From the NCBI RefSeq assembly GCF_000421105.1, contig NZ_ATWF01000002.1, positions 248,001 through 312,000 on the forward strand: a stretch of 64,000 nucleotides of DNA, written 5' to 3'. The DNA is from Limisalsivibrio acetivorans. Lineage in GTDB: Bacteria > Chrysiogenota > Deferribacteres > Deferribacterales > Geovibrionaceae. Both the position numbers and the translations under genes were made by a program. Of this stretch, positions 1-64,000 are shown one piece after another. The notes below the pieces were generated by a model. That model ran no database searches, was not told the DNA's origin, and saw only the letters and a list, made by a program, of their open reading frames with translations. Positions within the stretch are counted from its first letter, which is position 1, and every line of letters starts with the position of its first letter.

Positions 1-1326
1 CTTGGCACTGCATGTACAGCGTTCTTTCTGATTAAAACAGATAACAACCTTCGTACCCTCACCCTTGCGGGAATCTATGAGGAAATGCCAGCCCATGTTG
101 TTGCAAAGCCTTCTCACAATGGATATTCCAAACCCGAAGCCATCCGCATGATATCTACCCTTGCCGTCCCTCAGCTTCTCCAGATCAGCACGGTCTATCC
201 CTCCACCTGTATCCTCAACACGAAGGCAGGACTCAAGGATGCGAACTCGAACCTTGCCGCTCTGGGTATATGTGAAGGCGTTACGTAAAAGGTTGGATAG
301 AAGGATGCTCATTATCTGGGGCGCCACGGGGAGCATCTGCCTATCCTCCTCCTCTATAACCACTTCCACAGGCTTGCCCTGCAGGAGGTATTCGTGATCC
401 TCGATAACTTCCCGGGCCACCGTTACGGTCTCTATACCGATCCCCTCTTCACTGTGCACCTCATGGCGAGAAAGCCAAAGGAATGAGGTTATGAGATGTT
501 CCATCTTCATGGTGGAGCGCTTTATCCGCCCTATAATTCTGTTCAGCTTTTCGTCCTGAACCGCATCTGAATGCTCAAGGAGCTCTATGGCTCCCTTGAT
601 GGTGGTGACAGGGGTTCTGAGCTCATGGGAGGCATCCCTGGCGAAGGATTTTTCACGCTCCACAGATGCCTTCATGCCGTTAATCGACTGCTCCAGAGTG
701 CTTGCGAGGAACCCCACTTCGTCATCGGAGAATCTTGAAGACAAATTCTCCGGCAGCTCTCTGCCATCCCCCGATTGTCTCACCATTCTGGTAAGCTTAA
801 CCACCGGGGATATAGCCTTGTGGGCTGTAATAAATCCAAGAAGAAGCCCAAAACCTATGATGGGAAGGATTACTATGATAAGGGTTCTTCTCAGCGACAT
901 CAGTGATTCACGACCGGTGTTGAAGCGGGTGACATTGTAGAGCATATAAAACCGTTCACCATCGGGCAGGTTCTTAAGGGTCAGGTGGTAATCCTGCTTA
1001 TCGTGCTCGAGGTAGTAGTTCCCCGGAGTAGCCATGCCGTATTCCTTCTCCACCCATTCAGGAAGGAGATCATCACCGTAATATACTGTTACAAAGGGTG
1101 AAGACGGGATATTGAAGTTATATGCATTGGACACCGGGGCAACATCGGAGACGGCATGCTCACGCATATAATACTCCGCCTCAAGCTCTATCCTTTTTCG
1201 TATTGAACGTTTTTCGTTGAGATGCGTGGCAAGGATAACACCCCCCACAACCATCGAGCTGAGAAGGATACTGAATCCGATAAAAACAAGGATGATCCTT
1301 GTCCTCAGCCCGGACCGGAAAGGCAT
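1..1326 (-). CDS. Sensor histidine kinase, C-terminus cut by window edge
   Basis: Membrane histidine kinase that would phosphorylate the regulator encoded just upstream. I read this frame directly: the ATG overlaps the regulator's stop by one base (TAATG) and the frame is open for 442 codons to base 1. A membrane segment lies at about residues 8-30, followed by an extracytoplasmic domain of about 120 residues, a second membrane segment near 140-160 and a HAMP-like linker. The H box reads ARDASHELRTPVTT. The ATPase domain shows the N box (SNLLRNAFTYT), G1 (VEDTGGGI) and G2 (GFGFGISIVRRL). The last readable residues, after GTKVVICF, lie beyond the ATPase fold, so only a short tail is missing. 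The signal sensed is unknown. Confidence 0.9.
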   Translation of the reverse strand, partial: MPFRSGLRTRIILVFIGFSILLSSMVVGGVILATHLNEKRSIRKRIELEAEYYMREHAVSDVAPVSNAYNFNIPSSPFVTVYYGDDLLPEWVEKEYGMATPGNYYLEHDKQDYHLTLKNLPDGERFYMLYNVTRFNTGRESLMSLRRTLIIVILPIIGFGLLLGFITAHKAISPVVKLTRMVRQSGDGRELPENLSSRFSDDEVGFLASTLEQSINGMKASVEREKSFARDASHELRTPVTTIKGAIELLEHSDAVQDEKLNRIIGRIKRSTMKMEHLITSFLWLSRHEVHSEEGIGIETVTVAREVIEDHEYLLQGKPVEVVIEEEDRQMLPVAPQIMSILLSNLLRNAFTYTQSGKVRVRILESCLRVEDTGGGIDRADLEKLRDGKGRYHADGFGFGISIVRRLCNNMGWHFLIDSRKGEGTKVVICFNQKERCTCSAK

Positions 1327-2000
1327 TAGTCCACCGCCTCAATCTTATAGCCCCGCCCCCTTATGGTTACAAGCATGTTGATACTGAAAGGCTTATCAAC
1401 CAGCTGGCGCAGAGTGTAGAAATGCACCTTGAGGGAATCGCTGTCCGGAGGTGTCTCCCCCCAGATGGCATACTCGAGATCCCCTTTGGAGACTATACCG
1501 GGGTGGGCCTCCATGAGGTTTTTAAGTATCTGGTAGCATACGGGGGGAAGGTCTATAAACTTGCCGTCACGTATCACAGTCCCTTTTCTGGGATCAAGGC
1601 TCAGACCTCCGATCTGGAATATCTCGGCAACGCTCTGCTTTGCCCTGCGCACCAGAGCCTCTATCCTTGCCTTTAGCTCTGCCAGCTCGAAGGGTTTCGG
1701 AAGATAGTCATCTGTGCCCGACTCAAAGCCCTCAAGCTTGTCGGTGAGCATCGTCCGGGCTGTGAGCATTATCACAGGTATATTCAGCCTCATCTGCCTT
1801 CGAAGTATTCGGCATACCTCAAAGCCATCAATACCGGGGAGGTTTATGTCCAGGACAACGGCATCGTATTTGTTCGCATGGGCGAACTCCACGGCGGATT
1901 CACCGTTCATGGCATAGTCCACTGACCAGTCCGCAAACTCCAGATAATCTATAACGTTCTCTGCGAGGTCAACATCATCCTCAACAAGGAGTATTCTCAT
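1326..2000 (-). CDS. OmpR/PhoB-family response regulator
   Basis: Two-component transcription factor partnered with the adjacent kinase. The receiver domain begins MRILLVEDDVDLAEN, with acidic residues ED/D near positions 8-10, the phosphoacceptor Asp at about 51 (VVLDINLPG), the switch Thr in MLTART and Lys in LPKPF. The C-terminal winged helix (about 130-224) shows the OmpR pattern LRQLVDKPF...IRGRGYKIE. I chose the ATG at 2000 because AAAGGTG sits 6 bases upstream; the frame also opens three codons earlier at a GTG that would overlap this ribosome binding site. The regulon is unknown. Confidence 0.92.
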   Translation of the reverse strand: MRILLVEDDVDLAENVIDYLEFADWSVDYAMNGESAVEFAHANKYDAVVLDINLPGIDGFEVCRILRRQMRLNIPVIMLTARTMLTDKLEGFESGTDDYLPKPFELAELKARIEALVRRAKQSVAEIFQIGGLSLDPRKGTVIRDGKFIDLPPVCYQILKNLMEAHPGIVSKGDLEYAIWGETPPDSDSLKVHFYTLRQLVDKPFSINMLVTIRGRGYKIEAVD

Positions 2001-2395
2001 TTTGCACACCTTTGTAATAAAATATTATTGAGTGGTTAATTAGAAAATATTAGCAAGAGGATTGGATAACACAATATATTTCTTATTAAAAGATTCACAT
2101 CCATGTTCATCTGTTCCTCTTTTTATCAATCTACTATATATTTAACCAAGCTGATATTATACATCATCAATCGTAACTATCCATAATTCAACCCTGCTTC
2201 ACAGTTATAAAGCCATCCCAGAGAAGTTTACGGTTGAAACAAAAAAAGACAGGGGAGGCACAGGTTTACTGGAGGCTGAACAAGCTAGAACAGTTTGATT
2301 AACCCCGAAACTGAGAGATATTCTGTAGTCTTACCAGTAAAAAAGGGGCTGAACAACTCAACCCCTTCTCGAACTAACTTGCTATCAACTGTATG
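2001..2395. other. Intergenic region, AT-rich
   Basis: About 390 bases between the chemoreceptor stop and the response-regulator start. It holds the chemoreceptor's terminator-like hairpin (2339-2366) and presumably the regulator promoter. I could not assign a convincing -35/-10 pair and see no coding sequence. Confidence 0.6.
2339..2366 (-). terminator. Terminator hairpin, copy 1 of a GGGGCTGA repeat
   Basis: On the plus strand six A's precede AAGGGG, and CCCCTT closes the hairpin after a TGA/TCA inner stem with one mismatch. Read on the minus strand this is a stem followed by a T tract, about 30 bases past the chemoreceptor stop. It resembles the elements at 5175-5200 and 5252-5284. Confidence 0.7.
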
Positions 2396-4753
2396 TCAGG
2401 TAAGCCCTATGGAGTTAAACCTTCCTTCGAGACACTCCGTTGAAGTGTTGAACTTGTTCACCATCTCATTAAGATTCGACGATTCATCCTTTATGTTATG
2501 GATACCGGCGGTCAGGTTTTTCATCGAGACCACGTTTGACTCAACACCGGCTGAGATAGCATTGATATTCTCAGTAACCAGACGGATAGCATCATTCTGC
2601 TCTGTTACTGCTATGGTAATCTGGTTATTGGCATCGGTGATCTCGCTCACCGCAACAACAATCCCGTTAAAGAGTTCGTTGGCCTCACCTATAACCTTAA
2701 CACCGTTATCCACAGTCAGTTCCGACTTATGCATCTCACTGCTGGCACTTTCGGTTTCTTTCTGAACACTGGAGACTATTTCGTTTATCTGGGAGGTTGC
2801 ACCCTGTGTTCTTTCCGCCAGCTTTCGAACCTCATCGGCAACAACCGCAAACCCTCTTCCCGCCTCACCGGCCCTTGCTGCCTCAATGGCGGCATTAAGG
2901 GCGAGGAGGTTTGTCTGGTCTGCAATATCGTTTATCACTCTTATAATGTCCCCTATCTCTGCCGAGGATGCACTCAAGCCTTCAATAATCTTGGCCAACG
3001 AAGCTGCCTGTGTTTTGATGGTAGTTATACTTTCAACAACCTCGTTAAGGCTTTCCATTCCTTTCTGGGTCTGATCGTTTGCACTTTCTGTAACAGATGT
3101 CGCATTTTCAACGTTCATGAGAACGCCGTCCGCTGTGGAATTCATCTTCTCCATTGCGCTTGCAATCTCTGTTATCTGCTGTGCCTGCTCGGTGAAAGTG
3201 CCGGAGATCTCCTCCGCCACCACAGTAAGCTCATCACAACTGTCATCAAGTTTTTCCGAGTTTTCTTTTATGTTGTGAATAATATTATGGATCGTATCGA
3301 TAAAGGCGTTTGTGAGCTGGCAAAGCCTGACAATCTCATCGACACTAAGCTCCTCTTTTGTTTTTGCCCCCCTTCCTGTCTGCTGTTTTGAGAGCATAAC
3401 ACGCTTGGTAAGGTCCGCATCTCCGGAAACCAGATCGCTCATCACCTCTGTCAGAAGCCTCAACCTCTTTCCGATTATCTGCTGAATCATAAAGAGCATA
3501 ATTGCTACCAGCAGGACAGTAAGCCCGAGTGCTGTCATGTAAAGGATATTGCGCATACTGATAGCGGAGGCCATAGCCTCTGCATAGTCGATCTCTGCAA
3601 TAATGCCCCAGTTGAGGCCAAGTATACTCAGCGGTGCATACGAACTAAGCACCTCTACACCTCTATAGTCGGGAATAACCTGAGAGCCCGATTCCCCCGC
3701 AAGTGCCTTCCGGGTGGAATCAGTCTTGATCTTAAGCACGCCTATCGTTGTCCCAAGCTTCTGCACAATACTCTCTTTGATATCAGCGAGGAAACGGCTG
3801 TTGTTTCTCATACCGTTGTCCCCTCCCACAAGATAACATTCACCCGATTCACCAAGACCTGCCTTCTGATAATGGCCGCCAAAGCTCATTATATTGTTTA
3901 TCGTATCAATAGACATCTGCATGATCATAACGCCGGCAATCTCTCCTCCGATATAAACCGGTGTTGAGATAAAGGATGCGGGCAGGTTATAGCTCGGCTC
4001 ATATGATTTGAAATCATCCAGAAAGACATCGCCGTCCTTCAGTTTCATCGCCTTTCTGAAAGCCTCTCCTATTCCTGTATCGGCATAGGGGCCGTTAAAA
4101 AGGTTTGTGGCGAAATCCTTCTCCTTAAAAACGGTGTATATCAAATCCCCCTTTGTGTTAACGAGAAAAATATCATAAAGGCTAAACTGCTCCAGAAGTG
4201 TCCTGAAAGCCTTATGGTAATATGCATGATCCTTCGTGTATTCGGCATCAACCCCTTCAACTTCCACGAGGTTATGCTTTTCACCGATTTTTTCCGGGTT
4301 ACCCACTATATAAAGATACTGTGCTACAGCTGCATTAGGGTCAGTCGGCAGGTATGCGGAGGTACTTCTTCTCTGGGCGGAATCAGGCACGTCATAATTT
4401 ACGTCCTTCAGGTACAGCTGTTCAAAATGTTTTACCGCATCGGATCTGACAGCTTCCGGCTCTATACCGGTTTCCTGCTGGAGTGTGTAAAATGATTTAT
4501 CAAACCTCTCCATTGCTGTGGAAACCTGTGTACTGGAAGCAGAGGCAACTATTAAGCTGGCTATTGTATCGAAGTAATCCTCAATATGCCCGCTCTTTGA
4601 CTCCCTTACAGCATCAAGCTGATCAAGCTTACTTTGCATAAGCGATGAAAAGGACTTGTTTGCAGAAACAGTTGCAATAAGAAGACCCAAAACTAGAAGA
4701 CCTATACAGGTGATAATCAAAAGCCTTGCTCTTATAGATATTTTGCTGAACAT
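2396..4753 (-). CDS. Methyl-accepting chemotaxis protein with large periplasmic Cache-type sensor
   Basis: Transmembrane chemoreceptor that binds a ligand outside the membrane and controls CheA/CheW signalling. The first membrane segment is at about residues 8-28. A periplasmic domain of about 370 residues follows, and its spacing and [15 protein letters not shown] / [16 protein letters not shown] motifs are typical of double Cache domains. The second membrane segment is near 400-424, followed by HAMP and the long signalling hairpin with the conserved tip ([19 protein letters not shown], around 610-630). I placed the start at the ATG at 4753 because GGAGGT lies 5 bases upstream; the frame opens four codons earlier at a TTG. 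There is no C-terminal CheR-binding pentapeptide. Ligand unknown. Confidence 0.93.
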
Positions 4754-5174
4754 GGCAACCTCCAATGTTTGTCTAATAAAAAGTATACACCTGTTTTCTG
4801 CTTAAAGCTTATTAATACAAACTATTCTTAACTACATATATTAACATTTGTGCAGCCCTCCTTCTTCTGTTTATCGGCTGCATACCTCTGCATATGGGGA
4901 TCTATGATGTCTTAATCCCCCAAGAGGCTAAAGTAATCGTGCAAAGTGGATTACAGGCTGGACTGCCAAAATGGGTAGGAGGTTGCAATAATCATTAGAG
5001 CTCTCTTTCCAGACAAACCTATAAGATCTTTGTTGTTCCTGCTCATTTTTAGACAGGGTGAGTGAAGGTGTCTCTTTAGTCTGAATGGAAGGATGTTATA
5101 GGGAGTGGCCCTATGTTAAATAACAGGATGCTGAACTTCGTATATACATGAATACAAATGGAAGAGATTTAAGC

Positions 5175-5200
5175 AAAAAAGGGGCTGAACAAGTCAGGCC
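5175..5200. repeat. Degraded copy of GGGGCTGAACAAGTCAG hairpin repeat
   Basis: A-run plus GGGGCTGAACAAGTCAG matches the terminator at 5252-5284 exactly over the left arm and loop, but the right arm stops after CAGGCC, so the long stem is lost. It lies about 75 bases from the intact copy, which suggests local duplication and decay. Confidence 0.6.
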
Positions 5201-5251
5201 AATGTGCTGATAACTTTCACATGTTTGAACAAAAAATCCAGTTTTATACAC

Positions 5252-5284
5252 AAAAAAAGGGGCTGAACAAGTCAGCCCCTTCTT
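5252..5284 (-). terminator. Rho-independent terminator of tRNA-Leu
   Basis: Perfect 10-bp stem AAGGGGCTGA / TCAGCCCCTT with loop ACAAG (5257-5281). On the minus strand it is followed by a run of seven T's. It begins six bases past the 3' end of the tRNA. Confidence 0.85.
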
Positions 5285-5289
5285 GGTAG

Positions 5290-5375
5290 TGCCGAGAGCG
5301 AGACTCGAACTCGCACACGGTTTAACCCGCACAGGATCCTTAGTCCTGCGTGTCTACCAATTCCACCACCTCGGC
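5290..5375 (-). tRNA. tRNA-Leu, anticodon AAG
   Basis: 86-nt class II tRNA read on the minus strand. The acceptor arm is GCCGAGG paired with TCTCGGC (one G-T) and discriminator A. The D arm contains AATTGGTAGA, the variable arm is long, and the T arm is GCGAG-TTCGAGT-CTCGC. The anticodon stem CAGGA/TCCTG encloses the loop CTAAGGA, so positions 34-36 read AAG, preceded by U33. CCA is not encoded. An A at position 34 for leucine is uncommon in bacteria, where GAG is usual; it would read CUU, and CUC only if deaminated to inosine. Confidence 0.93.
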
Positions 5376-5476
5376 TTGGGAGAATCTTTATATTGACTTT
5401 TCAGAGAAATGTCAACACTTAAAAGCACATTTTTTTTCATTTTTTTCGACAGATGCTTAGACCGCCTCACAGCGGC

Positions 5477-7111
5477 TTATTTCATATTGGATTTCAGAAA
5501 AGGTGCGTACTTCTTATCCACCTTGATTATGTGGTTCTTGACCCAATCCTGCAGAAAGCTGAGGAGGTTAAAACCGATAACCTCACGTCCGCTTTCATAG
5601 TTCTCCATAAACTCCATAACCTTGGACTTAAGACTCTCATGAACGTCCCTGTGGGTATGGGCGTCTGGATACCCGTGTTTACGGAAAGCCTCTTCTTCGG
5701 AATCGAAATGGTAAACGGTATACTCTACAAGCTCGTTAAGTGTCTTTTCAAGGGCTTTTTTATCCTGCCCTTTCTGGATCCCGTCGTACAGCTCATTGAT
5801 GATGCTGATAAGTTTCTTGTGCTGATCATCAAACTGCTTTATCCCCGTCTCGAGCTCACTACTCCATTTCATAAAGGTATCATCGGCACCTTTGCGGAAG
5901 TAGGATATGCTGCTTGTGAGCCCGGAGGTGACAGAAAGAAGGTTCTCACCCGCACTCTGGGATTCATGGGCCATATGCGTAATGTTCTCGGACATATTGG
6001 CGATCTCCAGCGTACTGTTGGAAACCTCGCTGAGAGCCAGAGTCTGTTCCTCCATGGAGCGGACGATTCCATCTATCTGCCCAGCGATGTCATTGATATT
6101 AATGGAAATAGCCTCTATGGCCTCCACTGATTCATCCGAATGCTCTATCCCCTCGTCAACGGCATGGACACCCGCCTGCACAGTCTCGAAAACATTGTTT
6201 ATCCTACCCTGAAGCTCCTTGATAACCTCTCCGATTCGCTTGGTTGAATCGGTGGTCTTTGTGGCAAGCTTCCTTACTTCATCGGCCACAACGGCAAAGC
6301 CTCTGCCGTGCTCGCCAGCCCTTGCCGCCTCAATAGCTGCATTAAGGGCTAGGAGGTTTGTCTGGTCTGCGATGTCGTTAATGGAAACAACAATATGCCC
6401 GATCTCCTCGGACTGCTTCATAACCTGCTCCACAACCTCGGAAATCGAGCTGATATTACTCGATATATCCTGCATGCTCTCTTTATTCTTATCGATAACA
6501 GTCTTACCCTGCTCCACCCTATCGTTGCAACTGCTAACACTGTCGAGTGAGTTTTTACAGGTATCCAGAACAGAGTTGCTCGTGGAGGAGAGCTCCTCGG
6601 TGGCGCTTGAAACGGTGCTTACGTTATCGTTGATAACGTTTATCTGTCCGTTAATCTCATTATTTACGTTTGTAAGGTTTTCAGCCAACGAACTGATATT
6701 CTTGGATGCGAAGAAGAAATCGGCGATTGTACCCTCCATCTTCCCTAGAAAAGAGTTCATAGTTTCTGCCAGATGCGCCATCTCACCCCTGCAGTCGCCG
6801 TTTACCCGGCTTCCCAGTTCGCCAGACTCGGCATTCTTAAGCGCTCCGGAGAGGCTTTTAACCCCGCATGTCTTCTCCCTCATCATAAAATAGGGGATAA
6901 AAAAGGCTAAAAGGATACCAAAGATTATGCAGGCTACGGAGAATGTGATACCGGAGCCGGCTAGATCGTGGGCAAGCCTGATGGATGACTCTCCCCCTTC
7001 TGAAATGATCTCCTGAAACTTAAGATAGTTTCTGATGCCCATGAAAGATGATGTCAAAAGCGGAATTGAGATTAATAAAACTACAAGTGTGAACCGTAAG
7101 CTTAGTCTCAT
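5477..7111 (-). CDS. Methyl-accepting chemotaxis protein with C-terminal hemerythrin domain
   Basis: Chemoreceptor of 544 residues that probably senses oxygen or redox state through a non-haem di-iron centre. Membrane segments at about 9-25 and 52-77 enclose only about 26 residues, so there is no periplasmic sensor. A HAMP-like linker and the signalling hairpin follow (tip [19 protein letters not shown] near 245). From about 413 comes a bacteriohemerythrin domain: [31 protein letters not shown] and [10 protein letters not shown] supply the expected His/Glu/Asp ligands. AGGT sits 7 bases before the ATG. A probable sigma-28 promoter lies upstream, as expected for a chemotaxis gene. The hemerythrin-based taxis role is inferred from known hemerythrin chemoreceptors. 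Confidence 0.93.
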
Positions 7112-7159
7112 AACATTTACCTATAATAGAATATTTGTCATTGATGAATGCGATGAATA

Positions 7160-7186
7160 TTATCCGATAAAAAGATAAAACTTTCA
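7160..7186 (-). promoter_or_regulatory. Probable sigma-28 (FliA) promoter for the hemerythrin chemoreceptor
   Basis: On the minus strand GAAAGTTT is followed after about 10 bases by TCGGATAA. The sigma-28 consensus is TAAAGTTT, 11 bases, GCCGATAA; the -10 element matches at 6 of 8 positions. It lies about 50 bases before the ATG at 7111. Confidence 0.5.
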
Positions 7187-7229
7187 ATAATTATTACTAG
7201 TTAATATGGAGGATTTACGAATTTAATAA

Positions 7230-8285
7230 TTATCGCATGAATATATCAGCAAACCTTTCAGAAAAGGTTATATAGTTGTAATGCTCTGTGACAGCGGAGA
7301 AATCCTTGATACAACCTACAATAGAATCCACATCGCCGGGCTCGAAGATGTTCTGTTCAGGGAATATCTCCGGTATAACTCCTGTTCTACTGCCGATTAC
7401 AGGCACGCCGCATGCCATCATCTCCATACCTACCCTGCATATCGCCTCGGAGCCGAGGGACGGGATTGCGCCAAGGTCCATGGCACTGATAAGGGCGGGC
7501 ACATCATCCCTGCGCCCTGTGAAGAAGGCGTGTTCCGTCATGTTATGCTCTATGAGAATGCGGCGTATATCCTCCTCGGTTGTTACAGCATCGAAGCCTG
7601 CTATCATAAGCTTGATGTCATGCCTCCCCCCTTTTATAAGCTCTGAGCACGCCTTTATGAGGCTCTCATGCCCTTTAACGGGATCGAAGCGACCGAGTAT
7701 ACCTATAACAAAGTCCGACTCTTTCAGCCCGAACTCACCCCTCACACGCTCCCCTCCCGAACCGTCTCGCCGGAAGTAGTCTGTGTCCACACCGCCGAAG
7801 AGAACGGATACTTTGTTCTCGGGCACTCTAAGTCCGTCCGTATGGACATCCTTCATGAATTCGCCACTGGTTACTATGTGGTCCACAGCGTTATTATAGA
7901 GCCATCTGTTCAGGGGGTTAATACCGGGGGTTCTTCTGTCCCCCCGAACACGGACAAGCTTCCATGTTGGCTTTGTGCGGTAGCGGAGATGAGTGAAGTA
8001 CCAGAACATCTCCCCCCGGTGGCAGACGATTACATCGGGGCGGTATTCCTTTATATACTTATTAATACGGCGTATCGAGTCTGGAACAATAAGGGGTGAG
8101 GAGCTGTTTAAGCGGGCCTCGTAGGTTACGAGACCCGCATTGTCGGACTTTTTAACAGGGGGGGAATCGGGCAGCCCAAGAACCGCCGCATCATGGCCCA
8201 GTTTTTCAAGGCCAAGGCAGAGCATATGGGCATACCATGCGGTGGCGTTGAACCACCTCACATTTACTACATGCAGAAAACGCAT
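7230..8285 (-). CDS. Glycosyltransferase, GT4-like (family 1 fold)
   Basis: Cytoplasmic retaining glycosyltransferase of 351 residues. The N-terminal half begins MRFLHVVNVRWFNATAWYAH and contains the linker motif VLFGGVDTDYFRRD. The C-terminal half has GILGRFDPVKGHESLI and the donor-binding block GSEAICRVGMEMMACGVPVIGSRTGVIPEIF, with the E-x7-E pattern of GT4 enzymes. It starts 6 bases after the ftsZ stop and so appears to be the last gene of the dcw operon. Acceptor and donor cannot be read from sequence; envelope polysaccharide or LPS synthesis is likely. Confidence 0.88.
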   Translation of the reverse strand: MRFLHVVNVRWFNATAWYAHMLCLGLEKLGHDAAVLGLPDSPPVKKSDNAGLVTYEARLNSSSPLIVPDSIRRINKYIKEYRPDVIVCHRGEMFWYFTHLRYRTKPTWKLVRVRGDRRTPGINPLNRWLYNNAVDHIVTSGEFMKDVHTDGLRVPENKVSVLFGGVDTDYFRRDGSGGERVRGEFGLKESDFVIGILGRFDPVKGHESLIKACSELIKGGRHDIKLMIAGFDAVTTEEDIRRILIEHNMTEHAFFTGRRDDVPALISAMDLGAIPSLGSEAICRVGMEMMACGVPVIGSRTGVIPEIFPEQNIFEPGDVDSIVGCIKDFSAVTEHYNYITFSERFADIFMR

Positions 8286-8291
8286 CTGCCT

Positions 8292-9425
8292 TTAGTCGGC
8301 CTGATTCCTCAGGTAGGCAGGGATATCGTACTCGTCCTCGTTGTAGTCGCCAACGGACTTGAGAGAGGCATCCTTCTGCTTTATCTTGTTCACCTTATTC
8401 TTAAAGCTGACAGCCTGCTCGTTCTGCTTCCCTACTATGTTGTCTACCTCGCCGCTCTTCTTGCGGTCCTTAGCTTTGCCGAGCCCTGTGGCAACAACGG
8501 TAACCTTGATGGTTCCCTCGTAGTTATCATCGACAACAACACCCTTGTAGATGGCTGCGTTGTCCCCTGCGCTGTCGTGAATCTTGGTGGCGATGGTCTG
8601 CACCTCGAACATCTTGAGGTCGGAGCCTCCGGTGATGTTCACGAGGATTCCCTCCGCACCGTTTATGCTGACATCCGCAAGAAGGGGTGACTTGAGTGCC
8701 TTGTCGGCGGCCTCAATGTCTCTGTTTTCTCCGGATGCCTCGCCGATACCCATAAGGGACATACCCTTGGCCTCCATAATGGAGCGTACATCGGCGAAAT
8801 CTACGTTGATATATCCGTTGCCGTTTATGGCGTCGCTTATACCCTGAACACCCTGACGCAGAACGTCATCGGCGAACTTGAACGCCTCGGCAAACTGTGT
8901 GGTCTCCTTGCACTGCTCAAGGATCCTGTCGTTGGGCACAACGATGAATGTATCGATATGCTCCTTAAGGAATTTTATTCCCTGGTCAGCGAAGTCGAGC
9001 CTTCTTCTTCCTTCCCATGTGAAGGGGCGGCATACAACAGCCACTGTGAGAGCACCTAAGCCCTTGGCCACATTGGCAATAACGGGAGCCGCACCGGTTC
9101 CTGTTCCACCACCCATTCCGGCGGCTATGAAGACGAGGTCCGCACCCTTAAGCTGTGCTTCGATGGCCTCCATATCTTCAATGGCCGCTTTTTTTCCTAC
9201 TTCGGGCATCCCGCCCGCTCCGAGCCCCTTTGTCAGGGTGGTTCCGAGCTGGATCTTATTGGGAGCCTTATTGCTCGCAAGAGCCTGCTGATCGGTATTT
9301 GCGGCGATGAAATCAACGCCTTCGATACCGTGGTTTATCATATTGTTTACGGCATTGCCTCCGGCTCCGCCGACTCCGATCACCTTTATGACCGCACCTT
9401 GTTTGATGTCTTCGAATTCAAACAT
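8292..9425 (-). CDS. ftsZ: Cell division GTPase FtsZ
   Basis: Tubulin-like GTPase that polymerises into the Z ring at midcell. The 377 residues include the nucleotide-binding loop [13 protein letters not shown] (17-29) and the tubulin signature GGGTGTG (105-111). After a short variable linker the conserved C-terminal peptide DIPAYLRNQ, which binds FtsA and other tethers, is intact. A GGGGG ribosome binding site lies upstream of the ATG, 28 bases past the ftsA stop. Placement after ftsQ-ftsA is the classical dcw order. Confidence 0.98.
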
Positions 9426-9453
9426 ATGTTAATACCCCCGTGTTAATATACTT

Positions 9454-10686
9454 TTAGAAGAATTCACTCATCCAGCCCTTCATCCTTGTGAAGATGTTGC
9501 CGAATACCTTGTCCTCACCACCGCGGGAAATCTTCTGACCACCTTTACCCTTCTTTGCAGAATATATAGCAAGTCCTACACCAGTAGAGAATCTGGGGTC
9601 CATGACCACGTCGGTAAGTCCGCCGATGTTAATCGGTCTACCCACCCTCACGGGCAGGTCAAAAACTTCGGAGGCGAGTTCCTCAATACCTTCAAAGTTG
9701 CTGAAACCGCCTGTTACAACAACACCCGCACCCATAAGCTCGAGGAGTTTGTGCTTTTGAAGCTCACCCTTGAACATATGGAACACTTCCTCTGCCCTGG
9801 CCTGGAGGATCTGGGTAAATACAGGCTTGCCCACCCTTCTGGGAGGCCTTCCCCCCACTGTGGGCACATCTACAAACTCATCGTCGGACACCAGAGGCAT
9901 CCAGACGCATCCGTGTTCTTTCTTGAGATCCTCCGCCTCGGACTCGGGCGTGCTGAGACCGATGGAGAGATCCTTGGTAAAATGATTACCGCCTATCTGC
10001 AGAACAGCTGTGTGGAAAACCGCACCCTGCTTATAAACGGCCATGTCGCATGTTCCGCCGCCGCCGTCTATGAGGCAGACGCCGATCTCCTTCTCATCCT
10101 CGCTGAGAACCGCCTGGGATGATGCAAACTGCTCAAGTATCACATCATCAACCACGATTCCCGCCTTTTCGCAGCACTTTATAATGTTCTGCGCCGAGGA
10201 TACGGCTCCGGTTACGATATGTACATCCGCCTCAAGGCGTACTCCGTTCATTCCGACGGGATCCTTTATCTCGGTCTGGCCGTCGAGGATGAACTGCTGG
10301 GGTATAACATCCAGAACCTCTTCACCAAGCTGCATGTTGTATGCAGAGGCGGACTCGATAACCCTGTCCACATCCTGCTTGGTGACCTCTGAGCTCTTTA
10401 CTGCGATGGTTCCCCTTTTATTGAAACTCTTTATATGACCGCTAGCGAGACCTGCGGTAACTGTTTTCACTTCAATCCCGGACATGCGCTGTGCTTCCAC
10501 AAGGGCCTTCTTAATGGAGTCCACAGTGGCTTCGATATTCACCACCACACCCCTTCTGATCCCCTTTGAGGGCACATTGCCTATGCCGAGGATATCTATG
10601 CTGTCGTCCTCGTTCTTTCTGGCAACGACCACGCAAATTTTTGTGGTTCCCATATCCAGTCCGACATAGATGTTATCCAGAGACAT
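9454..10686 (-). CDS. ftsA: Cell division protein FtsA
   Basis: Actin-like ATPase that anchors FtsZ filaments to the membrane and recruits later division proteins. It has 410 residues, the usual length. The phosphate-1 motif is GLDMGTTKICVVVA near the N-terminus, DGGGGTCDMAVY is phosphate-2, and VVTGGFSNFEGIEELA is the adenosine motif. The C-terminus (FTRMKGWMSEFF) has the character of the membrane-targeting amphipathic helix. The start overlaps the end of ftsQ by 14 bases, indicating translational coupling. Confidence 0.97.
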   Translation of the reverse strand: MSLDNIYVGLDMGTTKICVVVARKNEDDSIDILGIGNVPSKGIRRGVVVNIEATVDSIKKALVEAQRMSGIEVKTVTAGLASGHIKSFNKRGTIAVKSSEVTKQDVDRVIESASAYNMQLGEEVLDVIPQQFILDGQTEIKDPVGMNGVRLEADVHIVTGAVSSAQNIIKCCEKAGIVVDDVILEQFASSQAVLSEDEKEIGVCLIDGGGGTCDMAVYKQGAVFHTAVLQIGGNHFTKDLSIGLSTPESEAEDLKKEHGCVWMPLVSDDEFVDVPTVGGRPPRRVGKPVFTQILQARAEEVFHMFKGELQKHKLLELMGAGVVVTGGFSNFEGIEELASEVFDLPVRVGRPINIGGLTDVVMDPRFSTGVGLAIYSAKKGKGGQKISRGGEDKVFGNIFTRMKGWMSEFF

Positions 10687-11365
10687 TCATCACCCCGTTT
10701 ACATAAATTTTGCCCGGCAGCCTCATATCGACATACTCGATCCTCTTGTACCGCTGTTTAATGAGCCGGGTATAGACCTCCAGCCTCTGCGGAAGCCCTT
10801 CTCCATCGTAACCGCATTTAATCTCAACCCCGTCGAGCTCGAGGGTGAAATAGAGCGGCTTCAGTATAATATTACCCTTTCTCAGGGTTTCTAAACTGTC
10901 ATACATCTGCAGGAAGGAGCTGAACTCCTCATCGGAGACATCCTTCCACCTGTAAACCTCATCCCCCTTACACTCTGCGGGGATTTCGGAACCGGAGGCT
11001 GTTGCTGTGTAACACCTGTCGTACATCTCAACCTGCGCCACCGGCCTCTCTTCGAAGACCTCAACCTCGATGCTGTCGGGAAAAACCTTCCTGAGTTCAA
11101 GCTTCTCCACCCAGGGATCCTCGGGCCTGCTTACTGTGTCGGCGAGGCTGAAGATGTTCTTTCCCACCAGCTCCTCGGCGAAGGAGTCTATCTTCTCCCT
11201 GTCCGCCTGGATAATGCCCTGCACGCCTACGTGCTTCACATTAAAATAGCCGCTGGCCCGGATCATCCCCACAGCCTCCATGGCCGCCCATACAGCACCG
11301 GCTGTGAGAGCTCCTATGAGTGCTATCAGAAAGAGGATCCTTATTACCCTGGCGAGCTTCTTCAT
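10673..11365 (-). CDS. ftsQ: Cell division protein FtsQ
   Basis: Bitopic inner-membrane division protein that bridges early and late divisome proteins with FtsB and FtsL. The 230 residues begin with a short basic cytoplasmic tail and one membrane helix (about 8-28). A POTRA-type domain follows (FNVKHVGVQGIIQADREKI...LVGKNIFSL) and then the beta domain (EVEVFEERPVAQVEM). Its first base overlaps the ddl stop and it overlaps ftsA downstream. Divergent sequence is normal for this family; position between ddl and ftsA supports the call. Confidence 0.92.
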   Translation of the reverse strand: MKKLARVIRILFLIALIGALTAGAVWAAMEAVGMIRASGYFNVKHVGVQGIIQADREKIDSFAEELVGKNIFSLADTVSRPEDPWVEKLELRKVFPDSIEVEVFEERPVAQVEMYDRCYTATASGSEIPAECKGDEVYRWKDVSDEEFSSFLQMYDSLETLRKGNIILKPLYFTLELDGVEIKCGYDGEGLPQRLEVYTRLIKQRYKRIEYVDMRLPGKIYVNGVMNVSG

Positions 11366-12258
11366 TATCTCTCCAATGCACCCTTAACCATTGCGGTTAT
11401 CATTTCATCAAAGCTGATTCCCGCTTTATCCGCCGCCTTGGGCAGAAGGGATGTTTCAGTCATCCCGGGGAGCGTGTTTGCCTCAAGGGCATAGGGGGTT
11501 TCACCGTCCCAGATAAAATCCACCCTGCCGTAATCCCTGCATCCGAGGGCTTTGAAGGCATCAGCCGCGTATTCTTTAACCTGTTTCTCTTCCTGCTCGC
11601 TGAGTCCGGTTTCAAAATTGTACTCCGTCTTACCCTTCGTGTACTTCGACTCGTAGTCGTAAAAACCGGACAAAGGATTTATCCATATAATCGGCAGAGA
11701 TTTAGATTCCAATATACCTACCGTAAGTTCTTTTCCTTTTATGTACCGTTCAACAAAAACCCTGTCGTCGTGGCGGAAGGCTTCCTCCACCGCCGTCCGG
11801 TAGTCCTTTTCCTCTTTAACAATGCCTATCCCTATGGTGGAGCCCTGCCTGGAGGGCTTTACAACACAGGGGAGGAAGGGGGCTTCAGCCGAATCCCTAT
11901 CTATAACAACGTATTCCGCAGACGGAATGCCGCTTCTTTCAAAGACCATCTTTGTTAAAAGCTTATCAAAAGCCACTGCGCTTGAAAAACTGTCCGAACC
12001 AGCATAGGGGATGCCCATAAGCTCTAGAAGACCCTGTATGCGTCCATCTTCGCCGTAGGTTCCATGGAGAACGCTGAGAACGGCATCGGGTCTGTTCTTT
12101 TCAAGCTCTGCGGCGAGGTTCCTGTCTGCATCAAGGAGGCGGATATTCCTGAAACCCGCACTCTGCAATCCTCTGTAAACAGCCTCTCCACTCTTTAGCG
12201 ATACATCCCTCTCCGAGGATATACCGCCGTAGAGCAGTGTAATACGCTTATCTAACAC
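11365..12258 (-). CDS. ddl: D-alanine--D-alanine ligase
   Basis: ATP-grasp enzyme that joins two D-alanines for the peptidoglycan stem peptide. It has 297 residues, typical for DdlB. Visible motifs are LLYGGISSERDVSLKSG (N-terminal), HGTYGEDGRIQGLLELMGIPYAGS (substrate region), PCVVKPSRQGSTIGIGIV (ATP-grasp lysine) and EANTLPGMTETSLLPKA (metal and product binding). It lies directly after murC, overlapping it by 11 bases; murB, often found here, is missing from the cluster. Confidence 0.97.
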   Translation of the reverse strand: MLDKRITLLYGGISSERDVSLKSGEAVYRGLQSAGFRNIRLLDADRNLAAELEKNRPDAVLSVLHGTYGEDGRIQGLLELMGIPYAGSDSFSSAVAFDKLLTKMVFERSGIPSAEYVVIDRDSAEAPFLPCVVKPSRQGSTIGIGIVKEEKDYRTAVEEAFRHDDRVFVERYIKGKELTVGILESKSLPIIWINPLSGFYDYESKYTKGKTEYNFETGLSEQEEKQVKEYAADAFKALGCRDYGRVDFIWDGETPYALEANTLPGMTETSLLPKAADKAGISFDEMITAMVKGALER

Positions 12259-13645
12259 TACGCTTCCTCTCTACCATCGCCGAAAGTTCTATGGAGAACC
12301 TTGTTATGCTTCCCGCTCCGAGGGTGAGTATCACAGTATCCTCACACCCGTTCTCCTCGAAGTATTTATAAACATCCTCGAATTCACTTATATAATGAGC
12401 GTTTTTAAAACCGTGCTCCTTAATCCCCTTAACCATCTCCTCGGATGTTACCCCCTCGATGGGCTCCTCGCTGGCGGCATATATGTCGGTAACAAAGAGC
12501 TCGTCCGCATCCATGAAGCATGATGTGAAGTCCTTCATCAGCGCCGCAGTTCTGGAATATCTGTGGGGCTGAAATACGGCCACAATCTTTCTGTCACCGT
12601 AGGCCTCATGCACCGCACGGAGGGTTGTGCGTATCTCTGTGGGGTGGTGCCCGTAATCATCCATAACCGTACAGCAACCGTCGTCAAAACGGACTGTAAG
12701 CCTGCGCTGTACACCGGAAAACTCCTCAAGGGCGGCCTTTGCGACCCTGAATGGGACATCGAACTCCGATGCAACGGCTATGGCAGCCAGGGCATTCAGC
12801 ACGTTGTGCTCTCCGGGGAAGCCGAGCTTCACCCTACCCTTCTTCTCACCCTTGATAACCACATCAAAGCTTATGCTGAAGCCGTCTTTGCGTATATTCT
12901 CACCACGCACATCCGCCTGCGCCTTAATGCCGTAAGTGAGAAAACGCTTCTCAAGCCTAGGGATTATGTCCACAGTGTTGTCATCGTCAACACAGACAAC
13001 CGCAAGGCCAAAGAAGGGTATCTTCGCTGCAAAGTCCACAAATGCGTTTTTAACATCATCCAGAGAGCTGTAGGCATCGGGGTGCTCATAGTCTATATTC
13101 GTAATAATCGCTATGGAAGGAGCCATCATAAGAAAGCTTCTGTCGCTCTCATCCGCCTCTGCAATAACGATATGCCCCTTACCGAAGGCCGCATTGGAAT
13201 CGCCTCTGTTGAGGATTCCGCCCACTATGATTGTGGGATCAAGCTCCGCACGGTTAAAGATCTCCGCCACCATGGAGGTGGTAGTGGTTTTACCGTGACT
13301 TCCCGATACGGCTATGGAGAACTTCATCCGCATGAGCTCGGCAAGCATCTCCCCCCGCTTTATCACAGGTATATAGTTGTCCCTCGCATAAACGAGCTCG
13401 GGGTTGTCTTCCTTCACAGCTGAGGAGTAAACCACAACATGGGCCCCCTCGGCATTCTCCGCTCTGTGTCCCACAAAAACATCTATTCCCAGATCACGCA
13501 GTCTGAGGACGTTCCCCCCCTCTGCAATATCCGATCCGGTTACATGGTATCCGATGGATTTAAGTACCTCGGCGATACCGCTCATACCTATTCCGCCGAT
13601 TCCCACAAAATGGATGTTTCTGACCTTACCAAACATTTCAGTCAT
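12248..13645 (-). CDS. murC: UDP-N-acetylmuramate--L-alanine ligase MurC
   Basis: Cytoplasmic Mur ligase that adds the first amino acid, L-Ala, to UDP-MurNAc. It has 465 residues. The N-terminal Rossmann motif is VGIGGIGMSGIAEVL, the ATP loop SGSHGKTTTTSMVAEIF, and the central substrate motif DYGHHPTEIRTTL is specific to MurC-type ligases. FQPHRYSRT is the conserved C-terminal block. It overlaps murG by 4 bases and ddl by 11. Confidence 0.97.
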   Translation of the reverse strand: MTEMFGKVRNIHFVGIGGIGMSGIAEVLKSIGYHVTGSDIAEGGNVLRLRDLGIDVFVGHRAENAEGAHVVVYSSAVKEDNPELVYARDNYIPVIKRGEMLAELMRMKFSIAVSGSHGKTTTTSMVAEIFNRAELDPTIIVGGILNRGDSNAAFGKGHIVIAEADESDRSFLMMAPSIAIITNIDYEHPDAYSSLDDVKNAFVDFAAKIPFFGLAVVCVDDDNTVDIIPRLEKRFLTYGIKAQADVRGENIRKDGFSISFDVVIKGEKKGRVKLGFPGEHNVLNALAAIAVASEFDVPFRVAKAALEEFSGVQRRLTVRFDDGCCTVMDDYGHHPTEIRTTLRAVHEAYGDRKIVAVFQPHRYSRTAALMKDFTSCFMDADELFVTDIYAASEEPIEGVTSEEMVKGIKEHGFKNAHYISEFEDVYKYFEENGCEDTVILTLGAGSITRFSIELSAMVERKRSVR

Positions 13646-14685
13646 ATATTCATCCCTCCGGCGATCATCTCTGCACTCCTCATATATTTGACCTCGCTAA
13701 GGCTTTTGAAAACCTCCGGCGAGTTCAGTGAGTGCAGAATCTCAAGGAGCCTTGCCGGCTCCGCTCCATCCTCCTCCAGAACACGGGCAACGCCGAGCTT
13801 CTCGGCGTATCTCGCATTGTAGAGCTGATGGTTGTCCGCAGAGGCTTTCAGCGGTATGAAAACCGCAGGTCGCCTCGAATATACGGTTTCGAATACACTC
13901 CCCGAGCCTGAGCGGGCGATGATAATATCAGCTTTTGAGTATTCTTCAACCATATCATTTATATAGCCTTTGAGAACGATCCTTTCCGGATACCTGTCTG
14001 GATCAACACCGTTCTCTTCGTACATCAGTTTTGTTTCATCAAGCAGTTTCAACCCCGCCTGATGAACTATCGTATAACCCTCCTCCATAAGCATCGGCGA
14101 AGCTTTGGCAACGAGGGTGTTTATAAACCTGCTCCCCTGACTTCCACCGAGAACAAGGATAACCTCAGGGGATCTCTCCTTCGGAGCAAAAGCCGCAAGC
14201 TCTTTGCGGACAGGGTTCCCAGTCCAGACGGTTCTCCCTTTGGCCTCCTTTGTCTCCTCAAAGGAGAGGAAAACCTTGCGGCAGAAGCGTGCGAAGGCCT
14301 TGTTCGTAAGCCCCATGACACTGTTCTGTTCATGGAGGTAGAGCTCTGCTCCTTTCACAAGGGCGGCGGCAGCTGGTGCTGCACTGGCGAACCCGCCTGT
14401 TAGAAGCACCTTATCACCCCTTTTAACAACACCCAGCATCCTGAAAAACTCCATGCCGAGCCCCATGAGGGAGGAGATGCGCCTTAGTACCCCTGTACCC
14501 TTGAGGGGGGTCTGCCTCTGTTCGATGAAGCTGTATCCCCTTTCGGAAAGGATTCTCCGCTCGAGCCCCCTGTCCGTAACGAGAAACAGAATCTCATCAA
14601 CCCTGTCTTTGACCTCCTCAGCCACGGCTATGCCGGGGTAGAGGTGTCCGCCGGTTCCGCCTCCGGCTATGAGAAGACGGCTCAT
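13642..14685 (-). CDS. murG: Lipid II synthase MurG
   Basis: Peripheral-membrane glycosyltransferase that transfers GlcNAc to lipid I, giving lipid II. It has 347 residues. The N-terminal G loop is AGGGTGGHLYPGIAVAEE, the second G loop VLGGSQGSRFINTL, and the donor site ARSGSGSVFETVYSRRPAVFIPL is followed by DNHQLYNARYAEKLGVARV. All are diagnostic for MurG. It overlaps ftsW and murC by 4 bases each. Confidence 0.97.
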   Translation of the reverse strand: MSRLLIAGGGTGGHLYPGIAVAEEVKDRVDEILFLVTDRGLERRILSERGYSFIEQRQTPLKGTGVLRRISSLMGLGMEFFRMLGVVKRGDKVLLTGGFASAAPAAAALVKGAELYLHEQNSVMGLTNKAFARFCRKVFLSFEETKEAKGRTVWTGNPVRKELAAFAPKERSPEVILVLGGSQGSRFINTLVAKASPMLMEEGYTIVHQAGLKLLDETKLMYEENGVDPDRYPERIVLKGYINDMVEEYSKADIIIARSGSGSVFETVYSRRPAVFIPLKASADNHQLYNARYAEKLGVARVLEEDGAEPARLLEILHSLNSPEVFKSLSEVKYMRSAEMIAGGMNI

Positions 14686-15764
14686 TCCGCCTCCTCAGCA
14701 CTCCTTATAAGAACCCCCGTCATAAAGAGGGAGAAAAGCATATTCGAACCCCCGTAGCTCACAAAGGGAAGACCTATACCCTTAGTGGGAAGAAGACCCG
14801 TTACGACAGACATATGGAAGAAAGCCTGTACAAGCAGACAGAAGGCCAGTCCGAAGGTTAAAAGCTTTGCAAACAGATCCGTATGCTTCATTGCCACACG
14901 CACACCGATAACAAAGAGAGCAAGCACAGCGGCAAGTATAACAAAACCGCCGAACATCCCCGTCTCCTCGGTGATGATGGCAAAGATGAAGTCCGTATGC
15001 GCCTCGGGGAGGAAATGCAGTTTCTGGGAGGAGTTGCCTATTCCTTTCCCGAAAACCCCGCCGCTCCCCACAGCCGTAAGGGACTGTATGAGTTGGTATC
15101 CAGTGCCGTATCTGTCCTCCCATGGGTTTATGAAGCTCAGGATACGCCCCTTTCTGTAACCAACCATGAGACCTGCGCCGATGATGGGTGCGATAAACCC
15201 GATAACACCGAACATATGCTTGAGGCTCGCTCCGCCGACAAAAAACATGCCGAAGGATACAGCGATAATAAGCATGGTTGTTCCGTAGTCCGGCTCCAGA
15301 AGTATCAGTGCACCCATGATTCCGAGGAGTATGGATGCGGGGAGGAACCCTCTGGAGAAATCCCCCATCTTATCGTGCTTCTTATCCAGATAGTGCGCCA
15401 GATAGAGCACGGTGGTAAACTTTGCAAGCTCCGAGGGCTGGAGGTTTATACCGGGCATAATAATCCAGCGGTGGGAGCCGTTTATAGGTCGGAAGAAGAA
15501 TACTGCAATGAGCAGTACAAGGGTAAGGAAGTATAGTACGGGAACAAACTTCCGCCATGTACGTATCGGTATGCGGTATGCCATGTACATCATGGCAAGC
15601 CCTGCGAATACGGAGAGGAGCTGTTTTGTGAAAAAGAACAGTTCACCCCTGCCTATGCGCAGTGCCTGCATGGATCCGGCTGAGAATACAAATATAAGCC
15701 CTACGGAAACTAGAAAGGCGGTTAGGATAAGTATCTTTGCTCTGGAATCACCGGTAAAAGTCAA
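14682..15764 (-). CDS. ftsW: Septal peptidoglycan polymerase FtsW
   Basis: SEDS-family polytopic protein that polymerises lipid II at the septum with its transpeptidase partner FtsI. It has 360 residues and about ten membrane helices. Family motifs include GSHRWIIMPGINLQPSELAKF, PEAHTDFIFAIITEETG and the C-terminal LPTKGIGLPFVSYGGSNML. Context between murD and murG with ftsI in the same operon supports FtsW over RodA. Confidence 0.95.
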   Translation of the reverse strand: MTFTGDSRAKILILTAFLVSVGLIFVFSAGSMQALRIGRGELFFFTKQLLSVFAGLAMMYMAYRIPIRTWRKFVPVLYFLTLVLLIAVFFFRPINGSHRWIIMPGINLQPSELAKFTTVLYLAHYLDKKHDKMGDFSRGFLPASILLGIMGALILLEPDYGTTMLIIAVSFGMFFVGGASLKHMFGVIGFIAPIIGAGLMVGYRKGRILSFINPWEDRYGTGYQLIQSLTAVGSGGVFGKGIGNSSQKLHFLPEAHTDFIFAIITEETGMFGGFVILAAVLALFVIGVRVAMKHTDLFAKLLTFGLAFCLLVQAFFHMSVVTGLLPTKGIGLPFVSYGGSNMLFSLFMTGVLIRSAEEAE

Positions 15765-17023
15765 CTCTCACCCCCCAGTTTTCTCACAAGAGCCTTGTAG
15801 TAGTCTCCTCGCTCTTCGAAGTTCTTGAACTCGTCAAAGCTCGAACATGCGGGGGAGAGGATAACGGTGTCCCCCTTTTCGGAGAGATGCAGAGCGGTGC
15901 GAACAGCCTCGCCGAGGGTTTTTACAGTGGTGAAGTCAACTGTAAGAAGCCCCCTGAGTCTCCCCTTTATTATCTTCCTCGCTTCGCCGAAGGCGATAAC
16001 GTTGGAAGCGACCCTGTTAAGCTCATCCGCAAGAATACTGAAATCCCCGTTTTTGTCCCTTCCCCCGAGCAGTACGGTAACTGGGGGACGGAATCCTTTA
16101 AGGCATGCTAGGGTGGAGAAAACATTAGTTCCCTTGGAATCGTTTATGAACCTTATGCCGTTAACTGCGCCTGCATACTCACATCGGTGCTCAAGCCCTG
16201 TCAGTCCCTCTACTATGCCTGTAATATCCCCTTCGAAGCCGACAACAGTTCTCGCCGCCTCCAGTGCAAAGGCGAGGTTCACAAGGTTGTGCCTGCCGTA
16301 GAGATGGAAATGTCTCGTATCCGCTTTATACTCTTTGAAGTCCAGCTCAAGCCCCTTAAGCACAGGGAACTTGTTAAGACCTTCATAGATTGTTATTTTG
16401 TTCAGCTTCATCTCAGATGTTCTATCCGCAAGGTCCCTACTGTCGGAGAGGATAGCTTTCCCCCCTTCCTTGAGGAAGTCGAGAAGCTTCAGCTTCGCAT
16501 CGGCGTATTCATCGTAGTCCACATATCTGTCCAGGTGATCCGGCGCAAGGTTGGTTATAATCACCGTGTCCGCCTCAAAGTCCTGGAGGAGCTCTATCTG
16601 GAAGCTGGAAAGCTCAAGGACGTAAACATCGGCCTTGTTCTCCAAAACAGCCTCACCAAAGGTTGCGCCGATATTTCCGCATGCAACTGCCCTTACACCG
16701 AGGGCGTTGAGGATCTGTGCGGTGATATGGGTTACGGTGCTTTTACCGTTCGTTCCGGTAACGGCGATTATTTTGGACTCTCTGGGAACGAGCTTGTAGG
16801 CGAGCTCTATCTCGCTGGTGAGGTTATCGGGGTGCAGACCTATACGGTTAAGGTCAACACCGGGGCTTGCCGCCACATGATCATAGATGTCTGTGTAGCC
16901 GGAAATACCGGAATAATCCGGATTCCTGTCATCAAAGATATCGATATGCTCAGCTCCCATCCTTTTCAGGAGTTTCTCAGCCGCCTGTCCGCTCTTGCCG
17001 TAGCCCAGTATCGCCGCTCTCAT
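15761..17023 (-). CDS. murD: UDP-N-acetylmuramoylalanine--D-glutamate ligase MurD
   Basis: Mur ligase that adds D-glutamate to UDP-MurNAc-L-Ala. It has 420 residues. The N-terminus AAILGYGKSGQAAEKLL is the UDP-binding Rossmann domain, AVTGTNGKSTVTHITAQIL the ATP loop, and NDSKGTNVFSTLACL with LLGGRDKNGDF the MurD-specific C-terminal motifs. ATGA overlap with ftsW; 4 bases separate it from mraY. Confidence 0.96.
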   Translation of the reverse strand: MRAAILGYGKSGQAAEKLLKRMGAEHIDIFDDRNPDYSGISGYTDIYDHVAASPGVDLNRIGLHPDNLTSEIELAYKLVPRESKIIAVTGTNGKSTVTHITAQILNALGVRAVACGNIGATFGEAVLENKADVYVLELSSFQIELLQDFEADTVIITNLAPDHLDRYVDYDEYADAKLKLLDFLKEGGKAILSDSRDLADRTSEMKLNKITIYEGLNKFPVLKGLELDFKEYKADTRHFHLYGRHNLVNLAFALEAARTVVGFEGDITGIVEGLTGLEHRCEYAGAVNGIRFINDSKGTNVFSTLACLKGFRPPVTVLLGGRDKNGDFSILADELNRVASNVIAFGEARKIIKGRLRGLLTVDFTTVKTLGEAVRTALHLSEKGDTVILSPACSSFDEFKNFEERGDYYKALVRKLGGES

Positions 17024-17027
17024 ATCC

Positions 17028-18113
17028 TCACCTCAGCTTCAATGTACTGAGAGCCACAAGGGCCAGCACAAAAGATATAATCCAGAAGCGAACGGTGATC
17101 TTAGTCTCGCTCCAACCCTTAAGCTCAAAATGGTGATGTATGGGTGCCATGCGGAAAAGCCGCTTACCCTTGGTAGCTTTATAAAAACCAACCTGAAGTA
17201 TTACGCTGACGGTCTCCATGACAAAGATTCCGCCCACAATTGCAAGGACTATCTCATGCTTGGTGATAACAGCCACAACAGCCATGGCACCGCCGATGGA
17301 GAGGCTTCCCACATCACCCATGAAAACACTGGCCGGAAAGGCGTTGAACCAGAGAAAGCCGAGCCCTGCTCCCACCATGGCGCCGCAGAAGACCGCAAGC
17401 TCACCCGAACCGCTTACGAAAAGAATGTTCAGATAACCAGCGAACTCCTTGTGCCCTGTGAGGTATACGAAGAAGCTTAGTGTTCCGAAGGATATAACAG
17501 AGGGTGCTATGGCAAGGCCGTCCAGTCCATCGGTTATGTTCACCGCATTGGAGGTTCCCACCAACACGAAGAGAGCGAATATGAAATAGAAAGCTCCAAG
17601 ATCTATAACAAGATTCTTGAAGAAGGGCATGGCAAGGATCGTGGCCGTATTCCCCTTATCTGCGATGGTGATAAAGGTTATGGCAAGGACACCCGTTGTA
17701 ACCTGACCAAGGAACTTCGCCCTTGCGCTTATCCCGCCGGGCTTCTTCTTTATGGTCTTTATGTAGTCATCACGGAACCCTATGGCGGCATAGCAGAAGA
17801 ATGTGAAGAGGGTTATCCATACATAGGGGTTTGTGATATCAGCCCAGAGGAATGTAGAGAGACCTCCGGCGATAACTATCATAACCCCGCCCATGGTGGG
17901 GGTTCCCTCTTTGCTCTTATGTGCCTTGGGTCCGTATTCTTTGGAGAGCATGCTGAATTCGAGCTGCTTCAGCTTGCGGATTACAAAGGGACCTATGATC
18001 AGAGTTATTACCAGAGCGGTAATGGTCGCATACGCTGTGCGGAATGTGATATATCGAAAAACGTTCAGAATCCCCACCGTATCCGACAGGGGTGTTAAAA
18101 GGTTATACAGCAC
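17028..18113 (-). CDS. mraY: Phospho-MurNAc-pentapeptide transferase MraY
   Basis: Integral membrane enzyme that transfers phospho-MurNAc-pentapeptide to undecaprenyl phosphate, forming lipid I. It has 361 residues with about ten membrane helices. Active-site motifs are GFRDDYIKTIKKKPGGIS, NAVNITDGLDGLA, FMGDVGSLSIGGA and the histidine-rich MAPIHHHFELKGW. It overlaps murF by 11 bases. Confidence 0.98.
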   Translation of the reverse strand: MLYNLLTPLSDTVGILNVFRYITFRTAYATITALVITLIIGPFVIRKLKQLEFSMLSKEYGPKAHKSKEGTPTMGGVMIVIAGGLSTFLWADITNPYVWITLFTFFCYAAIGFRDDYIKTIKKKPGGISARAKFLGQVTTGVLAITFITIADKGNTATILAMPFFKNLVIDLGAFYFIFALFVLVGTSNAVNITDGLDGLAIAPSVISFGTLSFFVYLTGHKEFAGYLNILFVSGSGELAVFCGAMVGAGLGFLWFNAFPASVFMGDVGSLSIGGAMAVVAVITKHEIVLAIVGGIFVMETVSVILQVGFYKATKGKRLFRMAPIHHHFELKGWSETKITVRFWIISFVLALVALSTLKLR

Positions 18114-19461
18114 TCCGCTTTTTCTCCTTCTCGATGAAGTCTATGAACTCCTCGAACCTTTTTGCTCTGGAAGCCTTTATTAAAACCACACCCTCGGATA
18201 TGCCGGAAACCAGCTCTCTGGCCTCCTCCTTTGTGGGTGCTATGGAGATATTTTCCGTATCCTGAAACTTTCTATAGCTCTGTCCGGCGAAGATAAAGTT
18301 TATATCCTTGCGTTTCTTCGCCTCTTTATAAAGACGGAGGTAAAGCATCTCTTCGAATCCCTCGATCTCACCCATCTCGCCAATAAGTGCATATCGTTTT
18401 TCATCGGGCATTTCATCGAGGTTTTCTACGGCACTGATTATCGACTCGAAGCCTGCGTTGTAGGTGTCGTCGATGACACGTATACCGTTGATAACCTTAA
18501 CAGCTCCGCGCCCCTTAACGGGTTTGAACTTAAGAACACCCTTCATAACATCCTGATAATCCAACCCTGCGGAGAAGCCTATGCCTATGGCAACGAGGCT
18601 GTTTGTTATGAAATGGCTGTATACGTGGTCGAGGATAAAGCAGTAGGGGAATCCCTTATGGACCGCAGTGAAATAGAACTGCCCCTTGTTGTTTCTGTTC
18701 GCATCCGCAAGGATAACGTCACAGTTCATATCCTCGCCGTAGTAGCGGACCTCCACACTACCCAGCACCTTATCATCCAGATATTTCCGGCAGGTGTCGT
18801 TAACCCACAGGACGGAATCCTTCTTCATGCCGTCTACTATGGAGAGCTTCTCCTCAGCCAGCTTCTCTATGCTCCCCATTCTGCCTATGTGGGCATGCCC
18901 AATGCCTGTAACTACGGCTATCTCGGGCTTAACGTACTTGGAGAGCTCCGCTATCTCGCCGGGTGAATTCGTTCCGAACTCGAATACGGCAAAGGTGCTT
19001 CTCATATTAAGGTTGGCGGCGCAGATGGCAACGCCAAGCTCGTTATTGTAGTTTCCGTAGGCTGTATATACACGTCTGCGTGAGGAAAGCACCGAAGAGA
19101 TAAGCTCCTTCGTGCTGGTTTTGCCCATGCTTCCGGTTACGGCTATCTTTGTTCCGTTGTACTTGCGGAGTTTATATGCGCCAAGCCCCTTTACAGCGGC
19201 CAGTACATCACGAACAAGGACCTTGTTACCCTGAAGGGCGTCATAGGCTGCTCTATTCTCCATTATGACGAGGGACGCTCCCCTGTTCACAGCTTCAGCA
19301 GCGTAGAGGCTTCCATCCACATTCTCACCTGGAAATGCGGCAAAGATATCCCCTTTGCGCACCTTTCTGCTGTCTATGACAAGACGCCTAACCTTGCTTG
19401 TTCCATCCGTATCAGCCGAGATTACTCCGGCAAGGGCATTAACCGTTTCACGCAGATTCAT
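18103..19461 (-). CDS. murF: UDP-MurNAc-tripeptide--D-Ala-D-Ala ligase MurF
   Basis: Last cytoplasmic Mur ligase; it attaches the D-Ala-D-Ala dipeptide made by Ddl. It has 452 residues. The ATP loop is VTGSMGKTSTKELISSVL, followed by AYGNYNNELGVAICAANL, a MurF signature. IDDTYNAGFESIISAVENL matches the usual DDxYNA(N/S)P region, with Gly-Phe in place of Asn-Pro or Ser-Pro. It overlaps murE by 4 bases. Confidence 0.95.
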   Translation of the reverse strand: MNLRETVNALAGVISADTDGTSKVRRLVIDSRKVRKGDIFAAFPGENVDGSLYAAEAVNRGASLVIMENRAAYDALQGNKVLVRDVLAAVKGLGAYKLRKYNGTKIAVTGSMGKTSTKELISSVLSSRRRVYTAYGNYNNELGVAICAANLNMRSTFAVFEFGTNSPGEIAELSKYVKPEIAVVTGIGHAHIGRMGSIEKLAEEKLSIVDGMKKDSVLWVNDTCRKYLDDKVLGSVEVRYYGEDMNCDVILADANRNNKGQFYFTAVHKGFPYCFILDHVYSHFITNSLVAIGIGFSAGLDYQDVMKGVLKFKPVKGRGAVKVINGIRVIDDTYNAGFESIISAVENLDEMPDEKRYALIGEMGEIEGFEEMLYLRLYKEAKKRKDINFIFAGQSYRKFQDTENISIAPTKEEARELVSGISEGVVLIKASRAKRFEEFIDFIEKEKKRSAV

Positions 19462-20906
19462 TCGCTTCCCTCCAGGTATTTACGTACTTCTTCCCTGTCA
19501 TCGAAGTGAATCCTTTCCTTCCCGATAACCATGTAGTCCTCATGCCCCTTGCCGGCTATGAGGATGATGTCACCCTCTTCGGCTCTGTCGAGGGTGCTTC
19601 TTATAGCCTCCCTCCTCTCGGGGCATATTATTACACGCTCCGCATCCTCGAATCCTTCAAGGATGTCCTCGATAACCTGCTGGGGATTTTCAGTTCTCGG
19701 GTTATCGTTGGTGACAACCACCTCATCGGAGAACTCTTCGGCGGCCTTGGCCATCCTTGCCCTTTTCGTCCTGTCCCTGTCTCCGCCGCAGCCGAATATC
19801 GTGATCACCCTGTTCTTCCTGAACGGGGTGAGAGCTTCCAGTACATTAGACAGCGCATCATCCGTGTGGGCATAGTCCACAAAAACGAAGGCTCCCTTTA
19901 CCTCAAACTTCTCAAGCCTGCCGGGAACATTGCCCAGTTCCTCAAGACCTGCCTTTATGTATTGATCTCCAATGCCCAGGGCGAGGGATGCCGCTACGGC
20001 ACTGAGTATATTCTCAAGATTGTGAAGCCCCACAAGGGTTGTTTTGAAGCTGAACTCACCTCCGGGGTATTTGATTACTGCGCCGATACCATCAAGGCTG
20101 AGATCCACCTTCTCCGCCGTAATCTCGGAACGGTTGTAGAGCCCGTAGGTTATCTTGTCCAGCTCGGTTTCACCGGCCAGTCTGGCGCCGAATTCATCAT
20201 CGATGTTAACTACACAGACATTGGAATATTCGCTTGTAAAGAGCCTCTTCTTCGCCTCGTAGTATTCCTCCATGGTGTTATGGTAATCGAGGTGATCACC
20301 GGACAGGTTTGTGAAGAGCCCCACATCGAAAACGGTTCCGAAGAGCCTGTTCTGATGGAGTGAATGGGAGGATACCTCCACAGCGAGGGAGTCGCATCCC
20401 TCGGCGACGGCTTCTGCAAGTACTTGATAATATTCGAAGGATGAGGGCGTTGTATTGATTGAGTCCAGCGTTGTTCCGCAGAAACGGCAACCGGTGGTTC
20501 CCATGCGTATCGGCTTCTTCCCCGCACGGCTGAATATCGATTCAAGGAGATAGCTCACGGTGGTTTTTCCGTTTGTTCCTGTTATGCCCACCTTCTCAAG
20601 CTTTTCATCGGGCTTGTGAAACCAGTTTCTGCATGCAAGGGCGAGGGCCTTGCGCCCGTCCTCTACGAGTACCGTCGGTATATTCTTAAGCTCTTTCTCA
20701 GCAACGATAAAAGGAACCTTTCCAGTGGCATAAACCTCTGCGGCTACAGTGTGGGAATCGAAGTCTGCACCCTGATACGCAAAGAAGATGCTGTTCTCGC
20801 ATATCTCTCTGCTGTCGTAGCTTATGCCGTCGATCTCCGCTTCGAAGTTGATCCCGCTGTCGTAACCCTTAAGCTCGATTCCATCGAGTATGCTATAGGC
20901 TTTCAT
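19458..20906 (-). CDS. murE: UDP-MurNAc-dipeptide--2,6-diaminopimelate ligase MurE
   Basis: Mur ligase that adds the third stem residue. It has 482 residues. The ATP loop is GITGTNGKTTVSYLLESIF; NTTPSSFEYYQVLAEA is the substrate loop. The motif DNPRTENPQQVIEDI contains the DNPR signature of meso-diaminopimelate-specific MurE, so the peptidoglycan is expected to be of the DAP type, as in Gram-negatives. It overlaps ftsI by 14 bases. Confidence 0.96.
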   Translation of the reverse strand: MKAYSILDGIELKGYDSGINFEAEIDGISYDSREICENSIFFAYQGADFDSHTVAAEVYATGKVPFIVAEKELKNIPTVLVEDGRKALALACRNWFHKPDEKLEKVGITGTNGKTTVSYLLESIFSRAGKKPIRMGTTGCRFCGTTLDSINTTPSSFEYYQVLAEAVAEGCDSLAVEVSSHSLHQNRLFGTVFDVGLFTNLSGDHLDYHNTMEEYYEAKKRLFTSEYSNVCVVNIDDEFGARLAGETELDKITYGLYNRSEITAEKVDLSLDGIGAVIKYPGGEFSFKTTLVGLHNLENILSAVAASLALGIGDQYIKAGLEELGNVPGRLEKFEVKGAFVFVDYAHTDDALSNVLEALTPFRKNRVITIFGCGGDRDRTKRARMAKAAEEFSDEVVVTNDNPRTENPQQVIEDILEGFEDAERVIICPERREAIRSTLDRAEEGDIILIAGKGHEDYMVIGKERIHFDDREEVRKYLEGSE

Positions 20907-22572
20907 TGATCACGTTCCTTTTTAACCCGAGATAAAGCGATGCTATTTCGGCTATCTTCCTGTAGGTTCTCGCTGCGGTGGAGCCTCCGTAGATGCTTGT
21001 TCTGGGGCTGTCGTAAACAACCACCATGGCTATCTTCGGGTCATCCGCAGGGAAGAAGCCGGCGAAGCTCGCCGCATAATCCCGGCTGCTGTACTCACCC
21101 TTCTCGGAGTCAAACCTCTGCCCCGTTCCGGTCTTTCCCGCTATATCTATGTAGCTGGACTTTGCTCTTTTTCCTGTACCCTCTTCAACTACCTCTGCGA
21201 GGATCTTTCCAAGCTTTGTTGCGCTCGTTTCGGACATGATGGGCAGCCTGTCCACCTCGGGGGTAACTGTGCGTCCGTTCTTGCTTACCTCTTTCACGAT
21301 TCTTGGTTTAAGCAGAAAACCGCCGTTGGCCACGGCGGCATAGAAACGAACCATCTGAAGAGGTGTTACGAGTATCTCCTGCCCCATACTCAGCGAAGGC
21401 CTTGAGAGACCGGACCAGTTCTTATAACTCCGAAGCAGACCCTCTTCTTCGCCAAGGCCAAGGACTCCGGTTTTTGCACCGAAGCCCGCTATGGAGAGGA
21501 ATTCGTAGAAATCTTCGTTCTTAACCTTCTTCGTAAGCTTTATGATTCCGATGTTGCTGGATTTAACCAGAACATCCTTAGCTGTGAGCATTCCGTAACG
21601 GTGCACATCCTTTATGGTGTGTCCGTAGATCGTGTAGCGCCCCATCTCACAGTCCACCTTCTCCTCTATATCCTGTGAATGCCTGTCCAGAAGATAGGAG
21701 AATGAAACGGGCTTAAAGATGGAACCGGGCTCATATAGAAACGTTGCCGCCCTGTTCTTCCAGTCGCTCTTGCCGTATGAGCGGAAGTTGTTAGGGTCGA
21801 ACCCTCCGGAGGAGGCCGCAAAGAGTATATCTCCCGTCTTTACGTCCATAGCAACTGCGACACCTTCTCTCGCCCTGAAGGCTGCGGCGTCCTCACGGAG
21901 CAGATGTTCGACCGTACCCTGCAGGTACATATCTATAGTAGTATGAACCGATGAAACGGTCCGTTTCTTGTCCCTGGTATCCTCAAAGAGGATGAGCCTT
22001 CCTGTGCTGTCACGCAGGCTCACAAGCTCTGTCTTATCACCCTTAAGCACCTTCTCAAACCGCCCCTCAAGACCCCAAAGGCCCTGATTATCGGTCCCTG
22101 TGAAGCCTATTACGGAAGAGGCAAGCTCGTTTTCCGGATAGAGTCGGTTCTCTGTAACCGTATAATCCAGCTCGGGTATATTCTTCTTAAGCTCCCTAGC
22201 CTCCTCTATACCGATGTTCCTCTTTATCCAAACGAAGCCGTCCGATTTATAGACACGCTTCTTGTTGCTCTTGCTCATGGTTATGCCATTATTCGCAAGG
22301 TCGATGATAAACTTGCGTCTGTCCTTGAGGTTACTGCCGAAAACAAAAACCGATGCCACACGCCTGTTAATCGCCATAGGCTTGCCTGTGCGGTCGTATA
22401 TCTCGCCACGCCCCCTGTAGGTTGTTATGGTTTTCTCGGCCTGGTTGCCGGCCAGCTTAGCGTAGAAATCACCCTCAAGTACCTGAAGATGGAAAAGACG
22501 CACCCCGATTACGAGTGCAAAGAATATACATACATACAGAAAGAAAAGAATCCGGCTCTTTTCACTGAACAT
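20893..22572 (-). CDS. ftsI: Septal transpeptidase FtsI (PBP3)
   Basis: Class B penicillin-binding protein that cross-links septal peptidoglycan, working with FtsW. It has 559 residues. One membrane helix lies near the N-terminus (ILFFLYVCIFFALVIGV), then the dimerisation domain (YRGRGEIYDRTGKPMA). The transpeptidase motifs are EPGSIFKPVS (SxxK, nucleophile Ser near 283), KSSN (SxN) and AGKTGTG (KTG). No PASTA domains follow. It overlaps ftsL by 11 bases. Confidence 0.96.
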   Translation of the reverse strand: MFSEKSRILFFLYVCIFFALVIGVRLFHLQVLEGDFYAKLAGNQAEKTITTYRGRGEIYDRTGKPMAINRRVASVFVFGSNLKDRRKFIIDLANNGITMSKSNKKRVYKSDGFVWIKRNIGIEEARELKKNIPELDYTVTENRLYPENELASSVIGFTGTDNQGLWGLEGRFEKVLKGDKTELVSLRDSTGRLILFEDTRDKKRTVSSVHTTIDMYLQGTVEHLLREDAAAFRAREGVAVAMDVKTGDILFAASSGGFDPNNFRSYGKSDWKNRAATFLYEPGSIFKPVSFSYLLDRHSQDIEEKVDCEMGRYTIYGHTIKDVHRYGMLTAKDVLVKSSNIGIIKLTKKVKNEDFYEFLSIAGFGAKTGVLGLGEEEGLLRSYKNWSGLSRPSLSMGQEILVTPLQMVRFYAAVANGGFLLKPRIVKEVSKNGRTVTPEVDRLPIMSETSATKLGKILAEVVEEGTGKRAKSSYIDIAGKTGTGQRFDSEKGEYSSRDYAASFAGFFPADDPKIAMVVVYDSPRTSIYGGSTAARTYRKIAEIASLYLGLKRNVINESL

Positions 22573-22873
22573 AAAAAGTCTTCTCCACGTTGGGCATTAC
22601 AAGCCCAAGCTCCTCCGCTTTTTTATACATACCATCTATATCGAGGTCCTCTGTCTTCTTCTCCACAAGTAGCTGGTACTGGATCTCCCTTTCCTCAAGG
22701 AGACCACTTAGGCGGCTTATCTCGTATCCCTCACGGACACACATATGACGGACATAAACAATCAGAAATACTGCAATGATTACCATGGAGAGTATAAAGA
22801 CCCTGCCAAATCCGATGCCTTCGGCCTCGTTCCTTTCAAAGCTCTTTTCCCAGTATGCCGCCTTCGTTCTCAT
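22562..22873 (-). CDS. ftsL: Cell division protein FtsL
   Basis: Small bitopic protein of the FtsQLB complex. The 103 residues show a charged N-terminal tail, a single membrane helix at about 24-42 (FILSMVIIAVFLIVYV) and a C-terminal coiled-coil-like stretch (ISRLSGLLEEREIQYQLLVEK) ending in a LGLVMP motif seen in FtsL-type proteins. Family members share little sequence, so the call rests on topology and on position between rsmH and ftsI. Confidence 0.85.
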   Translation of the reverse strand: MRTKAAYWEKSFERNEAEGIGFGRVFILSMVIIAVFLIVYVRHMCVREGYEISRLSGLLEEREIQYQLLVEKKTEDLDIDGMYKKAEELGLVMPNVEKTFYVQ

Positions 22874-22918
22874 GAAGTTCTCCCTTCCAAAGTTTTTAAG
22901 GGCGTTAAAACATATATA

Positions 22919-22952
22919 AGCTCCTCCGGGATGCCGCTTTCCCGAAGGAGCT
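22919..22952 (-). promoter_or_regulatory. Intergenic hairpin between rsmH and ftsL
   Basis: 12-bp stem AGCTCCTTCGGG / CCCGGAGGAGCT with a 10-base loop, read as minus-strand RNA. The single imperfect pair is a U-G wobble in that orientation only, which favours an RNA on the minus strand. No T tract follows, so it is not a standard terminator. It may adjust mRNA stability or stoichiometry between rsmH and ftsL. Confidence 0.6.
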
Positions 22953-22968
22953 CTAAATCCTCAAACAT

Positions 22969-23901
22969 CTACGAGGATGACACTCTCTCTGCAACCCTGA
23001 GCTTGGCGCTTCTGGAAAGAGGATTCTCCTCTACCTCCGCTTCGCCCGGGGCTATGGGTTTTCTAGTGAGGATCTTGAAGGTGCGTTCCTTGTCGCAGTT
23101 GCATATAACCTGTTTCGGGGGGCATATGCACTCCCTCTCAAGCTCACGGAATTTCTCCTTCACGAGCCTGTCCTCAAGGGAATGGAAGGATATAAACGCC
23201 ACCCTTCCGCCGGGGTTTACCCTGTCCTCAAGCTTTGAAAGCATGCTCTCGATCTCCCTGAGCTCGCCGTTCACGTGGATACGTATAGCCTGGAAGGTCT
23301 TTGTGGCAGGATTAATACCCTTTTTCCTGAACTTTGCAGGTACTGCCGATGCAACCGTATCCGCAAGCTCCAGCGTTGTCTCAAAGGGCTTCTCTTCCCT
23401 CGCATTCTCTATCGCTCCGGCGATGCGCCATGCAAAACGCTCCTCGCCGTAGGTCTTTATTATCCCGCTTAGCTCTTCTCTGGTAAGTGTATTCACGACA
23501 TCTGCCGCACTGAAGCCAGCGGAGTTGTCCATGCGCATATCGAGGGGGCCATCCTCCCGGAAGGAGAAGCCTCTGCTTCCATCCCTTACCTGCATTGTGG
23601 AAAGCCCGAAATCTGCAAGCAAACCGTCTACCCTCTCTATGCCCCGCTGGTCGAGAACCCTGTTGAAATCCCCGAAGTTTTCGTGAAACACCTCTATGCT
23701 ACTGACCCCTTTGAACCGCTCACGGAGCCGCTGAACGGACTCGGGGTCTCTGTCGATTATGATATGCTTTGCATCGCTGCTGAGCCTTTCGTTAATAGCT
23801 GCGGAGTGTCCGCCAAAGCCGCCTGTCAGATCAATAAATACGCCGTCTCTCTTTGCGGGAAGATACTCTAAAACCTCCGCCAGCATAACCGGCTTGTGCA
23901 T
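22969..23901 (-). CDS. rsmH: 16S rRNA (cytosine-1402-N4)-methyltransferase RsmH
   Basis: SAM-dependent methyltransferase that acts on C1402 of 16S rRNA; formerly MraW. It has 310 residues. N-terminal HKPVMLAEVLEYL is followed by the SAM loop DLTGGFGGHSAAI, DGLLADFGLSTMQV and the C-terminal block RVAFISFHSLEDRLVKEKF, all typical. It lies 16 bases after mraZ as second gene of the dcw operon. Confidence 0.97.
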   Translation of the reverse strand: MHKPVMLAEVLEYLPAKRDGVFIDLTGGFGGHSAAINERLSSDAKHIIIDRDPESVQRLRERFKGVSSIEVFHENFGDFNRVLDQRGIERVDGLLADFGLSTMQVRDGSRGFSFREDGPLDMRMDNSAGFSAADVVNTLTREELSGIIKTYGEERFAWRIAGAIENAREEKPFETTLELADTVASAVPAKFRKKGINPATKTFQAIRIHVNGELREIESMLSKLEDRVNPGGRVAFISFHSLEDRLVKEKFRELERECICPPKQVICNCDKERTFKILTRKPIAPGEAEVEENPLSRSAKLRVAERVSSS

Positions 23902-23917
23902 ACTCCCCTCCGGACGC

Positions 23918-24352
23918 TTAAAACTTGTTGGCGAATTTAGCGAAAAGCTCGTCCTTTCTCTCCTCGCTGTTTACGCTGTTCCAGGCATCCCTGCTCCATA
24001 TCTCCATACGGTTGCGGAATCCTGTAAAGAAACAATCCCCTGTAAGACCGTTTTCTCTGCGTACATCCTGGCCGATAACTATACGGCCGTTCTTGTCGAT
24101 ACTGCATTCGTCCATCATGGCATAGAGCCTGCGGAGAAACTCGTTGAACTCGGGGTCGTTTTCCTCTTCCCAGCGTTCCTCCTGCTTCTCCCATTCCGCC
24201 ACAGGATAAACACGAAGATGATCCCCCATGGAGATCAAAACGAGATGGTCGCTTTCGTACTTCCCTTTCAGGATCTCCCTGAACTTGGAAGGTACGCTTA
24301 TGCGCCCTGTTTCGCTGATTTTATGTTCGTGTTTTCCTCTGAAACTTCCCAT
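23918..24352 (-). CDS. mraZ: Transcriptional regulator MraZ
   Basis: First gene of the dcw cluster, encoding an AbrB-fold ring-forming DNA-binding protein that regulates its own operon. It has 144 residues with two repeats of the family motif: the first includes GRISVPSKFREIL and the second IDKNGRIVIGQDVRRENGL. The start is the ATG at 24352, with GGTG a few bases upstream. A five-step 10-bp-spaced TTGG array lies directly upstream, as expected for an MraZ operator. Confidence 0.96.
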   Translation of the reverse strand: MGSFRGKHEHKISETGRISVPSKFREILKGKYESDHLVLISMGDHLRVYPVAEWEKQEERWEEENDPEFNEFLRRLYAMMDECSIDKNGRIVIGQDVRRENGLTGDCFFTGFRNRMEIWSRDAWNSVNSEERKDELFAKFANKF

Positions 24353-24361
24353 ATCACCATG

Positions 24362-24405
24362 CCATTCTGATCCAATTTATGACCTTATCGACCAATACAT
24401 GCCAA
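24362..24405 (-). promoter_or_regulatory. MraZ operator: TTGG direct repeats at 10-bp spacing
   Basis: On the minus strand TTGG/ATGG elements recur with their CC complements starting at 24362, 24372, 24392 and 24402; the middle step is a one-base-shifted AAGG at 24383. Known E. coli MraZ sites are TGGG-type repeats with 10-bp periodicity ahead of mraZ. Position just downstream of the -10 element fits autorepression. Confidence 0.75.
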
Positions 24406-24434
24406 ACTTTAACAGATAGGGTTATGAGCGTCAA
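24406..24434 (-). promoter_or_regulatory. Probable sigma-70 promoter of the dcw operon
   Basis: Minus strand: -35 TTGACG (24429-24434), 17-base spacer, -10 TAAAGT (24406-24411). The MraZ repeats begin immediately downstream, so MraZ would cover the transcription start. Confidence 0.55.
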
Positions 24435-24702
24435 GCTGAAAAGAGAGAAAAAGACAACGCTGAAATCCCCGAATGGCGGGCATTAGAGGGCTATAAGGGG
24501 GCGTATGGTTTTCTACTTTGGGAACATGGGCTTAGAAAAGCGGATTTTATTTGTGGCAATTAAAACACATGAGCGAACAGGCGTTCGCTTTTCCAGCGCA
24601 TCACTGAACAACGACAGGAATTTATAGCCTCCAAATATCTGATAGTTCGGGCATATAGACTGCAGAAAAAGCATCAAAACATCGGTTTATTCAGCTAAAA
24701 AT

Positions 24703-24728
24703 AAAAAAAGGCGGGTTATGAACCCGCC
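24703..24728 (-). terminator. Rho-independent terminator after the CZB chemoreceptor gene
   Basis: 8-bp stem GGCGGGTT / AACCCGCC with a 3-base loop, followed on the minus strand by seven T's. It lies 33 bases past the chemoreceptor stop. Confidence 0.88.
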
Positions 24729-24761
24729 CCTCTATATCCTGAATGGTAATTTTCACTATAT

Positions 24762-27053
24762 TTAAACTTTATGGTGTTTCTCAATGAGCCTGTCAAGCTC
24801 TGCCACAAAGCCTTCCACATGCTCACGGAACTGATTAAGCACCTTCTCCTGATTCTCCCTATCACCTTTGGCACCGTAATCCTTGAACTTGCGTGCAAGA
24901 TCATGAACAACCTTATGGGGCTCCTCGAGTGCTCTGTACTGAGGATCCTCAGCAAGCTTGCCCTGTGTTTGTCCGTAGAATATCTTTCCAAAATCGCACT
25001 GGGTATGTTCGGGGACAGGCATGTCGCACTGGCCAAGGAGCCAGCAACCGTAGATATTCTTAAGGAACATGATGTGAGCGATCTTCGCCTTAACCAGAAC
25101 AGAGGCATCATCGGAGAGCTTGAACCTTATAAGCTCTTTCTCAATACTCTTAAGCTCGCTGATGAGGGAGTTGATATCATCAAGCATCTTATCCACTTCA
25201 CCCTTGGTGCTTACGGAGGAGTTTGCGATGTTATCAATACTTGTCGAGATCTCCTGGGTGGTGGCGGACTGCTGCTCAACGGCCGTTGAAATGCTTATGA
25301 TAAGTCCGTTGAGATTCTCGATGGACTCAAGGATGCTCTTAAACTTGGCGTTCGCTTCCTCGGTGGTGTTAACCTGCTCGGTAACGATCTCTGATACCGC
25401 TCTGGTATTCTCGCCGGCAGCATTGACACCATTCTGGATCTCCTTGATCGCCTTCTCGATCTCGCCGGTGGATTCCATGGTTTTCTCCGCAAGCTTGCGC
25501 ACCTCATCTGCGACAACGGCGAACCCTCTTCCAGCTTCACCAGCTCTAGCTGCCTCGATGGCGGCATTAAGTGCAAGGAGATTTGTCTGCTCGGAGATGT
25601 CGTTAATAACAGAAACAACGCTGCCGATCTCCTCGGCATTGGAAACGAGCCTCTCAATATCCTGTGCGAGCTTGTCTATGGTTTCCTTAACCTCTTCCGC
25701 CCTTCTGGTGGCCTCGCTCACTATCTCTGCACCCTCGGTTGCCTCTTTAACAGTGTTCTCCGCCTGAACTGAGGAGTCCGTTGCGTTTTGGGCTATCTCG
25801 CTAACCGTTGCGGCCATCTCCTCTCCGGCAGCGGCTACGGACTTTGTGAGATCCAGATGCTCTTCATAAACACTGGAAACCTTGATGAGAGAGTCGAATA
25901 TTGGCAGAGCCTTCTCCGTAACATCCCCCAGCGCAAAAAGCGTATTGCTGAAATCCTTATCGAGGGTTGCAAGGAACTCGTTCACATTTAAGCTCATCTC
26001 GTGGAGTTCATCACCCTTCTTCTTGTTCTTCACAGGGAGGCGCTTACGGAGATCCCCCTCATCGGTGGCAAGTTCCTTGGTCATTGTGACTAAGCTTTTG
26101 ACAGACTTCAGGCTGCCACGGAGCATCAGGAAAATGATCATCGTTACGATGAAGGCGAGAACGATGGTTATCACAAACTTTGTGATCATTGCACCCCTGA
26201 GCTCCTTAACCAGTGCGGTGTAGTCATCGAAGAAAACGACGTTCCCGATCTCTGCTCCACTGAAGTCTTTAAGGGGTACCACCCTCGATGAGAAGTAGTG
26301 CCCGTTTATAGTATATTCGTTCTTTCCTGCCTCATGCATTTCAAGGAGCTTACCGGCATCTTCGCCTGAGTTGGTGTAGTAGACGACATCACCCTTAACG
26401 ATATCCTCGGGTTTGATATCGAAGCGTCTGGCATTCTCAAATACCTTCTGTTTTATACCTATGGCATACTCCACACCAAAGGTTCTCTGGAGAGATTTCA
26501 TAATACCGTTTATGGAGCCCCCGAACTCGACACTTCCAATGTGCTTACCCTCGTGGAAGACGGGATAAACAACACGCAGACCGGGGCCTCCCCTTCCGAC
26601 CTCAATGCCGGAAACGGGCTCCTTTGTCTTATTAACCTGAATAACTGTGTTCCTGAACCCGGAAAGATCATCACCAAACTTGCCCGGCTTATGGAGCCTG
26701 AGAAAGCTGGTTGCTGGAGGAACATGGAACTGGAACTGGGCAATGCCGTGTTCCTTTTTGATATTATTGTAGAAATCGAGATAATCATTCTTGAGCGCTT
26801 CCCGATCCTCCTCGGCAAAAAGCCGGGTTGTTCTCGGGTTCATGGCTATGCTTTCCACCGTAATGGAAAGGTCGCCGAGCTTGTTGTCAAGCTCAACAGA
26901 CATAGCTTCACGCACACTCCTGTAAAAATCCTCCTGCTCCTTTTGAAGGCTTTTACCGAAGTTTGCATAATCAACACCGATAAGTACCGCAAGAATAATA
27001 AGAATTCCGCCGAAGACGAAGATATTAATTGTTTCTCTAAGACCGATTCGCAT
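24762..27053 (-). CDS. Methyl-accepting chemotaxis protein with dCache_3-like sensor and CZB domain
   Basis: Chemoreceptor of 763 residues. Membrane helices are near 9-27 and 288-312. The periplasmic domain contains [19 protein letters not shown], a pattern typical of dCache_3 sensors. HAMP and the signalling hairpin follow (tip [19 protein letters not shown] near 480-500). From about 654 the C-terminus looks like a chemoreceptor zinc-binding (CZB) domain: an early His (AHIMF), CDFGKIFYG and HKVVHDLA supply the expected His/Cys ligands. It may therefore integrate a periplasmic ligand with cytoplasmic zinc or oxidant status; this is inferred from studied CZB receptors. Its ribosome binding site lies inside a hairpin at 27060-27108. 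Confidence 0.93.
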
Positions 27054-27059
27054 GAATAC

Positions 27060-27108
27060 ACTCCGCTAAGGTTATTAGTTGCAATATAACTAATAATACC
27101 TTCGGAGT
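27060..27108 (-). promoter_or_regulatory. SD-sequestering hairpin before the CZB chemoreceptor
   Basis: Near-perfect 21-base arms flank a 7-base loop. The matching blocks are ACTCCG/CGGAGT (outer), AAGG/CCTT and TTATTAGTT/AACTAATAA (inner), with one 2-base bulge per arm. Read as mRNA, the 3' arm contains CGGAG, the only plausible Shine-Dalgarno for the ATG at 27053, paired to ACUCCG. A thermometer, ligand-binding leader or protein-binding site are all possible; a DNA operator dyad is the alternative. Confidence 0.7.
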
Positions 27109-27159
27109 CGTATTATTCAATAAAAACAGTTCTTCTATTTGAAGAAAATATAACAGCTT

Positions 27160-28293
27160 TTAGAAGAATGATCTCACGCAGGATGTAAGTATGCCTCTGT
27201 TCAGGTAGAACCTGTCATCCTCGGTACCCTTCAACAACCCCATCTCATGAAGCTTTTTAACATCCCGGGCCACGGTGGTTCTGCTGACCTTGCCGTAAAG
27301 CTTAACGTATTCCTTTTTCAGCTGGAGTTCCGGAGGGGTGAAACCTTCGGGGACATTCACGAGCAGCATGAGAAGCTCAAACTGCCTCTTGTTGATGCGC
27401 TTCTCCTTGAGAAGATTCTCAAGGTAGTTTTCAAGGGTAACACCCTGAACATTCTCGATACTCTGTCTGCTTATATCCTGAAGTGTATCGATAACACCTT
27501 CGGCAGCGAAATCGGCAAAGGAAGAGGGGTCGTTTGTATCAAAGAAACCGGCAAGCTCCTTAAGATAGCGCTCACGGTTATTGTTGTAGAATATACTAAG
27601 CGAATAGGGAACAAAGCGCCCACCGCCGGACCTTACAATAAGGCTCTCCGCATATCTTCCGATAACTCCGTTGAAGGAGTGAAATGGGAGGATCTTTGCG
27701 ATATAGAGGTGTGTGCAAACCGCCCTGAAAAGGCTTCCGGCACTCTTCATCTCATCGGAGTTAATCCACAGGTAGAAGTTCTTCATAAGGAAGTTCACAT
27801 CAAGCCTTGAGGAGGGGGGATTCCATGAGCAGTCGGGAAGATCCTTATAAACCTTCGCTTCGCCGTTCCTGTAGTGCCCCTCCTCATCCTTTGAACCGCT
27901 GAGTCCCTTCACGAGTATGCCGAGAGCGCTGTGTACGGTATCAGAGGTGATCTCAAATCCCTCCTCAGAACTCTGGGAGGCTATATACTTATAGAGGTTC
28001 TTAAGGTTGTAGATCCTTATGGCAAGGGGATCGTGTCCTATAACCCCCTCTTTCTGCGAAATAATATTCTCTACCTCGGAGAGGGAGAGGGTGCTCCCCT
28101 CGATACTCGCCTGTGCATGGATAGATGCAGCAGGCAGACGAACGAGCTTCTGCTCTGCCACTTCGGGTAGAACAGGAACACTTGCCACCATATCGATTAG
28201 AGCCTGGGCACGGACAAGTTTTCCGGGTCTGCCGCTGAAAATACCGTTATATGTGAATTTCCCTGAATGGAAACTGTTTACTTCCTTGATCAT
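27160..28293 (-). CDS. Fic-domain-like protein with degenerate active-site motif
   Basis: About 377 residues in the Fic fold with a C-terminal winged-helix domain, an architecture common in Fic proteins that AMPylate targets. Residues 63-67 (SIEGS) match the inhibitory-helix motif of Fic enzymes. The catalytic loop, expected as HPFxxGNGRxxR with an acidic fifth residue, reads HSFNGVIGRYAE: His205 and the GR pair remain, but the acidic metal ligand, the Gly-Asn and the final Arg are lost. AMP transfer is therefore doubtful. The C-terminus (KRQFELLMLL...VSRTTVARDVKKLHEMGLL) is a clear DNA-binding-type domain, so a regulatory role is possible. ATG at 28293 chosen for GGAGAG 2 bases upstream. Confidence 0.8.
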   Translation of the reverse strand: MIKEVNSFHSGKFTYNGIFSGRPGKLVRAQALIDMVASVPVLPEVAEQKLVRLPAASIHAQASIEGSTLSLSEVENIISQKEGVIGHDPLAIRIYNLKNLYKYIASQSSEEGFEITSDTVHSALGILVKGLSGSKDEEGHYRNGEAKVYKDLPDCSWNPPSSRLDVNFLMKNFYLWINSDEMKSAGSLFRAVCTHLYIAKILPFHSFNGVIGRYAESLIVRSGGGRFVPYSLSIFYNNNRERYLKELAGFFDTNDPSSFADFAAEGVIDTLQDISRQSIENVQGVTLENYLENLLKEKRINKRQFELLMLLVNVPEGFTPPELQLKKEYVKLYGKVSRTTVARDVKKLHEMGLLKGTEDDRFYLNRGILTSCVRSFF

Positions 28294-28341
28294 AACTCTC
28301 CTTCGCAATAATTAGAATTTAAAAGAATAATAAAGGGCCGT

Positions 28342-29121
28342 TTATCCGGCCTCGGTTTTCTTTGCTTCCTGCCAGAGCTCTTCCATCTCTTCCAGTGATG
28401 CTTCTTCATAGGCCATCCCCTTCTCTTTGAGCCTTTTGCCTATGTAGTCAAACCTGGAAACAAATCTGGAGTTGCATTTCCGCAAAGCCTCATCAGAATC
28501 GACATCCAAAAAGCGGGAAATGTTCACTAGGGCAAACAAAATGTCCCCGAGTTCGTGCTCGATCTCCTCACGGCTACCGTTTAGAACCGCCTCTGTGAAC
28601 TCGCCGAACTCCTCATTCACCTTATCCATACACTGGGCCTTGCTGTCCCAGTCGAATCCAACCTTCCTGGCCTTCTCCTGAAGCTTTCTCGCCGTGGGAA
28701 GGGTTGGGAGGGTGGCAGGAACGCCGTCCAGTACAGATTTGCGGCTGTTCTTCTTCTCTTCAGCCTTTATCTTTTCCCAGCTTTCAACAACCTCTTCGGA
28801 ATTATTAACAGCTGCATCGCCGAAAACGTGGGGATGTCTTCTTACAAGCTTTTCGCTCACCAGGTCAAGGGCTTCTTCAAGGCTGAACTTACCCTCTTCC
28901 TCCGCCATTACCCCATGGAAAACAACATGGAACGCCACATCCCCAAGCTCCTCCCGGACATGCTCAATATCTTCGTTATCAAGGGCTTCAAGGAGTTCGT
29001 AGGCCTCTTCAAGGAAATGCTCCTTTATGGAATAAAGGTTTTGCTCCCTGTCCCATGGACATCCTTCAGGGCTTCTGAGTTTTTTTACAATTTCAACGAG
29101 TCTTTCATAGGAAGAGTTCAT
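28342..29121 (-). CDS. mazG: Nucleoside triphosphate pyrophosphohydrolase MazG
   Basis: All-alpha NTP pyrophosphatase of 259 residues that hydrolyses (d)NTPs to monophosphates. Two MazG domains are visible. The first has CPWDREQNLYSIKEHFLEEAYELLEAL and EELGDVAFHVVFH; the second, DWDSKAQCMDKVNEEFGEFTEAV and HELGDILFALVNISRF. Each carries the EExxE/ExxD metal-binding pattern. The gene sits between the Fic-like gene and the phage operon and is an ordinary chromosomal gene. Confidence 0.95.
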   Translation of the reverse strand: MNSSYERLVEIVKKLRSPEGCPWDREQNLYSIKEHFLEEAYELLEALDNEDIEHVREELGDVAFHVVFHGVMAEEEGKFSLEEALDLVSEKLVRRHPHVFGDAAVNNSEEVVESWEKIKAEEKKNSRKSVLDGVPATLPTLPTARKLQEKARKVGFDWDSKAQCMDKVNEEFGEFTEAVLNGSREEIEHELGDILFALVNISRFLDVDSDEALRKCNSRFVSRFDYIGKRLKEKGMAYEEASLEEMEELWQEAKKTEAG

Positions 29122-29247
29122 AAGGCAAATAATCCTCTTTGGAAGCTTACGAAGAATTTTAATTCACCGATGTCCAAAAATCAACCGTTACTCACATGGT
29201 GATTTCTTCTGTCCTCTGAATATTCAGGTAGTAAACGATTTATCCAT

Positions 29248-29272
29248 AAAAAAAGCCGCCCGGAGGCGGCCT
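29248..29272 (-). terminator. Terminator closing the phage structural operon
   Basis: 6-bp GC stem GCCGCC / GGCGGC with loop CGGA, followed on the minus strand by seven T's. It is a few bases past the stop of the last phage gene (29279). Confidence 0.85.
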
Positions 29273-29278
29273 GCTGTC

Positions 29279-29530
29279 TTAGTCCTTCCTTTTGTCCTCT
29301 AACACAACCAAGTTTCCATCATAGATCTTTCCATTGAAAACAATCTCTGCATTAACGCCCCTGCAGGGCGGAACTTCTTGAGGCTCTGTCGTTTTTTTTA
29401 GTGAAACAAAGTATCCGTCTGCAGAAATGCTAAAGGGCACCCTCCATAGGTTCAATCTCCATACCCCTGTATCGGGTATATCAAGCGTCCTCAGTCCATT
29501 CTCATTATCGTTGTATATCTCAAAAGTCAT
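29279..29530 (-). CDS. Small phage protein of unknown function
   Basis: 83 residues, last gene of the phage operon, 8 bases after the fibre gene. Acidic and basic residues are mixed, with no membrane helix and no motif I recognise. Position after a fibre gene suggests a fibre-assembly or accessory tail protein, but nothing in the sequence proves this. Confidence 0.6.
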   Translation of the reverse strand: MTFEIYNDNENGLRTLDIPDTGVWRLNLWRVPFSISADGYFVSLKKTTEPQEVPPCRGVNAEIVFNGKIYDGNLVVLEDKRKD

Positions 29531-29538
29531 AATACCAC

Positions 29539-31638
29539 CTATACCTTTGCTATTCTTGTAGCAAAATGTTCAGTTCTGGTTGCGTCAGCAACTGTGATAT
29601 TGTGTTTGAATAGTCCATCAGTAGTTCCACTCATGTACGCTCCTCCTAATGAGATAGACTGTTCTTCGGTTGATGAGCTGGGATAAAAGAAGTCGGAGAA
29701 GGTCGAGTTCAGCTCTTCCGACTGCACAGATGCGGGAATGAACACTGCAGACATATCGAACCCCGCTCCAGTCGAATCATGAACCGTTGAAACCCACCCT
29801 GAGGAGCCTAGATCGGATAGACCTGTGTTCACGTAATTACCCGTCCCAGTATTCTCCAAAATGTGTAAATAGCCCGATGTATCGCTCTTAAAACCCTCAC
29901 ACATCTTAATGCAGTTACCCCAAAGCTCATACAGACCCCTCCATACTGCCCCTGTAGAACCGTTTGTCATTATTTCCGAGCCGTTCGAGTTTCCTGGATC
30001 TATGGCGGACTGCACATCCGGCGTTCCTGTTTCAATCAGGCATAGCATCTGGATCGCTCCTATTTCATAGATCGTCCACATATGAAAGCCGTCTACACCC
30101 CCGGTATTCCTTGCTTCCGCCTTTGTTATGAAAGTACTCATAAGCTCATCTGTCATGGCGAGCACGCCATAGGTTGAGCCAAGCATGGTACCTCCATCAT
30201 CATTGGCGTTATATTTCCCGACGTAAAACTGTTCTATTTCAACCCCCGCATCTACAAACGCAGGATGAACTGAAAAGCCATCTTCCGGGGTATCGGAAAT
30301 CCACCAGCACTTCTTGCCCTCATATTCACTTCCGGTTGGTGCTGCAGCAACCTTGTAGTAAAACTTAGGTATCCTAACCATCTCCTGAGAGTCTATGGTT
30401 ACGTCCGTTATTCCACCCCATACTGGGTGGGAATCAAAGGTAGAACTGGTAGGTGATATACTGTTCCCCTGTTCGTCCACATATGCCCACGTCCCGCTCC
30501 CCCCTCCGGGAGTTACAAGTGCCAATCCGATAATGCCCGAGGTTGTATCGGCCGTGGCGAAGGATGTTTCTGAGGAGTATTCAGACCATCCGAGTACAGA
30601 CCCCTTATGCCTTACACGCCAGTAGTAGGAAGTGTTCGGACTAAGGGCACCGAAAGGTACACTGACTGAAACCAGATTCAGTGGATCTTCCCCTGAGTCC
30701 CATACAGTCGACGTATAGTCTCCAGATACATCAGTAATCTGCCACTGACTGGCAGAGTGTGTGTCTGTTGTGCCTGATACTGAGAATGCACTGGATGACA
30801 GGCTAAGCGTTGTAGAGGTATCGACGGATGCATCAGGAGGGCTCTGGTTAAAGGGTGTGCTAACATACTCAAAAGCAGAAGCGGTTGTGAATGAAGTGTA
30901 ATCCGACCACTCGGATGTCAGACCCGAATCCGAGGTATAAGCCACACGCCAGTAGTACGTTGAATTTGCCGAAAGGTTTCCCGACGGAACATTACATTGG
31001 GCAATATAACCTATCTGTCCGCTATCATAAGCAAGCGTACTAAATCCGCTATCCGAAGCGATTTGAAACCTTGCATACATTGCAGGGTTAAGCCCGGAAT
31101 AGTCGGATGAAGTAAGAGTGGGCGTTTCCTGAATATCCACTGCACCGGATGCGGGTGATATATTCGAAGGCTTATCAGGTGCATAAGCCTGCTCTACAAC
31201 TACGGAAAAAGCACCGCTCCAAGGCGAATCGGAGTATGTCACACCATCACCCTTTGCACGAACACGGACATTATAACTTCCCGATGCCCCCCATGAAAGG
31301 GTTATGGTAGGGTCCGCACTACCCGCCAGCATACCGGATACCACCGTATAGGTCCCATCCGCCTCCCATTCAAGGGATACAGCCTCGGCTGCTATATTTG
31401 ATGCAGATAAGAGCGAACCCTCATCGGTGTAGACAGGGGTCACTCCCGAAACCGAAGGGGCTGTGAGAGCCGGAAGTGACGCAGGAGGGTTGCTTAACCT
31501 TACTCTTAGCGCAGATTCTGACTCATCATGGACAAGATTCAGGACCTCTCCATCCGTTTTATATGTTGCTTTAAGTTCCTGCGAATCCGAATCAAATACA
31601 TCATTCAGAATCTCAGGAACGGTTTTTCTGCCAGCCAT
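29539..31638 (-). CDS. Phage tail fibre with Fn3/Ig-like repeats and lectin-like C-terminus
   Basis: 699 residues. After a short N-terminal segment come repeated Ig/fibronectin-type modules (for example YYWRVAYTSDSGLTSEWSDYTSF and YYWRVRHKGSVLGWSEYSSETSF). The C-terminal 300 residues begin GIIGLALVTPGGG and contain WRGLYELWGNCIKMCEGF and LGGAYMSGTTDGLF...HFATRIAKV, resembling the formylglycine-enzyme/C-type-lectin fold used as a receptor-binding tip in phage fibres. GGAGGG precedes the ATG. It probably determines the receptor. I saw no reverse transcriptase or template repeat nearby, so diversification cannot be claimed. Confidence 0.75.
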   Translation of the reverse strand: MAGRKTVPEILNDVFDSDSQELKATYKTDGEVLNLVHDESESALRVRLSNPPASLPALTAPSVSGVTPVYTDEGSLLSASNIAAEAVSLEWEADGTYTVVSGMLAGSADPTITLSWGASGSYNVRVRAKGDGVTYSDSPWSGAFSVVVEQAYAPDKPSNISPASGAVDIQETPTLTSSDYSGLNPAMYARFQIASDSGFSTLAYDSGQIGYIAQCNVPSGNLSANSTYYWRVAYTSDSGLTSEWSDYTSFTTASAFEYVSTPFNQSPPDASVDTSTTLSLSSSAFSVSGTTDTHSASQWQITDVSGDYTSTVWDSGEDPLNLVSVSVPFGALSPNTSYYWRVRHKGSVLGWSEYSSETSFATADTTSGIIGLALVTPGGGSGTWAYVDEQGNSISPTSSTFDSHPVWGGITDVTIDSQEMVRIPKFYYKVAAAPTGSEYEGKKCWWISDTPEDGFSVHPAFVDAGVEIEQFYVGKYNANDDGGTMLGSTYGVLAMTDELMSTFITKAEARNTGGVDGFHMWTIYEIGAIQMLCLIETGTPDVQSAIDPGNSNGSEIMTNGSTGAVWRGLYELWGNCIKMCEGFKSDTSGYLHILENTGTGNYVNTGLSDLGSSGWVSTVHDSTGAGFDMSAVFIPASVQSEELNSTFSDFFYPSSSTEEQSISLGGAYMSGTTDGLFKHNITVADATRTEHFATRIAKV

Positions 31639-31647
31639 TGTTCCCTC

Positions 31648-31860
31648 CTAGAGTGACTTTTTAACCCTTTTAACGTCGATCTTATCCAGTGATTTCCGTA
31701 CCTCTTCAAGTATCTCATCATCAATGGAAGTGTCCGTTCTTTCGGTAAGATTCTCCAAAGACCTCAATACAATGAGCCTTATGATATTCTCCGTTACAAA
31801 TGCCTTGAAGATAGACATAAGCGAACCTGTCAGAACTGTTGTTAGCGTACTAATCATCAT
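31648..31860 (-). CDS. Small phage membrane protein, candidate holin
   Basis: 70 residues: a hydrophobic N-terminal half (LTGSLMSIFKAFVTENIIRLIVL) and a charged C-terminal half with TDTSIDDEILEEVRKSLDKI. Small proteins of this shape are common beside phage lysins. It overlaps the M15 peptidase gene by 11 bases, which supports a lysis role, but holin function is inferred from position and topology only. Confidence 0.55.
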   Translation of the reverse strand: MMISTLTTVLTGSLMSIFKAFVTENIIRLIVLRSLENLTERTDTSIDDEILEEVRKSLDKIDVKRVKKSL

Positions 31861-32281
31861 CTCCCCCTATACTTTTGTATGCACTTTCAAAACCTGTGTA
31901 ACTACTGCCGATTCTCCCCCAGCGTGCAGAGTATCCCCGGATATCCAGATGAAAGCCGGGATCTCTCCAGTCCGGATATATCCCTAGCCCCACATAAGCG
32001 GCTGATACGGTATCGCATATCTGAACCTTATGGAGTGCCTCAAGCAGTGCATTGACCCCGGTTTTGTAGCCAACCCCTTCAATATGGAAATCCACCGCAT
32101 CACCCGTATAGTGGCGACTGCTGGTGGCATGCCCCGATGTTTCATAGCCACAGTGGATCAGAAAAGGCCTGTCTACACAACCCCTCAGACTATCCAGCAG
32201 GATAAGCAGAGCAGGGTTTATCCTGTCCGGATCCCCCCAGTTTTCATCCTTACTGAAATACTTTAGATTATTCCAAATCAT
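31850..32281 (-). CDS. Phage M15-family peptidase, probable endolysin
   Basis: 143-residue zinc peptidase of the M15A/YcbK-like type, expected to cleave peptidoglycan peptides. The metal site is visible as SSRHYTGDAVDFHIEG (HxxGxAxD type) and the second motif DPGFHLDIRG (HxD). There is no signal peptide, consistent with release through a holin or with attachment to the tail tip. It lies between tail genes and the candidate holin. Confidence 0.8.
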   Translation of the reverse strand: MIWNNLKYFSKDENWGDPDRINPALLILLDSLRGCVDRPFLIHCGYETSGHATSSRHYTGDAVDFHIEGVGYKTGVNALLEALHKVQICDTVSAAYVGLGIYPDWRDPGFHLDIRGYSARWGRIGSSYTGFESAYKSIGGDDD

Positions 32282-33243
32282 TCCCTCCTCCCTGTTACAA
32301 CCTTCATTAAAGGCTCCCCCCTGGAGCCGTTGTAGTCAACATAGCCCAAAAATGGATATTTGTTAGCCTCCTTATTATTAGCGTTAATTGTGTGTACTGC
32401 GAAATGGAAAGTGCTCTCGGGCGTTCCAGCTGTTAATGAGAATGCTGCACGACCGTTGTCTAAGCGATAAACCTCTCCTGCCTCCAAAACCACAAGGCCA
32501 TTGTAGTCCGGCTCTGGTCGCCACTCTGTATTCATCTCATACAGCAGTTCGGCTTTTCCATTGATATAAAGGAATGTTTTTGTGTTCGTATCCCAGCTGG
32601 TGTTTGTTGTAATTGTCTGCCTGGTGTGTTCAATTACTGCAATATCAAGCCCCGGCACAGATGCCTGGGCCTTAATCTCAATCCATTCCCCCCAGCGGTC
32701 CACAAGACAGGAATCGTAGTATTCAGAAACGACCATAACTCCAGAACCATCCCGAAGGAGTATACGGTCGATTCGCTCGACACACTCATCAATGTCCACA
32801 GCGGACTCCATGATGCTGAACAAACCTGTCCCAGCCTGTGAGACTTCCTCATATCCTTCATCGAATTCATCGTTTGTTATCAATTCATAAGGCTCAGTCT
32901 CACCACATTTAGAGATTAACCATCCACCTTCTGCAAGATAAGCGTATTTCACCTTACAACAGGGTCTCAGCTCATCAGCGAAACCTATCACCCTGTCAGT
33001 TGCTCCACACAATAAAAGCACCTCATCACCAACGCTGAATGCACTGGATGCGCCTGCAATCGAACCATCCACAACTTCTTCTGAGTCGGGAGTGCAGTGA
33101 TACAAAACGGGGACACCCGTAAGCAGCTCTCCAGTATCAATATCCAATGTATTCCCTTCTTTATCCACACCGGTCACCACACCGTGCACAAGGCTGTATG
33201 CCTCGGCAGCCTGCCCTAAGTTATTGACCTTTAATAAAGACAT
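32278..33243 (-). CDS. Phage tail/baseplate-region protein
   Basis: 321 residues, no membrane segment. The N-terminus VHGVVTGVDKEGNTLDIDTGELLTGVPVLYHC followed by SVGDEVLLLCG looks like an OB/beta-barrel module as in baseplate spike proteins; this is a weak resemblance. ATGA overlap with the lysin gene and a short gap to the upstream tail gene place it in the distal-tail set. Function not assigned. Confidence 0.6.
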   Translation of the reverse strand: MSLLKVNNLGQAAEAYSLVHGVVTGVDKEGNTLDIDTGELLTGVPVLYHCTPDSEEVVDGSIAGASSAFSVGDEVLLLCGATDRVIGFADELRPCCKVKYAYLAEGGWLISKCGETEPYELITNDEFDEGYEEVSQAGTGLFSIMESAVDIDECVERIDRILLRDGSGVMVVSEYYDSCLVDRWGEWIEIKAQASVPGLDIAVIEHTRQTITTNTSWDTNTKTFLYINGKAELLYEMNTEWRPEPDYNGLVVLEAGEVYRLDNGRAAFSLTAGTPESTFHFAVHTINANNKEANKYPFLGYVDYNGSRGEPLMKVVTGRRE

Positions 33244-33252
33244 ACGCTCACC

Positions 33253-34137
33253 TCATCCGTAAAGTGCCACAGGTAAAATCAAATCGGCCTCTTCATCAAG
33301 GGTTTCCCTCACAGAGGCTGATGAAAAGCTTCCCAAAGGCTGCAGGCCGCTACCGATAATTCCCTTTCCAATGCAGACACGGCTGTCCAGCCCATAATCG
33401 AAATAGTCTGAGGGTTTCAGTGCGTATCTTTTCTTCCTGAAATCAACCAGCCAGCGCAGGTCTGAACTGCCAACCCATTCGCCGTTGAACTCAACACCTT
33501 CACCACCTTCCAGGAAGACACCGTCGCTCCAAAGACCACAGCCTACTGTTACTGCGGAGGTAAACAACTCTGTCTCGAAAAAGGATGAGGCGTAGTATAT
33601 GCTGGCACCATTTTTAAGCTTCAAATTGACAGTTACGGATGTTCCAGGAACCGGGTATTTATCTCTGGGATTGATATAAAACGTCTCAGTGTCAGACCAT
33701 ACATAACCAGGGTTTCTACCTGTGATCTCACCGGAACTCGAAGGTGTGTGTATTGTAAATGAGTCCTTTCCCCAAACAATCGATACGGATTCAAGACCAC
33801 ATATATCTGGCATATTAATATAGTAAGCTAGCTTACTATCACTATAATAATATGATATACGCCTGTTTTCAGGCAGTATCGAACCACACGGTGAAAAGGG
33901 GATAACGTCCAGGCAGTTTTTGTCCCTCAAAACGGTATGTATTCCGGCACTCCCCTCATTACCCCTTCTGCCTATCTCCGCATTAACAGTAAGGGGGAGG
34001 TATCTTTCATCTACTCCAGAAAGCAGGGAACGGTTTTCCACACTGTATGAAATCCCTCTTGAACAGGCGTTTTTCACACATATGCCGCTGGGCTCCCAAG
34101 GATCCGGGCAGAGATATACGTTGAAACTTTCCATCAT
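33253..34137 (-). CDS. Phage tail-region protein, uncharacterised
   Basis: 294 residues, beta-rich by composition and Cys-containing (MESFNVYLCPDPWEPSGICVKNAC). No catalytic motif or membrane helix seen. It overlaps its upstream neighbour by 4 bases. A perfect 20-bp palindrome lies inside it at 33820-33839. A tail-tip structural role is inferred from position. Confidence 0.6.
   Translation of the reverse strand: MMESFNVYLCPDPWEPSGICVKNACSRGISYSVENRSLLSGVDERYLPLTVNAEIGRRGNEGSAGIHTVLRDKNCLDVIPFSPCGSILPENRRISYYYSDSKLAYYINMPDICGLESVSIVWGKDSFTIHTPSSSGEITGRNPGYVWSDTETFYINPRDKYPVPGTSVTVNLKLKNGASIYYASSFFETELFTSAVTVGCGLWSDGVFLEGGEGVEFNGEWVGSSDLRWLVDFRKKRYALKPSDYFDYGLDSRVCIGKGIIGSGLQPLGSFSSASVRETLDEEADLILPVALYG
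33820..33839. repeat. Perfect 20-bp palindrome inside a phage tail gene
   Basis: Half-site ATAGTAAGCT followed directly by its exact complement, no spacer. It encodes ordinary residues (DSKLAYY) in the tail gene. By simple chance less than one such palindrome is expected per window. Confidence 0.9.
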
Positions 34138-34898
34138 TCCACCGTGAATGAGTCGTTTCTGATATTGTCCGAATCGCTGTCTGCGTAGCCTTCCTTGGTT
34201 ATTCTGAGGCTATAGGTCCCCCTTCGGATAAGCCCTAGCGGCAGGGTTCCATCAACCCTCGAAACACCAGCAAACTTATCATTCAAATAAACATTTGCAC
34301 CCTCTACATCTTCGCCGGTGCAGGCATCACGGACATTAAGAGTGACCTGCCTGAGATCACTATCAGTCTCTTCGGTATAATCTATTGTAGTATATGAAGT
34401 TTCGCTTTTTGCGAAAACCTGAAAGAGGATAAGCGTGTGGGCCTGTGCGGATATGCAGTATCTATCGAATGTTGTAGCGTAACGAACTCTTAAGATGCCG
34501 CTTTTTTTCTCGCTAAGACTGAACGTGCTACCGCTGTTACGAAATTCTCCACAGTCCTTGCCCTCCCATGATGCCTCGAGTATTTTTACCGGAGGATATT
34601 CGGTTTTTGCATGATCAGATTCGTGGAATACCAGATACTCTGTATGTTCCTCACTCAAACCATTCTTTCGTTCGAGCACTTCGCCGGTATTCATTGTGGT
34701 TTCATGATTTATCAGACCGGGATATATCTTCAGGAAGCATCGCTCACCAGGCAAAAAATGCGTCCTGTTCCCGTTCATGGGGAGATCCTGCAGAACTCTG
34801 AGATCACCCTGTCCAGTGTCCCGTCTGGTGAAAATGACCGATTCCTTTCCCATATCATTCACCGTATACGTATATAACAACAGGGAATTCTGGTTCAT
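34134..34898 (-). CDS. Phage tail-region protein with C-terminal carboxypeptidase-regulatory-like domain
   Basis: 254 residues. The last 70 (VTLNVRDACTGEDVEGANVYL...GTLPLGLIRRGTYSLRITKEGY) form a recognisable PEGA/carboxypeptidase-regulatory-like beta sandwich, a surface-binding module often found in phage virion proteins. The N-terminal part is not recognised. It overlaps the upstream gene by 44 bases, an unusually long overlap; a later start would shorten it, but no better site is evident. Confidence 0.6.
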   Translation of the reverse strand: MNQNSLLLYTYTVNDMGKESVIFTRRDTGQGDLRVLQDLPMNGNRTHFLPGERCFLKIYPGLINHETTMNTGEVLERKNGLSEEHTEYLVFHESDHAKTEYPPVKILEASWEGKDCGEFRNSGSTFSLSEKKSGILRVRYATTFDRYCISAQAHTLILFQVFAKSETSYTTIDYTEETDSDLRQVTLNVRDACTGEDVEGANVYLNDKFAGVSRVDGTLPLGLIRRGTYSLRITKEGYADSDSDNIRNDSFTVE

Positions 34899-35334
34899 TG
34901 GAGGCTGGCACAGTTATTCCGAACCTCCGGTAATCAGCAAGTAAGGAAACCTTTGCAACGGCAATTCCGCCATCCTTTGGATCCACATCTGAGCTTATCC
35001 TGTTCACATCTGTTTTACTGATGTTCCCCAGTGAGTTACCGTACCATTTCCATGAAGAAACGCTCCTGAATGGAACATTTGTTTTAAGCTCACGACTTTC
35101 TACAAAGGTGTATACCTCATCATCCAATACTCCGCTCGCTGTACCAGCATCTATTATCGAGCCTGCACTGCTTGAATACAAAACTGCATCAGGTCTTTGG
35201 GCATAAACCCTGAACCAGGCTGTTTCGCCATAGATGAATCTCTTTCTGCCTTTATTTGCGGCATCATCCAGCATGATAACAACACCACTTTCCATGGATT
35301 CGGGTGTTACAAAACTTATCTTTACATCAGACAC
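34855..35334 (-). CDS. Phage tail-region protein, uncharacterised
   Basis: 159 residues, soluble, beta-rich composition (KISFVTPESMESGVVIMLDD). No motif recognised. Its start overlaps the stop of the 571-residue tail gene by one base, so the two are translationally coupled. Confidence 0.55.
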   Translation of the reverse strand: MSDVKISFVTPESMESGVVIMLDDAANKGRKRFIYGETAWFRVYAQRPDAVLYSSSAGSIIDAGTASGVLDDEVYTFVESRELKTNVPFRSVSSWKWYGNSLGNISKTDVNRISSDVDPKDGGIAVAKVSLLADYRRFGITVPASNEPEFPVVIYVYGE

Positions 35335-37049
35335 TAAGCCCCCCTTACAGGCACAAGTAAGCCTGTTTTCTGGACTACCCCCACGGGTGCACCCTCAATT
35401 CTCAATTCACTCATTACGCCAAAACCACTACCGGCCGGAGTATCTATAAGGCTTCCCATATTCTTCGATATAACAGAGGAATACAGGTGCTCAATCTCTA
35501 TGTACTCTTTAACTGCAGCCTCAATCAATCTGGACTCGGCATATCTTTTTGCTGTACATGATGAGGTAATTAGCTCATTTTTCTCTTCCAAAACACGAAG
35601 TCCACCCCCCGCAAGGAATTTCTTATTGAGGCCATCACCACAAAGAATCATTTCACCAGCCGTTTCTTTTGATGCACTGTAAACATCATATTTAATAAGG
35701 TAGCTAACCGTAATTTTATCGTACTGTTTATCGGAGTATACGATATCCCCACTCATGACTAGTCCGCTTGTTATGGGCTTAAATACCGGGTAGCTCAGAT
35801 TTCCTCGGCCATTAACGATAAAAACATCCTCGGTTACCTCTTCGATCCAACCTCTGTAAACAAGCTCTGCTTCACCCCCCACAGCTGTCAGATCCGGCTC
35901 ACCAAAAACCTTAACAATAATCCTGCTTCCTGCAGTTCCAGTTGTACTTTCTGGGATTATGAGTGTTTCGCCACCATAAGTAAGCCTGACCCCATCATAC
36001 GGTGAGCTGTCTATCTTTCTGGCAATTGACAGAACCGGATAAGGTGCCGATAATACATATTTATTGTGCTTCTTCAATGCTGTGTATCTTGCGTTTCCAT
36101 CGATTGCGAGGGTCATTCCACCCGCATTCAAGACAACTTCTGCAACATTTAAAGGGCTGTCATGCGTGATAACAGGCGCAATGGTGTAATCCTCTGAGAT
36201 CCAGTTCAGACCCGGAATAAGGCTTTGTACAGCTTCTTTCGCAGACCCACCGGACAGGACGATCCTCTTTTTTTCCCTGAGTACAAAGGCTTTTTCAGTT
36301 TCCTCCCCCTGCAGTTTGAGTGTCCGCTCCTTGTTTGATACATATGAACTCTGAACAAATAGAGTAAATTCATCATCATCCAACCCCACCTTGACCGTGC
36401 TGAACTCCATATTCATCTCACTAAGCTTAATCTCACCGGAGAGGAACTCCCCGTCACCGTACAGCTTAAGATAAGCATCTGTTACATATTGCGTTATCTC
36501 TCTATCATCACCATAGACAACCAGTGGCGTCTGCACATGAACAAGTGATTCACCATGTTCATTGCTGAGCCGAACCGATCCTCTGTAACCAGTTGCAGGA
36601 ATACTACTCACAACTGCTACGCACCCATTTAAGAGCCTCGAATCAATGGAAGCAAATAACTCCACACCTTCGCAGTGGCTGCCGCCTATATAGTTTTCTG
36701 ACTCGATTCTATCGCTGTTTCCGCATGAATAAACATGCTCTACACCACCCTCACCATAATTGGTTAGCTTGCTTACCAACAAAGCACTGCCACTCATGAT
36801 GTAACAGAGGAGCCCTTCCAGCAGGCATTCACCCGCCACTGAAATGGCGGTTGCATAGCTCGAATCGAAGTGTATAGGAAGAAGCCCGCAGGCAAGATCT
36901 AGTCCGCCCTCATAGCCGAAGGGTTCTGGGTACTTGATATCCGCACCAAAAGATAGGGAGCTCAAAATTTGGATAGAGCCCGCAAACATGAAATGGTCCT
37001 GTCCTGCACCCGTATCACCAGGTATGCAGACTCCCGGAACGCTGTACAT
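35334..37049 (-). CDS. Large phage tail protein, possible hub/baseplate component
   Basis: 571 residues, the second largest product of the operon. No coiled-coil or hydrophobic tape-measure pattern is present; the protein is rich in beta-type segments (YTIAPVITHDSPLNVAEVVLNAGG, GGETLIIPESTTG). The C-terminal helix-rich part (SCTAKRYAESRLIEAAVKEYIEIEH) is reminiscent of tail-hub proteins, which are often followed by small tail-tip genes as here. Assignment is tentative. Confidence 0.55.
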   Translation of the reverse strand: MYSVPGVCIPGDTGAGQDHFMFAGSIQILSSLSFGADIKYPEPFGYEGGLDLACGLLPIHFDSSYATAISVAGECLLEGLLCYIMSGSALLVSKLTNYGEGGVEHVYSCGNSDRIESENYIGGSHCEGVELFASIDSRLLNGCVAVVSSIPATGYRGSVRLSNEHGESLVHVQTPLVVYGDDREITQYVTDAYLKLYGDGEFLSGEIKLSEMNMEFSTVKVGLDDDEFTLFVQSSYVSNKERTLKLQGEETEKAFVLREKKRIVLSGGSAKEAVQSLIPGLNWISEDYTIAPVITHDSPLNVAEVVLNAGGMTLAIDGNARYTALKKHNKYVLSAPYPVLSIARKIDSSPYDGVRLTYGGETLIIPESTTGTAGSRIIVKVFGEPDLTAVGGEAELVYRGWIEEVTEDVFIVNGRGNLSYPVFKPITSGLVMSGDIVYSDKQYDKITVSYLIKYDVYSASKETAGEMILCGDGLNKKFLAGGGLRVLEEKNELITSSCTAKRYAESRLIEAAVKEYIEIEHLYSSVISKNMGSLIDTPAGSGFGVMSELRIEGAPVGVVQKTGLLVPVRGA

Positions 37050-37052
37050 CTT

Positions 37053-38027
37053 TTAATCAATCATCCAGTCGAGCCTGAAACGGTTCTCCGGCTCTCTGGC
37101 TGTACCTGCTGGGACTACCTCTTTTATCCATACCGGTGCGGAGGCCTCTTTTGTATCAAAACTAAGGGTATCTCCCGCCTGCCAGGAGCCTGTCCATCCT
37201 GAAGACTGGATCATGAACAAAGGCTCTGCTCCCACAGGGTTCAGCGGCGAGTATGTTCCAGATATACTCCCTGACGGGAGCGCACCCATTCGTGAACCGG
37301 CCACGTCAAACTCTGTTGCGGAAGTGAAGGTCAGTGTCCAGCTTTCTTCGATGCACCCTTGATTATTCACATCGATGCTACCATCGCTCAACCCTCCCGA
37401 TGCGCTCGTTACGATAACGTTTTCCGCAGCTGACTGAAGATTGCCTAGCTCAATACAAATACCCGCGCAGGTGGTATCCATGGGCATATCCTCGGGCACC
37501 TGCTCTGCTAGCCTGATGGTGGCCACATTTCCTATCCATGTTGCACAGGCGTTCCCATCATCAGTCGTTCTGGCTGTAATTATGCTGTCATCCTCTTTTC
37601 TGAACAGCATCAGCGAGCCGTCCGGTATGTCGAAATCGTTACTTTCGAAGAGCACCTGAACGGATGAATCTCCAGCTGTGACATCGGCATTTATGTAACC
37701 ACCCCCGGTCCAGCCGGAGTCGATTATATCCGCCTGGGTTTCTGAGTGGTTGGATCGTTTGATATAGAACCGGTCACCACCGTTGCTCGGAAGGCTTATG
37801 CAGACCGCCGCATCGTATGCAGGCTCTGATCCGGTAGAGCGGTTTGACATGAAAACCTTTCTGTACCTGAGGATGCCATCCGTACGCTCCTTTGATGTGA
37901 CCCTCGGAAAAAGGTTAAACTTAACACCGCTTACAACCGCCGCAGCGGCATCCATATGACCTCCGTTCACCGAAGTATCTGTTATCATGGCCGATTTATA
38001 AAACTTTATATCCGTCTGCTCCATCAT
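37053..38027 (-). CDS. Mu-like siphophage tail protein (conserved in transposable prophages)
   Basis: 324 residues. The N-terminus, IKFYKSAMITDTSVNGG followed by KFNLFPRVTSKERTDG and RYRKVFMSN, has the pattern of a tail protein I recall from Mu-like prophages with siphovirus tails in other phyla. No enzymatic motif. ATGA overlap with the upstream gene. It is the best clue that this operon derives from a transposable, Mu-like siphophage rather than a lambda-like one; the homology is recalled, not tested. Confidence 0.6.
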   Translation of the reverse strand: MMEQTDIKFYKSAMITDTSVNGGHMDAAAAVVSGVKFNLFPRVTSKERTDGILRYRKVFMSNRSTGSEPAYDAAVCISLPSNGGDRFYIKRSNHSETQADIIDSGWTGGGYINADVTAGDSSVQVLFESNDFDIPDGSLMLFRKEDDSIITARTTDDGNACATWIGNVATIRLAEQVPEDMPMDTTCAGICIELGNLQSAAENVIVTSASGGLSDGSIDVNNQGCIEESWTLTFTSATEFDVAGSRMGALPSGSISGTYSPLNPVGAEPLFMIQSSGWTGSWQAGDTLSFDTKEASAPVWIKEVVPAGTAREPENRFRLDWMID

Positions 38028-38407
38028 TCTCCCCCTAACTCACGAAGTTTAATTCTTCCGTAGTAGCATCCGGTTGATGACCCGTTTTCTACTGGGTCAA
38101 CCGGAGTGAAACTGAAACCACCATCCTCATTCCTGAACCTGACAATGAAAGCATTTGCTCCCAACTCAAGGATATAGTTAGCTGTCGTATTACTTGCCAT
38201 TCCACTCAGCATCTCCACCTGCTCCCTGCTGAACCATGATCTATCCTCCATGGATACAAGGTCTATATCCCTCCCGGTAATCCTTCGGGAGAAGAGAATC
38301 TCTGAGCCGTCAACGGCCGTTCTGCGCTCAGCTGAAACTCCAGAAGATGAAAACTCGTTCTCCCAGATGAGACCATCCGGAAGCTGTACACCGCCAAGGC
38401 TAATCAT
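38024..38407 (-). CDS. Small phage tail protein
   Basis: 127 residues (ISLGGVQLPDGLIWENEF...), soluble. N-terminal 'I.LGG..LP..L.W.NE' resembles small tail-assembly proteins found before hub genes in siphophages. It is 7 bases from its upstream neighbour and overlaps the next gene. Role inferred from position. Confidence 0.55.
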   Translation of the reverse strand: MISLGGVQLPDGLIWENEFSSSGVSAERRTAVDGSEILFSRRITGRDIDLVSMEDRSWFSREQVEMLSGMASNTTANYILELGANAFIVRFRNEDGGFSFTPVDPVENGSSTGCYYGRIKLRELGGE

Positions 38408-38414
38408 GCTTCAC

Positions 38415-39107
38415 CTAAACCATGTACCAGTTTGTTCCGCCGGAGATCAGCGCCCTGCTATCCCACTGGGTCGAAAGGGTGATATCAGCCTGCTGACCGT
38501 CTATCATCTCGCCGCTGTAACGGGTTATAGTGACCATTCCCGTTCCGGTGTTCTTAACGAAGAAGAGCCTGCCGCTGTAGAATGAAGGGTCTGGCAGTGT
38601 AACGGCTATGTCCGATGATGAGCTGTCAGCAAGGATGCACCTAACAGATCCGTCCATTTCATAGTCCGCTGTAATTCTCAAAGCTTCCGCCCTCTTGAGC
38701 AACTCTGTGCCGTTGTATGCAACCTCTCCAGAAACATCTGAAAAGCCGTCTATAACAGCTTTATTAGCATGCTCATGAATAAATGACTCAAGCTCGTCCA
38801 GCTTACCTGCCGTTATCACGTGGGCAACCTTGCTTCCGGCCGGCCAGCTCCTGGAAACCGTTCCTTCCTGACCTCCATAGCAGTTGAACAGAGGAAACAC
38901 TCCCATTCCATTGTACTCAAGCTCCGCGATCTCCCTTTCGGGATCTTTAAGGGGTGTACTGTGGGCGCCCCCCCAGATAACCGCCCTGAACCTGCCGCTT
39001 TTAGGAAAGTCTGAATCACTGGCCATATACAGGCTCGATGGGTTCATGGAGTTATCAAGATCCTCAGAGAGGGTCGTAAGAGCAAAATTTGCATTCTTTA
39101 GAAGCAT
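38415..39107 (-). CDS. Phage tail-region protein, uncharacterised
   Basis: 230 residues. The C-terminal half (SSDIAVTLPDPSFYSGRLFFVKNTGTGMVTI) resembles a short beta-helical or head-fibre module seen in phage virion proteins. The N-terminal half is unrecognised. It occupies the place where a tape-measure gene is expected in siphophages, but its length and composition do not fit one. Confidence 0.55.
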   Translation of the reverse strand: MLLKNANFALTTLSEDLDNSMNPSSLYMASDSDFPKSGRFRAVIWGGAHSTPLKDPEREIAELEYNGMGVFPLFNCYGGQEGTVSRSWPAGSKVAHVITAGKLDELESFIHEHANKAVIDGFSDVSGEVAYNGTELLKRAEALRITADYEMDGSVRCILADSSSSDIAVTLPDPSFYSGRLFFVKNTGTGMVTITRYSGEMIDGQQADITLSTQWDSRALISGGTNWYMV

Positions 39108-39116
39108 ATTTTCACC

Positions 39117-39815
39117 TTAGTAAATATCTATATCTATTAAGCTTTCATTGGATGAGGCATCGATGAATACTCCTGCAAAAGGTAGGTTTACCCAATCTCT
39201 GTCTGCAGGAGAGATCCCCCCCTTCGGTGCCAGTGACACTCTTCCGGAAAACCTCAATGTTCTACCGTTGTCCGCATCTCCTACGAAAAATATATCCCCC
39301 GCAACACTTCTACCCCCAGAGACGCCCAGTCTACTATTACTTCCCGAATATCCGCTGAGAGTCGCTGTACTAGCCGGTACCGAACTCCCTTCGGGGATCC
39401 TTAGCATCCCCTCTCTTTTAAGAATCTCGTAGTCGCTCCCCTCAATGTATGAGATCCCACCGGAGGTCAGCTCTGCATTCGATATATCCACGTACCCAAG
39501 GGGATAGCAGCCACTGCCGTCTATATACAATTCCTCTGTGAAGCTCTGCTCAGGGTAGCTGTTGGGATTCGTTGAGAAGAATATGGAAAGGTTTTCATCG
39601 CCTATCCTGTCCAGAACAAACTCGAGCTCAATTACCCTGCGGACTAGTATCGACTCCTTCGGGACAAGCACTCCATCCTTCTCTCCAAAGCGCTCTTTTG
39701 TCTCATTTTTCACACTCAGACTCAGACTGGATACGTTTCCCATATCCCTGTGAGCGGTTTCCTCAGTACCCCTGAAATAGAGCCTCCCTCTGGAGGATGT
39801 GTATTCACCATTCAT
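39117..39815 (-). CDS. Candidate phage major tail (tube) protein
   Basis: 232 residues, beta-rich, following the tail-terminator-like gene directly. A beginning such as SRGRLYFRGTEETAHRDMGNVSSLSLSVKNETKERFG and the Ser/Gly-rich composition are compatible with a tail-tube monomer, which normally sits here. I cannot name a family. Confidence is for a tail structural protein, not for the exact part. Confidence 0.55.
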   Translation of the reverse strand: MNGEYTSSRGRLYFRGTEETAHRDMGNVSSLSLSVKNETKERFGEKDGVLVPKESILVRRVIELEFVLDRIGDENLSIFFSTNPNSYPEQSFTEELYIDGSGCYPLGYVDISNAELTSGGISYIEGSDYEILKREGMLRIPEGSSVPASTATLSGYSGSNSRLGVSGGRSVAGDIFFVGDADNGRTLRFSGRVSLAPKGGISPADRDWVNLPFAGVFIDASSNESLIDIDIY

Positions 39816-39818
39816 AAA

Positions 39819-40202
39819 TCAGCCTCCGAAGCTCCTTCGTATCACAACGTTGATCCTCCAGCTCCGGCTTCTCTTATCCGCCGAGGCCTCTTCAACGCTC
39901 CATGATATAACGGGAAGGCTGAGCAGGGCCGCCAGGGAGGAATCTATAAGATCCGCACCCCTTTTAAAGGCGTCCCCATCCCTGCCCAGTGAAACGGTGC
40001 GCAGTACAATGCTGTAGACAAGCTCCCTGCCCATCCTTCCCCCTATGGATGAAGATTGTTCGCTCACGAACAATACCTTCGCCGAAGGCTCCCCGGAGGT
40101 TTCCTGATCGTTTTCATCCATACCTGAAATGAGACTCACCCGTCTGAACAATCCAGTTTCCTTCAATGCGGAAACAAGAACTGCACCCGTTTCATATATC
40201 AA
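39819..40202 (-). CDS. Mu gp37-like tail-terminator/completion protein
   Basis: 127 residues. The pattern VLVSALKETGLFRRVSLISG followed by a beta-strand core resembles the Mu gp37 family (DUF1834), thought to act at the head-tail or tail-terminus interface. It is placed after the gp36-like gene, which is the Mu order. Start is 3 bases past the upstream tail gene in map order. Confidence 0.6.
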   Translation of the reverse strand: MIYETGAVLVSALKETGLFRRVSLISGMDENDQETSGEPSAKVLFVSEQSSSIGGRMGRELVYSIVLRTVSLGRDGDAFKRGADLIDSSLAALLSLPVISWSVEEASADKRSRSWRINVVIRRSFGG

Positions 40203-40214
40203 AACCTTCCCCCT

Positions 40215-40562
40215 TTAAGAGAAACAATTCCAGTCGGAGCTTCCCCCCTTAACAGCCGATTCCGCAACCCTCACAGGAGCAAGTGGTGCAAGGATATCAG
40301 AGGCCTCCTTCCGGAAGTTTTCCGCCTCAACCCAGTCGGCGGAATATGTGTAAAGCTCACACAGCGCCATCTTCTTAAGAGCAAGCCGTATAACCTTATC
40401 CTCTTCGTCGTATTCAAGCCCGAAGCGTTCTACAACGGCAGTGATGCGATCCCTTGCATTCTCCACAGCGTTTTCAGCTATGGTGTCGTCACCGCCGGTT
40501 ATTGCGTCGAAATCCTCCTGCTGAATCTCTTCCCGGAGCTCTTCAGCACTAAGCAGAGCCAC
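40215..40562 (-). CDS. Mu gp36-like (DUF1320) connector protein
   Basis: 115 residues, mostly helical: LLSAEELREEIQQEDFDAITGGDD...ENARDRITAVVERFG and IRLALKKMALCELYTYS. This matches the DUF1320/gp36 family of Mu-like phages, small proteins located between capsid and tail genes that likely form part of the head-tail connector. Confidence 0.7.
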   Translation of the reverse strand: MALLSAEELREEIQQEDFDAITGGDDTIAENAVENARDRITAVVERFGLEYDEEDKVIRLALKKMALCELYTYSADWVEAENFRKEASDILAPLAPVRVAESAVKGGSSDWNCFS

Positions 40563-40572
40563 GCATTAACCC

Positions 40573-41556
40573 TTATGCCGTGACAGCGGCCCAGTTCACC
40601 GCCTTAGTGTAAGGAACGGGGAGGGGCTTACTTTCCGCCACTAGCTCGATGGAGGATGTACGCTTATCCTCGACGGGCTTCACGAAGAAAGGCATGGAAA
40701 CGAGGTTGCTGTCCAGATCATCAAGAACCGCATAGACAAGCTCGAAGGGAGCATCCTTCGCCACTGCCACGATGGAGTTGTCGTCCACGACCTTAACCGG
40801 TGTTCCGTCCGCAGGGTTTGTATAAGATGAATTCATGAGACCGACGCTGTATCCGCCCACATTGATAGCCCTGTTTTCCATGGTGGCAACCACTGAACCA
40901 TCGAGGGATTGGACGATCTTACTGAGCGCCATGAAGGCGTCGCGCCCCGCCCAGAAGAGTATCTCGCCGCTGAAACGACTACTCTCCTGAATCGCCGCCT
41001 CCATCTCTATGAATGTAGCGATCACTTCATCGATGGTGATACCCGAATCATCCCACAGGGTTGCGGGTGTATGGGTCAGTGTCGTGCCGAAGTCCACCTC
41101 ATAGGTTCCGAAACCGCCGTCCATTGCCATGGGATAGCTTATCTTCCCCTTGAGCGACTGCGCCGCCATCGCCTCGGTAGAGGCTCTTACAACTCTTCTG
41201 AGCCTGTCTATCTTGTTATCGATAAGGAGCTTTGCTCCTGCTGTATCGATCATCTTGAAGTTGTTCACATCCACACCCGAAAGCCTTTCAGAGGGCCTGA
41301 GTGGCTGGGGTTCGATATGGGTAATCTCGCCGGAATCGCCGTAGAGGGGAACAGGGTTTGAGCCCCGTCTGCTCACTGCGATGTTGCGTATGGGCTGTTG
41401 AAGATCCGCCACAGCCACAGTGGGAAGCGGATGGTTTCTTCGCCTCTCCTCCTTGTATATGGTGTCCATTACAGGTGTTGAGAGAACGGGCATATCCGAA
41501 AGTGTGCGGACAAGCGCCTCCCTTGTGAAAAATGAGTTGATGTCGAACTGAATCAT
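40573..41556 (-). CDS. Phage major capsid protein (lambda gpE-like family)
   Basis: 327 residues, the usual length for this family. The N-terminus FDINSFFTREALVRTLSDMP and the following segment with PLYGDSGEITHIEPQPLRPSE resemble gpE-type capsid proteins, which are used with a gpD-like decoration protein; that protein is encoded next door. AGGAT/GGGGAGG precedes the ATG. The reading frame is intact. It would form the icosahedral shell. Confidence 0.8.
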   Translation of the reverse strand: MIQFDINSFFTREALVRTLSDMPVLSTPVMDTIYKEERRRNHPLPTVAVADLQQPIRNIAVSRRGSNPVPLYGDSGEITHIEPQPLRPSERLSGVDVNNFKMIDTAGAKLLIDNKIDRLRRVVRASTEAMAAQSLKGKISYPMAMDGGFGTYEVDFGTTLTHTPATLWDDSGITIDEVIATFIEMEAAIQESSRFSGEILFWAGRDAFMALSKIVQSLDGSVVATMENRAINVGGYSVGLMNSSYTNPADGTPVKVVDDNSIVAVAKDAPFELVYAVLDDLDSNLVSMPFFVKPVEDKRTSSIELVAESKPLPVPYTKAVNWAAVTA

Positions 41557-41574
41557 GTATCCTCCCCCTAGTAT

Positions 41575-41946
41575 TTAGAATGCCCAGATCTGGGTATTCT
41601 GCTCGAGTGTATCCTTATCCACATCTGCGGCCTCTGCTCCTTCTGTCTTGAGTGAGCTTCTGATAACCGTTCCGTGGACAACCACATTCCCAAGGCTGTC
41701 CTTTGCTGTATCCACGGGAAAAAGGTTCACCCCTACAGGCACCGCCAGCGTTGCGTTTGCCGAAACCGCATCCGGGTCATACGAAGATATGAGCCCGAGA
41801 GCGTCCTTCGCAACGATCTCACCTGCGGGAACCTCTCCCGAATCCGCCTTAAACTCCATAACCCGAACCACTGCGGGGTGACGGCCATCCAGAATCTCTG
41901 CGGAATCCACCGTCTGTCTGTTCACAACTGCATCGAATTTAGCCAT
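41575..41946 (-). CDS. Phage head decoration protein (gpD-like)
   Basis: 123 residues, small and Ala/Val-rich: RVMEFKADSGEVPAGEIVAKDALGLISSYDP and LAVPVGVNLFPVDTAK. This is the pattern of head-decoration proteins that stabilise gpE-type capsids. It lies between the protease and the capsid gene, the usual order. Confidence 0.65.
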   Translation of the reverse strand: MAKFDAVVNRQTVDSAEILDGRHPAVVRVMEFKADSGEVPAGEIVAKDALGLISSYDPDAVSANATLAVPVGVNLFPVDTAKDSLGNVVVHGTVIRSSLKTEGAEAADVDKDTLEQNTQIWAF

Positions 41947-41955
41947 GAAATCCTC

Positions 41956-42648
41956 CTATATCTTTGAAAAACATCTTGCCGATACGGAGGTATGCTCCCC
42001 CGCTCTGCTCATATCTGAACCGGGCTTAACCATCTCGGGGAGTGAACCGAAGAGGTCGATCAAAAGATCCGCCGCCTCAATCCTGCTCCCATCCGCCATG
42101 TTCACCGCTTCACTACTTTCTCTGGCGAAGCTGACGGCAGTCTCCAACCGGAATGCGGGAATCTTCCCCTCACCCGCCCTTCGCATCTGCTCGATCTTGA
42201 TCTCCCGAACCTCTTCACGCAGCCTTCTAAGCTCTTCAAGATTCGTAAGCACGCCACCTTCGGGTTCCACGGGTATGGTTATAAAGTCCTCCGTGTCCCC
42301 CATCTCGATAACCTCGAGATCCTTTATCATCGGTGGAACGCTTCCGAGAAATGCGAGATGATGAAGGTAGTAGCCATCCTCCCTCTTCCTTGCGCCGATG
42401 GACCATCTTCTGTACTCACCGCCATCGAACGCCTTCTGCATCTCCCCGGTCAACTCCACCTCGCCGAGAAGGGTATCCCCCTCAACCCAGATGCGCTTGA
42501 CCCAGCCGAGAGCGGGCATGGAATCCGCCAGCTCATGCCCCGCAGTAACGGGAACGTCTCCGGCAAAGGAGGCGGCTATCTCGCCAAGTATCTCCGGCGT
42601 AATAACCGTGTCTCCGTATGAACCTGTTTTTGCTATTTCGAGAATCAT
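41956..42648 (-). CDS. Phage head maturation protease/scaffold (Mu gpI-like)
   Basis: 230 residues. PVTAGHELADSMPALGWVKRIW, the turn GEYRRWSIGARKREDGYYLHHLAFLGSVPPMIKDL and the helical C-terminus (LEELRRLREEVREIKIEQM) match the Mu gpI type, in which an N-terminal protease is fused to a scaffold. It is the first gene of the operon: a strong GGAGGGG ribosome binding site sits 5 bases before the ATG and nothing phage-like lies upstream, so portal and terminase genes are missing. Confidence 0.7.
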   Translation of the reverse strand: MILEIAKTGSYGDTVITPEILGEIAASFAGDVPVTAGHELADSMPALGWVKRIWVEGDTLLGEVELTGEMQKAFDGGEYRRWSIGARKREDGYYLHHLAFLGSVPPMIKDLEVIEMGDTEDFITIPVEPEGGVLTNLEELRRLREEVREIKIEQMRRAGEGKIPAFRLETAVSFARESSEAVNMADGSRIEAADLLIDLFGSLPEMVKPGSDMSRAGEHTSVSARCFSKI

Positions 42649-42670
42649 CTAATCCCCTCCTCTTTGCTGA

Positions 42671-42704
42671 GTGAGAATATAAACCACTCACAAACAATGA
42701 TTGT
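42671..42704 (-). promoter_or_regulatory. Inverted repeats upstream of the phage operon, candidate operator
   Basis: Two dyads occur within 60 bases of the first phage gene. GTGAG (42671-42675) and CTCAC (42687-42691) flank a TATATT that could be a -10 element on the minus strand. Next to it ACAAT-G-ATTGT (42694-42704) is a perfect 11-base palindrome. A regulated promoter is plausible; I could not assign a good -35. Confidence 0.4.
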
Positions 42705-42818
42705 CACAATATGTTACTTCACGTGAATTTTTTGTGTCCATACACCTTTAAAGCTGTCGATTTTTTATACGCCATAGGTTAGAATCCCCAATCCCCAGTA
42801 ATCTAGGAGTGCTTATTC

Positions 42819-43775
42819 ATGAGACGATTTATTGTAATAGCCGCACTGCTGTGCGCCGCATGCGTACCCAAACAGACAGAACTGATGAACACAAAAGGGC
42901 TTAACGCCTTTGAATCAGGTAACCTTAACCGTGCAGAGGAGATTTACTCCGAAGCGATAGATGAATACGACCACTACACCACAAGGGAGCTTCGTGGAGA
43001 TCTCTATATGGAAAGGGGTGAGTATGCGGCGGCGGAGAACGACTACACAGCCGCCATGCGCTACCAGGTAAATATGGCAAGGCTATACTACAAAAGGGGG
43101 ATGGCAAGGCTCCATCAGGGTGCATACGATTTTGCTCTGCTGGATCTTGACGAAGCGGTGAGCAGAAAACCCTCCACATGGGCCGAAGCTTATGCCGGCA
43201 TGGCTGAAGCTTACCGGGCACAGGGGAACACCAAAGAGGCCCTCTTCAACTATACTAAGGCTATAACCTATGACCCAGAACTGACGATGGCGTATATCGG
43301 CAGGGGGAGAACATACCTCAAAGCCGGTGATCTCGAGCGTGCTGTTGTGGACGCCACCAAGGGGATAGAGCTTGCGCCGGAGTCCGCTGATGGTTACCTC
43401 CTCCGTTCGGATATACTCCGTTCGGCGGGTAAGGAGAGCTATTCCCTGCGTGATCTTGAAAAGGCCGTTGAGCTCGAGCCGAAGAATGCCGCCGCAAGGC
43501 ATAAACTCGCATGGAGACTTGCCACAGCCAAGGATCCCGCCATACGTAACGGAAGCCTCGCTGTGGAGAATGCCGCAGAAGCACTCCGACTGCGCCCCTC
43601 CAACAGGGGTGTGATAACACTCGCCGTGGCTTTGGCCGAGGCGGACAGGTTCGAAGATGCCCTTGAGATACTGGAACAAAGGATAGAGGCGGAGAAGGAC
43701 CTTGTGGAGAAGGACGGTCTCAGGGTATGGAAGAAGCTCTTTGAGAAGGGTGAGAAATACCGTGGGACGGAGTAG
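42819..43775 (+). CDS. TPR-repeat lipoprotein
   Basis: 318 residues. The N-terminus MRRFIVIAALLCAAC is a lipoprotein-type signal; the lipobox has Cys instead of Leu at -3, so lipidation is likely but not certain. The rest consists of tetratricopeptide repeats, for example AYIGRGRTYLKAGDLERAVVDATKGIELAPESADGYLLRSDIL, giving a helical solenoid for protein binding. AGGAG lies 9 bases before the ATG. Its function in the envelope is unknown. Confidence 0.85.
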   Translation: MRRFIVIAALLCAACVPKQTELMNTKGLNAFESGNLNRAEEIYSEAIDEYDHYTTRELRGDLYMERGEYAAAENDYTAAMRYQVNMARLYYKRGMARLHQGAYDFALLDLDEAVSRKPSTWAEAYAGMAEAYRAQGNTKEALFNYTKAITYDPELTMAYIGRGRTYLKAGDLERAVVDATKGIELAPESADGYLLRSDILRSAGKESYSLRDLEKAVELEPKNAAARHKLAWRLATAKDPAIRNGSLAVENAAEALRLRPSNRGVITLAVALAEADRFEDALEILEQRIEAEKDLVEKDGLRVWKKLFEKGEKYRGTE

Positions 43776-43859
43776 CCAATAAACGGTTGCTAAAAGAGTG
43801 CGGACTGTGATAATTTTTCAAGAATTTGACACATTTAATATAACAGGATAAAGCAAGCG

Positions 43860-44867
43860 ATGCAGAACCTCTTCGATAAAGACTTTCTCGAACTCGGCTC
43901 CGAAGCGGACACCCTCCGCCAGAGGATGTGGGGGAAGAAGGTTTTCTACGTTAATAACCTGCACATAAACTATACGAATATATGTGTGAGCAAATGCCGA
44001 TTCTGCGCCTTTGCCAGGGATGAGGGTGACGATGACGGGTATTTCATGGAGATCGACGACATCCTCGAATATGTACGCAAATCAGGAAAGGAAGCGGACG
44101 AACTCCACATTGTTGGCGGACTCCACCCCACCGCACCCTTCACCTATTACACGGATATGCTCAGCGAGCTGAAAAGGAACTTTCCCGCCAAGGTTCTCAA
44201 GGGCTTCAGCGCCGTTGAGATAGACTATTTCAGCCGGATCTCCCGTATAGGCATCGTTGATGTTATCAAAGGGCTCAAAAAAGCCGGTCTCGACATGATG
44301 CCTGGGGGTGGTGCGGAGATATTCAACCCCGAAGTGCGCAATGAGATATGCCCCGAAAAGATAGAAGCGGATCATTGGCTTAGGATTCATGAGATCGCCC
44401 ATAAAGAGGGCGTAAAAACCAATGCCACAATGCTCTACGGCCATCTCGAAACCGATGAACACCGTATGGAGCATCTTGAGGCCATAAGAGATTTACAGGA
44501 AAAAACCGGAGGGTTCTTAGCATTTATCCCCCTCTCCTTCCATCCGGAGAACACGTTCCTCGACGGCATGATGCCCTCCACAGGGATGGATGACCTCAAG
44601 ATGGTTGCCGTTTCACGCCTTGTGCTGGACAACGTACCGCATATAAAGGCATACTGGGTAATGCTGGGTGAAAAAACAGCCCAGATCGCCCTTCGTTTCG
44701 GCGCAGATGATCTGGACGGGACGATATTCCGTGAGAATATAACCCATGCGGCGGGAGCCACCAGCAGTGAAGGCCTTACAGAGGAAGAGCTCAGGGGTAT
44801 GATAACAGCCTCCGGCCTTGAGCCTGTGCGCAGAAACGCATTCTACGAAGCGATGCCTATTAAATGA
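43860..44867 (+). CDS. mqnE: Aminofutalosine synthase MqnE
   Basis: Radical-SAM enzyme that joins 3-[(1-carboxyvinyl)oxy]benzoate to adenosine in the futalosine route to menaquinone. It has 335 residues. The cluster motif is CVSKCRFC (CxxxCxxC); downstream FNPEVRNEICPEKI, TNATMLYGHLET and FIPLSFHPENTFL are characteristic of MqnE rather than MqnC. The stop overlaps the next start (ATGA). Other mqn genes are not in this window. It implies menaquinone-based respiration. Confidence 0.93.
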   Translation: MQNLFDKDFLELGSEADTLRQRMWGKKVFYVNNLHINYTNICVSKCRFCAFARDEGDDDGYFMEIDDILEYVRKSGKEADELHIVGGLHPTAPFTYYTDMLSELKRNFPAKVLKGFSAVEIDYFSRISRIGIVDVIKGLKKAGLDMMPGGGAEIFNPEVRNEICPEKIEADHWLRIHEIAHKEGVKTNATMLYGHLETDEHRMEHLEAIRDLQEKTGGFLAFIPLSFHPENTFLDGMMPSTGMDDLKMVAVSRLVLDNVPHIKAYWVMLGEKTAQIALRFGADDLDGTIFRENITHAAGATSSEGLTEEELRGMITASGLEPVRRNAFYEAMPIK

Positions 44868-45679
44868 ATGAATTTATCTTCCTGAACCCCTCCCCTAACC
44901 TGGCGGGGATAGCAGAATTTGTGAAGCACTGCGGAAACAGGGTTCGCCTTGTAAACAACGGTCAGTTTCCGCCCATCTCCGCCAAGAACGTACACTGCTT
45001 CAGCGGAGGGTCCTACACCACAGCACGGGGGGACGTTTCAGGGAAAGAACCGAATACAGATCTCTGCAACAAAACCAAAAAAACACTCTTCAGCGGCTTT
45101 ATATCAAAGAAGATCAGCGGCGCACTCTCAGAGTTCGGCAATGATATGACTTGCGGCAACATCGTTGACCTATACCTCCTGCGTTCAGGCGCTGTGGATT
45201 CATACAGGATTGAAGACCAGACGGGTGAGCCCGTCTCCTTCCAGACCATAAGCAACGAAAACCCCGAAGCTACCATCGTAACATCCTACATGGAGTTCCT
45301 CGCAGGGAGCGAGAAGATGTGCATGTTCGATACGGATTTCGACCTCAAAGAGGCTCTCGGGGAGGACTATTTCATCCTGTTCACCCATGACGGGAGGCTT
45401 GAGATCTGCGCCCAGGGGAACCGTCTCATAACCATAGGTTCCAAAACCCTCGATCATCTCCGGTTTCTGCAGGGTATCTTCCCATTTATGAAACACTTCA
45501 CTTTTAAAAGGGTTAAAGAGTTGGTAATATCAAGAAACAGACAGCCGTGGGCCTTGAGCCATGTGGATAAACGGCTTGTTCTGGTTAACGATTACAGCTA
45601 CTTTAACATCTCAGTGAAGATGCCGTCCAGCTGGACAGAAAAGGTGGGAAAGATGCTATGCTCAGAAAAGCAGCGGTAA
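44864..45679 (+). CDS. Uncharacterised protein in the mqnE operon
   Basis: 271 residues; I do not recognise the family. There is no signal peptide or membrane helix. Several cysteines are scattered (CFSGG, DLCNK, MTCGN, KMCMF, LEICAQG) without a clear metal motif. The C-terminal segment (TFKRVKELVISRNRQPWALSHVDKR) is basic. It overlaps mqnE by 4 bases and the MEMO-family gene by 22, so it is translated with them. It does not resemble MqnA, MqnB or MqnD. Confidence 0.75.
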   Translation: MNEFIFLNPSPNLAGIAEFVKHCGNRVRLVNNGQFPPISAKNVHCFSGGSYTTARGDVSGKEPNTDLCNKTKKTLFSGFISKKISGALSEFGNDMTCGNIVDLYLLRSGAVDSYRIEDQTGEPVSFQTISNENPEATIVTSYMEFLAGSEKMCMFDTDFDLKEALGEDYFILFTHDGRLEICAQGNRLITIGSKTLDHLRFLQGIFPFMKHFTFKRVKELVISRNRQPWALSHVDKRLVLVNDYSYFNISVKMPSSWTEKVGKMLCSEKQR

Positions 45680-46449
45680 AAGGGCTTTTTTACCCCTCGA
45701 CAGTCAGCGAAATCTCAGAGTTTATCGAATCAGCCAGGGAAGGTTCCGGCACTATGGGAGCCAGAGCCGTACTTGTGCCCCATGCGGGCTACGTCTATTC
45801 GGGCAGAACGGCTGTTAAAACCCTCAGCAGGGTTCGTATACCCGACACGGTCATCCTGATAGGACCAAACCACACAAGCATGGGCTCCCCTTTCTCCGTA
45901 TACAGCGAGGGCGCATGGGAGGTTCCCGGCGGCGAGGTACGTGTGGACGACAGCGCTGCCGGAAGGCTTATTTCATCGGGTGTTTTCACCCACGACACCG
46001 CCGCCCACAGGAATGAACATTCCCTAGAGGTTATTGTCCCTATATTAAAACAGCTTAACCCCGATGTGGCGATACTCCCCGTTACAGTGGGGAGGGGCGA
46101 TTTAAGAACTGTACGGGAACTTGGCCGGATAATGGCCGAAGCATTCAAAGACGAGGATATTCTCGTTGTTATCAGTTCCGATTTCAACCATTTTGAGAAT
46201 GCATCCATCACGGAAGAGAAGGACCGGATGGCAATTGATGCCGTTCTGAAGATGGATACGGAGGAGCTTTTCAAAAGTGTAACAGACAACAGCATATCAA
46301 TGTGCGGTGTTATACCGGCAGGGATCGGTATTGAGTACTTAAAACAGCTCGGCGGTTCGAATCCCCAGCTTGTGGAGCATACCCACAGCGGAGAGGTATC
46401 GGGGGACAACGACAAGGTTGTGGGCTACGCCGGGATTATTTTCCCCTGA
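45658..46449 (+). CDS. MEMO1-family protein (AmmeMemoRadiSam system protein B)
   Basis: 263 residues. LVPHAGYVYSGRTA, LIGPNHTSMGS, HRNEHSLEVIVPIL, VISSDFNHFE and SMCGVIPAG are the conserved blocks of MEMO proteins, whose fold is related to extradiol dioxygenases and can bind a metal through the conserved His residues. Bacterial members often occur with AMMECR1 and a radical-SAM protein; neither partner is adjacent here, the local radical-SAM gene being mqnE. Biochemical role unsettled. Confidence 0.88.
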   Translation: MLRKAAVKGLFYPSTVSEISEFIESAREGSGTMGARAVLVPHAGYVYSGRTAVKTLSRVRIPDTVILIGPNHTSMGSPFSVYSEGAWEVPGGEVRVDDSAAGRLISSGVFTHDTAAHRNEHSLEVIVPILKQLNPDVAILPVTVGRGDLRTVRELGRIMAEAFKDEDILVVISSDFNHFENASITEEKDRMAIDAVLKMDTEELFKSVTDNSISMCGVIPAGIGIEYLKQLGGSNPQLVEHTHSGEVSGDNDKVVGYAGIIFP

Positions 46450-46508
46450 TTTTAAGCCGGCGATGTTTGGCCGGATAATGAATAACTTTATTATTGAGAG
46501 GAGAAAAA

Positions 46509-47375
46509 ATGAAGGTAAAAAGTGCAGTTTTCCCCGTTGCGGGCATGGGCACGAGGATGCTCCCCGCCACCAAAGCCATCCCCAAGGAGATGGTTACACT
46601 GATAGACAAACCCCTTATCCAATACGCCGTGGAGGAGGCCCTTAACGGCGGTATAGAGAGAATTATATTCGTAACAGGAAGAACAAAAAAATCCATGGAA
46701 GACCACTTCGACAGGGACCCCGCCCTTGAGCAGGCCCTTGAAGAGGCGGGTAAGCAAAAACTTCTCGAAGAGGTTAACCGAATATCGGATATGTGTGATG
46801 TGGTCTATGTCCGCCAGAAGGAACAGAAGGGGCTGGGTCATGCAGTTCTCTGCGCCAAGGATATCGTGGGGAACGATCCCTTCGCCGTTATCCTCCCCGA
46901 TGACATAATCCTTTCGAAGGGTTCGGTTATCGGCGAAATGGCCAAGGAGTATGAGCGCACTAAAGCTCCCGTTATATCAATCATGCGTGTTCCTATGGAC
47001 CAGACACATAAATACGGCATCGTCGAAGTGAAGGAGCAGGAGAGCGAGCGTCTCTTCCGCCTTGGAAACATGGTGGAGAAACCGAAGGAAAACGCCCCCA
47101 GCGATCTCGCCATCATCGGCCGCTATGTACTAACCCCCGACATAATGGACGAACTCGAAAAAACAGGCGAAGGAGCCGGAAACGAGATACAGCTCACCGA
47201 CGCCATAAAAACCATCGCAGACGAAAGGGGTGTCTACGGATACGAATTCGAAGGCAAACGCTTTGACTGCGGAAATATGGACGGCCTCATTGAGGCAACT
47301 GTAAACTTCGCCCTTGAAAGGGAGGATACCCGGGAGGGTATTCTTAAAACCATACGAGAGCTGAATCTCTCATGA
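46509..47375 (+). CDS. galU: UTP--glucose-1-phosphate uridylyltransferase GalU
   Basis: Makes UDP-glucose for envelope polysaccharides. It has 288 residues. AVFPVAGMGTRMLPATKAIPKEM is the nucleotide-binding signature; FAVILPDDIIL, GIVEVKE and GNEIQLTDAI follow in the family order. I placed the start at the ATG at 46509, preceded by GAGGAG; the frame opens five codons earlier at an upstream codon inside that site. hsp20 and lon follow closely. Confidence 0.96.
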   Translation: MKVKSAVFPVAGMGTRMLPATKAIPKEMVTLIDKPLIQYAVEEALNGGIERIIFVTGRTKKSMEDHFDRDPALEQALEEAGKQKLLEEVNRISDMCDVVYVRQKEQKGLGHAVLCAKDIVGNDPFAVILPDDIILSKGSVIGEMAKEYERTKAPVISIMRVPMDQTHKYGIVEVKEQESERLFRLGNMVEKPKENAPSDLAIIGRYVLTPDIMDELEKTGEGAGNEIQLTDAIKTIADERGVYGYEFEGKRFDCGNMDGLIEATVNFALEREDTREGILKTIRELNLS

Positions 47376-47382
47376 GGAAGAA

Positions 47383-47790
47383 ATGAGCAAACCCGATCAT
47401 CTCTCCAAGATAAGATTCATCCACGGCCTTATGAAAAAGGAAGTGGATGAGATTATGAATCTTATCGAATCACAGAAGGGCTCCATGGCAGAAACCAACA
47501 CCCCTCCCATGGATGCACTGATAAGAGGGGATGAAATACTTGTCAATATTGAGATCCCCGGTGTCAGCAGTGATGATTTCGCCGTGTATCTGTACGAGAA
47601 CCTTCTTATAATTGAGGGGGTAAGAAAGCGCTACTGCCTCGATCATAAGGTTTATTTCATGCGTGTGGAAAGGGAGTTTGCCCCCTTCAAAAGGGTTCTA
47701 CCCCTCCCCTTTCGGGTGAATGAGGAAGAAACACACGCCGTACTGAAGAAAGGGGTTCTCAGCGTAACATTGAAAAAAACAGCTGAATAA
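47383..47790 (+). CDS. Hsp20/alpha-crystallin-type small heat shock protein
   Basis: 135 residues. An N-terminal helical segment of about 35 residues precedes the alpha-crystallin domain: ILVNIEIPGVSSDDFAVYLYENLLIIEG...REFAPFKRVLPLPF...VLKKGVLSVTLKK. ATP-independent chaperone holding unfolded proteins. It starts 7 bases after galU and is followed by lon, a proteostasis pairing. The GVLSVTLKK motif ends the protein, with almost no C-terminal extension. Confidence 0.9.
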   Translation: MSKPDHLSKIRFIHGLMKKEVDEIMNLIESQKGSMAETNTPPMDALIRGDEILVNIEIPGVSSDDFAVYLYENLLIIEGVRKRYCLDHKVYFMRVEREFAPFKRVLPLPFRVNEEETHAVLKKGVLSVTLKKTAE

Positions 47791-47819
47791 TCTCTTTCAG
47801 ATACAATCGAGGATTAATT

Positions 47820-50201
47820 ATGAGTGAAGAGAACGAAAATAACGAACAAGAGGTAAACGAAGTGGAACAATTTGAAACCGATATACATATACCAGAAGAG
47901 CTTCCGCTGCTGCCTGTAAGGGATATAGTAGTTTTTCCATATATGGTACTCCCCCTCTTTGTGGGAAGAGAATCCAGTATTTCAGCAGTAAACGAGGCAT
48001 TGAGCGGCGACAGGCTGATATTCCTCGCCTGCCAGAAGGACCCCCAGCAGGAGGAGCCGGATGAGGAGGATATCAACACAGTAGGAACCGTTGCAGTTAT
48101 TCTCAGGATGCTGAAACTCCCAGACGAAAGGATCAAGATCCTTGTTCAGGGGGTTAAACGTGCATCCATCGGAGAATTCCTCCAGCGTGAGCCGAACTTC
48201 AAGGTTGCTGTTGCAGAATTCCTTGAGGAGTATAAGGACGGCGAGCTTGAGTCGGAGGCTCTCCTGCGCCATGTGAAGGAACAGCTGAGCAACGCTGTCA
48301 ACCTCGGCAAGCCTATGCTCCCCGACCTCCTCGCTGTTATAGAGACCATAGACGACCCCGGTAAGCTTGCGGATATTATCGTCTCAAACCTCGGGATTAA
48401 GATGGAAGAGGCCCAGGAGATTCTGGAAGAGAGCGACCCCCTTGAGCGGCTTAAGAAGGTGAGCGAATTCCTAACCAGGGAGATCTCCATCCTTGAGGTT
48501 CAGCAGAAGATTATGAACGATGCCCGGGGTGAGATTGATAAGAGCCAGAAGGAATATTTCCTCCGTGAACAGCTCAAGGCAATAAAGAAAGAACTTGGGG
48601 AAGAGGACGATATCCAGGTTGAGCTTGAGGAGTATCAGGCCAAGATAAAGAAGGCAAAGATGCCCAAGAAGGTGAAGGAAGAGGCTGACAAACAGCTTAA
48701 GCGCCTTACCAAGATGCATCCAGATTCCGCAGAATCCACCGTTGTTCGAACCTATCTTGACTGGCTTGTGGAGCTACCATGGAGCAAATCGAGCAAAGAG
48801 AAGCTTGAGATAAAAGAAGCGAAGAAGGTTCTGAACAATGACCATTACGGCCTTGAGGAGGTTAAGGAGCGGATACTCGACTTCCTTGCACTGCGCAAAC
48901 TTAAGAAGGATATGAAGAGCCCCATTCTCTGCCTTGTGGGCCCCCCCGGCGTGGGTAAAACCAGCCTTGGAAAATCCGTCGCCAGCGCCATGGGTCGTGA
49001 ATACGTCCGCATGTCCCTCGGCGGAATGAGGGACGAAGCAGAGATTCGTGGACACAGAAGAACTTACATCGGCGCCATGCCCGGCAAGATAATACAGAGC
49101 ATTAAAACAGCGGGGACGAATAACCCCGTTCTCATGCTTGACGAGATCGACAAGCTCGGTCACGACTTCCGGGGCGATCCGAGCTCGGCACTCCTTGAGG
49201 TTCTTGACCCCGTTCAGAACGTCAACTTTGTGGACCATTATCTCGGTGTGCCCTTCGATCTGTCAAAGGTGCTTTTCATCACTACGGCGAACTACCTCGA
49301 CCCCATCCCCGCCGCACTGAAGGATAGGATGGAGGTTATCCAGATCCCAGGCTACACCGAGGAGGAGAAGCTGAAGATCGCCGAGAAGTACCTTGTCCCC
49401 AGACAGATAGACGAAAACGGCCTGAGCGAGGAGAGGGTAAACTTCACCAAGCCCTCGCTTATGCACATCATAGAAGGCTACACACGTGAATCGGGGCTCA
49501 GAAACCTCGAACGATACGTGGGCACAGTGTGCAGAAAGGTTGGAAGACAGGTTGCAGAAGGGAAGGACAAGAACTTCCGCATAACGGAGAAAACTGTCGA
49601 AAAGTTCCTCGGACCCGTTAAATACCTTGATGACGACGAGCTGCAGGACAACGAGATAGGCATCGCCACAGGGCTCGCCTGGACACCGGTAGGGGGTGAG
49701 GTTCTGTTTGTGGAATGCACAAGATACCCCGGCAAGGGGAACCTGACGGTAACTGGCCAGCTCGGGGATGTTATGAAGGAGTCCTCAAAGGCTGCGCTCA
49801 CATATATAAGGAACATTGCGGAGAAATACGGCATCGATCCGGAAGAATTCTCTAAATATGACATACACCTCCACGTCCCCGCCGGAGCAATACCGAAGGA
49901 TGGACCCTCTGCGGGAATAACCATGGCAACGGCGATTCTCTCCACCTTTGCAAAGAAACCTGTGAACAAGTCCGTAGCCATGACCGGAGAGATCACCATC
50001 ACAGGTAAGGTGCTCCCCATAGGCGGGTTGAAGGAGAAGCTTCTTGCGGCAAAGCGTCACGGCATCACCAAGGCACTGATACCCAAAAAGAACGAGAAGG
50101 ATATTGCGAATCTCCCCCAGAACGTTAAAAAGTCTTTGGAGATTATATCCGTTGAAAGGTTTGAGCAGGTTGCGGAAAACGCACTGCTCGATAATGACTA
50201 G
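47820..50201 (+). CDS. lon: ATP-dependent Lon protease
   Basis: Cytoplasmic AAA+ serine protease that degrades misfolded and regulatory proteins. It has 793 residues. The N-terminal LAN domain begins [24 protein letters not shown]. The ATPase has Walker [14 protein letters not shown] (near 377) and Walker [10 protein letters not shown]. The protease domain holds catalytic Ser in [14 protein letters not shown] (near 696) and Lys in [14 protein letters not shown] (near 739). It lies 29 bases after hsp20 and is followed by a terminator. Confidence 0.98.
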
Positions 50202-50209
50202 ATAGAATA

Positions 50210-50237
50210 AGAGGGCTCTTTTGGGAGCCCTCTTTTT
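50210..50237 (+). terminator. Rho-independent terminator after lon
   Basis: Stem AGAGGGCTC / GAGCCCTCT with loop of six bases, then five T's on the plus strand. Because hsp20 on the minus strand ends just beyond it at 50243, it may serve both genes. Confidence 0.88.
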
Positions 50238-50242
50238 GCACC

Positions 50243-50692
50243 TTATTCAGCCTCGATGGCGATTCGTCTTTCCTTTGCGGCCTCTGCAAGGGGAAGGGAT
50301 ATCTCAAGGACACCATCCCTGAACACCGCCTTCACATTATCACTCTCCACGTTTGCAGGGAGGGTGAACTTGCGGACAAAACTGCCATAGTATCTCTCAC
50401 GCCTGTGGACGCTCTTCTGTTTCTCGCTTTTAACCTCTTCCCTCACACCCTTAATGGTGAGAACGCCGTCGGAGAGTGATACCTCGATATCATCATCTTT
50501 CATTCCGGGAAGATCCGCGCTTACCAGGATCCTGTCATCCTCTTCTACGATGTCGATATCAGGCCTGAAAGCGGCTGGTGAACCGGCATAGTCCCCATCA
50601 ACCAACCTGTCGAAGACACGCCCCATCTCACGATTGAGGTCGAACAGGCTTCTGAAAGGCGACAAAACTGCTTCATCACGCTTGCGTAACAT
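50243..50692 (-). CDS. Hsp20 small heat shock protein
   Basis: 149 residues of the class found in many anaerobes (FRSLFDLNREMGRVFDRLVDGDY at the N-terminus, then the alpha-crystallin domain with VSADLPGMKDDDIEVSLSDGVLTIKG and FVRKFTLP...FRDGVLEISLP). ATP-independent chaperone. It converges on lon and shares its terminator region. GGAGGTGG precedes the ATG, and a sigma-70-type promoter lies upstream; no CIRCE element was seen. Confidence 0.95.
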   Translation of the reverse strand: MLRKRDEAVLSPFRSLFDLNREMGRVFDRLVDGDYAGSPAAFRPDIDIVEEDDRILVSADLPGMKDDDIEVSLSDGVLTIKGVREEVKSEKQKSVHRRERYYGSFVRKFTLPANVESDNVKAVFRDGVLEISLPLAEAAKERRIAIEAE

Positions 50693-50726
50693 ACTCCACC
50701 TCCATTCTTATATTATTGTATTAATC

Positions 50727-50754
50727 AAGATATATCTTAGTCGTATCGTGTCAA
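50727..50754 (-). promoter_or_regulatory. Sigma-70-type promoter of hsp20
   Basis: Minus strand: -35 TTGACA (50749-50754, perfect), 16-base spacer, -10 TATCTT (50727-50732). A short dyad GCACT-CA-AGTGC (50766-50777) lies just upstream and could bind a regulator. Confidence 0.6.
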
Positions 50755-50846
50755 GTTTTTTTATTGCACTCAAGTGCGATTTATTTTATAAGCTTGTGAA
50801 TACTACCTTTCCGGGTAGCATTATTCATGATATTGATTATTTCATA

Positions 50847-50874
50847 TTGAATTTTTTCCTTTTTCGGATAAAAG
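50847..50874 (+). promoter_or_regulatory. Possible promoter of the multi-PAS kinase
   Basis: Plus strand: TTGAAT (50847-50852), 16-base spacer, TAAAAG (50869-50874), 45 bases before the ATG at 50919. The surrounding DNA is very AT-rich, so chance matches are possible. Confidence 0.35.
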
Positions 50875-50918
50875 TGAATGATATATATTTTATTTAAACA
50901 CGAGGTTTTTAAGTATTG

Positions 50919-53291
50919 ATGAACTATGAGCGATGGAGCAAAGAAGAACTGATAGCCGAAATTCGACGCCTCAAACACGAAACAGGCTCTCCCGAGAACT
51001 CCAGACTCCATCCAGCTTCACCCGCACCCTACTACATCCGCATCCTTGATCAGCTGAACGAAGGGGTGGGCATGACCGATGAGAATCAAAACATCTGCTA
51101 TGTATCCCAAACGCTTCTGAACATCCTCGGCTACTCCATAGAAGAGGTTATGGGCATGAAGCTCACCGACTTCGTTCACACAAGGAGCCTCAACGAAGTG
51201 GAAAGACAGCTTGAAATGCGCCGAAAGGGGGAATACGGAAGGTACGAGGTCTCCCTTAAATGCGCAGACGGCTCCATCAGGGATATGATCGTCTCCGCCT
51301 CCAGCTTCATGGATAAAGAATCCGGTTTCCGGGGAAGTATGGGCATTTTCATGGATATAACCGAACGAAAGGAAACCGAGAGAAGGCTTGCGGAGACGCT
51401 CAGTGTTATGCAGGCGGTTATAAGCACCATTCCGGGACACCTGAAGGTTGTGGACACACAGTTCAATACCATCGATTTCGACTTCGAAGCCTCACCCCAT
51501 AATAAATGCTACAAGGACCTTCACGGAAAGGATGAACCCTGCAAAAACTGCACCGTTAAGGATGTTTTTGAAACGGGCAAGCCATCAACAAGATACTCCA
51601 CCCTTGAGGAAGAGCAGAGGGATGAATGCTCATACAAGTTCTTCGCCTCCCCCATAAGGAACAGCTCAGGCGAGATGACCGGAGCCGTTGAGCTGGCCAT
51701 GGACGTAACCGATCTCCGAATGATGGAGAAGGCATTGGAAGAGGCAAACCGGAGGCTTGAGCAGAAATACAGCCTAAAGTCCGAGGAGCTTGACCGAAGC
51801 AGAGAATACCTCGAAGAGGCTCAGAAGACAGCACATATCGGAAACTGGGAATGGCACCTCGCTGGTGACAACATGTACTGGTCCGATGAGATGTTCCGCA
51901 TACTTGGGATAACACCGGGCTCCGTTAAGCCCTCCATAGCACGCATGCTTGATTTTGTGCCGGAGAAGGACCAGGATACAGCTGCCTTGGTATTCGAAAG
52001 GACCATGAAACCGGGGAATGTTTCCGATAAACGCTTCAGAATAATTAGGGATGACGGAACAGAGCGCATCGTGATCAGCCGCAGCAGAGCGGTGGCTGGC
52101 AAAAATGGATACACCACAAAACTGCTTGGAACAATTCAGGATATAACAGAGCTACAGCTCGCCGAAGAGAAGTTCTCTGAAACTGATACGATGCTTAAAT
52201 CCGTATTCAATGTAACCTCCACAGGCATATGCATCACCGACGAAAACGGTATCTTCATCCTCGTCAACAGAGCCTTTGCAAGCCTCTTTGGATACAGTAT
52301 AGAGGAGCTGACAGGAAAGCACTACTCACTCATAACCCCCGAGTACAAAAAAGAGGAATACCGCAAGCTATACTCCAGGGTCATAGAATCCGATGATGCA
52401 AGCTTTGAATTTGAAGGTGTCAAAAAGGACGGCGGGAATGTTCCGATCCTCGTTTCTGCGGGTGTAACCGAAACTGCTTCCGGTAAAAAGATAAATATTA
52501 CCGCTGTTAGCGACATCAGCAGAATCAAGTTACTTGAGGAGGAGAAGGAAAGGAAGGAGTCCCTCCTTATAGAGCGTTCCCGTATGGCCGCCATGGGTGA
52601 GATGATTGGAGTTATCGCACATCAGTGGAAACAGCCTCTCAACGCAGTGGCCATCATCGCCCAGACTATAGGTGATGACTACGAAAGTGGTTATATTGAC
52701 TCATCTGTAATGGACGAGCATATCGACATGATCATGGAACAGGTAAAGTTCATGGACCAGACCATAGATGATTTCAGAAGCTTCTTCGCACCCACAAAAG
52801 TGCTTAAGGAGTTCAAGGTGTGCAAGGCTGTTCGTGAGGTAGTATCGATGATGACCCCGCAGCTTAAGGCGAACAATATCAGTGTCGAGCTGTCGGACAA
52901 GTGCAGAAGTGACGTTTCCCCTGACATAAAGGGGTATCCAAACGAGTTCAAGCAGGTAGTGCTTAATCTTGTTACAAACTCCAAGGATGCCATAAACGAT
53001 CTGCGCAACAGCTCCAAGGAATTCGAAACAATCGAAGGAGTAGTCACCATAGACGTTGGAAGCGAGAACGGACATATCGTTGTTACTATCAGCGACAATG
53101 GCGGAGGCATACCTGAAGAGTCCCTCAAGAACCTTTTCAGCCCCTACTACACAACCAAAGGAGAGCAGGGGACAGGCATAGGGCTATACATGGCAAATAC
53201 CATTATTACCAAGAAGATGAACGGAGAAATCGAAGCCTACAACAATGGAAAAGGTGCTGTTTTCAAAATAATCCTACCCCCCGTTTCTTAA
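50919..53291 (+). CDS. Soluble multi-PAS sensor histidine kinase
   Basis: About 790 residues with no membrane segment, so a cytoplasmic sensor. PAS-type modules follow one another: residues about 30-155 (GVGMTDENQNICYVS...FMDITERKETE), 155-270 with a CY...DEPCKNCTVKDVF cysteine motif that could bind metal, a module beginning AHIGNWEWHLAGDNMYWSDEMFR, and one near 425-545 (GICITDENGIFILVNRAF). The H box is GEMIGVIAHQWKQPLN (His near 568); the ATPase domain shows NLVTNSKDAI, SDNGGGIP and GTGIGLYMAN. ATG at 50919 preferred over the adjacent TTG. No receiver gene is adjacent, so its partner is unknown. Confidence 0.93.
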   Translation: MNYERWSKEELIAEIRRLKHETGSPENSRLHPASPAPYYIRILDQLNEGVGMTDENQNICYVSQTLLNILGYSIEEVMGMKLTDFVHTRSLNEVERQLEMRRKGEYGRYEVSLKCADGSIRDMIVSASSFMDKESGFRGSMGIFMDITERKETERRLAETLSVMQAVISTIPGHLKVVDTQFNTIDFDFEASPHNKCYKDLHGKDEPCKNCTVKDVFETGKPSTRYSTLEEEQRDECSYKFFASPIRNSSGEMTGAVELAMDVTDLRMMEKALEEANRRLEQKYSLKSEELDRSREYLEEAQKTAHIGNWEWHLAGDNMYWSDEMFRILGITPGSVKPSIARMLDFVPEKDQDTAALVFERTMKPGNVSDKRFRIIRDDGTERIVISRSRAVAGKNGYTTKLLGTIQDITELQLAEEKFSETDTMLKSVFNVTSTGICITDENGIFILVNRAFASLFGYSIEELTGKHYSLITPEYKKEEYRKLYSRVIESDDASFEFEGVKKDGGNVPILVSAGVTETASGKKINITAVSDISRIKLLEEEKERKESLLIERSRMAAMGEMIGVIAHQWKQPLNAVAIIAQTIGDDYESGYIDSSVMDEHIDMIMEQVKFMDQTIDDFRSFFAPTKVLKEFKVCKAVREVVSMMTPQLKANNISVELSDKCRSDVSPDIKGYPNEFKQVVLNLVTNSKDAINDLRNSSKEFETIEGVVTIDVGSENGHIVVTISDNGGGIPEESLKNLFSPYYTTKGEQGTGIGLYMANTIITKKMNGEIEAYNNGKGAVFKIILPPVS

Positions 53292-53330
53292 CATTACTTA
53301 CACCCGTCCACTTTGTTTACACAGCAGATG

Positions 53331-53468
53331 ACTGTCACATTTTTTTACATTTCAACCTTATACTACAACACCAGGATCTTAGGCATTGGTCAGACCATTA
53401 GGTAAAATATCTTTACGATCCTGCCAGTAATCCGCAGACATGACTTAGGCTGTAACATACTGTCACAT
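53331..53468 (+). promoter_or_regulatory. Two ACTGTCACAT repeats, candidate enhancer sites
   Basis: The 10-mer ACTGTCACAT occurs at 53331-53340 and 53459-53468, about 165 and 37 bases upstream of the -24 element of the sigma-54 promoter. The second copy is part of a dyad of the form TGTRAC-N5-GTYACA on the complementary reading. Placement fits upstream activator sites for an NtrC-family regulator, one of which is encoded 0.7 kb away. Confidence 0.5.
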
Positions 53469-53492
53469 CAGGCCTTCGAGATCTGTACCAAA

Positions 53493-53510
53493 TTGGCACA
53501 CTCCATGCTT
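53493..53510 (+). promoter_or_regulatory. Sigma-54 promoter of the 53546 operon
   Basis: TTGGCAC, then ACTCCA, then TGCTT: the GG (53495-53496) and GC (53507-53508) pairs have the exact -24/-12 spacing. Transcription would start near 53520, 26 bases before the ATG. Confidence 0.75.
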
Positions 53511-53545
53511 TAAGAAAGATAACTAAAACAGTAAAGGAGGCCGAA

Positions 53546-53929
53546 ATGGCAACTAGCGCAGCAGGAGCTTACGGTGAGCTCGCAAAACCAGAGGTAATTG
53601 TAACATCTAATACTGCCGAGGTTTCCGTGTCAGGGAAATGCATCATGGAAAGATGCGCTTTCTTCCAGAAAGGAACCTGTAAGATGACAATCCTTGCATC
53701 CGAGCTGAAGAAGAGGTCCGTGGCTCATGAGATACATTCCATGGAAAGCGGTGAGTTCGTATTCCACGTTGTTGGATACTTCGACGGAATAAGACACATC
53801 GGCGATGCACTCAAGGATGCAGAGAGCAGATGGAACAAGGCAAGGCTTGAGCACTCCAGAGCATGTGAGTTCTCAAACAGGCTTTCTACCAAACTTTCAA
53901 GCTACGTAAAAGCTGTAGTAACTAACTAA
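53546..53929 (+). CDS. Uncharacterised cysteine-containing protein under sigma-54 control
   Basis: 127 residues, family not recognised. The N-terminus (MATSAAGAYGELAKPEV) is soluble with no signal peptide. Three cysteines form C32-x4-C37-x7-C45 in the segment GKCIMERCAFFQKGTCKM and a fourth is at 107, a possible metal or redox site. The rest is mixed, ending in a helical segment (DALKDAESRWNKARLEHSRACEF). A very strong AAAGGAGG site precedes the ATG, suggesting high expression when induced. It heads a two-gene operon behind a sigma-54 promoter and faces the sensor operon at 54188-59372. Confidence 0.85.
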   Translation: MATSAAGAYGELAKPEVIVTSNTAEVSVSGKCIMERCAFFQKGTCKMTILASELKKRSVAHEIHSMESGEFVFHVVGYFDGIRHIGDALKDAESRWNKARLEHSRACEFSNRLSTKLSSYVKAVVTN

Positions 53930-53940
53930 AGGAGACGATT

Positions 53941-54132
53941 ATGTTTTACGAAGTACACTGGGAATTCAACTATTCTCTTTCTAAGCCTAAGCTTAACGGA
54001 TTTCAGATCATCGACTGTGCAAACCCTGAGGATGCAGCAAAGGAGTGCTCCGATTTTGTTGAAGACATGCTCGGCCTTGAGCCTGAAAGTGTCCGCATAA
54101 ACGACATCTACTCACCCTCTGAAGTTAACTGA
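53941..54132 (+). CDS. Small uncharacterised protein, second gene of the sigma-54 operon
   Basis: 63 residues (MFYEVHWEFNYSLSKPKLNG...), acidic, soluble, two cysteines (IIDCANP and AKECSDF). No family recognised. AAAGGAG lies 6-7 bases before the ATG and the gap to the first gene is only 11 bases, so the two are cotranscribed. A strong hairpin terminator follows. Confidence 0.8.
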   Translation: MFYEVHWEFNYSLSKPKLNGFQIIDCANPEDAAKECSDFVEDMLGLEPESVRINDIYSPSEVN

Positions 54133-54141
54133 TGGGCACCA

Positions 54142-54196
54142 GATAAGGGGTGGAGCATTTGAATGAAGCTATCGGCTTTGCTCCACCCTATCTATT
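54142..54196 (+). terminator. Large hairpin terminator between convergent operons
   Basis: 10-bp core stem GGGTGGAGCA (54148-54157) / TGCTCCACCC (54179-54188), extended outward by GATA/TATC and containing a small inner stem AAGC/GCTT. The right arm contains the last codons of the minus-strand activator gene. T-rich sequence follows on the plus strand. Confidence 0.7.
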
Positions 54197-55591
54197 TATC
54201 TTTTTGCTCAGAGACTGCCTTGATATACCCAGCAGATTGGCCGCCTCTCCCACTTTATCACCGGTTGCTTCCATGGCTTCCTGTACAAGTCGGTCACTTG
54301 CTTCGTTAATCGTGGGAAAATGTTCGAAAAGTGCTGCTATTGAACCAGGCTTTTTAAAGCTTTTATAGTCCTTTTCAGCAGGCTTTACCTTAGGATCCTC
54401 CTCAAACACCTTTCTAACATGCTCTAGACCAAGTACATCACCAGCCAGGACAACAGCCTTACCCACAACCCCTTCAAAGTGACGTATCTCACCCTCAAAC
54501 TCCTGCTCGGCAAAAAGATCATACACCCCTTCCTGAATGACTGGTGCAGCTTTGCCGTAGTCCTTAGCACGTTTCTCCACAAAGTATTCCAAAAGAAGGG
54601 GAATATCCTCCTTTCGCTCATTAAGGGACGGTATGGTTACCTGCTGAAGGGTTATCCTGTAATAAAGGTCTTCACGAAACTCCTTATTCTCCATCTTCTC
54701 TTCAAGGTTCCTGCTTGTGGCAAGAACTATCTTTGCGTTGGTTTTCTTTGTGAGATCGGATCCCAAGGCCTGGTACTCCCCCTCCTGAAGAAGACGCAGA
54801 AGCTTTACCTGGGTCTGCTCAGAAAGATCGCCTATCTCATCAAGGAAAAGTGTGCCGTTCTCCGCAGACTGCACAGCACCCTTCCTTGCACTTTCTGCTC
54901 CGGAGAATGCACCCTTCTGATGACCAAAGAGGGTATCGTTAAAGACCTGCTCGTCAAGTCCTCCTGCGTTTATGCTTATCATCTCCCCTTTCCTGTCGGC
55001 GAGTTTATGAACAGCCTCCGCCAGCAGTTCCTTTCCGCTCCCCGATTTCCCTCTGATAAGAACAGGCTTTGAGGAGTTTCTTATCGATTCAAGATAGCTG
55101 AATATACCGTACATCTTGCTGGATCTCGTGATTATCTTCTCGAATGCTTCGGGGTGTTCTATCTCTCTTTCAATAAGATGCCTTCTAAGGTTATTCGCCT
55201 CCAGCTGGAGCTCCCTCATATTCAGGGCATTCTTTATGGATGTGAGAAACCTGTTCCTGTCAACCGGCTTTATGAGGTAATTGAAAACCCCCTTCTTGGT
55301 ACACCGGAAGACCCTTTCGATATCTTCATTCCCGGTAATAACTATAACCGGAATAAACTCGCTAAATTTCCTTATGCCGTCCAGCAGATCCTCCCCATCC
55401 ATCTCCGGCATGTTCATATCAATAACGGCGAGATCAATATCACCAGAATAAACAGTATTCAATGCCTCGCAGGGTGAATCCTTAGCCAAGATATTTCGGT
55501 ACCCCTCCTGGCGAAGCATCATCTCTACGGATGTGAGGATCGTTTCCTCGTCATCAACGATCAAAATGTTCTTGTCATAGATTGCAGTCAT
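54188..55591 (-). CDS. NtrC-family sigma-54 response regulator
   Basis: 467 residues in three domains. The receiver begins ILIVDDEETILTSV with phosphoacceptor Asp58 (AVIDMNMPEMDG). The AAA+ domain has Walker A GKSGSGKE (181-188), the sigma-54 contact loop GAFSGA (227-232; Ser replaces the usual Thr) and Walker B LFLDEIGDLS. The C-terminal Fis-type helix-turn-helix is GEAANLLGISRQSLSKKI. It overlaps the kinase gene by 4 bases and so should be phosphorylated by it. The obvious target is the sigma-54 promoter at 53493, facing it. Confidence 0.93.
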   Translation of the reverse strand: MTAIYDKNILIVDDEETILTSVEMMLRQEGYRNILAKDSPCEALNTVYSGDIDLAVIDMNMPEMDGEDLLDGIRKFSEFIPVIVITGNEDIERVFRCTKKGVFNYLIKPVDRNRFLTSIKNALNMRELQLEANNLRRHLIEREIEHPEAFEKIITRSSKMYGIFSYLESIRNSSKPVLIRGKSGSGKELLAEAVHKLADRKGEMISINAGGLDEQVFNDTLFGHQKGAFSGAESARKGAVQSAENGTLFLDEIGDLSEQTQVKLLRLLQEGEYQALGSDLTKKTNAKIVLATSRNLEEKMENKEFREDLYYRITLQQVTIPSLNERKEDIPLLLEYFVEKRAKDYGKAAPVIQEGVYDLFAEQEFEGEIRHFEGVVGKAVVLAGDVLGLEHVRKVFEEDPKVKPAEKDYKSFKKPGSIAALFEHFPTINEASDRLVQEAMEATGDKVGEAANLLGISRQSLSKKINR

Positions 55592-58500
55592 GTTACTCCC
55601 TCACTCTTATAAACCTTCAGATTGGTTGATTCTCTGGGAAACTTCAGGTAGAAAGTAGTCCCGTCACCTTGAACAGAGTTAAACCCAATGGTACCCCCGT
55701 TCTCCCTCACAAACCTTTTGCAAAGGTACAACCCTATACCCGAACGCCCCTGCTTATCCTTAGTCGAGTAATAATAGCTGAACACCTTCTCCTGATCCTC
55801 CTCCGCAATCCCCACACCCTCATCACTTACGGAGATAACAACGGAATTATCGGTGACATCTTCGTATACACTTACATAGACACCACAGGAACGATCAGGC
55901 AGAGCCTCCAGAGAATTGCTGATAATATTCATCAGTGCCCGTCGTATCTTACCTTTATCAACACTTATCCATGTGTTCATGTTTTTGTAATTTACTCTGA
56001 AGTTATGGCACTTGTCTTTGATCTTGTGTCTGAGCATTTCCACGCTCTGCCTTATTAGGGTTTCCGGATTAATAAGCTCCTGTTTCTGATCTGGAGCATA
56101 ACTGGCAAGCATATCTACTACAGTCTCGTTTATCCTGTCGGAGTTGAAGATAATATTACGTGTACCGTCCTTCGCCATTGAAACCGCCTTCGGTATCTTG
56201 AACGCAGAGATAACCTCATCCATGTACTCCTCCGGAAGCTCCCTGAGGAAGATCTCCAGATCATCAAGAAAGCAGCTGATGTTCTGAGAACTGTGCTGGA
56301 TTGCCTGCATCGGGTTCTTGATGTCGTGGGCTGCTCCGGCGGCAAGCTCGGCCATCTGACTGAAGTAATGCTTATCAGCGAGTTCTGCCTCCATCTTGAG
56401 GCGTTCGGTGATGTCATTCAGAACTTCAACGGAGCCTTTGAGCACCCCTCTGGCATCAAAGACAGGAACAGCATGAACATCCATCGTCCTGCCGGAGGGA
56501 GTGGTAAGCCTTCTCTGTGTGCTCTCGCCCGACTTAAGTACATCGACACAGGCGCAGTCTCTGCACGGTGAATCAAGATTGAAAAGTGCTTTGTAGCAAT
56601 ACTCATTGGTCAGTGCATCTGCATCTTTCTTCTCAAAAGAAACAGTGGAGCTGATCTTTGCCCACTGGATCCTCATATTAAGGTCCACATATATTATTGA
56701 GTCCGCCACAGCATCCAGAACGCTCTTAAACTCTATGCTGAGAGATTCGAAGCTCTGCTGAATGGAGACCATTGTATCCTGCATAACCTGAACCTCGCTC
56801 ATGTCCACGCCGAAGACCACATAACCGTTATGGATTCCGTCTCTGTAAACGGCACTTGCAAGGATCTCTGCATCCATCTTCCAGTCATCCCTTATATTGA
56901 AGGTTGTCTCCACCCTCCTTGTGAACCGGGTTGCATCTGGAGTGAGAATATTTCTTATCTTCTCGGCTTCTTCACCTCGGAAGAGTGTTCTGGCAAAGTC
57001 AAAACCTTGGAGGTCTCCCCTTGAATAGCCTGCAAAATCGAGTGCGGCAATATTTGCATCCACAATGCGCAGGTTTCTGTCGAGCATGAAAATAAGTACA
57101 GGCGCATGCTCTATCATATTTGAGAAAAACATTTCGGTCTCGACAAGCTCATTCTCCGCTTCCACACTTTCAGTAATATCGTGCTCACGCCCCTGGATAC
57201 CTATCAATGCACCCCCTTCGCCAAGCAGAGGCCTCCATCGCCCTTCTATCCAGCGCACAGAACCCATGGAGTCTTCCGTTCTGAACCTCCCCTCCGTAAA
57301 TGTCGTATAGAATGCATCTCTCTTCCATTTCTCAACCTTTTCAACATCTTCGGGGTGTACATAGCTGGCGGTAATTCCAGGAGAAGCATCTCTCTCATTG
57401 GAGCTGTAAATCTTTCTGAATGCCTTGTTACAGTAGGCAACCTCTCCGTCGATACTCACTGCATATATAACATCAAGGGTGTTCTCATTTATAAGCTTGA
57501 GAATCTCAGCCTTTCTACTATTTTGGCGACGGAGCTGCTTCTCCTCGGTTATATCGGCAAATACCGTAACAATGCATCTGTCCCCCTGAAGCTCCACCGG
57601 GGATGAGTATACCTTGGTATAAAACACCTCGCCCCCCTTTCTAAGATGCTCACCCTCAAACTCAAAGCTTTCACCACCGCGGATTATGCTTTTCATACGC
57701 TCCCTAAAAAGTGCCATCCGATTCTCGGTCTGCTCAATCATCGGTATAAAGCTTTCAAGGACCTCCTCACGTTTCCAGCCAGTCATCTCTTCGGCTCCCC
57801 TGTTCCATATCCTCTTTACAATCCCCTCTGAATCCATCACGGCTATACCCACAGGGACGGACTCCATAACTGTTTCAAATAAGATGTTCCGCTCACGAAG
57901 CTCTTCGTTGAGGCTGGTATTCTTTTCAAGAATCGCACTGTATCTGGACAAAAGTTCGTTGAAACTGACCACAAAATCACTAAGTTCATCATGGAGTGTC
58001 TGTCTTCTTTTTACTCTTTTACCAAGATCTTTTTGCGGGTCAAAGTCCTTCAGCTGCCTAGATATTTCCTCGAGATCATCCACAACGATCTTTTTCACAG
58101 CAAAATATATAAGCGAGCAGAGAACAAAGATCATGATTACTTCTACAAAAAACCATCTAAGGGTCCTCTCTAAAACAGGCATAATAACCTTGTTGAGATC
58201 CACATAGATATCAAGGGTTCCAATCTCCCGCTCCCCTTCAAAAATCTCTGTGGCAACATTGAATGTTCTTACACTGCCGTATTTTGTCAACTTCCCCAAA
58301 TGAATGTATGGATTACCATCATGGAACAGCTTTAAGCCTGTTATATAATCCTCAGATGTAAGGATAGATTCTGAGGCCTTTACAACAAGCTCATAGTCCA
58401 GTTTCCATAGTGCTTCGGCTAAAACCGGTATCTGCGAATCCTTAATCCGTGTGAGCTCCTTCACCGATTCTTCTTTAACGTCGTTGTATTCAATATAGAA

Positions 58501-58608
58501 AGAAACAACGGAAAGAAGAATCGCAGCGGATATTCCGAGCATAAAGATGATTATTGTGAGCTTGCCCGAAAGTCCCCGTTCGAGAATCCTTCGCAAATAT
58601 CTTTTCAT
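55588..58608 (-). CDS. Membrane sensor histidine kinase with multiple PAS domains
   Basis: 1006 residues. Membrane helices near 17-41 and 147-167 flank a small periplasmic domain; a HAMP-like linker follows, then four PAS-type modules (for example GIAVMDSEGIVKRIWNRGAEEMTG, VIYAVSIDGEVAYCNKAFRKIY, LIFMLDRNLRIVDANIAALDFAG). The fourth contains a CY...SPCRDCACVDV cysteine motif like that in the soluble kinase at 50919. The H box is AAGAAHDIKNPMQAI; the ATPase has NIISNSLEAL, SDEGVGI and GRSGIGLYLCKRF. Overlaps on both sides by 4 bases couple it to the binding protein upstream and the NtrC-type regulator downstream. Confidence 0.93.
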   Translation of the reverse strand: MKRYLRRILERGLSGKLTIIIFMLGISAAILLSVVSFYIEYNDVKEESVKELTRIKDSQIPVLAEALWKLDYELVVKASESILTSEDYITGLKLFHDGNPYIHLGKLTKYGSVRTFNVATEIFEGEREIGTLDIYVDLNKVIMPVLERTLRWFFVEVIMIFVLCSLIYFAVKKIVVDDLEEISRQLKDFDPQKDLGKRVKRRQTLHDELSDFVVSFNELLSRYSAILEKNTSLNEELRERNILFETVMESVPVGIAVMDSEGIVKRIWNRGAEEMTGWKREEVLESFIPMIEQTENRMALFRERMKSIIRGGESFEFEGEHLRKGGEVFYTKVYSSPVELQGDRCIVTVFADITEEKQLRRQNSRKAEILKLINENTLDVIYAVSIDGEVAYCNKAFRKIYSSNERDASPGITASYVHPEDVEKVEKWKRDAFYTTFTEGRFRTEDSMGSVRWIEGRWRPLLGEGGALIGIQGREHDITESVEAENELVETEMFFSNMIEHAPVLIFMLDRNLRIVDANIAALDFAGYSRGDLQGFDFARTLFRGEEAEKIRNILTPDATRFTRRVETTFNIRDDWKMDAEILASAVYRDGIHNGYVVFGVDMSEVQVMQDTMVSIQQSFESLSIEFKSVLDAVADSIIYVDLNMRIQWAKISSTVSFEKKDADALTNEYCYKALFNLDSPCRDCACVDVLKSGESTQRRLTTPSGRTMDVHAVPVFDARGVLKGSVEVLNDITERLKMEAELADKHYFSQMAELAAGAAHDIKNPMQAIQHSSQNISCFLDDLEIFLRELPEEYMDEVISAFKIPKAVSMAKDGTRNIIFNSDRINETVVDMLASYAPDQKQELINPETLIRQSVEMLRHKIKDKCHNFRVNYKNMNTWISVDKGKIRRALMNIISNSLEALPDRSCGVYVSVYEDVTDNSVVISVSDEGVGIAEEDQEKVFSYYYSTKDKQGRSGIGLYLCKRFVRENGGTIGFNSVQGDGTTFYLKFPRESTNLKVYKSEGVT

Positions 58609-59372
58609 TCTTTTGCACCTCTATGAATATAATCAGCTATTATTGCTCTTGTTTTTCCAGAATCATGTATATGCTTTAACTCCTGCGAGATAAGGGGAAG
58701 CAGGTGCGAAGCACTACTATGGAGATAAAGGTATACAGGCTGGGACTCCAGCGGCGGGTCGTGTACATGGAGGCCATTCATACCGACATCTTGCGAGGCT
58801 GCTGTTCCATCGAGCCTTCCAGCGAGGGCATAATCTATGCGCCCCTCTTTCAGCATAATAAACAACGAGCGAAGACTGGTTGTTCTTTCCACCCGTGCCA
58901 CGCCCTTTGTGTTTATCTCGCAGATCTGCCACCCTCTCATGAAACCCACAGACTTACCCTTAATACTGTTCCATCCGGCAAAGTCCGACTCTCCCATGCT
59001 GAAGGCTACAAGCTCACGCTTCCTCAACAGCGGCTCATCAACTCTGATAAGCGACGGATAGAGTTCCTTGAGTGCGTGAACCCGTCCAGCCTCAGCATGG
59101 CCGTTACCTTTCATGGTTTCTGCAAGGGAGCGTTCTGCGGAATAGCTTCGATACTCAACACTGTAATCCATTGATTGAAAGACATTATCAAGTACCTGCT
59201 GGTAAATACCATTAGAGGTTGAATTATAAAACGGCTCAGCATTATATCCATTTATAACGATATGTTTATCATCAAGTGCATAAACCGTGCTCAATATGCA
59301 GAAAGTAAAGGCACATATAAGGATTATCCTATAAAAGCAGTATCCCGTTTTTTTACTTGACCATCTGTTCAT
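58605..59372 (-). CDS. Periplasmic substrate-binding protein (family 3-like), sensory
   Basis: 255 residues with an N-terminal signal peptide (IILICAFTFCILSTVYA). The mature part begins HIVINGYNAEPFY and continues with a solute-binding-fold pattern (RSYSAERSLAETMKGNGHAEAGRV; SVGFMRGWQICEI; LKEGRIDYALAG). No transporter permease or ATPase is nearby; instead it overlaps a sensor kinase gene by 4 bases. It therefore probably presents a ligand to the kinase's periplasmic domain. Ligand unknown; amino acids or small acids are typical for the family. Confidence 0.85.
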   Translation of the reverse strand: MNRWSSKKTGYCFYRIILICAFTFCILSTVYALDDKHIVINGYNAEPFYNSTSNGIYQQVLDNVFQSMDYSVEYRSYSAERSLAETMKGNGHAEAGRVHALKELYPSLIRVDEPLLRKRELVAFSMGESDFAGWNSIKGKSVGFMRGWQICEINTKGVARVERTTSLRSLFIMLKEGRIDYALAGRLDGTAASQDVGMNGLHVHDPPLESQPVYLYLHSSASHLLPLISQELKHIHDSGKTRAIIADYIHRGAKE

Positions 59373-59689
59373 ACCATTTCCTTATTGAATATTCTTATTA
59401 CTGTATGATCAAAAATAAAGTGTTTAGGTTAACAGCGCAAGTATTGATATTAGATCCCGTTAAATTTCATCGTTTTTATGTATATTTCTGGTGTTTTGAG
59501 GTTTTTTCTTTACGATCTCTTCATGTAGAAATGCCTAATGACCGACTTCTTACACATATAGAGAATATTTTGACGAAAATTTGTGCTGGTGAGATATATT
59601 ATCATTTATTCACATTACGTATTAACAACAAATAAAAAAGGCTCCCCGTAGGGAGCCTTTTATTGTACAACAGTAGTGTTATATATTTT
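59373..59689. other. AT-rich intergenic region
   Basis: About 317 bases upstream of the binding-protein gene, holding the amtB terminator (59634-59662). A plus-strand open frame over 59357-59635 has unusual composition and no ribosome binding site, and is not credible. The promoter of the sensory operon should be here, but I could not assign it. Confidence 0.55.
59634..59662 (-). terminator. Rho-independent terminator after amtB
   Basis: Stem AAAGGCTCCC / GGGAGCCTTT with a 4-base loop, with T's on both strands, so possibly bidirectional. It lies about 30 bases past the amtB stop. Confidence 0.88.
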
Positions 59690-61021
59690 TTACTTAATAA
59701 GTGACCTTGAGAACTCAGGGTATGCATCCACACCGTGCTCGTACATATCGAGACCACCAAGTTCCACTTCCTCGGGTACACGGAAGCTGATGAAGGTGTT
59801 TATTATCTTGATTACCACAAAGGTAACGCCGAAGGCCCATACGAATGCCGCAACAATACCCACAACCTGAGACATGATCACAGGGCTGAGAGCACCAGCT
59901 TCGAAATCGAAGTTGAAGAGACCAGCCGCAAGGGTACCCCATGCACCGCAAACACCGTGCACAGAGATGGCGCCCACGGGATCGTCCACCTTAATCTTAT
60001 CGAAGAAGATTACGCTGAAGACAACGAGTATACCAGAAAGAAGGCCGATGATTACAGAGAACCCGGGTGTAACGTTTGCACAACCAGCTGTGATACCCAC
60101 GAGTCCTGCAAGGGCACCGTTAAGGCTCATTCCCGCATCAAACTTCTTGTAGATGAAGTATGTGGTAAAGAGTGCAGCAATGGCACCGGCTGCGGGAGAG
60201 AGCGTTGTATTCACCGCAATGAGGGGGAGAAGGCTGTCTGCAGCAGTCTCGGAACCGACGTTGAAGCCGTACCATCCGAACCAGAGTATGAATACACCGA
60301 TGGCCGCAAGGGGTATGTTATGCCCGGGAATCGCCTTAACACGGCCGTCTTTTCCGTATTTACCTATCCTGGGACCTACAGCTATCGCTGCAGCAAGAGC
60401 TGCCCAACCGCCTATGGAGTGAACAACTGTGGAACCGGCGAAGTCTATGAAACCAAGACCTTCGAGCCAACCGTTACCGTGGAAGAGACTTCCCCACGCC
60501 CAGCTTCCGAAAACGGGATATATAAGTACAGACATAATAAGCGAGAATATCATATATGCCTTGAAGTTTGCCCTCTCAGCAACAGCACCGGATACGATGG
60601 TTGCAGCTGTGGCACAGAAAACCGTCTGGAATATCCAGAAAGCAAGGGTCCAGTTATCGCTGTAATCCCAGCTGGAAAGGAAGAAACCTTCTGTACCGAA
60701 GAAGCCTGTGGATGTTGCGCCGAACATAATGGCAAAACCGATGGCCCAGAAACCGAGTGCTCCAACGGAAAAGTCCACGAGGTTTTTCATAATGATGTTA
60801 ACGGCACTCTTTGCTCTGGTGAAACCTGATTCCACCATGGCGAAACCGAGCTGCATAAAGAATACCATAAACGCCGCTATGAGGGTCCAGAGCCAGTCTA
60901 CATTTGTCTGAACAAGGTCCGATGCGGCCTTGACACTTTCGAGAGTAAGGGGTTCTTCTTCGGCGTAGCCGAGTGCCGCACCCATGAGCACAAAGAGCGA
61001 AACAGCTATTAGACGTAACAT
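59690..61021 (-). CDS. amtB: Ammonium transporter AmtB
   Basis: Trimeric inner-membrane ammonium channel, 443 residues. A signal-peptide-like N-terminus (LIAVSLFVLMGAALGYAEEE) is followed by eleven membrane helices. Family motifs: VDWLWTLIAAFMVFFMQLGFAMVESGF, DFAGSTVVHSIGGWAALAAAI with the first pore His, and ISVHGVCGAWGTLAAGLF with the second. It follows glnB by 28 bases, the classical PII-AmtB pairing in which PII blocks the channel when nitrogen is plentiful. Confidence 0.97.
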   Translation of the reverse strand: MLRLIAVSLFVLMGAALGYAEEEPLTLESVKAASDLVQTNVDWLWTLIAAFMVFFMQLGFAMVESGFTRAKSAVNIIMKNLVDFSVGALGFWAIGFAIMFGATSTGFFGTEGFFLSSWDYSDNWTLAFWIFQTVFCATAATIVSGAVAERANFKAYMIFSLIMSVLIYPVFGSWAWGSLFHGNGWLEGLGFIDFAGSTVVHSIGGWAALAAAIAVGPRIGKYGKDGRVKAIPGHNIPLAAIGVFILWFGWYGFNVGSETAADSLLPLIAVNTTLSPAAGAIAALFTTYFIYKKFDAGMSLNGALAGLVGITAGCANVTPGFSVIIGLLSGILVVFSVIFFDKIKVDDPVGAISVHGVCGAWGTLAAGLFNFDFEAGALSPVIMSQVVGIVAAFVWAFGVTFVVIKIINTFISFRVPEEVELGGLDMYEHGVDAYPEFSRSLIK

Positions 61022-61049
61022 TTATGTCCTCCTGTATCTGTTTGTATTA

Positions 61050-61472
<423 letters not shown>

Positions 61473-61582
61473 TTACAGGTTTGATGTCAATTATGAGTAC
61501 AATAATAAACAAACAGCTGCACACTTTTTAGGCAGGATGTGAGCCGATTTCATACAGCTTTAACAGGGTCTTTATTGTCTGA

Positions 61583-62023
61583 TTATTTACCGGGCAGGGG
61601 AATACTGAACTCGCCGAAGTAGCTCTCACCGTCTATCCCTGAGCCGTGGATCCTTACGTCACGATCGTCATTATATAAAAGCTGGGTATAAACCACGTAT
61701 ATGTAATGCGCACCTTCCGGCGGATTGAGCCTTTTGCTCCATGCCGAACCTGGACCTACAGGTAAACCGGCAAAGGCGAACTCGTCAATTCTCTCCATAT
61801 CGTTGTTGAGATAGTAGGCAGTCCCCCTGAATCTGGCGGAATCCAACAGGGAAGTGTTCACCATTGAAAGAAATGAACCCCCATCCTTCTTGACAACACT
61901 CCCTTTAATGTACGGCTCCTCATGAACCACAGTTTTTTCAGGCGGGTTAAGGCTGTCTGCTTTAGTGCAGGAGAGGCTGATAAGGGCTGTCATGACCATT
62001 AAAAGCAATACTTTACTTTTCAT
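61583..62023 (-). CDS. Small lipoprotein, DUF1425/YcfL-like in shape
   Basis: About 146 residues from the ATG at 62023 (MKSKVLLLMVMTALISLSC), a lipoprotein signal with Cys19 as likely acylation site; the lipobox is not ideal. The mature part has a beta-sandwich look: TAYYLNNDMERIDEFAFAGLPVGPGSAWSKRLNPPEGAHYIYVVY. Comparison with YcfL is tentative. The frame opens further upstream, but those residues do not look like protein. No strong Shine-Dalgarno is visible. Confidence 0.7.
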   Translation of the reverse strand: MKSKVLLLMVMTALISLSCTKADSLNPPEKTVVHEEPYIKGSVVKKDGGSFLSMVNTSLLDSARFRGTAYYLNNDMERIDEFAFAGLPVGPGSAWSKRLNPPEGAHYIYVVYTQLLYNDDRDVRIHGSGIDGESYFGEFSIPLPGK

Positions 62024-62091
62024 AACACAAATATATGTTATTCTGCATATTCCGCAAGTGTTCAGATGCTCTGAGTTTCCTTGAAAAATAG

Positions 62092-62120
62092 TTGACACAT
62101 GGAGCGGTTTTCAATATAAG
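62092..62120 (+). promoter_or_regulatory. Sigma-70 promoter of the ffh operon
   Basis: -35 TTGACA (62092-62097), 17-base spacer, -10 TATAAG (62115-62120). Transcription would start near 62127, leaving a leader of about 70 bases before the ffh ATG. Confidence 0.78.
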
Positions 62121-62129
62121 TTTTAGTTC

Positions 62130-62166
62130 CCGGCACGTTGCAAGGAGAGTTGCGCCCAACGGCCGG
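62130..62166 (+). promoter_or_regulatory. Structured 5' leader of ffh
   Basis: Stem of 13 pairs in three blocks: CCGGC/GCCGG (62130-62134 with 62162-62166), CGTT/AACG and GCAA/TTGC, closing a GGAGAG loop, with a one-base and a four-base bulge. It starts at or just after the predicted transcription start. It lacks the conserved SRP-RNA loop sequences, so it is not ffs. A regulatory leader is likely; ligand or protein partner unknown. Confidence 0.6.
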
Positions 62167-62196
62167 AATAAGTTTTTAAAGGGTTAGTTTCAGGAC

Positions 62197-63549
62197 ATGT
62201 TTACCACTCTGAACGAAAAACTTTCTGCCGTTTTCAAGGGGATGCGCAAAGAGGTGCGCCTCACCGATGAGAATATACAAACCGCCCTTAAGCAGGTTCG
62301 CCTTGCACTTCTGGAGGCGGATGTAAACTTCAAGGTGGTAAAACGGTTCATTGATAATGTCCGTGTAAAGGCCATGGGGGAAGAGGTTAAGAAGAGCCTC
62401 ACACCCGATCAGGTCTTTATCAAGATAGTAAACGATGAGCTGGTAAACGTTCTCGGCGGAGAGGACAGCCCCGATGCGAAGATAAACCTAAGCTCAACCC
62501 CGCCCACTGTAATTATGATGGCAGGCCTGCAGGGTTCCGGTAAAACCACAACCTCGGGCAAGCTGGCAAAGTTCTTTATGAAGAGTGGGAAATCCGTTCT
62601 TCTGGTTGCTGCGGACGTTTACCGCCCTGCGGCTATCGATCAGCTTGAGGTTCTTGCAGGACAGCTCAAGACAGATGTTTACACCAACAGAGACACCAAG
62701 GATGTCGTTCAGATTGCAGATGAGGCACTCGCATATGCAAAGAAGACAGCCAAGGATGTCGTTATAATAGATACCGCCGGCCGGCTCCACATAGATGAAG
62801 ACCTCATGAACGAGCTTGTCCGTGTTAAGGACACCGTCTCACCCGACGAGATCCTCTTCGTTGCGGATGCCATGACAGGGCAGGATGCGGTTAATGTAGC
62901 CAAGACCTTCAATGAATACCTTGATGCCACTGGTATCGTCCTCACCAAGATGGACGGTGACGCCAGGGGTGGTGCCGCCCTTTCCATTAAAGAGGTTACG
63001 GGCAAACCCCTCAAGTTCATTGGTCTCGGCGAAAAACTTGATGACTTCGAGCAGTTCTATCCCGACAGGATGGCCTCACGCATCCTCGGCATGGGCGACG
63101 TTGTCTCCCTTGTGGAACGTGCTCAGGATGCCATAGATGAAGACGAGGCCGAAGACCTCGCCGACAAGATTCAGAAAAGCGGCATGGACTTCAACGACAT
63201 GCTGAAACAGTTTAAGATGATAAAGAAGATGGGCTCCCTTGAGAGCATCATGAGGCTTATTCCCGGACTTTCCGCCGCGGGCCCTCTCAACGTGGACGAA
63301 AGCCAGATGAAGCGGATTGAGGCTATCATTCAGAGCATGACCCCCAAAGAGCGCAAGTACGCTAAGCTCCTCAATGCAAGCCGCAAAAAGAGGATCGCGA
63401 GGGGGAGCGGAACCAATGTCAGCGATGTTAACAAGCTGGTAAATCAGCTCTCCCAGATGAATAAGATGATGAAGAAGATGCGCAAGAAGATGGGTGGAAA
63501 CCAGAAACTTGATATGAGAAAAATGCAGGATATGTTCAAGAATATGTAA
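62197..63549 (+). CDS. ffh: Signal recognition particle protein Ffh
   Basis: SRP GTPase that delivers nascent membrane proteins to FtsY, 450 residues. The N domain precedes the G domain with [29 protein letters not shown] and [14 protein letters not shown]. The Met-rich M domain ([28 protein letters not shown]) binds SRP RNA and signal sequences. It is followed by rpsP after 20 bases. Confidence 0.98.
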
Positions 63550-63569
63550 CACTTACGGAGGTAAACCAA

Positions 63570-63836
63570 GTGGCGACAAAGATCAGGCTCATGAGACTGG
63601 GCCGTAAAAAGAGACCTTTCTACCGTATCGTGGTAGCAGACAGCAGAGAAAGAAGAGACGGAAACTTCATCGAGATCCTCGGTTACTACAACCCTATTAC
63701 CGACCCCGCAGAGGTTAAGGTTGATGAAGAAAGAGCCCTTAAGTGGCTTAAAGAAGGTGCTATCCCCACCGATACGGCTAGAAATATTCTTTCAAAGCAG
63801 GGTATAATTAAGAAACTCCACGAAGCCGGTGCCTGA
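63570..63836 (+). CDS. rpsP: 30S ribosomal protein S16
   Basis: 88 residues: [23 protein letters not shown] at the N-terminus is the S16 signature, then [16 protein letters not shown] start with GGAGG eight bases upstream. Second gene of the conserved ffh-rpsP-khpA-rimM-trmD-rplS operon. Confidence 0.98.
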
Positions 63837-63863
63837 GATAATACTTACCTATGAGGTGAAGCC

Positions 63864-64000
63864 GTGAAAGAACTTGTAGAGTTCATAGTCAAATCACTCG
63901 TGGACAACCCGGATGCTGTGAGACTTGAAGAAGTAGAAGGCGAAAAGGCTTCCATTATCGAATTGAGAGTGGACAACAGTGATCTTGGTAAGGTCATCGG
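63864..64000 (+). CDS. khpA: KH-domain RNA-binding protein KhpA, 3' end outside window
   Basis: I read this frame from the sequence: GTG start with GAGGTG upstream, then VKSLVDNPDAVRLEEVEG and, at the window edge, DLGKVIG, the GxxG loop of a KH domain. Full-length family members have about 75-80 residues, so roughly the last 30 are missing. KhpA works with KhpB in binding RNAs; position after rpsP is the usual one. The GTG is preferred because of spacing and family length. Confidence 0.88.
   Translation, partial: MKELVEFIVKSLVDNPDAVRLEEVEGEKASIIELRVDNSDLGKVI

Follow-up and report, generated by a model that had tools for sequence, protein, structure and literature searches.

A two-locus, phage-derived particle system conserved across the Geovibrionaceae: a likely domesticated gene transfer agent

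Results

The particle operon and its surroundings

The window analyzed here is a 64,000-nucleotide stretch of the Limisalsivibrio acetivorans genome (contig NZ_ATWF01000002.1, positions 248,001 to 312,000). It contains a cluster of 18 minus-strand open reading frames (locus A, Table 1) running from 42648 to 29279 with no broken frame, intergenic gaps of -44 to +18 bases, and 13,341 of 13,370 bases coding; a Shine-Dalgarno sequence is visible ahead of most starts. Chromosomal genes flank the cluster, with mazG, Fic and MraZ on one side and the TPR lipoprotein gene, mqnC, galU and lon on the other. A repeat search of the locus returned only chance-like pairs and no att-like repeats, and we found no terminase, portal, MuF, tape-measure, integrase, transposase or repressor gene within the cluster. 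The original prediction, made from the sequence alone, had described 18 closely spaced genes on a single strand, none of them broken, with a clean terminator, ordinary chromosomal flanks (mazG, TPR lipoprotein), and no terminase, portal, tape-measure, integrase, repressor or transposase gene. All of this held for the cluster, though terS, terL and the portal gene are missing only locally. The TPR lipoprotein could conceivably be a component of the particle system, but that role is inferred only.

Table 1 Features of the structural locus (A) and the packaging locus (B). Positions refer to the window unless a contig is given.
Feature	Position	Strand	Evidence and conservation
TPR lipoprotein gene, divergent	42819..43775	+	adjoins particle operon in 12/12 family genomes
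Promoter/operator of locus A, TAACATATTGTGACAA-N19-TATATT	42676..42716	-	27 bases ahead of first start codon
g01 prohead (head maturation) protease	41956..42648	-	phrog_976 1.5e-15; 12/12 genomes
g02 head decoration protein	41575..41946	-	phrog_49 3.8e-6; 12/12 genomes
g03 major capsid protein, gpE family (capsid E)	40573..41556	-	PF03864 3.3e-46
g04 head-tail adaptor candidate	40215..40562	-	position of Mu gp36; 12/12 genomes
g05 tail terminator/completion candidate	39819..40202	-	position of Mu gp37; 12/12 genomes
g06 major tail (tube) protein, Ig-like domain	39117..39815	-	phrog_807 1.7e-19; only window's genome
g07 fibre-like tail protein	38415..39107	-	phrog_6427/8469 at N-terminus; 11/12 genomes
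g08 tail-tip protein	38024..38407	-	phrog_4408 2.6e-20
g09 distal tail protein, shortened	37053..38027	-	homologue of siphophage gene following g08 counterpart
g10 tail hub	35334..37049	-	Mu gp44/T4 gp27 fold, residues about 174-571
g11 tail protein, paralogue of g12	34855..35334	-	phrog_24905; related to Vibrio phage PG28 tail-region gene
g12 tail protein, carboxypeptidase-regulatory/PEGA-like C-terminus	34134..34898	-	phrog_24905; 12/12 genomes
g13 conserved tail-region protein, no assigned function	33253..34137	-	12/12 genomes
g14 tail-region protein	32278..33243	-	N-terminal half conserved; 12/12 genomes
g15 endolysin, M15 peptidase type	31850..32281	-	phrog_894 9.8e-6
g16 small lysis-cassette protein	31648..31860	-	phrog_402 1.6e-8
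g17 fibre/receptor-binding protein	29539..31638	-	phrog_5302 7e-22
g18 small last gene	29279..29530	-	only window's genome
Terminator-like hairpin with T tail, operon end	29253..29272	-	intrinsic type
Locus B, terS-terL-Mu-type portal cassette	G000:C2:325358-328309		37 kb from locus A, outside window

A Mu-type head with a siphophage-derived tail tip

Homology and fold matches show that the head is of Mu type and the tail tip siphophage-derived, so that the Mu-like character first ascribed to the cluster held for the head half only. The capsid protein (g03) is present in all 12 family genomes at 61-73% identity. Position and conservation make it possible that g04, which lacks any family match, is a head-tail adaptor and that g05 is a tail terminator or completion protein, though both functions are inferred. 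The g08 protein is homologous to the product of a small siphophage gene directly 3' of the tape measure, and its family profile matches phages PG28, AS1 and MuM16-1 at that post-tape-measure position. The g09 protein (mean column identity 66%) matches Vibrio phage PG28 over 95% coverage (1e-18); no homologues were found in viral contigs and a Foldseek search was uninformative. For g10, an AlphaFold model compared with the PDB by Foldseek matched baseplate hubs (best E 5e-12, probability 1.00). A PF13620 match in g12 was below the cut-off. Among the more variable features, g07 follows g09 in g2 and g4, and only residues 1-48 of the g17 fibre could be aligned with relatives where it was found (55-62% identity).

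Within the family, the major tail protein gene (39117-39815) occurs at locus A only in the window's genome. With g06 itself as query, no counterpart was detected in the other 11 genomes, and the phrog_807 profile yielded only weak matches, in G021:C7 and G025:C3, near PF10145 matches on the same contigs. No conserved tape-measure protein (PF10145, PF20155) was found across the family. Individual candidates were rejected: the PF10145 match in the window's genome is part of a distinct prophage, which has capsid-like, sheath-like and baseplate-like genes of its own, and PF20155 exceeded the cut-off only beside a Mu-like prophage (G021:C1) and beside a Mu-type portal with MuF (G025:C11). Given the lack of a conserved tape measure and the restriction of the tube protein to the window's genome, the particle is possibly short-tailed; for the same reasons, a delivery-competent tail is not evident.

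Packaging and lysis genes at separate loci

The expectation that packaging genes lie elsewhere in the genome held: one conserved copy per genome of terS, terL and portal lies at a second locus (B), with the portal (PF06074) and TerL (PF03237) found in all 12 genomes in an ordinary chromosomal context. In genera g1-g3, 12-40 kb with conserved host genes separate loci A and B; in g4 the two loci are on different contigs. Walker A and B, coupling and nuclease motifs of TerL are intact in 11 of the 12 genomes. In G019, of genus g2, terL carries an in-frame TGA. The N-terminus of TerS matches the terminase small-subunit family phrog_1206 (E 0.009 in G000 and 9.7e-6 in G018), and has no Pfam match at the 0.01 cut-off. 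Proteins with HTH and S24 domains adjoin locus B in g1 and g3. No replication, integration or immunity genes were recognized beside either locus, and MuA/MuB transposase, MuF and tape-measure genes were absent from both.

The lysis cassette lies inside locus A in the window's genome and g3 (g15 at locus A is restricted to g1 and g3) and at a third locus, C, in g2, where two genomes carry a lysozyme gene (PF00959) followed by a g16 homologue.

Distribution, inheritance and selection

We compared 12 Geovibrionaceae genomes from four genera (g1-g4) with 39 other genomes of the phylum. Loci A and B each occur as one conserved copy in every family genome, and capsid and TerL are absent from the other 39, except for remote matches in prophage genes. 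Locus A is colinear throughout the family, with the same reduced gene set beside the same TPR gene, and none of the relatives has a complete prophage there. A weak second capsid match among respiratory genes (G027:C5) was judged spurious. Capsid relatives were also scarce among viruses, with no match in 50,697 phage records and only two, both distant, in viral contigs. Genuine prophages in the same 12 genomes are patchy, with Mu-type elements in two and strong PhageMin_Tail tape measures in three; MuF (PF04233) is confined to two separate prophages, both in other family genomes.

The relaxed selection (dN/dS near 1) that would have refuted the original prediction did not appear. Values were 0.023-0.031 for the capsid, close to those for the housekeeping control lon (0.013-0.037), 0.03-0.05 for the portal, 0.044-0.067 for TerL, and 0.02-0.1 across most head and packaging genes. 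Tail-side genes evolve faster (0.15-0.46 for g07, 0.19-0.58 for g10). Since the portal and terminase are strongly constrained, packaging itself appears to be under selection. Damage was seen in g2, where G018 has an IS insertion and no detectable fibre, and G020 has a split g13 and lacks g07.

Trees of the locus A head genes and of locus B share all nine splits, and each shares eight of nine with the tree of lon, the single marker used as a proxy for host phylogeny; the sole conflict is a poorly resolved node inside g2. With that proxy, loci A and B are endogenized, multi-locus, vertically inherited and co-diversified with their hosts.

Promoters shared between unlinked loci

The promoter element of the window's locus A recurs in genus g3, where the pattern TnACAy-N4-TrACAA, at the same spacing to TATATT, precedes both A and B. 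Across 798 kb on both strands, it matched only locus A (four genomes) and locus B (three genomes). In whole genomes of g2 and g4, TTAAACATAT-N16/17-KTANNAT occurs 13 times, five at A, six at B and two at C, against no matches to the reversed pattern and about 0.03 expected per genome. In the window's own genome, the promoters of loci A and B show no clear match, and a simple sigma-70 scan found promoters no more frequent than in shuffles. DNA packaging is implied by the retention of terS-terL-portal in all genomes, their low dN/dS, the intact TerL motifs in 11 of 12 and the co-regulation with the capsid.

Discussion

Our data suggest that locus A encodes the structural components of a domesticated, vertically transmitted phage particle of the gene transfer agent (GTA) type, a reading that we consider likely (probability roughly 0.74). 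Gene content, organization in two or three loci, co-inheritance, purifying selection, the shared promoter and the intact TerL catalytic motifs (11/12) are shown directly; that particles form and package DNA at random, that induced cells lyse, and that the DNA is delivered is inferred, with no experimental evidence. GTAs have been defined by particle genes derived from tailed phages, endogenization (often at several loci), vertical inheritance, a whole genome that cannot be packaged, random packaging of host DNA, and DNA delivery (PMC9662315). The criteria testable by sequence (phage-derived, multi-locus, vertically inherited and co-diversified) are met, with tailed-phage origin evident in the capsid E, Mu-type portal, terminase, protease, hub and endolysin. 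One packaged fragment in the size range of known GTAs (4-14 kb) would be most unlikely to span A and B, which are separated by 12-40 kb or sit on different contigs. The GTA-like reading of the original prediction is thus supported, while host-DNA packaging and delivery remain unshown.

Under the GTA reading, host regulators would turn on loci A and B and the lysis genes jointly through the shared, clade-specific promoter, and locus B would provide the packaging motor. Protease-matured gpE capsids would be loaded with host chromosomal DNA via the Mu-type portal and released by cell lysis, the lysis cassette completing the gene set. Delivery of the DNA to related cells would then rely on the particle's hub, tail tip and fibre.

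The strongest rival is a PBSX-like device, which packages host DNA fragments without injecting them and acts as a bacteriocin against relatives; PBSX is cited as the usual competing explanation when loci look GTA-like (PMC12946183). The same genomic signatures would be expected (chromosomal location, vertical retention, lysis genes, a fast-evolving tail side in g07 and g10, and a variable fibre C-terminus), and a tail tube for injection is not evident. Sequence cannot separate this device from a GTA, but we consider it unlikely: constraint on portal and terminase indicates that packaging is selected, no immunity gene was recognized, and the gene set retains a hub-fold protein and a siphophage-type tail tip.

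A particle that does not transfer DNA, for instance a nanocompartment or a device for protein delivery, could accommodate the lost tape measure, the loss of the tube protein in three genera and the constant adjacency of the TPR lipoprotein. It is very improbable given a constrained terS-terL-portal cassette in every genome, largely intact in its motifs and co-regulated with the capsid. Equally hard to sustain is the idea that A and B together represent an active Mu-like or siphovirus-like prophage whose genome appears in two parts, or that they form a satellite relying on helper-phage functions. Given their spacing in g1-g3, A and B could derive from one prophage, but genes for replication, integration or immunity accompany neither locus, conserved host genes lie between them, the loci are on different contigs in g4, and the real Mu prophages of two genomes have their own portal and MuF, unrelated to A or B. 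Nor do the loci qualify as a Mu-like transposable prophage, with no MuA/MuB, MuF or tape measure accompanying the head genes. A decaying or recently truncated prophage, the simpler alternative in the original prediction, would account for the missing integrase, transposase and phage replication genes and the broken genes in g2, but is all but excluded: the genes are present in colinear order in 12/12 genomes of four genera, dN/dS is close to the lon values, the trees are congruent with that of the host, and promoters are shared.

Among known systems, RcGTA and CcGTA (Rhodogtaviriformidae) similarly combine a phage-derived head-tail cluster, several loci, vertical inheritance and separate lysis genes, lack integration and replication genes, and use host-type regulators (RogA, with HTH and S24-like domains), recalling the HTH-S24 proteins beside locus B in g1 and g3. 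They differ in phage ancestry, judged by gene content without direct protein alignment: the Geovibrionaceae have a gpE capsid and Mu-type portal. Furthermore, terS and terL lie apart from the capsid operon, no tape measure was found, and TerS may keep an HTH-like region; a TerS without a DNA-binding domain has been noted as a GTA feature (PMC11841831). The Bartonella GTA (Bartogtaviriformidae) is also multi-locus and co-diversified with its hosts, and its particles are tailless or short-tailed in some reports (PMC9662315); it belongs to another host phylum, and its random packaging and transfer have been shown, unlike those of the Geovibrionaceae. Brachyspira VSH-1/BhGTA (Brachygtaviriformidae) is likewise non-proteobacterial, with a putative TerL and a genome thought to be dispersed over several loci, but its transfer has been demonstrated experimentally and its phage ancestry is assumed, without sequence comparison, to be different. 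FpGTA of Faecalibacterium, again from a different phylum, offers conserved GTA-like operons outside the Alphaproteobacteria and short-tailed morphology, with host DNA packaging shown by particle sequencing (PMC12946183).

Phage relatives reflect the dual origin. Mu-like phages with gpE capsids (prophage L027, from another class of the phylum, and viral contigs L056 and L057) have homologous portal, protease, decoration and capsid proteins (38-40% identity for the capsid) but carry MuF, plus a tape measure in L027 and L057, neither of which is conserved in the Geovibrionaceae loci. In the siphophages Vibrio PG28, Marinobacter AS1 and Shewanella MuM16-1, post-tape-measure genes match g08 and g09 (and g11/g12 in PG28), whereas the Geovibrionaceae lack the tape measure and only the window's genome has a tail-tube gene.

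A bolder version, which we favor slightly less than its negation, is a GTA of independent origin without tail tube or tape measure. In such a particle, the siphophage tip would be joined to a DNA-filled Mu-type head with at most a very short neck between them, the tube protein would be confined to the window's species, and packaging, structural and lysis genes would be joined by a clade-specific promoter rather than by linkage.

Few GTA lineages are known, and Alphaproteobacteria dominate their study. We found no report of a GTA for the Geovibrionaceae or their phylum in the literature searched, and reviews caution that homology alone is insufficient for finding new GTAs (PMC11841831, PMC12946183). 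Three genomic tests could be used elsewhere: whether the capsid is universal and single-copy, whether terminase and portal are likewise universal and single-copy but encoded at an unlinked locus, and whether unlinked loci have a promoter in common. Cultured family members exist (Denitrovibrio), and function is therefore directly testable. The absence of a recognizable tube would make the system a natural experiment on the tail length needed for DNA delivery. If the GTA reading is correct, this particle would represent an independently domesticated GTA in the Deferribacterota, fixed across an entire family.

Organisation of the particle genes

Locus A of the Limisalsivibrio acetivorans genome (G000) comprises 18 open reading frames (g01-g18) spaced by -44 to +18 bases (99.8% coding), closed by a terminator-like hairpin after the last gene. 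The original prediction of an 18-gene operon lacking packaging, integration and tape-measure genes held: ORF calls found the genes present as stated, no packaging, tape-measure, integration or immunity gene occurred among the 18, and both flanks consist of host genes. Profile searches identified a prohead protease, a decoration protein, a gpE-type capsid (PF03864, E 3.3e-46), a major tail protein with an Ig domain, an M15-type endolysin and a fibre.

Also borne out was the expectation that packaging genes lie elsewhere in the genome, as terS, terL and portal together form one cassette, locus B. Our family set contained 12 genomes from four genera (g1-g4, with G000 the sole member of g1); placement of the whole group in Geovibrionaceae is inferred, NCBI assigning Denitrovibrio to that family. 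Each of the 12 carried one conserved copy of the Mu portal (PF06074), the terminase large subunit (PF03237) and the capsid gene. Across the family TerL was 57-65% identical to that of G000, with Walker A, Walker B, coupling and nuclease motifs intact in 11 of 12 genomes; only remote matches were found in 39 other genomes of the phylum. Outside the family, the capsid gene was present in one genome of another class, within a Mu-like prophage (L027) carrying portal, MuF, protease, decoration, capsid, sheath-like, tape-measure and baseplate genes. It was absent from the remaining 38 phylum genomes, bar one weak match in a 57%-complete genome.

Iterated profiles comparing locus A between G000 and its 11 relatives showed that every one of the 12 genomes keeps g01-g05 and g08-g14 in identical order; g07 was recovered in 11 and the initial residues of the fibre in most. 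A divergently oriented TPR lipoprotein gene adjoins locus A in every genome, though only 28-42% identical, and possibly belongs to the particle system. The far side is mqnC-amrS-like-galU-lon in g1 and g3. At the g2 and g4 loci examined (three in detail), genes for a subtilase (S8 peptidase), an XRE-type HTH protein and an excisionase-like HTH protein come after the TPR gene; they could regulate the particle genes or work with them. The distance between loci A and B is ~12 kb in g2, 30 kb in g3 and 37 kb in g1, and in g4 they are on separate contigs; by inference, this spacing suggests a single ancestral insertion that later split apart.

Coordinates of the features discussed (L-handles, stretches taken from genomes; C, contig)
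Feature	Position	Remark
Locus A	window 42648-29279	minus strand
TPR lipoprotein gene	window 42819-43775	
Fibre gene g17	window 29539-31638	
Locus B in G000	C2:325358-328309	~13 kb beyond the window's end, 37 kb from the capsid gene
Three HTH regulators	L058:9004-11902 (G000:C2:321004-323902)	outside the window
G000 locus B promoter	upstream region of L058:15893-16309	
Subtilase, XRE-type HTH and excisionase-like HTH genes	L022:17046-19964	next to TPR gene; equivalents in g2/g4 (L020, L026)
IS transposase in G018	L026:12605-14005	
G000 prophage L116	G000:C1:1140000-1159990	
G021 prophage L119	G021:C1:385000-404990	
G025 prophage L120	G025:C11:1-19990	

Selection and inheritance

A dN/dS near 1 across the operon would have refuted domestication, and this was not seen. 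Nei-Gojobori estimates between congeners were 0.023-0.031 for the capsid (six closest pairs), 0.03-0.05 for portal, 0.044-0.067 for TerL and 0.08-0.10 for g09, with 0.013-0.037 for the housekeeping control lon. The tail-side genes g07 and g10 gave higher values, 0.15-0.34, with one distant pair reaching roughly 0.6. The tree built from the head genes of locus A had the same topology as the locus B tree (9/9 splits), and the lon tree differed from both solely at one g2-internal node that it supports poorly. This agreement shows that loci A and B have been vertically co-inherited since before the four genera split.

True prophages are sporadic in the family (MuF in 2/12 genomes, strong PhageMin_Tail tape-measure matches in 3/12). 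G000 has a separate prophage (L116) with contractile-type tail genes (sheath-like, baseplate-like and tape measure), and two relatives carry Mu-like prophages (L119, L120) that have portal and MuF genes of their own and no relation to loci A and B; L119 also includes a transposase.

Damage to loci A and B was confined to g2. The particle operon is damaged in G018, a single-contig genome, where an IS transposase separates g12 from g13 and no fibre gene was detectable downstream of g14. In G020 g13 is split and g07 missing, and in G019 a TGA lies within TerL; since both assemblies are fragmented, assembly error is possible in these two.

Particle anatomy

The head genes (portal, protease, decoration and capsid) resemble those of Mu-type phages, whereas TerL is closer to other phages (44% to Staphylococcus phage Sazerac); the gene set is therefore mosaic. 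In Vibrio phage PG28, Marinobacter phage AS1 and Shewanella phage MuM16-1, the genes matched by tail genes g08 and g09 sit directly behind the tape measure; g11/g12 also have a match in one gene of PG28. The C-terminal two thirds of g10 are predicted to adopt a baseplate-hub fold (Mu gp44, T4 gp27 and others; E 5e-12, probability 1.00), though with the first 173 residues left unmodelled the mean confidence of the model is only 62.

Siphophages place tube, chaperones and tape measure between the tail terminator and the counterpart of g08. This interval holds a tube protein and g07 in G000, g07 only in g3, and nothing in g2 and g4. Searches for the tube family and for two families of tape measures found no conserved copy elsewhere in the 12 genomes; some other locus may still hold a tube or tape measure that has diverged. 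In the fibre, the first 48 residues are conserved across genera; the variable remainder bears Ig-like domains and a C-terminus of the phrog_5302 tail-protein family, a pattern that resembles modular swapping of a receptor-binding part.

Shared promoters and candidate regulators

In g2 and g4, TTAAACATAT or a one-base variant precedes both loci, with an extended -10 after 15-16 bases. Run on the whole genomes of all 12, the pattern TTAAACATATN{16,17}KTANNAT gave 13 matches (five at A, six at B, two at a lysis locus) and none in g1 or g3, against a chance expectation of ~0.03 per genome; the reversed control pattern gave zero. Because the pattern was designed with the A and B promoters already in view, the matches at A and B are not independent evidence of specificity, which rests on the lack of stray matches and on the lysis locus. 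There, in G018 and G019, the pattern precedes a phage lysozyme gene (PF00959, E 7.6e-12 for the G018 copy) and then a g16 homologue, which together make up a lysis cassette. Genera g1 and g3 carry their lysis genes, g15-g16, within locus A.

In g3, TnACAy-N4-TrACAA precedes both loci, 19 bases before TATATT, and in 798 kb this element occurred only there and at locus A of G000. Unlike those of the 11 relatives, the locus B promoter of G000 has no clear match to the locus A element, which is unexplained. Near locus B lie three HTH regulators, conserved in g1 and g3; two of them have S24-peptidase-like domains, and the 270-residue one of the three is also found downstream of locus A in G018. By analogy with RogA, whose architecture is similar, the regulators near locus B are possible control candidates for a gene transfer agent (GTA).

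A candidate gene transfer agent lineage

The main rival still stands: a killing particle like PBSX, in which host DNA is packaged but not injected (PMC12946183). Of the GTA criteria in PMC9662315, the particle genes satisfy those that sequence can test: they derive from phages, are endogenised at several loci, are inherited vertically and co-diversify with the host. TerS possibly retains its helix-turn-helix region, in which it would differ from known GTAs (PMC11841831). PMC9662315 places the recognised GTA families in Alphaproteobacteria and Brachyspira, and no GTA was reported for Geovibrionaceae or its phylum in the literature searched, which excluded most subscription journals. Favouring the GTA reading, we regard loci A and B as a candidate for a new GTA lineage of independent origin, unusual in its tail, for which random packaging and delivery are inferred.
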